Assembly: GCA_913773715.1 (NCBI GenBank)
Contig: CAJYHD010000100.1
Location: 1 to 19,200 of the forward strand
Source: an uncultured Sphingobium sp.
Lineage (GTDB): Bacteria > Pseudomonadota > Alphaproteobacteria > Sphingomonadales > Sphingomonadaceae
Length of the DNA: 19,200 nucleotides
Direction: 5' to 3'
This document shows positions 1 to 19,200 of this stretch, piece after piece; the stretch's first letter is position 1; the number at the start of each line of letters is the position of its first letter. The notes below the pieces were generated by a model that was not told where the DNA came from, made no database searches, and was given only the letters and a program-made list of their open reading frames with translations. The position numbers and the translations under genes are program-made.

Positions 1-1
1 G

Positions 2-265
2 CGAGGGCCAGCCATGCTCGATGACCGCGCCCCACAGGATCAGGACATTGACCCCCGAATAGGACCGGGCGGTGAGCGCGTTGCGCGGCAGGCCGGGGCC
101 GGTCCCGCCCGTCCGGCCCCATGGCTGGACCCAAGGGAAGCGCCCGGCTTCGAGTTCGGAGACGATCCGCGCCGTCACCTCGTCATAGAGATTGGCGCGC
201 GTGTCGGTCCGACGATCCTCGCCCGCATCCTGTCGGCGGGCACGGCGGTTGGTGGTCTTGCGCAT
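2..265 (-). CDS. ardC: ArdC-type antirestriction protein, N-terminal part (runs off the window)
   Basis: The reading frame starts at an ATG whose first base is 265 and stays open to the left edge, giving 88 residues without a stop. A good ribosome binding site (GGAGG, 8 bases upstream) supports the start. After a basic N-terminus (MRKTTNRRARR) it reads LYDEVTARIVSELEAGRFPW and then VQPWG, the typical opening of the ArdC N-terminal domain (DUF1738), a single-stranded-DNA-binding domain. ArdC proteins of plasmids and ICEs protect incoming single-stranded DNA during conjugation; the C-terminal metalloprotease-like domain would lie outside the window. Neighbouring genes also look like ICE backbone. 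The family call is firm, but antirestriction activity is inferred. Confidence 0.85.
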   Translation of the reverse strand, partial: MRKTTNRRARRQDAGEDRRTDTRANLYDEVTARIVSELEAGRFPWVQPWGRTGGTGPGLPRNALTARSYSGVNVLILWGAVIEHGWPS

Positions 266-620
266 CGCTGTCCTCCATCGCCACCCCAAAAGCAGCAAGC
301 CTCCCCGGAAGGCGGGGGTGGGCGGCGAGACGCGACCAAGAGGCCCGGCTTCGAGCGGGCGAAGACACCGAAGGGCGGAACGGAGTGGAGCACCCCGAAG
401 GGGTTGGCTTTGCCCGCGACGGGCCTAGCCGGGAGCGCCGCCCGCACCCGCCGTACCGGGAGAGGCACAGACAACGCCGCCGCGCGACGGCGCGGCGTCA
501 TCGGCCACGCCAGCGATCGTCACCGCATGGCCGAGACCCGGCATGGGGCTCGGCGAAGACCGCCGACGGCGGTCGAGTAGAGCGCGGTCGCGCCCTGCGC
601 GAGGCGCACCGTTCCTGACG
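266..620. other. Intergenic stretch without a supported gene
   Basis: This 355-base, very GC-rich stretch lies between the start of the ArdC-type gene and the end of the SIR2-like gene. Open frames exist on both strands, but their translations are rich in Arg, Pro and Ala and show no family character, and none has a convincing ribosome binding site. It contains the hairpin at 478-497 and part of the palindrome at 614-625. It should also hold the promoter of the ArdC-type gene, but no clear -35/-10 pair was found. Confidence 0.6.
478..497 (-). terminator. GC hairpin downstream of the SIR2-like gene
   Basis: CGCCGCGC (478-485) and GCGCGGCG (490-497) form a perfect 8-bp stem with a GACG loop, about 125 bases beyond the stop of the minus-strand SIR2-like gene. 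The T-run expected of an intrinsic terminator is weak (GTTGTCTG on the minus strand). It could be a weak terminator or only GC-rich background. Confidence 0.3.
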
Positions 621-625
621 TCAGG
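614..625. repeat. 12-bp perfect palindrome at the SIR2-like stop codon
   Basis: CCTGACGTCAGG is a perfect palindrome that overlaps the stop codon (621-623) of the SIR2-like gene. The function is unknown and it may be chance. Confidence 0.3.
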
Positions 626-1520
626 CGTGCAGCCAGCCCGGGTTCTCGTAGATCTCGCGATAGCTGTCGGCCTCGATGCAGCGGATGCCGACGGATTCGA
701 GGAAGAAGTGCTTGCCCGCCTGCCGTTCGTCACGCGGATCATCCACATAGACATACCAGGCATCGTGACGACGATCGGGGAACAGGCGGAAATACTTCGC
801 CCGCTCGATCAGGAGCCAGCGCAGGAAGACCTCGTTCTCGGCAAGCGCCAGCCCCAGGAACAGCAGCGGCTTGTTGAAGACGAGGTGCATCCACGTCCTC
901 GCACCCTGCCAGTCGCGACGGTTCTTGGCGCGGAACAGGTTCTCCTCTCCGCTGCCCTGGATCCACGTGCCGGCGCGCCGGACCGACTGCATGTAATGGC
1001 TGAGGCCGAGGCGGATGCTGGTCCTGTACCGGGCCATGCCGTTGATGTGCCAGATGCCGAAATCGGCACAGGGATCGTCGACGAGACGAGGCGCGAAATG
1101 GCAGCCCCAGGGATAGAAGGCGGTGAACTTCGGATCGGGCGGGAACTGGAACGTGCAGCCGCCGGCCTCGCTCAGCACCTCGTCGAAATTGGTGGTGAGC
1201 ACCGGCGTGCGGTGGCGCAGCGCCCAGCCCATGATCTCGCGGTGATGGGGAAACGGGCGCCAGTCGGCCATCGACCGGCAGAATTCGGCCTGCAGCGAGC
1301 CGGTCTTGGCGTCCGACTTGAGTTCGACGACATCGTAGAATTCGGTGAGCGCAGTGCCCGGCGGGACGCTGCTCACGCCGGGGATGCAGTCGCGGGCGAT
1401 GCCGATCAGCAGCGCGTCCCAGCTGTTGGTCGCGGCCGCGTTGGCGTGGCGGTTGATGCCGTTGCCGATCACGAGCGCCAGGTCCGGCTCGCGCCGTCGC
1501 AGCAAGGTCTCCAGCTTCAT
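621..1520 (-). CDS. SIR2-like domain protein, candidate anti-phage NADase
   Basis: This is a 299-residue protein with hallmarks of the SIR2/TIR-like NAD-binding fold used by defence proteins. Residues 17-23 (VIGNGIN) form the glycine-rich nucleotide loop. TTNFD at 109-113 carries the conserved Asn. HING at 158-161 matches the position of the catalytic His. LLFLGLALAENEVFLRWLL (from 219) matches the C-terminal LGxSLxDxxxxxLL motif of SIR2_2-type proteins. The ATG at 1520 is preceded by AAGGGGGACGGGG. In SIR2 defence proteins the domain destroys NAD+ on phage sensing. No separate sensor domain or partner gene is visible, so the protein may act alone or have lost a partner. It lies between an ArdC-type gene and ICE regulatory genes, consistent with carried defence. 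The fold is fairly sure; the defence role is inferred. Confidence 0.75.
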   Translation of the reverse strand: MKLETLLRRREPDLALVIGNGINRHANAAATNSWDALLIGIARDCIPGVSSVPPGTALTEFYDVVELKSDAKTGSLQAEFCRSMADWRPFPHHREIMGWALRHRTPVLTTNFDEVLSEAGGCTFQFPPDPKFTAFYPWGCHFAPRLVDDPCADFGIWHINGMARYRTSIRLGLSHYMQSVRRAGTWIQGSGEENLFRAKNRRDWQGARTWMHLVFNKPLLFLGLALAENEVFLRWLLIERAKYFRLFPDRRHDAWYVYVDDPRDERQAGKHFFLESVGIRCIEADSYREIYENPGWLHA

Positions 1521-1542
1521 CCCCGTCCCCCTTGAACAACAC

Positions 1543-1563
1543 CCGCCGGCGTCACGCCGGCGG
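1543..1563. terminator. Strong GC hairpin between winged-helix and SIR2-like genes
   Basis: CCGCCGGCGT (1543-1552) and ACGCCGGCGG (1554-1563) are perfect inverted repeats around one base, so about 9 bp of stem with a 3-base loop. The hairpin sits in the 69-base gap between the end of the winged-helix gene (1590) and the start of the SIR2-like gene (1520), both minus strand. The bases after it on that strand (GGTGTTGTTC) are only moderately T-rich. It may terminate or attenuate read-through into the SIR2-like gene. Confidence 0.45.
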
Positions 1564-1589
1564 CAGAGCCTCCGCTGCCCGCGAAGGGA

Positions 1590-2294
1590 TCAATAGACCG
1601 CGTCCTCCACCGGCAGGCCGAGATCGAAATCGCTGTCGCGGCCGATCGTGCCGAGGTGCCGGTTGCCGTCGAGATGGGTCAGCCGATAGGCGTGGGCGAC
1701 GCCGCCCTCGGCGCGCGTGCTGGTGAACCGCTCGGTGTGGACCAGGTCGTTGACGGCGAGGATGTTGAGCGCCGGCCGGATGCGATCGTTGGCGACGCCG
1801 CAATGCTCGGTGATCTTCTCGTAGCTGATCGGCGCCATGTTCATCGTGTTGTTCCGGCGTGCCGCGAACAGGAAATAGAGCTTCAGCGCGTCCAGCTCGA
1901 CGCGCGAGCGGAGCTTGAACTCGGCGAAGGCGCGGACGCGGTCGCCGACATAGAGGCCGCGCACCGGCAGCTTCGCCCAGTTGCCGAGCGCGTTGTAGTC
2001 GGCCAGCCGATAGCCGCTGCGCTGGCCCGGGACCTTCTCGATCAGGCCGCGGGCCTCGAGGATCGAAAGGCCACCGGCGACCTTCGCCCGACTGAGGTCG
2101 GCCGCCTGGCAGAGCTGGTCGTAGGTCAGCTTCACCGACCCGTCCTCGGGATCCATGTGATGGGCGAGGACGGCGAGCAGCATCAGCGCCGCCGTCTCGT
2201 CCGAGCCGCCCTGCTGCCACTTGAACGCCTTCAGACCGCCCGCGTCGATCCAGCGGACGGGCAGCTTCACGAAGACAGGCCGCTTCACCTTCAC
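1590..2294 (-). CDS. Protein with two winged-helix domains, possibly replication- or partition-related
   Basis: The frame gives 234 residues from a GTG whose first base is 2294. This start is chosen because the GTG overlaps the TGA of the upstream microprotein (GTGA) and follows AGGGG. Further upstream the frame loses protein character. Two winged-helix-like units are suggested. Residues about 32-97 read LTYDQLCQAADLSRAKVAGG, then SILEARGLIEKV, then a GYRL wing. Residues about 114-187 read APISYEKITEHCGV, later LNILAVNDLV and a HAYRL wing. Tandem winged helices occur in plasmid replication initiators and in ICE regulators, but no specific family could be named. The link to the mobile element comes from context. 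Confidence 0.65.
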   Translation of the reverse strand: MKVKRPVFVKLPVRWIDAGGLKAFKWQQGGSDETAALMLLAVLAHHMDPEDGSVKLTYDQLCQAADLSRAKVAGGLSILEARGLIEKVPGQRSGYRLADYNALGNWAKLPVRGLYVGDRVRAFAEFKLRSRVELDALKLYFLFAARRNNTMNMAPISYEKITEHCGVANDRIRPALNILAVNDLVHTERFTSTRAEGGVAHAYRLTHLDGNRHLGTIGRDSDFDLGLPVEDAVY

Positions 2295-2434
2295 TTCGAC
2301 TGCCCCTTCACGACGCTGTGCACGACGTAGAGGCAGCCCGCGGCGAGGGCGATCGCGGCCAGGGCGATGAGCCCGATCCACTGCTCGGGCGGCAGGCCGG
2401 AGAAATGGGAGAGAAAATCCAGAATGTTCTTCAT
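2291..2434 (-). CDS. 47-residue single-pass membrane microprotein
   Basis: An ATG whose first base is 2434, with AGGAG about 9 bases upstream, opens a 47-codon frame ending at TGA (2293-2291). The peptide begins MKNILDFLSHFSGLPPEQW, then has a hydrophobic stretch of about 20 residues (IGLIALAAIALAAGCLYVV, residues 20-38) and a short polar tail ending KGQSK. This fits a small integral membrane protein. Its stop overlaps the GTG start of the winged-helix gene by 4 bases, so the two are probably translationally coupled. Strong RBS, composition and coupling argue it is real. Function is unknown. Confidence 0.65.
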   Translation of the reverse strand: MKNILDFLSHFSGLPPEQWIGLIALAAIALAAGCLYVVHSVVKGQSK

Positions 2435-2704
2435 CGACGATGCTCCTGTCAGTTCGACATGAGCAATTTTTTGCCACAGCCAACGTCTCTATATCTAGAA
2501 GCACTCGCGGGCAATCGGCGTCATTCCCCGACAGAATCTGTGATATAACAGGGAGATAAGGTCAGAAATGTCAGTGTTCGGTGGGAACGGTTTCAGTTCA
2601 CGAAGCGCCCCACATGAACTTACAAGTACGTTCAGCGCCCGAATCGGTCCGGATCATCGTTCGCGCCGCAACGCTGCCGCCGGCGGACCGGAATTGGAAG
2701 TACC
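2435..2704. other. Intergenic stretch, probable promoter region of the microprotein operon
   Basis: These 270 bases lie between the end of the QseM-like gene and the start of the microprotein gene and are more AT-rich than their surroundings at 2460-2580. A weak promoter-like pair on the minus strand (TTGCCC near 2516 and TAGATATAGAG near 2500) could drive the microprotein and winged-helix genes, but the spacing is not ideal. No gene is supported here. Confidence 0.35.
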
Positions 2705-2977
2705 TCAGTGACGGTCAGGCGCGGGACGCGCGGAAAAAGCGCCGACCGCTGCCTCCATCCCGTCGCTGATGATCCAGCGCGCGCGTTCGATGTGCGAGCG
2801 CCAACATGCTTCGGCATCGGCGCACGCAACTTCCAGCTGCATCAGCGAAGACGCCGCCTCCTGCCAGCTTCGGCCTGCGTCGTCAGCATCGAGAAGGGCA
2901 GCATAGAGTGCCAGGTTGCGACGATCGTAATCGACGACCTGCCTTCCACTCGGCGCGCGCTGCGCGATGCCGCCCAT
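2705..2977 (-). CDS. qseM: QseM-like antiactivator, small DUF2285-type protein
   Basis: This is a 90-residue protein starting at ATG 2977 with an excellent ribosome binding site (GGAGGAG, 6 bases upstream). The core pattern is YD (17-18), LYAALLDA (24-31), SW (37-38), W59, SH (61-62) and RARW (65-68). From memory this matches small DUF2285-type proteins on alphaproteobacterial ICEs, including QseM of Mesorhizobium ICESym, where it binds and inhibits the LuxR-type activator TraR and the excision activator FseA. It diverges from a 68-residue Xre-type gene, as qseM does from qseC. The luxR, luxI and FseA-like genes lie just beyond. The antiactivator role is inferred from size, motif and gene order; similarity could not be measured here. 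Confidence 0.65.
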   Translation of the reverse strand: MGGIAQRAPSGRQVVDYDRRNLALYAALLDADDAGRSWQEAASSLMQLEVACADAEACWRSHIERARWIISDGMEAAVGAFSARPAPDRH

Positions 2978-3062
2978 CTAATCTCCTCCAGACTGGGGCA
3001 TCCTTAGCGAATGGGAACTATCGTTCCTAGCACTTTCGTTCCTGTTCCATGATCCAATCGGG
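2978..3062. promoter_or_regulatory. Divergent control region with operator-like repeats (qseC/qseM)
   Basis: This 85-base gap separates two divergent starts. It contains GGAAC (3014-3018) and GTTCC (3023-3027), a 5-bp inverted repeat with a TATC spacer; CGTTCCT repeated directly at 3022-3028 and 3037-3043; and a further GTTCC at 3044-3048. Spaced copies of one half-site between divergent genes are what an Xre-type repressor controlling both promoters would bind. In Mesorhizobium QseC acts this way on qseM and qseC. Individual promoter elements could not be assigned. Confidence 0.55.
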
Positions 3063-3269
3063 ATGGACCTGAAGCAAGTTCTGGCGAAAAATCTGCGACG
3101 GATTCGCCATGAACGCGACTTGACGCAAGAGGATGTCGCCGGGCTGACCGGCCTGAGCCTGCGTTACGTCGGATCGATCGAACGTGGAAGAGTGTCGGCC
3201 AGCGTCACGGTGCTCGGCAAGCTCGCGACTGCGCTGAAGATCGATCCCTGCGCCTTGATCACGTCCTGA
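3063..3269 (+). CDS. qseC: QseC-like Xre-family HTH regulator
   Basis: This 68-residue protein is almost entirely one Cro/CI-type helix-turn-helix domain: NLRRIRHERDLTQEDVAGLT, then LSLRYVGSIERGR in the recognition region, then LGKLATALKIDP. The ATG at 3063 follows a weak ribosome binding site (AATCGGG), suggesting low or leaderless-like expression. It diverges from the QseM-like gene across a repeat-bearing gap and ends convergently, overlapping the DUF2285 frame on the other strand by 11 bases (3259-3269). In Mesorhizobium QseC is a small Xre-type protein that represses qseM and sets a bistable switch. HTH assignment is firm; the QseC role rests on context. Confidence 0.8.
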   Translation: MDLKQVLAKNLRRIRHERDLTQEDVAGLTGLSLRYVGSIERGRVSASVTVLGKLATALKIDPCALITS

Positions 3270-3840
3270 CGGCAGGACCACTCGACATTCGGCGGCGCCG
3301 GTCGCCACGATCGTTCAGGACGGCGCGCGGCCCGGCGAGGAGCATTTCGTCGCCGCTGGCGATCATGCGTCTGATCATGGATTTCCGATGCTCGCCGTCG
3401 CCAGGCCAGTCACCGGAGCCGAGCACACGGTCAGCGATGTCCTTGAGGCTTGCCCCGGCGTCGCGACCATCGACCGCGTTCAATGACAGCAGCCGACGCG
3501 CAAGTTGAAGGTGAACGCCGTGATGCCGTCGGCCGCGGAGGCTGCGGATGACGGTGATACGTTGCTCCAGCCAGTCGTTGTCGGGCAGATCGAAATGTAG
3601 TCGGAACGGTCCCCCGACTGCCACGTGATCGACGAGGTCGACCCTGAGAAGGTCGCCGCGATCTATCAGAAGATGCTCGGTTTGCGAGGACCACATCCTG
3701 CGGGCCACCGGCGAAAGCGCGAGCAGGCCGTTCAAGCCTTCGCCGGATGCCGGGACCGCGCGCGCCGTGAGCACGCGCGGGTCGACGGCCGCCGACCACA
3801 TCGGCCGGACGATGGCGCAGCTGTGCGCCGGATCCTCAGC
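3259..3840 (-). CDS. fseA: Downstream half (DUF2285-like) of a frameshifted FseA-type excision activator
   Basis: This frame ends at 3259. An ATG at 3801 could give 180 residues on its own, but family-like sequence continues upstream of it: AEDPAHSCAIVRPMW, beginning at 3840. That segment continues the WGLHF motif ending the upstream half, so the natural product is a fusion made by a +1 shift at 3841 (55 + 193 = 248 residues). The body (LLRVDLVDHVAVGGPFRLHF, then LQLARRLLSLNAVDGRDAGA and SLKDIADRVLG) matches DUF2285-type proteins of ICEs. In Mesorhizobium ICESym the pair msi172/msi171 is joined by programmed +1 frameshifting to make FseA, which activates excisionase expression. The 3' end overlaps the convergent QseC-like gene. 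The alternative is a decayed gene with a one-base insertion, but both halves are otherwise intact. Confidence 0.65.
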   Translation of the reverse strand, partial: AEDPAHSCAIVRPMWSAAVDPRVLTARAVPASGEGLNGLLALSPVARRMWSSQTEHLLIDRGDLLRVDLVDHVAVGGPFRLHFDLPDNDWLEQRITVIRSLRGRRHHGVHLQLARRLLSLNAVDGRDAGASLKDIADRVLGSGDWPGDGEHRKSMIRRMIASGDEMLLAGPRAVLNDRGDRRRRMSSGPAVRT

Positions 3841-3844
3841 GAAA
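3836..3844 (-). other. Candidate programmed +1 frameshift site (TTT CGC TGA)
   Basis: On the minus strand the 0-frame reads CTG CAC TTT CGC TGA, with TTT at 3844-3842. Skipping the single C at 3841 gives TTT GCT GAG GAT and joins the two halves as WGLHF-AEDP. A Phe-tRNA on TTT can slip one base forward onto TTC, which its usual GAA anticodon pairs with better, and a 0-frame stop follows after one codon. These are plausible ingredients of +1 recoding. A sequencing error or simple mutation would look the same in a single sequence. Confidence 0.55.
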
Positions 3845-4006
3845 GTGCAGCCCCCAGCGTGACACGAAGGCGGCGTCTGCCGGCAGACCAGAAGCGACCG
3901 CCTGATTGGCGCGATAGGCGGGATCGCGCCGCAGCACTTCCCAGGCGAGCGCCGAGCGACCGCGCTGCAGGATTGCCTCGAAGGCGTCAGGGTCCGGCGC
4001 GAACAT
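3836..4006 (-). CDS. Upstream half (DUF6499-like) of the FseA-type activator, 0-frame product
   Basis: An ATG at 4006 with GAGG about 7 bases upstream opens 56 codons ending at TGA (3838-3836). The peptide contains SALAWEVLRRDPAYRAN (residues 18-34), the AWEFLRRNPxY-like motif of DUF6499-type proteins, and ends RWGLHFR. In related single-frame proteins that motif is followed directly by an FAxDP-type segment, which here is in the +1 frame. It lies 8 bases after the stop of the PhyH-family gene and probably belongs to the luxI operon. It corresponds to msi172 of Mesorhizobium. Without frameshifting it would yield only this short peptide. Confidence 0.7.
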   Translation of the reverse strand: MFAPDPDAFEAILQRGRSALAWEVLRRDPAYRANQAVASGLPADAAFVSRWGLHFR

Positions 4007-4014
4007 GACGAGCC

Positions 4015-4881
4015 TCAGCCGAGTTCGCCCATCTGCGATCGCAGGAACAGGTCGGCGGCCTCGGCTTGGTCGGGTCGCAGGGCGTCGATGGCGGGCAAAT
4101 GGTCGGGCACGGCGCCGCCGAGCAGGATCGACGGGCATTGCCCTTCGACGTTGCCGAGGTTCGGCCGGTGCTGCGCGTAGCCGACCAGCGCCGCGAGCTC
4201 GGGCGTGAAGTGTCGCGCGATCTGCGGCGGGTAGACGAGCCACTGGAGCTCGAAGGGCTTCAGCCAGCCGAGGCAGTAGCTGATGACGATCCCGCGACGC
4301 GGCGCCGGGCTGGCATTGCCACCGCCGCCGTGCAGGGTCGAGCCGAGGAAGATCAGGGCGTCGCCGGGCTGCACCGTCGGCACAAGACTGTCACGCTCTG
4401 GCAGCACCGGGACGTCTTGGTCGAAGTGGCTGCCTGTCCAGAGCCGCGTGCCGCCGTTGTCGACGGTGAAGGTGGTCAGCGGCCACATGACGTTCACGAG
4501 ATATTCGAGGCTGCCCTTCGGTCCCTGCCACATGTCCTGATCGCGGTGTGGCAGCTGCGGCAAAGCTCCGGGATGGATCTCGATCGCCTGGGTGAGGTTG
4601 AGCGCGATCCGCTCGCACCACGGCAGCAGCATCTGCCCGACGATCTCGAGGATCAGCGGGTGCATGACCAGGCGTTCGACCGCCGGCGAACGGGTCAGCA
4701 GCGAACCGAAACGCTTGGTGCGTGCGCCGTAGAAGACTCCCTCGCACAGCGGGGTCGCGGCGAAGCGTCCTTCCAAGTCGGCCTCGATGCCGGTGACGAT
4801 CGCAGGATCGACCGCGCGGCCAAACATGCACCAGCCGTCGCGCGCGAGCGTCCCGGCATGGCGTTCCGTCACGGCGCTCAT
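4015..4881 (-). CDS. Phytanoyl-CoA dioxygenase (PhyH)-family Fe(II)/2-oxoglutarate oxygenase
   Basis: This 288-residue protein shows the PhyH jelly-roll features. The metal triad is H112 and D114 (LPHRDQD) plus H184 (STLHGGGGN). R195/R196 (PRRGIVISY) is in the position that binds the 2-oxoglutarate carboxylate. The family hydroxylates small molecules and acyl chains; the substrate here is unknown. The ATG at 4881 overlaps the luxI stop by 4 bases (ATGA), so luxI and this gene are translationally coupled, and the FseA-like gene follows 8 bases after its stop. A PhyH-family gene beside luxI/luxR is, as far as I recall, recurrent in sphingomonads. The oxygenase might modify the autoinducer or its acyl precursor, which is inference only. 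Confidence 0.85.
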   Translation of the reverse strand: MSAVTERHAGTLARDGWCMFGRAVDPAIVTGIEADLEGRFAATPLCEGVFYGARTKRFGSLLTRSPAVERLVMHPLILEIVGQMLLPWCERIALNLTQAIEIHPGALPQLPHRDQDMWQGPKGSLEYLVNVMWPLTTFTVDNGGTRLWTGSHFDQDVPVLPERDSLVPTVQPGDALIFLGSTLHGGGGNASPAPRRGIVISYCLGWLKPFELQWLVYPPQIARHFTPELAALVGYAQHRPNLGNVEGQCPSILLGGAVPDHLPAIDALRPDQAEAADLFLRSQMGELG

Positions 4882-5483
4882 GCCCGCACCCGGACGTCGG
4901 CGGCGGGGTAGACGCCTGTCCAGCGGAGTCGTTCGGGCGTGTCGGGCCTGACATGGATCAGAAAGGCACCGATGGGGCCGCCGGGGATGCGGACCGCCGG
5001 GCCCAGCGGCTCGGCCTGCCAGCCCATCGACAGCACCTCCTTGCGGAACGGATCGGGAATCACGCCGGTATAGCGTTCGATCCCGCGGTCCAGCGCCACG
5101 TCGACCATCGCGGCGAAGAGCGCGTTGCGAAGTTCTCGCCGGCGCTCGGCGCCATGGCGCTGCGGCAGGCACAGCCGCGTGCTCTCCCAAGTTCCGTCAT
5201 CGACCGGAACGCCGAGCGGACAGAGATGCGGGAACAGGGTGCCGAGCATATGCGGCTGCGTGCTCGGGAAGAGCCGGATCGAGGCCGCATGGCTGCCGTC
5301 GTCGTCGGCGGCGATCAGATAGACGGTATGGGCATTGTCGAACTGGTCGATCTCGTACTGCCCGTCGATGACGGGCACTTCCCAGCCGAACAGGTCGACG
5401 AACAGGCGCTTGCGGTCGGCGAACATGGAATGCAGCAGCGTGCGGTTTTCCGGCGCCAAGTGATTGTCGATGACGTGGATCAT
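4878..5483 (-). CDS. luxI: LuxI/TraI-family N-acyl-homoserine lactone synthase
   Basis: The 201-residue product makes an acyl-homoserine lactone from S-adenosylmethionine and an acyl donor. Nearly all conserved LuxI residues are visible: R24/R26, F28, W34 (RKRLFVDLFGW), D46 and D49 (EIDQFD), R70 (ASIRLFPS), and E100/R103 (WESTRLCL). The ATG at 5483 begins MIHVIDNHLAPENR, a typical family N-terminus, and is preceded by a purine-rich GGGAG. Upstream alternatives lack family sequence. It lies 71 bases downstream of luxR on the same strand and overlaps the PhyH-family gene by 4 bases. The acyl chain cannot be predicted from sequence. Confidence 0.93.
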   Translation of the reverse strand: MIHVIDNHLAPENRTLLHSMFADRKRLFVDLFGWEVPVIDGQYEIDQFDNAHTVYLIAADDDGSHAASIRLFPSTQPHMLGTLFPHLCPLGVPVDDGTWESTRLCLPQRHGAERRRELRNALFAAMVDVALDRGIERYTGVIPDPFRKEVLSMGWQAEPLGPAVRIPGGPIGAFLIHVRPDTPERLRWTGVYPAADVRVRA

Positions 5484-5498
5484 GAGGGGGGCTCCCGG

Positions 5499-5516
5499 TC
5501 GTGGTGTCACGCACGA
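5499..5516. promoter_or_regulatory. 18-bp imperfect dyad in the luxR-luxI gap
   Basis: TCGTG (5499-5503) and CACGA (5512-5516) are inverted arms 8 bases apart, giving an 18-bp dyad, the size of a TraR box. It lies only about 15 bases upstream of the luxI start, closer than expected for an activator site, so it could equally be chance or a leader structure. Confidence 0.25.
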
Positions 5517-5554
5517 TGGAAGCAGCAGCGGCGCTCTCGAAACAGACCGAGCGA

Positions 5555-6343
5555 TTACTCGGGTTGACGGCGGGAGATCTCGTGCAGGCCGACTTCACCA
5601 GCGAGCACCGCGCAGACGACAAGCTCTGTACGATCGTGGGCGTCGAAGACGCGACGCGCTTCGGTGAGGTAGCCGTCGACGGTGCGCGGAGTGAGGGCAA
5701 GCGCCCGCGCGATCCGCTTGTTCGAATAGCCGCGACCAGCAAGCACGACGCAATCGCGTGGACGTGGGTGCAGCCTCGGTATCGACGCAACTGGGGGCCG
5801 ATCGGAGAACTTCAGTTTCAACGCCGCCTGGAACGCGAAGATTCCGATCATCTGCGCGGCGCCAAGGAAGCGGTGCGATTTTTCGGGCTGGGACGTTCCG
5901 GCAAACGTGCATGAACCCATACGGTCGCCGAGGCGAACGTAGGGAACGGTGATACCCTCGTTCAGCCCTTCTCGGGCGCCGATCTCGAAGCTTGCGCGAT
6001 CCTGTCGGTCGAGATGAATGATCTTCGACAGTTCGGACCAGAGGAAGGCCCCGTCAGCAAAAATGCAGCCACGGATCACCGGGTCGCGCCGGTAGCGGCG
6101 CTCGCCGATCAGCCGTTCGGCGATTGCTGCCGGATAATCGCGGAAATCGACGAGGTCGCTGCGGTCATGGCTCAGATCATCGTGATGGATCAGCGCGTAA
6201 TGACGGAAGCTCAATGCTCGCGTTATCGCCTCCATCAATCCTGTCAGCGCCGCGGGTGTTTCGACCTGGCGCAACGCATCGACGACGGCGCTGGTAAGCG
6301 CGAGAGAGGACAGGCATCGGGACAAGGCGAGGTCCGAGACCAT
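5555..6343 (-). CDS. luxR: LuxR/TraR-family quorum-sensing regulator
   Basis: The 262-residue protein (ATG at 6343, MVSDLALSRC) has an N-terminal autoinducer-binding domain (about 25-175) and a C-terminal LuxR helix-turn-helix (about 192-245: RPRDCVVLAGRGYSNKRIARAL, then TPRTVDGYLTEARR). Of the canonical ligand-pocket residues, D87-P88 (RRDPV), W102 (FLWSEL) and G130 are present. The positions usually held by Trp57 and Tyr61 of TraR appear to be I74 and L78. An upstream start at 6400 is possible but adds a sequence without domain character. The gene precedes luxI and diverges from a TetR gene across a gap with a 24-bp palindrome. It probably controls luxI, the PhyH-family gene and the FseA-like gene. 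Confidence 0.9.
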   Translation of the reverse strand: MVSDLALSRCLSSLALTSAVVDALRQVETPAALTGLMEAITRALSFRHYALIHHDDLSHDRSDLVDFRDYPAAIAERLIGERRYRRDPVIRGCIFADGAFLWSELSKIIHLDRQDRASFEIGAREGLNEGITVPYVRLGDRMGSCTFAGTSQPEKSHRFLGAAQMIGIFAFQAALKLKFSDRPPVASIPRLHPRPRDCVVLAGRGYSNKRIARALALTPRTVDGYLTEARRVFDAHDRTELVVCAVLAGEVGLHEISRRQPE

Positions 6344-6469
6344 GCATTGACGTCCTTCTCCCCCACTCGTGCTCCGATCGCGGTGCCCCCGCGCCCTCAT
6401 CGCAATTGCGACGAGGGAAGGCTCTGGCTATGTGTCGAACCTCCACCCCACTATTGCGGAGTTCCTTTT
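6344..6469. promoter_or_regulatory. Divergent luxR/tetR control region
   Basis: These 126 bases separate the divergent luxR and TetR starts and must hold both promoters. The 24-bp palindrome at 6394-6417 sits almost in the centre. No convincing -35/-10 pair could be assigned on either strand. Confidence 0.4.
6394..6417. promoter_or_regulatory. 24-bp near-perfect palindromic operator
   Basis: The site has a perfect TCGCAATTGCGA core (6400-6411) flanked by CCCTC (6394-6398) and GAGGG (6413-6417). Only the pair 6399/6412 is mismatched. It is centred about 62 bases from the luxR start and 64 from the TetR start. The symmetry and length fit a dimeric regulator; TetR autoregulation and a LuxR box for luxR are both possible. 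Confidence 0.6.
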
Positions 6470-7117
6470 TTGGCGGCGAACAAGGGCGATTCTCGCGTCA
6501 ATCTGCTCGATGCGGCCGAAGCGCTGTTTGCTGAAAAGGGGTTCGATGGGACTTCCACACGGGAAATCGCGGCGCGGTCGGGCGACACACTCGGGACGCT
6601 GAGCTACCATTTCGCCTCGAAGCAGAAACTCCTGGAGGAAATTCTCCGTAGGCGTTTCGCCGATGTCGATCAGCTCCGGTGGAACTACTACAGGAAATCC
6701 ATCGAGGCAGCGGATGGCCGTGTGCCCACCGTGGAGGAAATCCTCAAATCGATTGTGTACCCCTATCTCGACCTTACCTATTCCGGCGAGACCGGATGGA
6801 ACAATTACATAAACCTTTTGGGACGGGTGCGCGAATCCGGCAATTCCGATCAGCAAAAGTTCTTTCTCGACTTCGCCTTGCCGTACGCGAAGACCTGCAT
6901 CAGCTGGCTCCAGGCGGCAGCGCCGGGAGCGTCGCAGGCGGAGGTGGCCCACGCCTACGAATTCTCGAGCATGCTGGCGATCCTGTCGTGCTCGACGATC
7001 GCGCGGAACCGTCTCGCGAGGCTTTCCGACAGCAGCAAGCTCGAGCCGGCCGATCACCGGAGCCACCTCCTGCAATTTGTCAACGCCGGCGCATCGGCGA
7101 TCCTGCGCCAGGACTGA
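6470..7117 (+). CDS. TetR-family transcriptional regulator
   Basis: A TTG at 6470, with GGAG about 9 bases upstream, gives a 215-residue protein beginning with the expected short lead (AANKGDSRV). The TetR helix-turn-helix follows: LLDAAEALFAEKGFDGTSTR (12-31), EIAARSG, then TLSYHFASKQKLLEEIL (43-59). The C-terminal ligand domain has a family-typical LLGRVRESGN segment and a FALPYAKTCISWL segment. Extending upstream would run through the luxR control region and is unlikely. It converges on the CoA-transferase operon with 13 bases between stops, so it may regulate that pathway, itself or luxR. The ligand is unknown. Confidence 0.88.
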   Translation: MAANKGDSRVNLLDAAEALFAEKGFDGTSTREIAARSGDTLGTLSYHFASKQKLLEEILRRRFADVDQLRWNYYRKSIEAADGRVPTVEEILKSIVYPYLDLTYSGETGWNNYINLLGRVRESGNSDQQKFFLDFALPYAKTCISWLQAAAPGASQAEVAHAYEFSSMLAILSCSTIARNRLARLSDSSKLEPADHRSHLLQFVNAGASAILRQD

Positions 7118-7130
7118 TAGAATAAACGTC

Positions 7131-7802
7131 TCATCCTGAGGCCTCGCTTTGTCGTCGCCCCCACTCTGCGATGCTGAAATGAGCGCTCGTTGCCGCACGA
7201 ACCTCTTCAAGGCCGACGCCGGGGGCCAGCTCGACAAGTTCGAAGCAACTCTCATGGTCGGCTCGACCGAACACGCACAGGTCGGTGACGATCATGTCGA
7301 CGGCATTCTTGCCGGTGAGCGGCAGGGTGCACGCCGGGATGAACTTCGGCTCCCCGGTCTTGCTGGTGTGCTCCATCACCACGATGATCTTCTTGACGCC
7401 GGCGACGAGATCCATCGCACCGCCCATGCCCTTGACCATCTTCCCGGGGATCATCCAGTTGGCGATGTCGCCGTTCTCGGCCACTTCCATCGCGCCGAGG
7501 ACCGCAAGATCGATATGCCCTCCGCGGATCATCGCGAAACTGTCGGCGGAAGAGAAATAAGCCGTCTGGGGCAGCTCCGAAACGGTCTGCTTGCCGGCGT
7601 TGATCAAATCCGCGTCCTCTTCACCGTCCCATGGAAATGGGCCGATGCCGAGCATCCCGTTTTCCGACTGGAATGTGACCGTCACGCCTTCACGAACATG
7701 ATTGGCGACCAGAGTGGGGATGCCGATACCGAGGTTGACGTAAAAGCCGTCCTCTAGCTCGTCCGCGGCACGCGCCGCCATCTCGCTTCGGGTCCAAGGC
7801 AT
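7131..7802 (-). CDS. scoB: Succinyl-CoA:3-oxoacid CoA-transferase, subunit B
   Basis: This 223-residue protein is subunit B of a family I CoA-transferase. E47 in [10 protein letters not shown] (45-54) is the catalytic glutamate that forms the CoA thioester. The GIGIPTLV loop at 25-32 and [12 protein letters not shown] are also family-typical. With subunit A it transfers CoA from succinyl-CoA to acetoacetate or another 3-oxoacid. Its ATG shares one base with the subunit A stop (TGATG), ensuring coupled synthesis. Placement downstream of a fumarylacetoacetase, which releases acetoacetate, favours acetoacetate as substrate. A beta-ketoadipate (PcaJ-type) role is an alternative, but no other pca gene is in view. 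Confidence 0.92.
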
Positions 7803-8509
7803 CAGACGGCCTCCAGCTTGCGAACGGTGCGCTGTTCGATCTTCTTGTCGTAGGGTGCGCCCACGATCAGGCGGTTGACGTATATGCCCGGCAGGTGGAT
7901 CGCATCGGGATCAAGGCTGCCTACGGGCACAATCTCCTCGACCTCGGCCACGCAAACCCGACCCGCGGTCGCCGCCGGATGATTGAAGTTTCGCGCGGTC
8001 TTGCGGAAGATGAGGTTACCGCTCTCGTCCGCCTTCCAGCCCTTGATGATGGACAGGTCCGCGAAGATGCCATGCTCCAGTATGAAATCCTCGCCACCGA
8101 AGCGCTTCACCTCCTTGCCCTCCTCGACCGCCGTACCGACGCCCGTCTTGGTGTAGAAGCCGGGGATGCCGGCACCGCCCGCGCGCAGTCGCTCCGCCAG
8201 CGTGCCTTGAGGACAGAATTCGACGTCCAGCTCTCCGGTAAGGAACTGGCGCTCGAACTCCTTATTCTCGCCGACGTAGGAGGCGATCATCTTGCGGACC
8301 TGCCTGCTCCTGAGGAGCTTCCCGATGCCTTCATTGTCGATGCCGGCGTTGTTCGAGGCGAAGGTGAGCTCGCCGACGCCCGACGCCTCGATCGCCTCCA
8401 ACAGACGCTCGGGAACTCCGCAGAGCCCGAAGCCTCCGCTGGCGATCGTCATGCCTGCGAACAGGACGTCCTTGAGCGCCGATTGGGCATCATCGTAGAT
8501 CTTATTCAA
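7802..8509 (-). CDS. scoA: Succinyl-CoA:3-oxoacid CoA-transferase, subunit A
   Basis: The 235-residue product begins [12 protein letters not shown] from a TTG at 8509, matching the usual family start (MNKIY), with AGGGGG upstream. An ATG at 8539 in the same frame would add ten residues that are not family-like, but cannot be excluded. The glycine-rich CoA loop [16 protein letters not shown], a NNAG segment, and [20 protein letters not shown] are typical of alpha subunits of family I CoA-transferases. It works with subunit B immediately downstream, with a 1-base stop/start overlap. It is the sixth gene of the seven-gene operon. Confidence 0.9.
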
Positions 8510-8554
8510 CTGCTGTGCCCCCTTGAGAACAAACGGCATGCGCGTTCCGCATGC

Positions 8555-9322
8555 TCAATCGAGGCGCGCGACAGCGCGCGTCCAACCGGCGGATGCGCCC
8601 TCGATCTTCACCGGGAAGCAGATGACCGTGAAGCCGGCGGCAGGAAGCTGCTCGAGACCATGCAGCTTTTCCATCTGGAAGTAGCCGCACTCCATTCCCG
8701 CCTTGTGGCCCTCCCAGATAATCGCTGGGTCCTTGGTTGCCGCGAAGCGCTTGGCAGTATGACTGAAGGGAGCGTCCCAGCTCCATGCGTCCGTTCCGAC
8801 GACCCGCACACCTCGATCGGTCAGATAGATGGTCGCTTCACGCCCCATCCCGCAACCGGCGTCAAGGTAGCCCGGTTGCCCGTAGATGGCCCCGGCGCGC
8901 GTATTGACGAGCACGATGTCGAGCGGCGCAAGCTGATGCCCGATACGGTCAAGCTCCTGCTCGACCTCGGCCGCTGTGACGACGTGACCATCAGTGAGGT
9001 GACGGAAGTCGAGCTTGACGCCGGGCTTCATGCACCACTCCAGCGGCACCTGATCTATGGTGGTCGCCGGCTGACCTCGGTCCATCGTCGGATGATAGTG
9101 CCATGGCGCGTCCATATGCGTGCCGTTGTGCGTCGAGATGTGCAGCTTCTCGACGGCCCACGCCTTACCCTCGGGAAGGTCGGCCACGGAGAGGCCCGGA
9201 AAGCGCGCGACCATCCCCTCCGCCGTTTGATCGTGGTCGAGATAAGTAATCTCGACCTGATTCGTGGAAGGGTCGGCATGCGGATCGTGCCGGAGCGTCA
9301 CTGAAAGATCGACTAGCCTCAT
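8555..9322 (-). CDS. Cyclase-family (kynurenine formamidase-like) metal-dependent hydrolase
   Basis: This 255-residue protein has the HxGTHxDxPxH motif as H65-N-G-T-H69-M-D71-A-P-W-H75, the metal-binding signature of the cyclase/KynB superfamily. Members hydrolyse amide or ester bonds or act on cyclic diketones and lactones; the substrate here is unknown. The ATG at 9322 overlaps the fumarylacetoacetase stop by 4 bases (ATGA) and has a good GGGAGA site. Its place between a diketone hydrolase and a CoA-transferase suggests a ring- or ester-opening step. No tryptophan-pathway gene is nearby, so kynurenine formamidase activity is less likely. Confidence 0.82.
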   Translation of the reverse strand: MRLVDLSVTLRHDPHADPSTNQVEITYLDHDQTAEGMVARFPGLSVADLPEGKAWAVEKLHISTHNGTHMDAPWHYHPTMDRGQPATTIDQVPLEWCMKPGVKLDFRHLTDGHVVTAAEVEQELDRIGHQLAPLDIVLVNTRAGAIYGQPGYLDAGCGMGREATIYLTDRGVRVVGTDAWSWDAPFSHTAKRFAATKDPAIIWEGHKAGMECGYFQMEKLHGLEQLPAAGFTVICFPVKIEGASAGWTRAVARLD

Positions 9323-10665
9323 GCTGATTCTCCCTCGGGCACGACACGCCCCGCGCAGGGGCCGAAGGCGATGGAGCGATAGGCTGGTCGCCGGCAGAGC
9401 GCCGAAAGCACGATCTCATCGCCGTCTTCGAGATAGGTCCGCGTCGAGGCGCTTCTCAGCGTAAGCGGGCTGGCCCCGTTCCTCGTGAGCTCCAGGAGGC
9501 TGCCGGATTGCTCCAGATTCGGCCCCGAGATCGTTCCCGATCCGATCAGATCGCCCGGCCGCAGCGTGCAGCCGTTGACGCTGTGATGAGCAAGCATCTG
9601 CGCAGGAGTCCAGTAAAGGTGACGCGTGTTCGAGTGCGCGATCACCTCCGGAGGCACTGCCGTTCCGCCGCCCTGCGAGGCGCACAATGATACCAGTAGC
9701 TCGATGTCGAGGGCGCCCGACGCCTGATCATCGCCGTCGAGCAGATAGCTTGGCGGATCGCCATGCTGTGGGTCCCTTGGCGATGCGGCGACGCGAAACG
9801 GCGCCAACGCATCCCATGTGACGATCCATGGGGATATGGTCGTGGCGAAGCTCTTGCCGAGGAACGGACCCAAGGGCGTCATTTCCCAACGCTGGATGTC
9901 CCGCGCGGACCAATCGTTGAGTAGGCACACGCCCGCGATCCGCTGGGCGGCATCGCCGATGCTCATACGCCCGCTGGCTGTCCCACAGACGAAAAGGCCC
10001 AACTCGAGCTCGAAGTCGAGAGCGCGCGTCGGCGCGCAGGCGACCTCGCCGGTGTCGACGTCCGGAAAGGGTCCGTGTGGCCTCCGTATCTCCGCGCCGC
10101 TGACACGAACGGTCGATGCCCGTCCGTGGTAGCCGATCGGCTGCGTTCCATAATTCGGTGAAAGAGTGGAGCCCGGTCGCGCAATCGACCCGGCGCGACG
10201 AGCATGCTCGATGCCCGCGTAGAAGTCCGTGTAGTCGGGAATGCTGGTGGGCAGCAGCAATTCGCACTCGGAACTGGGCACAAGCAGGTCCAAGCGCCTT
10301 CGATACAGCTCGTTCTCGATCGACGCCTGGGCAAACCCCGCGCTCAATCGCCGGCGCAACTCGCGCAAGGGATGCCTCCCCAAAGCGAGAAGAAAATCGA
10401 GCGTCGCCGTTTCGATGTGGGATCGCTTTATCTCATCCGGCATGAACGCAGCCGGCAGGGCCGCCAGATCTATGATGTGGTCGCCGATCGCCACACCCGC
10501 GCGTGGCGAACTAGAGCCGTGTCGGAATATGCCGATCGGCAGATTCTGGATCGGGAAAGCTGTGCCTGGCTCTTCCGCGCCTGCGAGCCAGCTCGTGCGC
10601 GCGGGATCGTGCGTTTCGTCCAGATCCCTGTCCGCCCAGACCACGCGGGTCATCGAGCCGGTCAT
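9319..10665 (-). CDS. fahA: Fumarylacetoacetase (FAH family)
   Basis: This 448-residue protein is full length for FahA and begins at ATG 10665, overlapping the acyl-CoA dehydrogenase stop by 4 bases; ATG 10653 is an alternative. The catalytic and metal residues are present: D147 (DYTDFY), H154 (GIEHARRAG), E219 and E221 (FELELGLFV) and D251 (LLNDWSARDIQ), with GYHGRAS at 178-184. The enzyme normally cleaves 4-fumarylacetoacetate to fumarate and acetoacetate at the end of tyrosine/homogentisate breakdown. No homogentisate dioxygenase or maleylacetoacetate isomerase is in the window, so it may act on another 1,3-diketone acid. The CoA-transferase pair further down the operon would activate the acetoacetate. 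Confidence 0.88.
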   Translation of the reverse strand: MTGSMTRVVWADRDLDETHDPARTSWLAGAEEPGTAFPIQNLPIGIFRHGSSSPRAGVAIGDHIIDLAALPAAFMPDEIKRSHIETATLDFLLALGRHPLRELRRRLSAGFAQASIENELYRRRLDLLVPSSECELLLPTSIPDYTDFYAGIEHARRAGSIARPGSTLSPNYGTQPIGYHGRASTVRVSGAEIRRPHGPFPDVDTGEVACAPTRALDFELELGLFVCGTASGRMSIGDAAQRIAGVCLLNDWSARDIQRWEMTPLGPFLGKSFATTISPWIVTWDALAPFRVAASPRDPQHGDPPSYLLDGDDQASGALDIELLVSLCASQGGGTAVPPEVIAHSNTRHLYWTPAQMLAHHSVNGCTLRPGDLIGSGTISGPNLEQSGSLLELTRNGASPLTLRSASTRTYLEDGDEIVLSALCRRPAYRSIAFGPCAGRVVPEGESA

Positions 10666-11825
10666 GCAGCGCGCAGGAGGTCGCGGGCGACCACCCAACG
10701 GTGAATTTCGGTCGGGCCATCGTAGATCCGCATGAGCCGGACGCGGGCCGCCATCATGTGCAGCGGCATTTCCTTGCTCGCGCCCATCGCACCAAACGCC
10801 TGCATCGCATGGTCGATGACTTGGGTAGCCAGGTCGGTTGCCTGAACCTTGATGATCGAAACGAGCGTGCTGACGTCCTCACCCCGGTCGAGGCGCCAAG
10901 CGATCTCGAAGGCCAATAGACGGCACGATCTGATCCCCGTCGCCGCATCCGCGATCCACCATTGGACGGACTGTCGCTCGGACAGCGGCACGCCGAATGT
11001 CACACGCTCCTTCACATGCGACATCATCATCTCAAGCGCGCGCTCGGCTGCGCCGATGCACCAGGTCGCGATCTCCAGGCGTCTGGTCGCCAATCTCGTC
11101 TGCATCGGTCCGAAGCCTTGTCCTTCGGCACCGAGCAGAGCTCCATGCGGGACGATCACGTCGTCATAGACGACCTCGTAGGTGTAGGTCCCGCCGATCA
11201 TCCGTATCGGACTACTGACAGCGATTCCGGGAAGATTCTGATCGACGAGGAACGCCGACAATTCCTGCCGCGCGGCGTCGGGCAAGCTCGTCAACGCCAT
11301 CACGATGGTGAAGTCGGCCTTGTCCGCCTTGGATATCCAGATCTTGGTTCCGGAGATGCGCCATCCTTCGGGCGTCTTGACGGCTCGGGTCTTCATCCGC
11401 CGCGGGTCGGACCCGGCACCGGGTTCGGAGATGCCGATCGCCGAGATGGTCGTGCCGCGCACGTAAGGCGCCAGGTATCGCTCGCGTTGCTCGGCGTCCG
11501 CAGCGGCCATTAGCATTCGCAGGTTGGGTGAATCCGGCGGGAAATTGTAGGGAACGACCGTCCGGCCGAGGACGAGATTGACGGCGGTCACCGCGACATG
11601 GGGAAGGTCCGATCCGCCGAATTCCTCCGGAGCATCCATGCCCCACAGCCCCAGCGCCTGCGCCTTGTGATCGACTCTCTCGAGATCGGATTGTTCCAGG
11701 ATTGCTTCTCCGCCGGCAGCTTCCCTCACGAGGAGCTTCGGTTCCAAGGGAGAAAGCTCGTCCGCCACGAAGCGTTCGACCAAGCGCACCAGTTGCTGAT
11801 GCTCGTCGTCCAGTTCGAAGTTCAC
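10662..11825 (-). CDS. Acyl-CoA dehydrogenase, ACAD10/11-like
   Basis: This 387-residue flavoprotein starts at a GTG (11825) that overlaps the upstream stop (GTGA) and follows AGGAG. It shows the FAD-binding signature GISEPGAGSD (from 121), KIWISKADKADF, a mid-protein TRRLEIATWCIGAAERALE helix and RVTFGVPLSERQSVQ. The motif holding the catalytic base in medium-chain enzymes (YEG) is YDG here, with D369 in place of Glu; YDGPTEIHR is common in ACAD10/11-like proteins. It would introduce a 2,3-double bond into an acyl-CoA. Tight overlap on both sides shows it belongs to the seven-gene operon. Confidence 0.92.
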   Translation of the reverse strand: MNFELDDEHQQLVRLVERFVADELSPLEPKLLVREAAGGEAILEQSDLERVDHKAQALGLWGMDAPEEFGGSDLPHVAVTAVNLVLGRTVVPYNFPPDSPNLRMLMAAADAEQRERYLAPYVRGTTISAIGISEPGAGSDPRRMKTRAVKTPEGWRISGTKIWISKADKADFTIVMALTSLPDAARQELSAFLVDQNLPGIAVSSPIRMIGGTYTYEVVYDDVIVPHGALLGAEGQGFGPMQTRLATRRLEIATWCIGAAERALEMMMSHVKERVTFGVPLSERQSVQWWIADAATGIRSCRLLAFEIAWRLDRGEDVSTLVSIIKVQATDLATQVIDHAMQAFGAMGASKEMPLHMMAARVRLMRIYDGPTEIHRWVVARDLLRAA

Positions 11826-12586
11826 GCTTCGTGCTCCTGCAAATTCGAGAATTGTGGGGTTCGCCGCTCCGCGCTGGCGCGGACGCCCTCGTCGAAGTCG
11901 GGTGCGGCAAAGAGCGGCCTCTGCAATCCGAGCTCCCTCACGACCGCGGCTGCAAAATGATCGGCATCGTCGCGCCCGAGGAGACGAAGCGTGGCCGATG
12001 TCGCAGCCGGCGAGTTGGCGGCGATCTCCGTTGCCAGGGCGAGCGCCGCATCCTGCAGCGTGCCAGCCTCGACGACCCTGTCGAGCAATCCGATGGCGAG
12101 AGCCTCGCGCGACGGTACACGCCGTGCGGTCAGCAAAAGGTCGCGAGTGCGCTGCGGGCCTACGACCCGGGGCATGGTGAAGCTGATGCCGAAGCCAGCC
12201 GAAATTCCGATCCGCGTGAAATTGGCTTGAAACCAGGATGTATCGTCGCCGATGCGAAGATCGGCGACAAGCGCCAGGCCCAAGCCACCGCCCACGGCGG
12301 CTCCGCCGATCGCCGCGACCAGCGGCTTCGTCCGCTTCAGGAGCTTGACGGCAGAAGTATATATCGGCCCGGGATCGGGTCGCCGGCCTTCGCCGAAATC
12401 GGCTCCGGCACAGAAGTTCTTGTGCTTTGACACGAGCAGAGAGACCCGGACCTCGGGATCGGACTCGCATCGTTCGAGGATTGCGGCAATTTCTTCCAGC
12501 ATCGCAACGTCGAAGAAGTTGTGCGGCGGACGATCGAGGGCCAGACAAGCAACCGGCCCTATACGATCGAGGCGAACGACGGTCAT
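11822..12586 (-). CDS. Enoyl-CoA hydratase/isomerase-family protein lacking one catalytic Glu
   Basis: This 254-residue protein has the crotonase fold. Oxyanion-hole segments are KNFCAGADF (56-64) and GGAAVGGGLGLAL (94-106). Aligned by eye with rat crotonase, the position of Glu144 is F123 (ANFTRIGIS) and that of Glu164 is D149 (RTRDLLLT). A two-Glu hydratase mechanism is therefore doubtful; isomerase, hydrolase or lyase chemistry on a CoA ester is possible. The ATG at 12586 overlaps the CaiB/BaiF stop by 4 bases, and its own stop overlaps the next start. Confidence 0.87.
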   Translation of the reverse strand: MTVVRLDRIGPVACLALDRPPHNFFDVAMLEEIAAILERCESDPEVRVSLLVSKHKNFCAGADFGEGRRPDPGPIYTSAVKLLKRTKPLVAAIGGAAVGGGLGLALVADLRIGDDTSWFQANFTRIGISAGFGISFTMPRVVGPQRTRDLLLTARRVPSREALAIGLLDRVVEAGTLQDAALALATEIAANSPAATSATLRLLGRDDADHFAAAVVRELGLQRPLFAAPDFDEGVRASAERRTPQFSNLQEHEA

Positions 12587-13749
12587 GCCTTCACCGCGAC
12601 TTGCTCGTCTTGGACACGCAAGGAGCGCAGCACCTCGTCCGTATGCTCGCCGAGCCGGGGAGCATGGCGATCTATGCGGAACGGACTCTCGCTGAACGTC
12701 ACCGGTGACCGTATCGCGCGATAGGTTCCTCCGGCGGGGTGCTCCGCCGGCTCGAACAGCTTCACGGCCTTGACGTGCGGGTCTTCGAAGATGTCGGCCA
12801 ACCGGATGACCGGCATGCACGGAATGTCAGCGGACTCGCAGAAGGCGATCCATTCGGCCGTCGACCTGCGCACAGCCTCTTCGCGGACGGCCGCGTAGAG
12901 CGTCTCGAAATGATCCTGCCGCGTATCGATGGTCGTGAACCGCGCATCGTGGAGAAGATCGTCTCGTCCGGTGAAGATGAAGAAATCGCGCCAGTTCCGG
13001 TCCGAGTACGGAAGGATGCAGGCATGGCCATCGGCGGTAGCGAACGGGCGTCGCTCGCTGCTGCGGATCCTGGGATATCCGAGAGGCCCGCGGGGCGGGA
13101 TGAACGCACCGCCACCGAAATGCTCGACGAGGTTGAAATCGATCGCGACCTCGAACATCGGCACCTCGATCGCCTGCCCTTCACCGGTGCGCAGTCGGTG
13201 GAAAAGAGCGCCGAGAATGGCGGTGGCGACCGCCTGTCCAGCGATCTTGTCGCATATGACCGACGGTGCGTAGGACGGCTCACCGGTCAGATCTTCCGAG
13301 AGCGCCGCAAATCCCGAAGATGCTTGGATCAAGTCGTCGTAGGCTGGCCGTGCGGCATATGGGCCACCGGCCCCGAAGCCGTAAGACGCACAGTAGACGA
13401 TGCTTTCATTGATCGCGCGACACTTCGCATAGTCGAAGCCCAGCCTGCTCATCACCGGATGACGAAGATTGTGCATGATCACGTCTGCGGTCGCGATAAG
13501 CTGTCTCAGGGCATCACGGCCATCATCGGACTTCAGGTCGAGTACGACGCTGCGTTTGTTGCGGTTGAGGTTGAGGAACATACCGCTCAGATCGTCGACG
13601 AGATGCGGCCGATGTGCTCTTACGCTGTCGCCCGTCGGTGGTTCGATCTTGATGACGTCCGCACCCATGTCGGCGAGTATGCGACTGGCGAACGGTCCCA
13701 TGATGACCGTCGTGAGGTCGAGTATCCGTATGCCGGAAAGTATCTGCAT
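12583..13749 (-). CDS. CaiB/BaiF-type (family III) CoA-transferase
   Basis: The 388-residue protein begins MQILSGIRILDLTTVIMGPF at ATG 13749, preceded by AGGAGAAGGA; an upstream start adds non-family residues. The family N-terminus, ADMGADVIKIEPPTGD (26-41), FLNLNRNKRSVVLDL, and the catalytic Asp D167 (ICDKIAG, the position of Asp169 in formyl-CoA transferase) are all present, followed by LFHRLRTGEGQ. It moves CoA between carboxylic acids and probably activates the pathway substrate. It is the first gene of the operon, so expression probably starts upstream of it, in the gap carrying an IclR-type site. Confidence 0.92.
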   Translation of the reverse strand: MQILSGIRILDLTTVIMGPFASRILADMGADVIKIEPPTGDSVRAHRPHLVDDLSGMFLNLNRNKRSVVLDLKSDDGRDALRQLIATADVIMHNLRHPVMSRLGFDYAKCRAINESIVYCASYGFGAGGPYAARPAYDDLIQASSGFAALSEDLTGEPSYAPSVICDKIAGQAVATAILGALFHRLRTGEGQAIEVPMFEVAIDFNLVEHFGGGAFIPPRGPLGYPRIRSSERRPFATADGHACILPYSDRNWRDFFIFTGRDDLLHDARFTTIDTRQDHFETLYAAVREEAVRRSTAEWIAFCESADIPCMPVIRLADIFEDPHVKAVKLFEPAEHPAGGTYRAIRSPVTFSESPFRIDRHAPRLGEHTDEVLRSLRVQDEQVAVKA

Positions 13750-13948
13750 CCGCGTCCTTCTCCTGGCCCACAGCAAAGGGAACAGCGACTTCATCGCGGT
13801 CGGTGTGCTGGCCTCTTTTCCCGTGCGATTGCAGGCAGTCTGACTGCAGCGCGACGGTCCTAGCTTGGATACGCCACCTCGGTCCGCGCATGAAGATGCC
13901 GAGCCAAAAATCCATATTTGGATTTAGCGCATCGAGCGCTTAGGTCGT
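13750..13948. promoter_or_regulatory. Leader and promoter region of the catabolic operon
   Basis: These 199 bases lie between the iclR stop and the CaiB/BaiF start. A 24-bp site matching one upstream of iclR occurs at 13904-13927. No clear -35/-10 pair was found downstream of it on the minus strand. A weak CTCGG...CCGAG inverted repeat is present near 13880-13904. No gene is supported. Confidence 0.4.
13904..13927 (-). promoter_or_regulatory. Putative IclR-type operator, copy 1 (catabolic operon side)
   Basis: Read on the minus strand the site begins CTAAATCCAAATAT and ends TTTTTGG. It matches the site at 14764-14787 at 21 of 24 positions. It contains AAATCC and GGATTT as inverted arms around a 6-base spacer (13908-13925). 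It lies 154 bases upstream of the CaiB/BaiF start and just after the iclR stop. Confidence 0.6.
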
Positions 13949-14752
13949 CTAGCCTGCCTCGAGGCTGTCGACCGATGTCTTGAGCAACGACACCAGCCGG
14001 TCCTGTCCGGCATCAACGCGATCGATCCGGCCGGCGAGCGAGATTGCCATCTGCTGCCATCCTCCGGTGACATGCGGCGGCAACGGAACGGCGATGGCTC
14101 CGTGCTCTGGGTTCACCATCCCGAGGGAAACATAATGGCCCTCGCGCCGTATCGTCTCGATCCGATGCATCGTGTCCTTGAGCGTGAGAGCTGCCGCATC
14201 GGCATCGTCCTGAGCTCGCGTCCGATGGACGATGGATCGGATTTCGGCGTCTTCGAGAGAAGACAGCAACACGAGGCCTGCGGCACTGCGCGCCGCGTAT
14301 CGTCGCGCGGTCAAGGTGATGTGCACATCCCCAGGCCCTGGGTGCTGAACGACATTCAGATATTGCACGAAGATGCCGGCCCTCGACGTGAGGCACGCCG
14401 CCACGCCGCTGGCAGCCGACAGATCTTCGAGCATCGTGAGCACCGACCCGTCCCGGAAATACCCATTGTCGCGCCACGTTGCGAGGACCGCCGTGCGGAG
14501 CGACGGGAGATATGTCTTCCGGGCGACATCGAAATCGAGATACCCCATGCGCGCCATGCTGTTCAGCAAGAGCGATGCGGAGCTTTGTGGAATCCCGAGA
14601 CGGCTGGCGATTTCATTCGCCCGCGCCGGACGCCTGATCTCGTCGAAGAACTCTATGACCCGGAAGGCGCGCGCGGCAGACCGGACGGCGGTCGGCGCGT
14701 CTGTGATGTCCTCCACCATCGGCACGGCCGACCAACTTCCCGGCTTCGCCAT
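13949..14752 (-). CDS. IclR-family transcriptional regulator
   Basis: This 267-residue protein has an N-terminal winged helix (about 22-80: VRSAARAFRVIEFFDEIRRP, ANEIASRLGIPQSSASLLLN, GYLDFD) and a C-terminal effector-binding domain (about 95-265, including SAAGLVLLSSL and RREGHYVSLGMVNPEHGAIAVPL). IclR regulators often control aromatic or organic-acid catabolism. The ATG at 14752 has GGGAG 7 bases upstream. It lies between the catabolic operon downstream and a divergent acyl-CoA dehydrogenase, with matching 24-bp sites on both sides, so it probably controls both and itself. Activator or repressor mode cannot be told. Confidence 0.92.
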   Translation of the reverse strand: MAKPGSWSAVPMVEDITDAPTAVRSAARAFRVIEFFDEIRRPARANEIASRLGIPQSSASLLLNSMARMGYLDFDVARKTYLPSLRTAVLATWRDNGYFRDGSVLTMLEDLSAASGVAACLTSRAGIFVQYLNVVQHPGPGDVHITLTARRYAARSAAGLVLLSSLEDAEIRSIVHRTRAQDDADAAALTLKDTMHRIETIRREGHYVSLGMVNPEHGAIAVPLPPHVTGGWQQMAISLAGRIDRVDAGQDRLVSLLKTSVDSLEAG

Positions 14753-14903
14753 CGCGCTCCCGATCTAAATCCAAATATTGATAATTGGTGGTTGATATCG
14801 CTTCTCGGTTCAACCGGGAATATTAGGTCGGGAAACTTCGGGAGCCGCTCCAGTACGTCGTGAGGATAGCGAGGTAGCTCCCTTCCAAGAGAAGGCCCTC
14901 GCC
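14753..14903. promoter_or_regulatory. Divergent iclR/acyl-CoA dehydrogenase control region
   Basis: This 151-base gap separates two divergent starts and is AT-rich at 14764-14800. It holds the second IclR-type site and a small perfect palindrome, CGGTTCAACCG (14805-14815). TTGATA occurs at 14778-14783 and 14791-14796, but no well-spaced -10 element could be paired with either. Confidence 0.45.
14764..14787 (+). promoter_or_regulatory. Putative IclR-type operator, copy 2 (iclR promoter side)
   Basis: The site begins CTAAATCCAAATATTGAT and ends ATTGG. It matches the minus-strand reading of 13904-13927 with three mismatches in 24. It ends 12 bases from the iclR start, suggesting autoregulation, and lies about 117 bases upstream of the divergent acyl-CoA dehydrogenase. 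Confidence 0.6.
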
Positions 14904-16601
14904 GTGTCATATCGTCCGCCACTGGAAGCCATCGAGTGCGTCCTGACCCACGTTTCGCAGCTGGATGGACTGCTCGGCTCGAAGCACTTCGACTCCTGCG
15001 GCGCCGACGAGGTTCGGGCTATTCTCGAGGCGGTCGCGAAGTTCGCGGGCTCGGAGATCGCGCCGTTGCGGCGGATCGGCGATCTCGAAGGCGCAAGGCT
15101 CGAGCAGGGAAGCGTGCTCATGCCTCGGGGATACAAGGAGGCGTACGCCAGTTTCGTCGATGGGGGCTACGGCGCCACGGCCGTCGGCACGAATTTCGGC
15201 GGCCTCGGTCTGCCCCATTGCATCGAGGTAGCTGCTCTCGAGCTCATTGGCGGTGCCGACATGGCATTCGGGCTTTGCCCGATTCTGACGGCTGGAGCGG
15301 TGGACGCGCTGCTTCATCACGGCAGCGAGGGTCAGCGGCAGCGCTATCTGCAGAAGCTGGTGTCTGGCGAATGGACCGGGACGATGAATCTGACCGAGCC
15401 GCAGGCAGGGTCTGATGTCGGCGCCGTGAGGACGATGGCGACACCTGGACCCGACGGTCATTGGTCCATCCGCGGCACGAAGATTTTCATATCGTTCGGT
15501 GATCATGATCTGGCGTCGAACATCGTTCATCTGATCTTGGCGCGGACGCCCGAGGCGCCGGCGGGCACGAGGGGCTTGTCGCTTTTCGTGGCGCCGAAGT
15601 TTCGAGTGGGCGACGATGGCGGATTGGGGAAGGCGAACGGCATCAAGGTCGCATCGCTCGAGCATAAGCTGGGTCTTCATGCCTCGCCCACCTGCGCCCT
15701 CGTATTCGGCGAAGATGATCCGTGCTTGGGTGAACTTGTAGGTCCGCTCCACGGCGGCATGCGCGCGATGTTCACCATGATGAACAATGCTCGTCTCAAT
15801 ATCGGTTTGCAGGGTGTGCAGATAGCCGAGCGCGCACGGCAAGCCGCCATCGGTTACGCGAAGGACCGGATTCAGTCTCGCGCGGTGTCCGGCGCGAGCG
15901 CACTGCCGGTTCCGATCATCGAGCATCCGGACGTACGGCGTATGCTGGTTCGCATGACTGCTTTGACGCACGCGGCGCGGGCCCTCATCTATTTCACCGC
16001 GCTGCAACGTGATCACATGAGTTTGGGCGCGCGCTCGGCAAACGGAAGACTCGAACTGCTGACGCCGCTCGCGAAAGCCTATGCGACCGACGTCGGAAAC
16101 GAGGTCGCTTCACTGGCGATCCAGGTTCACGGAGGGGCCGGATATGTCGAGGAGACCGGCGTCGCCCAGTTGCTGAGGGATGTTCGGATAACCTCGATCT
16201 ATGAAGGCACGAACGGCATTCAGGCCGCCGACCTGGTCTCCCGCAAGATCGGGCTCGATGAAGGTGAACCCTTCGCTGCTTTGATCCTTCAACTGAAGCG
16301 AGAGGCGAGGAACACCGAACTTCTGTCGTTGATACGTTGCTGCGCCGACCTCGGAGACGAGTTGGTGAAAGCTCCTGCGATCGCGCGGCTCTCGGCCAGC
16401 TACCCGTTTCTGACGATGCTCTCGGTCGCGGTCTGTGGCTGGCTGCTCGAGCGCATGCTTTCGGCGGAACTGACCGATCTGCATCGGACCTCGATCCAAT
16501 ACTATCTAGAGCGGATCGTCCCCGAAGCGATGGGCCTTGAGGCCAGCGCTTCCCCGGCTGCCGGTTCGATATTCGCGATTGGCGCAAGCGAATTCGCCTG
16601 A
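14904..16601 (+). CDS. Large acyl-CoA dehydrogenase (about 565 residues, DmdC-like class)
   Basis: The 565-residue protein starts at GTG 14904 with AGAAGG about 9 bases upstream. Its length and extra N- and C-terminal parts are those of the larger acyl-CoA dehydrogenase class that includes DmdC and 3-methylmercaptopropionyl-CoA dehydrogenase. Features are MNLTEPQAGSDVGAV (161-175), GTKIFISFGDHDL (191-203), a central VHGGAGY (408-414) and the catalytic Glu E434 in SIYEGTNGIQ. It oxidises an acyl-CoA to the enoyl-CoA; the substrate is unknown. It diverges from iclR and is a second dehydrogenase beside the smaller one in the operon, so the pathway may have two oxidation steps. Confidence 0.93.
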   Translation: MSYRPPLEAIECVLTHVSQLDGLLGSKHFDSCGADEVRAILEAVAKFAGSEIAPLRRIGDLEGARLEQGSVLMPRGYKEAYASFVDGGYGATAVGTNFGGLGLPHCIEVAALELIGGADMAFGLCPILTAGAVDALLHHGSEGQRQRYLQKLVSGEWTGTMNLTEPQAGSDVGAVRTMATPGPDGHWSIRGTKIFISFGDHDLASNIVHLILARTPEAPAGTRGLSLFVAPKFRVGDDGGLGKANGIKVASLEHKLGLHASPTCALVFGEDDPCLGELVGPLHGGMRAMFTMMNNARLNIGLQGVQIAERARQAAIGYAKDRIQSRAVSGASALPVPIIEHPDVRRMLVRMTALTHAARALIYFTALQRDHMSLGARSANGRLELLTPLAKAYATDVGNEVASLAIQVHGGAGYVEETGVAQLLRDVRITSIYEGTNGIQAADLVSRKIGLDEGEPFAALILQLKREARNTELLSLIRCCADLGDELVKAPAIARLSASYPFLTMLSVAVCGWLLERMLSAELTDLHRTSIQYYLERIVPEAMGLEASASPAAGSIFAIGASEFA

Positions 16602-16623
16602 GGGTCATTGTTGCTTTTGAAGG

Positions 16624-17013
16624 TCAGCCGGAACGGAGCCATGCAAGTGCCGCCATGCGGTCACCGAAGAACCGCGTTTCGGCACCTTCGTTCACCCGCT
16701 CTGCCTGACGCCTCAACAGCGCACCCGAGATGATGACGGCTTTGCGGCCCGGGAATCCAGACTGCGAGAATATGGCGGATAGCGCCGCCACGACCTCTTG
16801 GCTCTGCGCGGGCTGGCGGGATCGGTCGACCAGATAATGCGCGGTTTGCCCGGGGCGGAGGCTGCGGGTTAGTTGTGCGACAGCGGTTCGCCGAGCCGTT
16901 TCGAATTCGATCACCGTCTCCAACGTCCAGAAGCCGATGAATGTAGCGACCAGCAACCCTTGGGGCTCGTCGATGTTCAGATGGAAGCTTGGCTCGAGTT
17001 GAACTTTCGCCAT
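16624..17013 (-). CDS. Small SpoIIAA/STAS-like protein
   Basis: This 129-residue protein starts at ATG 17013 with GAGG about 6 bases upstream. The pattern of strands and helices (GLLVATFIGFWTLETVIEFE, then AHYLVDRSRQPAQSQEVV, KAVIISGALLRRQAERV, TRFFGDRMAALAWL) resembles SpoIIAA-like/STAS-type proteins that many proteobacteria carry as single-domain hypotheticals. No catalytic residues or signal peptide are seen. It converges on the large acyl-CoA dehydrogenase (22 bases between stops) and diverges from the MFS gene. Its role is unknown. Confidence 0.7.
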   Translation of the reverse strand: MAKVQLEPSFHLNIDEPQGLLVATFIGFWTLETVIEFETARRTAVAQLTRSLRPGQTAHYLVDRSRQPAQSQEVVAALSAIFSQSGFPGRKAVIISGALLRRQAERVNEGAETRFFGDRMAALAWLRSG

Positions 17014-17114
17014 TGTCACCTCTTTGCCAATTCCGCTTTCGGCCAGCGACGCGTTCGCTATAACGGCTCGGTCGTTCGTACGACCGGCGAACGCCGGCTT
17101 ATAGTTTGGAGAAG
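17014..17114. promoter_or_regulatory. Divergent control region with nested inverted repeats
   Basis: The 101-base gap between the STAS-like and MFS genes contains CGGTCGT (17069-17075) and ACGACCG (17080-17086), a 7-bp inverted repeat with a TCGT spacer. An outer pair, GCGTTCGC (17051-17058) and GCGAACGC (17087-17094), encloses it. A TTATAG near 17058-17063 on the minus strand could be a -10 element for the STAS-like gene. The repeats look like operators for a dimeric repressor; which regulator binds is unknown. Confidence 0.5.
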
Positions 17115-18434
17115 ATGTCGATGACCAGCCCGAGGATGAAAACAGACCTTGCTGCCCTATCGCCGGCGGACGTCGTGAACACCGCGCCTCGATCAACGGA
17201 GGAACGAGAATTGTCGCTCGCGGGTCAGGCAGCAACTGTCGTTGCTGCCTTCCTCGGCCTGACCGCTGGATACAGCTCGACCTATTTCTACACGTCCGGA
17301 CTATTCCTCATTCCGGTATCGGCCGATCTCGGGGTTTCACGGGGCGAAGCATCACTCGGTCCGCTGGTATGTGCGGTCGGCGCTGCGCTCTTTACGCCGG
17401 CCTTCGGCAAAGCGCTCGACCGCTTCGGACCTTTGGTGGTCGCATTGCTGTCGCTTGTCGGCTTGGCTGCAGGATTCCTCGCGATGTCACTCTTCGGGCA
17501 AAATTTGCCATCCTATCTACTTTGCTCCTTTCTTATCGCGATGCTGGGAGCGGGATCGACGGCCTTATCGTTCTCGCGGCTCGTGCTCCTGGCATTTTCC
17601 CGTCGAAAAGGCCTCGTTCTCGGCTTCGTAATGACCGGGACAGGCGTCGGGGCATTGTGCCTGCCTCCTTTCCTCATGCCGGTGATCGAGGCAGCCGGTT
17701 GGCGAGAAGCCTACCTCGATCTTGCGCTCTTCTCGGGCTTCGCAGCGCTGATCATCGGGTTTCTGATGATGCGCTTTCGTCAGCACTTTACGCCGGAATA
17801 TAACGCTTCACGGAGTACTGCAGACAGCCGAGACCCAGCCCCCGTGTGGCGAGACCCGGCCTTCATCAAGATCGGTGTGATGATCTTCCTTCTAGCGGTC
17901 GCGAGCGTCAGCGTCGTCGTGCACTTTGTCCCCATCCAGATCGGGCATGGCTTGACTGCCGGCGATGCTGCGAAGATCGCAGCGGCTATCGGGCTTTCGT
18001 CGATCGTCGGCCGGATAGCAGCAGGTTTTGCCTTGGACCATGTCCAAGTACGAACCCTGACGTTCATTGCGATCGGCATCGCGATCGTGGGAACAGCCAC
18101 GCTGGCCGTTCCTGGCGAGGTAGGTGGCATTACCAGCGCGGTGCTGATCGGCCTCGTCATGGGTGCGGAATCGGACGTGCTGTCCTTTCTTGCTTTGAGA
18201 TACTTCCCGGCGGCGCAATACGGTCGAGCTTATGGCTATACGTTTTCGCTTTATCTGCTCGGGGGAGCGGCAGGCCCGACGATAGCGGCATTCGGATACG
18301 ACCTTACCGGCAGCTACGATCTGACGCTCGTCGGGATCGGCGCGCTCCTCCTGCTGGCGTTCTACAGCGTGTCCCTTCTTCCGGCCCAGTCTAAAAGACG
18401 CATCACTATTGCAACTCCGGTCGGACGGTCGTAA
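17115..18434 (+). CDS. Major facilitator superfamily transporter
   Basis: This 439-residue protein is strongly hydrophobic with about 12 membrane segments in two halves. The first half shows FGKALDRFGPLVVALLSLVG, the loop between segments 2 and 3 typical of the superfamily (GxxxDRxG), and the second half a related GRIAAGFALDHV. ATG 17115 lies 4 bases after GGAG; ATG 17121 is 10 bases after and equally possible. The general layout fits organic-acid or monocarboxylate carriers. It probably carries the pathway substrate across the inner membrane, as a TonB-dependent receptor gene follows on the same strand 52 bases later. Confidence 0.9.
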   Translation: MSMTSPRMKTDLAALSPADVVNTAPRSTEERELSLAGQAATVVAAFLGLTAGYSSTYFYTSGLFLIPVSADLGVSRGEASLGPLVCAVGAALFTPAFGKALDRFGPLVVALLSLVGLAAGFLAMSLFGQNLPSYLLCSFLIAMLGAGSTALSFSRLVLLAFSRRKGLVLGFVMTGTGVGALCLPPFLMPVIEAAGWREAYLDLALFSGFAALIIGFLMMRFRQHFTPEYNASRSTADSRDPAPVWRDPAFIKIGVMIFLLAVASVSVVVHFVPIQIGHGLTAGDAAKIAAAIGLSSIVGRIAAGFALDHVQVRTLTFIAIGIAIVGTATLAVPGEVGGITSAVLIGLVMGAESDVLSFLALRYFPAAQYGRAYGYTFSLYLLGGAAGPTIAAFGYDLTGSYDLTLVGIGALLLLAFYSVSLLPAQSKRRITIATPVGRS

Positions 18435-18446
18435 GACCGACCGACT
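18419..18446 (+). terminator. Hairpin enclosing the MFS stop codon
   Basis: GTCGGACGGTC (18420-18430) pairs with GACCGACCGAC (18435-18445) with a single A-A mismatch and one further G-T pair outside. The GTAA loop contains the stop codon. No T-run follows, so it may attenuate, or protect the upstream mRNA from decay, rather than terminate before the receptor gene. Confidence 0.4.
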
Positions 18447-18486
18447 CAAAAGCGTCATTCAAGGCGTTGAGGTAAGGAGGGGGGCC

Positions 18487-19200
18487 ATGATGGCTATCAA
18501 GAATCTGTGTGTTTCGGTCTCGGTGCTCGCGCTCGCGTTCCCTGCGCTGGCGTCGGCCCAAACGGTAGCGACGTCGCCGGAACAGCCTCAGCCGCAACGG
18601 TCAGAAAGCGATCGACCGGCAGCAGAGAAATCCACTCCTCCCACCGACGACGCGGTCGCCGACATCGTGGTCACCGGCTCGCGCGCCGCGACGAACGGAA
18701 ACCAGGCGCCCACGCCGGTCACCGTGGTCACGACGCAGTCGCTGCTGCAGTCCACCCCCCGCAGTATCCCCGACGCCCTCACCAAGATACCGCAGTTCTC
18801 CCAGTCGACCGGTCCGGGCCGCTTCCAGCCGGGTGTGTCCGGTCTGACCAGCGTCGGGAATTATCTCAACCTTCGCGGCGTCGGTATCAATCGAAGCCTG
18901 ATCCTGTTCGATGGCCGGCGTGTGCCGGCGAACACGGATTCCGGCTTTGTCGACACGAACACGCTTCCGCAGCTTCTGATCCAGCGGGTCGATGTCGTCA
19001 CGGCGGGCGCGTCCGCCGCTTATGGCTCGGATGCGGTCTCGGGGGTTGTGAACTTCGTCCTCGACCGCAATTTCACCGGTCTCAAGGGCGTGGCGCAGGG
19101 TGGGGTATCCAGCAGGGGGGACGGCGGAAATTATCGGCTTGGTCTCGCCGGCGGCCTCAAATTCGCTGGTGATCGAGGACATTTGCTGGGTAGCGTCGAG
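18487..19200 (+). CDS. TonB-dependent outer-membrane receptor, N-terminal part (runs off the window)
   Basis: The frame is open from ATG 18487 to the right edge (238 residues). A strong site (AAGGAGG, about 7 bases upstream) supports the start; ATG 18490 is adjacent. A signal peptide (hydrophobic to about 24, ending ALASA-Q) is followed by a Pro/Gln-rich linker and the plug domain, opening ADIVVTGSR (58-66) with NLRGVGINRSLILFDGRRVP (128-147) and AAYGSDAVSGVVNFVLDRNF (178-197). The beta-barrel then begins. Such receptors import scarce or bulky substrates in sphingomonads; here the catabolic neighbours suggest uptake of the degraded compound. Confidence 0.95.
   Translation, partial: MMAIKNLCVSVSVLALAFPALASAQTVATSPEQPQPQRSESDRPAAEKSTPPTDDAVADIVVTGSRAATNGNQAPTPVTVVTTQSLLQSTPRSIPDALTKIPQFSQSTGPGRFQPGVSGLTSVGNYLNLRGVGINRSLILFDGRRVPANTDSGFVDTNTLPQLLIQRVDVVTAGASAAYGSDAVSGVVNFVLDRNFTGLKGVAQGGVSSRGDGGNYRLGLAGGLKFAGDRGHLLGSVE

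Follow-up and report, generated by a model that had tools for sequence, protein, structure and literature searches.

A putative quorum-sensing transfer switch of an integrative and conjugative element, with a phyH gene in its operon, in Sphingobium DNA

How might a conjugative element decide when to leave the chromosome of a sphingomonad, a member of a family known for the spread of pollutant-degradation genes? This question is raised by a stretch of 19,200 nucleotides from an uncultured Sphingobium sp. (contig CAJYHD010000100.1; hereafter, the window), in which a group of regulatory genes lies beside catabolic genes. It is highly probable that this group is the module that decides on transfer in an ICEMlSym-like integrative and conjugative element (ICE) with a sphingomonad host.

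Gene identities and the split fseA

The genes luxR, luxI, phyH and fseA form a tight operon on the minus strand, in which the start of phyH overlaps the stop of luxI (ATGA) and a gap of 8 bp separates phyH from fseA; beyond fseA lie qseC and, then, the divergent qseM. The features of the window (Pfam E-values in brackets) are the following:

1..298, minus strand: ardC, 5' part, truncated by the window edge (ArdcN, 2.1e-17)
621..1520, minus strand: SIR2-like gene, in the same qseM-ardC insertion as the next gene (SIR2_2, 8e-4, below cut-off)
1590..2504, minus strand: winged-helix DNA-binding protein between qseM and ardC, start uncertain (HTH_36, 2.6e-6)
2705..2977, minus strand: qseM, lone DUF2285-type antiactivator of 90 residues, net negative (match to 7uqt_A; charge)
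3014..3027, no strand: predicted class I operator GGAACGATAGTTCC
3030..3042, no strand: predicted second class I operator, imperfect, GGAACGAAAGTGC
3063..3269, plus strand: qseC, Xre repressor of 68 residues (HTH_3, 2.2e-12), class I by clustering
3259..3840, minus strand: fseA, 3' part, +1 frame, DUF2285, net positive (PF10074, 9.8e-7; charge)
3836..3856, minus strand: putative +1 programmed frameshift site TGGGGGCTGCACTTTCGCTGA (comparable site in 29 of 34 loci)
3836..4006, minus strand: fseA, 5' part, DUF6499 with an AWEVLRRD motif (PF20109, 2.3e-11)
4015..4881, minus strand: phyH, 2-oxoglutarate/Fe(II) oxygenase (PhyH, 8e-20)
4878..5483, minus strand: luxI, acyl-homoserine lactone (AHL) synthase (Autoind_synth, 5.9e-23; sequence matches to the AHL synthases 3p2f, 6wn0 and 6wns)
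5547..5562, no strand: lux/tra-box-like dyad CCGAGTAATCGCTCGG, whose centre lies about 71 bp upstream of luxI
5555..6343, minus strand: luxR, AHL-binding regulator with a TraR-like role (Autoind_bind, 1.5e-20; GerE, 5e-7)
6470..18434, strand not assigned: probable cargo, namely TetR, CoA-transferases, cyclase, fumarylacetoacetase, acyl-CoA dehydrogenases, CaiB-type CoA-transferase and MFS (Pfam)

The initial annotation had claimed a LuxR, a LuxI, a split DUF6499/DUF2285 gene and an Xre regulator, all of which Pfam confirms in their places, as well as a divergent qseM/qseC arrangement, which is indeed seen. The small protein that it had called QseM-like matches the solved Mesorhizobium QseM (7uqt_A, E 3.6e-4 as a single sequence; E 1.1e-15 as a profile of 24 rows), its match alone to Pfam DUF2285 being below the cut-off (E 0.052). 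That this 90-residue protein is a chance reading frame was ruled out by a cluster of 32 loci and by the solved homologue. In 31 of 31 loci, a negative charge of QseM accompanies a positive charge of the FseA DUF2285 domain. Regarding the insertion between qseM and ardC, a homologue of its winged-helix protein also lies 3' of qseM in the closest relative of the window (L026); PADLOC gives a weak Csa3 match only, and no solved relative of this protein was found.

We infer every regulatory step of the switch, and the substrate of PhyH, as follows. Cell density and a brake under repressor control would determine whether the element leaves the chromosome: (i) AHL made by LuxI, its acyl chain probably modified by PhyH, would act with LuxR at the dyad upstream of luxI, turning on luxI-phyH-fseA as one operon; (ii) a rare +1 slip at TTT/C would join DUF6499 to DUF2285, yielding little full-length FseA; (iii) FseA would bind GTGTCG-N16/19-CGACAC upstream of rdfS and turn on rdfS, traF and relaxase genes, leading to excision and transfer; (iv) QseM would block FseA (and LuxR) in most cells; and (v) QseC would bind class-specific operators between qseC and qseM, thereby silencing qseM in the minority of cells.

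When TTTC is read as a single step, the joined fseA encodes 248 residues from ATG. The joined protein matches both Pfam domains, its profile matches RovC (6xz5, E 2.2e-11), and it is collinear with four naturally single-frame relatives (L002, L016, L019 and L033). Taken alone, a single sequence such as this one is simply a frameshifted gene, and the two pieces might belong to a disrupted gene whose joined protein is never made, a reading with which the TTTT that L007 carries in place of TTTC would agree. Nevertheless, it is hardly credible, as a TGGGG-...-TTT/C (or TTT/T) site is kept in 29 of the 34 examined loci, window included (28 TTTC, one TTTT), with the reading conserved on both sides, fseA is fused in one frame in another four, and a frameshift site with UGGGGG and WGL is in print (PMC10359603). 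The conservation of the site also ruled out a sequencing error, and the frameshift-split gene of the initial annotation is upheld. One locus (L015) has no DUF6499 motif. The out-of-frame stop lies two or three codons past the slip in 27 of the 29 loci, 20 codons past it in L027 and 41 in L034; a set of natural FseA frameshift sites is offered, with a stop position that varies from 2 to 41 codons.

The quorum-sensing genes and the mobile backbone

The gene order, the spacing and the dyad are compatible with fseA being driven by LuxR/LuxI. The arms of the dyad (CCGAG/CTCGG) are matched exactly by 9 of the 12 sequences aligned, the window among them. PhyH presents the HxD...H...R motif, and its nearest solved proteins by sequence are the tailoring oxygenases AndA/PrhA. 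An alternative is that luxR-luxI-phyH serves general quorum sensing of the host, lies by chance beside the ICE and has a main output other than transfer. In fact, no DUF6499 motif follows 3' of phyH on its strand in 49 of 80 kept loci (a count in which luxR, luxI and qseM were left out for L037-L083; an FseA-like gene lies upstream in two of the 49, L035 and L055), and pSLPG carries luxR-luxI-phyH without an annotated fseA or qseM. But the pSLPG cassette also abuts transfer genes, since it lies upstream of T4SS genes, and in the window the tight operon itself has fseA as its fourth gene, with qseC/qseM next. Besides, four of six further close loci found through QseM, not PhyH, have luxR-luxI-phyH-fseA (in the other two, the stretch read contains no match to luxR or luxI). 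The alternative is, then, quite improbable, and a role in transfer is preferred.

The initial annotation had called the switch complete, which is too strong a word: no integrase, rdfS, relaxase, T4SS gene, att site or FseA-type repeat lies within the window, which ends inside ardC. These parts were found in relatives. Sphingomonad relatives continue past the qseM side with ardC, parB, rdfS, traF and a DUF3363 relaxase; among 36 loci, many of them cut short, the backbone clusters comprise ardC (27), parB (19), DUF736 (17), traF (17), SLT (13), rdfS (11) and DUF3363 relaxase (11), and DUF3363 was found somewhere in 27 of the 28 genomes carrying examined loci. The FseA-type repeat occurs upstream of 19 of 19 close-group rdfS genes found by pattern, with a background of about 3 per Mb in shuffled sequence, the pattern having been derived from the same loci in which it was counted. 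Near the rdfS match of more distant loci (L170-L183) it was found in none of 14 and, in consequence, the box appears to be confined to the close group.

As for the ends, tRNA-Leu(CAG) adjoins the integrase in 4 of 4 examined genomes, chosen from 10 searched. Two of these have a second 15-bp att copy, which appears to bound elements of 70.6 and 55.6 kb located in this tRNA gene; for the others (G008 and G023), none was found within the 100 kb read. In one bounded relative, six of seven tested proteins match TraG, TrbB-type ATPase, TrbE, TrbI, integrase and relaxase families. By analogy with the layout of the bounded relatives, the catabolic genes of the window would be cargo of the element. As for the proposed extension of the switch to a degradative element, catabolic genes do lie beside the module, and a degradative ICE of a sphingomonad was already in print (PMC4478539).

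The element of the window is presumably intact. It might instead be a remnant, either a decayed ICE or a fragment on another replicon, with a switch that is still readable but idle. The genome of L026 shows no match to the DUF3363 relaxase and, hence, the L026 copy, and perhaps that of the window, may be such a remnant; in L001, the module is flanked by IS1071 transposase genes and is carried by a plasmid that also has korA and kle genes, and the two close loci without luxR or luxI point the same way. On the other hand, the coding parts of the window are open, the common form of the frameshift site and both predicted operators are present, and ardC follows the module, all of which makes a remnant unlikely. 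The switch as a property of sphingomonad plasmids was rejected: QseM gave tblastn matches in 5 of 72,556 plasmid records (Hydrogenophaga, Variovorax and uncultured). Sequence matches, the frameshift site, the gene order and the adjacent ardC support the FseA/QseM/QseC quorum-sensing transfer switch identity given by the initial annotation.

The repressor and its operators

Sequence comparison distinguishes four classes of QseC repressors, each with its own predicted operators in the gap between qseC and the divergent qseM. The class II operator is present in only 6 of 11 class II training loci, not being found in L001, L008, L009, L016 and L019. The hold-out set comprised 29 loci, nine of which had a repressor less than 50% identical to the trained classes; for the other 20, whose repressor reaches at least 50% identity with a trained class, prediction failed in eight, all of them distant relatives of class III or IV (L112, L117, L120, L127, L153, L155, L157 and L158). 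Among more distant QseM loci, a divergent Xre gene is absent in 19 of 34 in the first sets and in 12 of 20 in the last set.

The qseC gene and its operators appear to behave as an exchangeable cassette, which is new. The window and L026 differ in QseC class, while their phyH DNA is 90% identical. On a tree of 32 loci, QseC class changes 14 times, versus 17.8 changes with shuffled labels (P 0.013); since class labels keep this signal of kinship, exchange would be frequent, not free. Seven pairs differing in QseC class were compared, two of which (L013/L015 and L027/L034) say little on exchange because their qseM genes are as dissimilar as their qseC genes.

This exchange resembles that of phage immunity regions. 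Tentatively, and with more doubt than confidence, it can be proposed that the unit is a specificity cassette which sphingomonad ICEs swap in the same manner, that private operators prevent one ICE from triggering the bistable switch of another in the same cell and that PhyH, likewise, provides a private AHL signal. Among co-resident ICEs, 1 of 18 within-genome pairs shares a QseC class, versus 3.4 expected, a difference that is not significant (P 0.10). If the proposal is true, conjugative elements fall into heteroimmunity groups recognisable from their DNA. The relation of repressor class to operator is, in any case, a testable rule for the coexistence or cross-activation of ICEs.

Comparison with known systems

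The FseA/QseM switch, luxR-luxI-phyH and the linB ICE are each already known. In the CC-licensed literature, no publication was found that links the three, nor any paper on qseM, qseC and operator together, nor any that joins phytanoyl-CoA dioxygenase, acyl-homoserine lactone, and integrative and conjugative elements. The type of switch is, then, known; the extra enzyme of the operon and the exchangeable repressor-plus-binding-site unit constitute a little-explored variant.

As described in the available sections of the sources, the TraR/TraI-FseA-QseM-QseC switch of ICEMlSym(R7A) (PMC10359603, PMC11963761, PMC5882170, PMC8627217) shares with the window the domains, the +1 frameshift, the divergent qseC/qseM and the opposite charges of QseM (negative) and the FseA DUF2285 domain (positive; PMC10359603). 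The tra-box-like dyad also lies at a nearly equal distance, since the centres of published tra-boxes lie 67-69 bp upstream of traI genes (PMC5882170), and a figure legend in the same source proposes an ancestral ICESym order of traR-traI-msi172-msi171 beside divergent qseC/qseM, with which the gene order of the window agrees. With the relatives of the window, R7A shares the inverted repeat at rdfS, whose spacing is 19 in most close relatives versus 16 in R7A, and the order rdfS-traF-SLT-relaxase. In contrast, the window has phyH between luxI and fseA, and a sphingomonad host, and the bounded relatives have their att in tRNA-Leu(CAG).

The luxR-luxI-phyH (novR-novI-phyH) set of sphingomonads, whose gene order is that of the window, and a plasmid topology T, luxR-luxR-luxI-phyH-X-virB, are described in the parts available of PMC3704786, PMC4288048 and PMC5012321; the term DUF2285 is absent from the main text of the first two. 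Topology T has two luxR genes and virB downstream, whereas the window has one luxR and fseA downstream. This set, noticed but unexplained, would now be tied to how a conjugative element decides to move. By its description, the 73-kb linB ICE of Sphingobium UT26 is a degradative sphingomonad ICE with integrase, relaxase, RDF and T4SS, no regulatory switch being described for it in the available sections of that source (PMC4478539). Finally, RovC (6xz5) shares the DUF6499 plus DUF2285 architecture of the joined FseA but is, by Pfam's name, a T6SS activator and not a regulator of conjugative elements.

With respect to the repressor, R7A uses two QseC proteins, and the window shows one qseC; QseC/QseC2 have reportedly been the subject of a paper as an epigenetic switch. 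In the immunity regions of lambdoid phages, elements that are alike in other respects swap a repressor gene together with its operators. The qseC-operator cassette would function in a similar way, with the difference that the QseC repressor would turn off an antiactivator.

Gene layout and the probable transfer regulators

The regulatory genes of the window are arranged as follows:

5555-6343, minus strand: luxR
4878-5483, minus strand: luxI
4015-4881, minus strand: phyH
3836-4006 and 3259-3840, minus strand: fseA, in two frames
2705-2977, minus strand: qseM
3063-3269, plus strand: qseC, divergent from qseM and tail to tail with fseA

Since an ATGA overlap joins luxI and phyH, and a gap of 8 bp separates phyH from fseA, these three genes look, from their sequence, like a single operon. 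At the end of luxR lies a dyad, CCGAGTAATCGCTCGG, centred ~71 bp upstream of luxI. Nine of the 12 sequences aligned (the window counted) have exact dyad arms, which are imperfect in the relatives' loci L008, L010 and L012. For traI genes, tra-boxes have been published 67-69 bp upstream (PMC5882170).

With TTTC read as one step, the window FseA runs MFAPDP...WGLHFAEDPAHSC... Across the 34 FseA loci compared (among them L001 and L004, which look like copies of one sequence), the slip site is kept in 29, fseA is single-frame in four, and L015 is without the DUF6499 motif; the residues flanking the slip are conserved on both sides. The zero-frame stop lies 2 or 3 codons past the slip in 27 of the 29 loci, and 20 or 41 codons past it in L027 and L034; because this distance varies, it is unlikely that the slip is driven by the stop itself. 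RovC (6xz5) is matched at both of its ends (E 2.2e-11) by a profile built from eight FseA proteins, of which four are slip-joined products; a single joined FseA as query gave no match to this structure. Homologues of FseA are known across alpha-, beta- and gamma-proteobacteria (PMC10359603).

Regarding QseM, the solved Mesorhizobium protein (7uqt_A) is matched by the window protein alone at E 3.6e-4 and by a 24-row QseM profile at E 1.1e-15. Pfam DUF2285 was reached by only six of the 24 profile members, even at E 0.1, and, therefore, Pfam alone would have missed QseM. Net charge is negative in QseM and positive in the DUF2285 part of FseA in all 31 of 31 loci, the same polarity as published for R7A (PMC10359603).

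Element backbone, ends and probable cargo

A scan with a four-row PhyH alignment, from which the best 80 of 280 relatives were kept, yielded (i) 30 loci with a DUF6499 motif at most 1 kb after phyH on the same strand; (ii) L015, with DUF2285 only; and (iii) 49 loci with neither there. Beyond qseM, the usual order is ardC, DUF2958, parB, DUF736, rdfS (HTH_17), traF (S26), SLT and DUF3363 relaxase. In the clustered set of 36 loci (window, L001, L002, L004-L036), many of which stop short of these genes, the counts are ardC 27, parB 19, DUF736 17, traF 17, SLT 13, DUF2958 12, rdfS 11 and relaxase 11; of the 28 genomes that contain these loci, 27 have DUF3363, which is missing only from that of L026, the closest relative of the window. 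Some loci differ from the usual layout, L014, L015, L026 and L027 among them. The window edge falls inside ardC, between which and qseM stand two extra genes, wHTH and SIR2-like (621-2504); a homologue of the former follows qseM in L026. Relatives of the wHTH protein occur in 95 plasmid records.

An inverted repeat, the putative FseA box, lies upstream of rdfS in 19 of 19 loci with a pattern-found rdfS (GTGTCG-N19-CGACAC in 13, GTGTCG-N16-CGACAC in six), a description and not an independent test, given that the pattern was derived from the same loci; in shuffled sequence it occurs ~3 times per Mb. The box is absent from the window, outside which rdfS lies, and was found near rdfS in 0 of 14 further loci with an rdfS match (L170-L183). 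In L170 (~5848-10330 of G141:C1), luxR and qseC/qseM are followed by luxI-phyH-rdfS-traF-SLT as one run. The same strand has no DUF6499 motif anywhere in the 13 kb, and rdfS has no FseA box nearby; there, rdfS may be driven by quorum sensing without FseA, a shortcut wiring.

Integrases were searched in ten genomes, four of which (G008, G014, G023, G026) were read over 100 kb each. In all four, tRNA-Leu(CAG) adjoins an integrase situated upstream of luxR. The 15-bp tRNA end recurs after 70.6 kb in G026 and after 55.6 kb in G014; no second copy was found in the 100 kb read of G008 and of G023. A second integrase match lies <1 kb from the distal att copy that bounds the 55.6-kb element (G014:C1:64645-65982), which suggests tandem elements in G014. 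Of seven G026 proteins put to the test, six have matches among the families of coupling protein, T4SS ATPases, TrbI, integrase and relaxase; in this genome the transfer genes stand between integrase and luxR, and a run of other ORFs comes after them. The slot of these other ORFs is occupied in the window by CoA-transferases, a cyclase, a fumarylacetoacetase and acyl-CoA dehydrogenases, and we infer that the catabolic genes are cargo of the element. This catabolic cluster (7131-18434) also holds an MFS transporter. An ICE with linB is already known (PMC4478539).

PhyH and the luxR-luxI-phyH set in other replicons

The HxD...H...R motif of PhyH was recognized by pattern in 79 of 84 cases and by eye in the other five. 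By sequence, its nearest solved relatives are natural-product tailoring oxygenases, and AHL tailoring by PhyH is a lead. Formation of 3-hydroxy AHLs does not always require such an enzyme. Over-expression of the sole luxI of a sphingomonad gave unsubstituted and 3-hydroxy AHLs plus two unidentified signals (PMC11674143).

The luxR-luxI-phyH set of sphingomonads was already known (PMC3704786, PMC4288048, PMC5012321). On pSLPG of Sphingobium SYK-6 (L003), luxR-luxR-luxI-phyH is immediately followed by T4SS genes, and neither fseA nor qseM is annotated. On Hydrogenophaga pBPS33-2 (L001), and similarly in L004, the module, an HTH (rdfS-like) gene, traF and SLT lie between IS1071 transposase genes. 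The L001 PhyH is 85% identical to that of the window, and its betaproteobacterial plasmid, which carries korA and kle genes, is in our reading IncP-1-like.

qseC classes, their candidate operators and probable qseC replacement

A divergent Xre protein lies 78-174 bp off in 38 of 38 close QseM loci (>100 bits; L144 was added later) and is present in 15 of 34 more distant ones. These repressors were clustered at 55% identity into classes, the window qseC belonging to class I. On a PhyH+FseA+QseM tree of 32 loci, there are 14 changes between the five classes, vs. 17.8 with shuffled labels (P 0.013); of the 13 two-row forks, seven join loci of unlike class. In seven near pairs of unlike class, qseC and the gap have DNA identities of 0.36-0.49. 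Five of these pairs keep luxR, luxI, phyH, fseA and qseM at 0.58-0.90, and in L013/L015 and L027/L034 qseM is as low as qseC (0.43, 0.42). Between the window and L026, the values are phyH 0.90, fseA 0.82, qseC 0.49, gap 0.38 and qseM 0.65. Three same-class pairs have qseC identities of 0.92-0.98; the fourth such pair, L001/L008, whose sub-classes are unlike, has 0.60.

Operator patterns were set on PhyH-found loci and then run on all loci, where no pattern occurred across classes. The candidate operators are present in 7/7 PhyH-found loci for class I (GGAACnATnGTTCC), 6/11 for class II (GAGTATACTC), 5/5 for class III and 6/8 for class IV, whose second site is in 8/8. Among QseM-found loci within these classes, 7 of 14 have the exact own-class pattern (L105, L106, L108, L130, L135, L136, L139). 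Position matrices, built from training loci only but after the first held-out sequences had been viewed, were run on 29 held-out loci; in 20 of them the repressor shares 50% identity or more with a trained class, and 12 of these 20 have an own-class operator at z 4.7-9.0 (class I 2/2, class II 9/9 and one of class III, at 92% identity), and none was detected in the other eight, all distant class III/IV kin.

L006 and L109 (G002:C6) are one locus with two qseC-qseM pairs, of repressor classes II and I; its second QseM match is flagged for one internal TGA. FseA-box spacing is 16 in L024, L025, L028, L029, L031 and L032, against 19 in the remaining 13; since the spacing-16 loci mix class II (L028) and class IV (the others), spacing follows the backbone and not the repressor.

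Class-specific operators were not seen in the Mesorhizobium work on qseC variants (PMC8627217). The same work reports that qseC occurs in several variants, with duplications and rearrangements, and, in consequence, qseC replacement as such has precedent.
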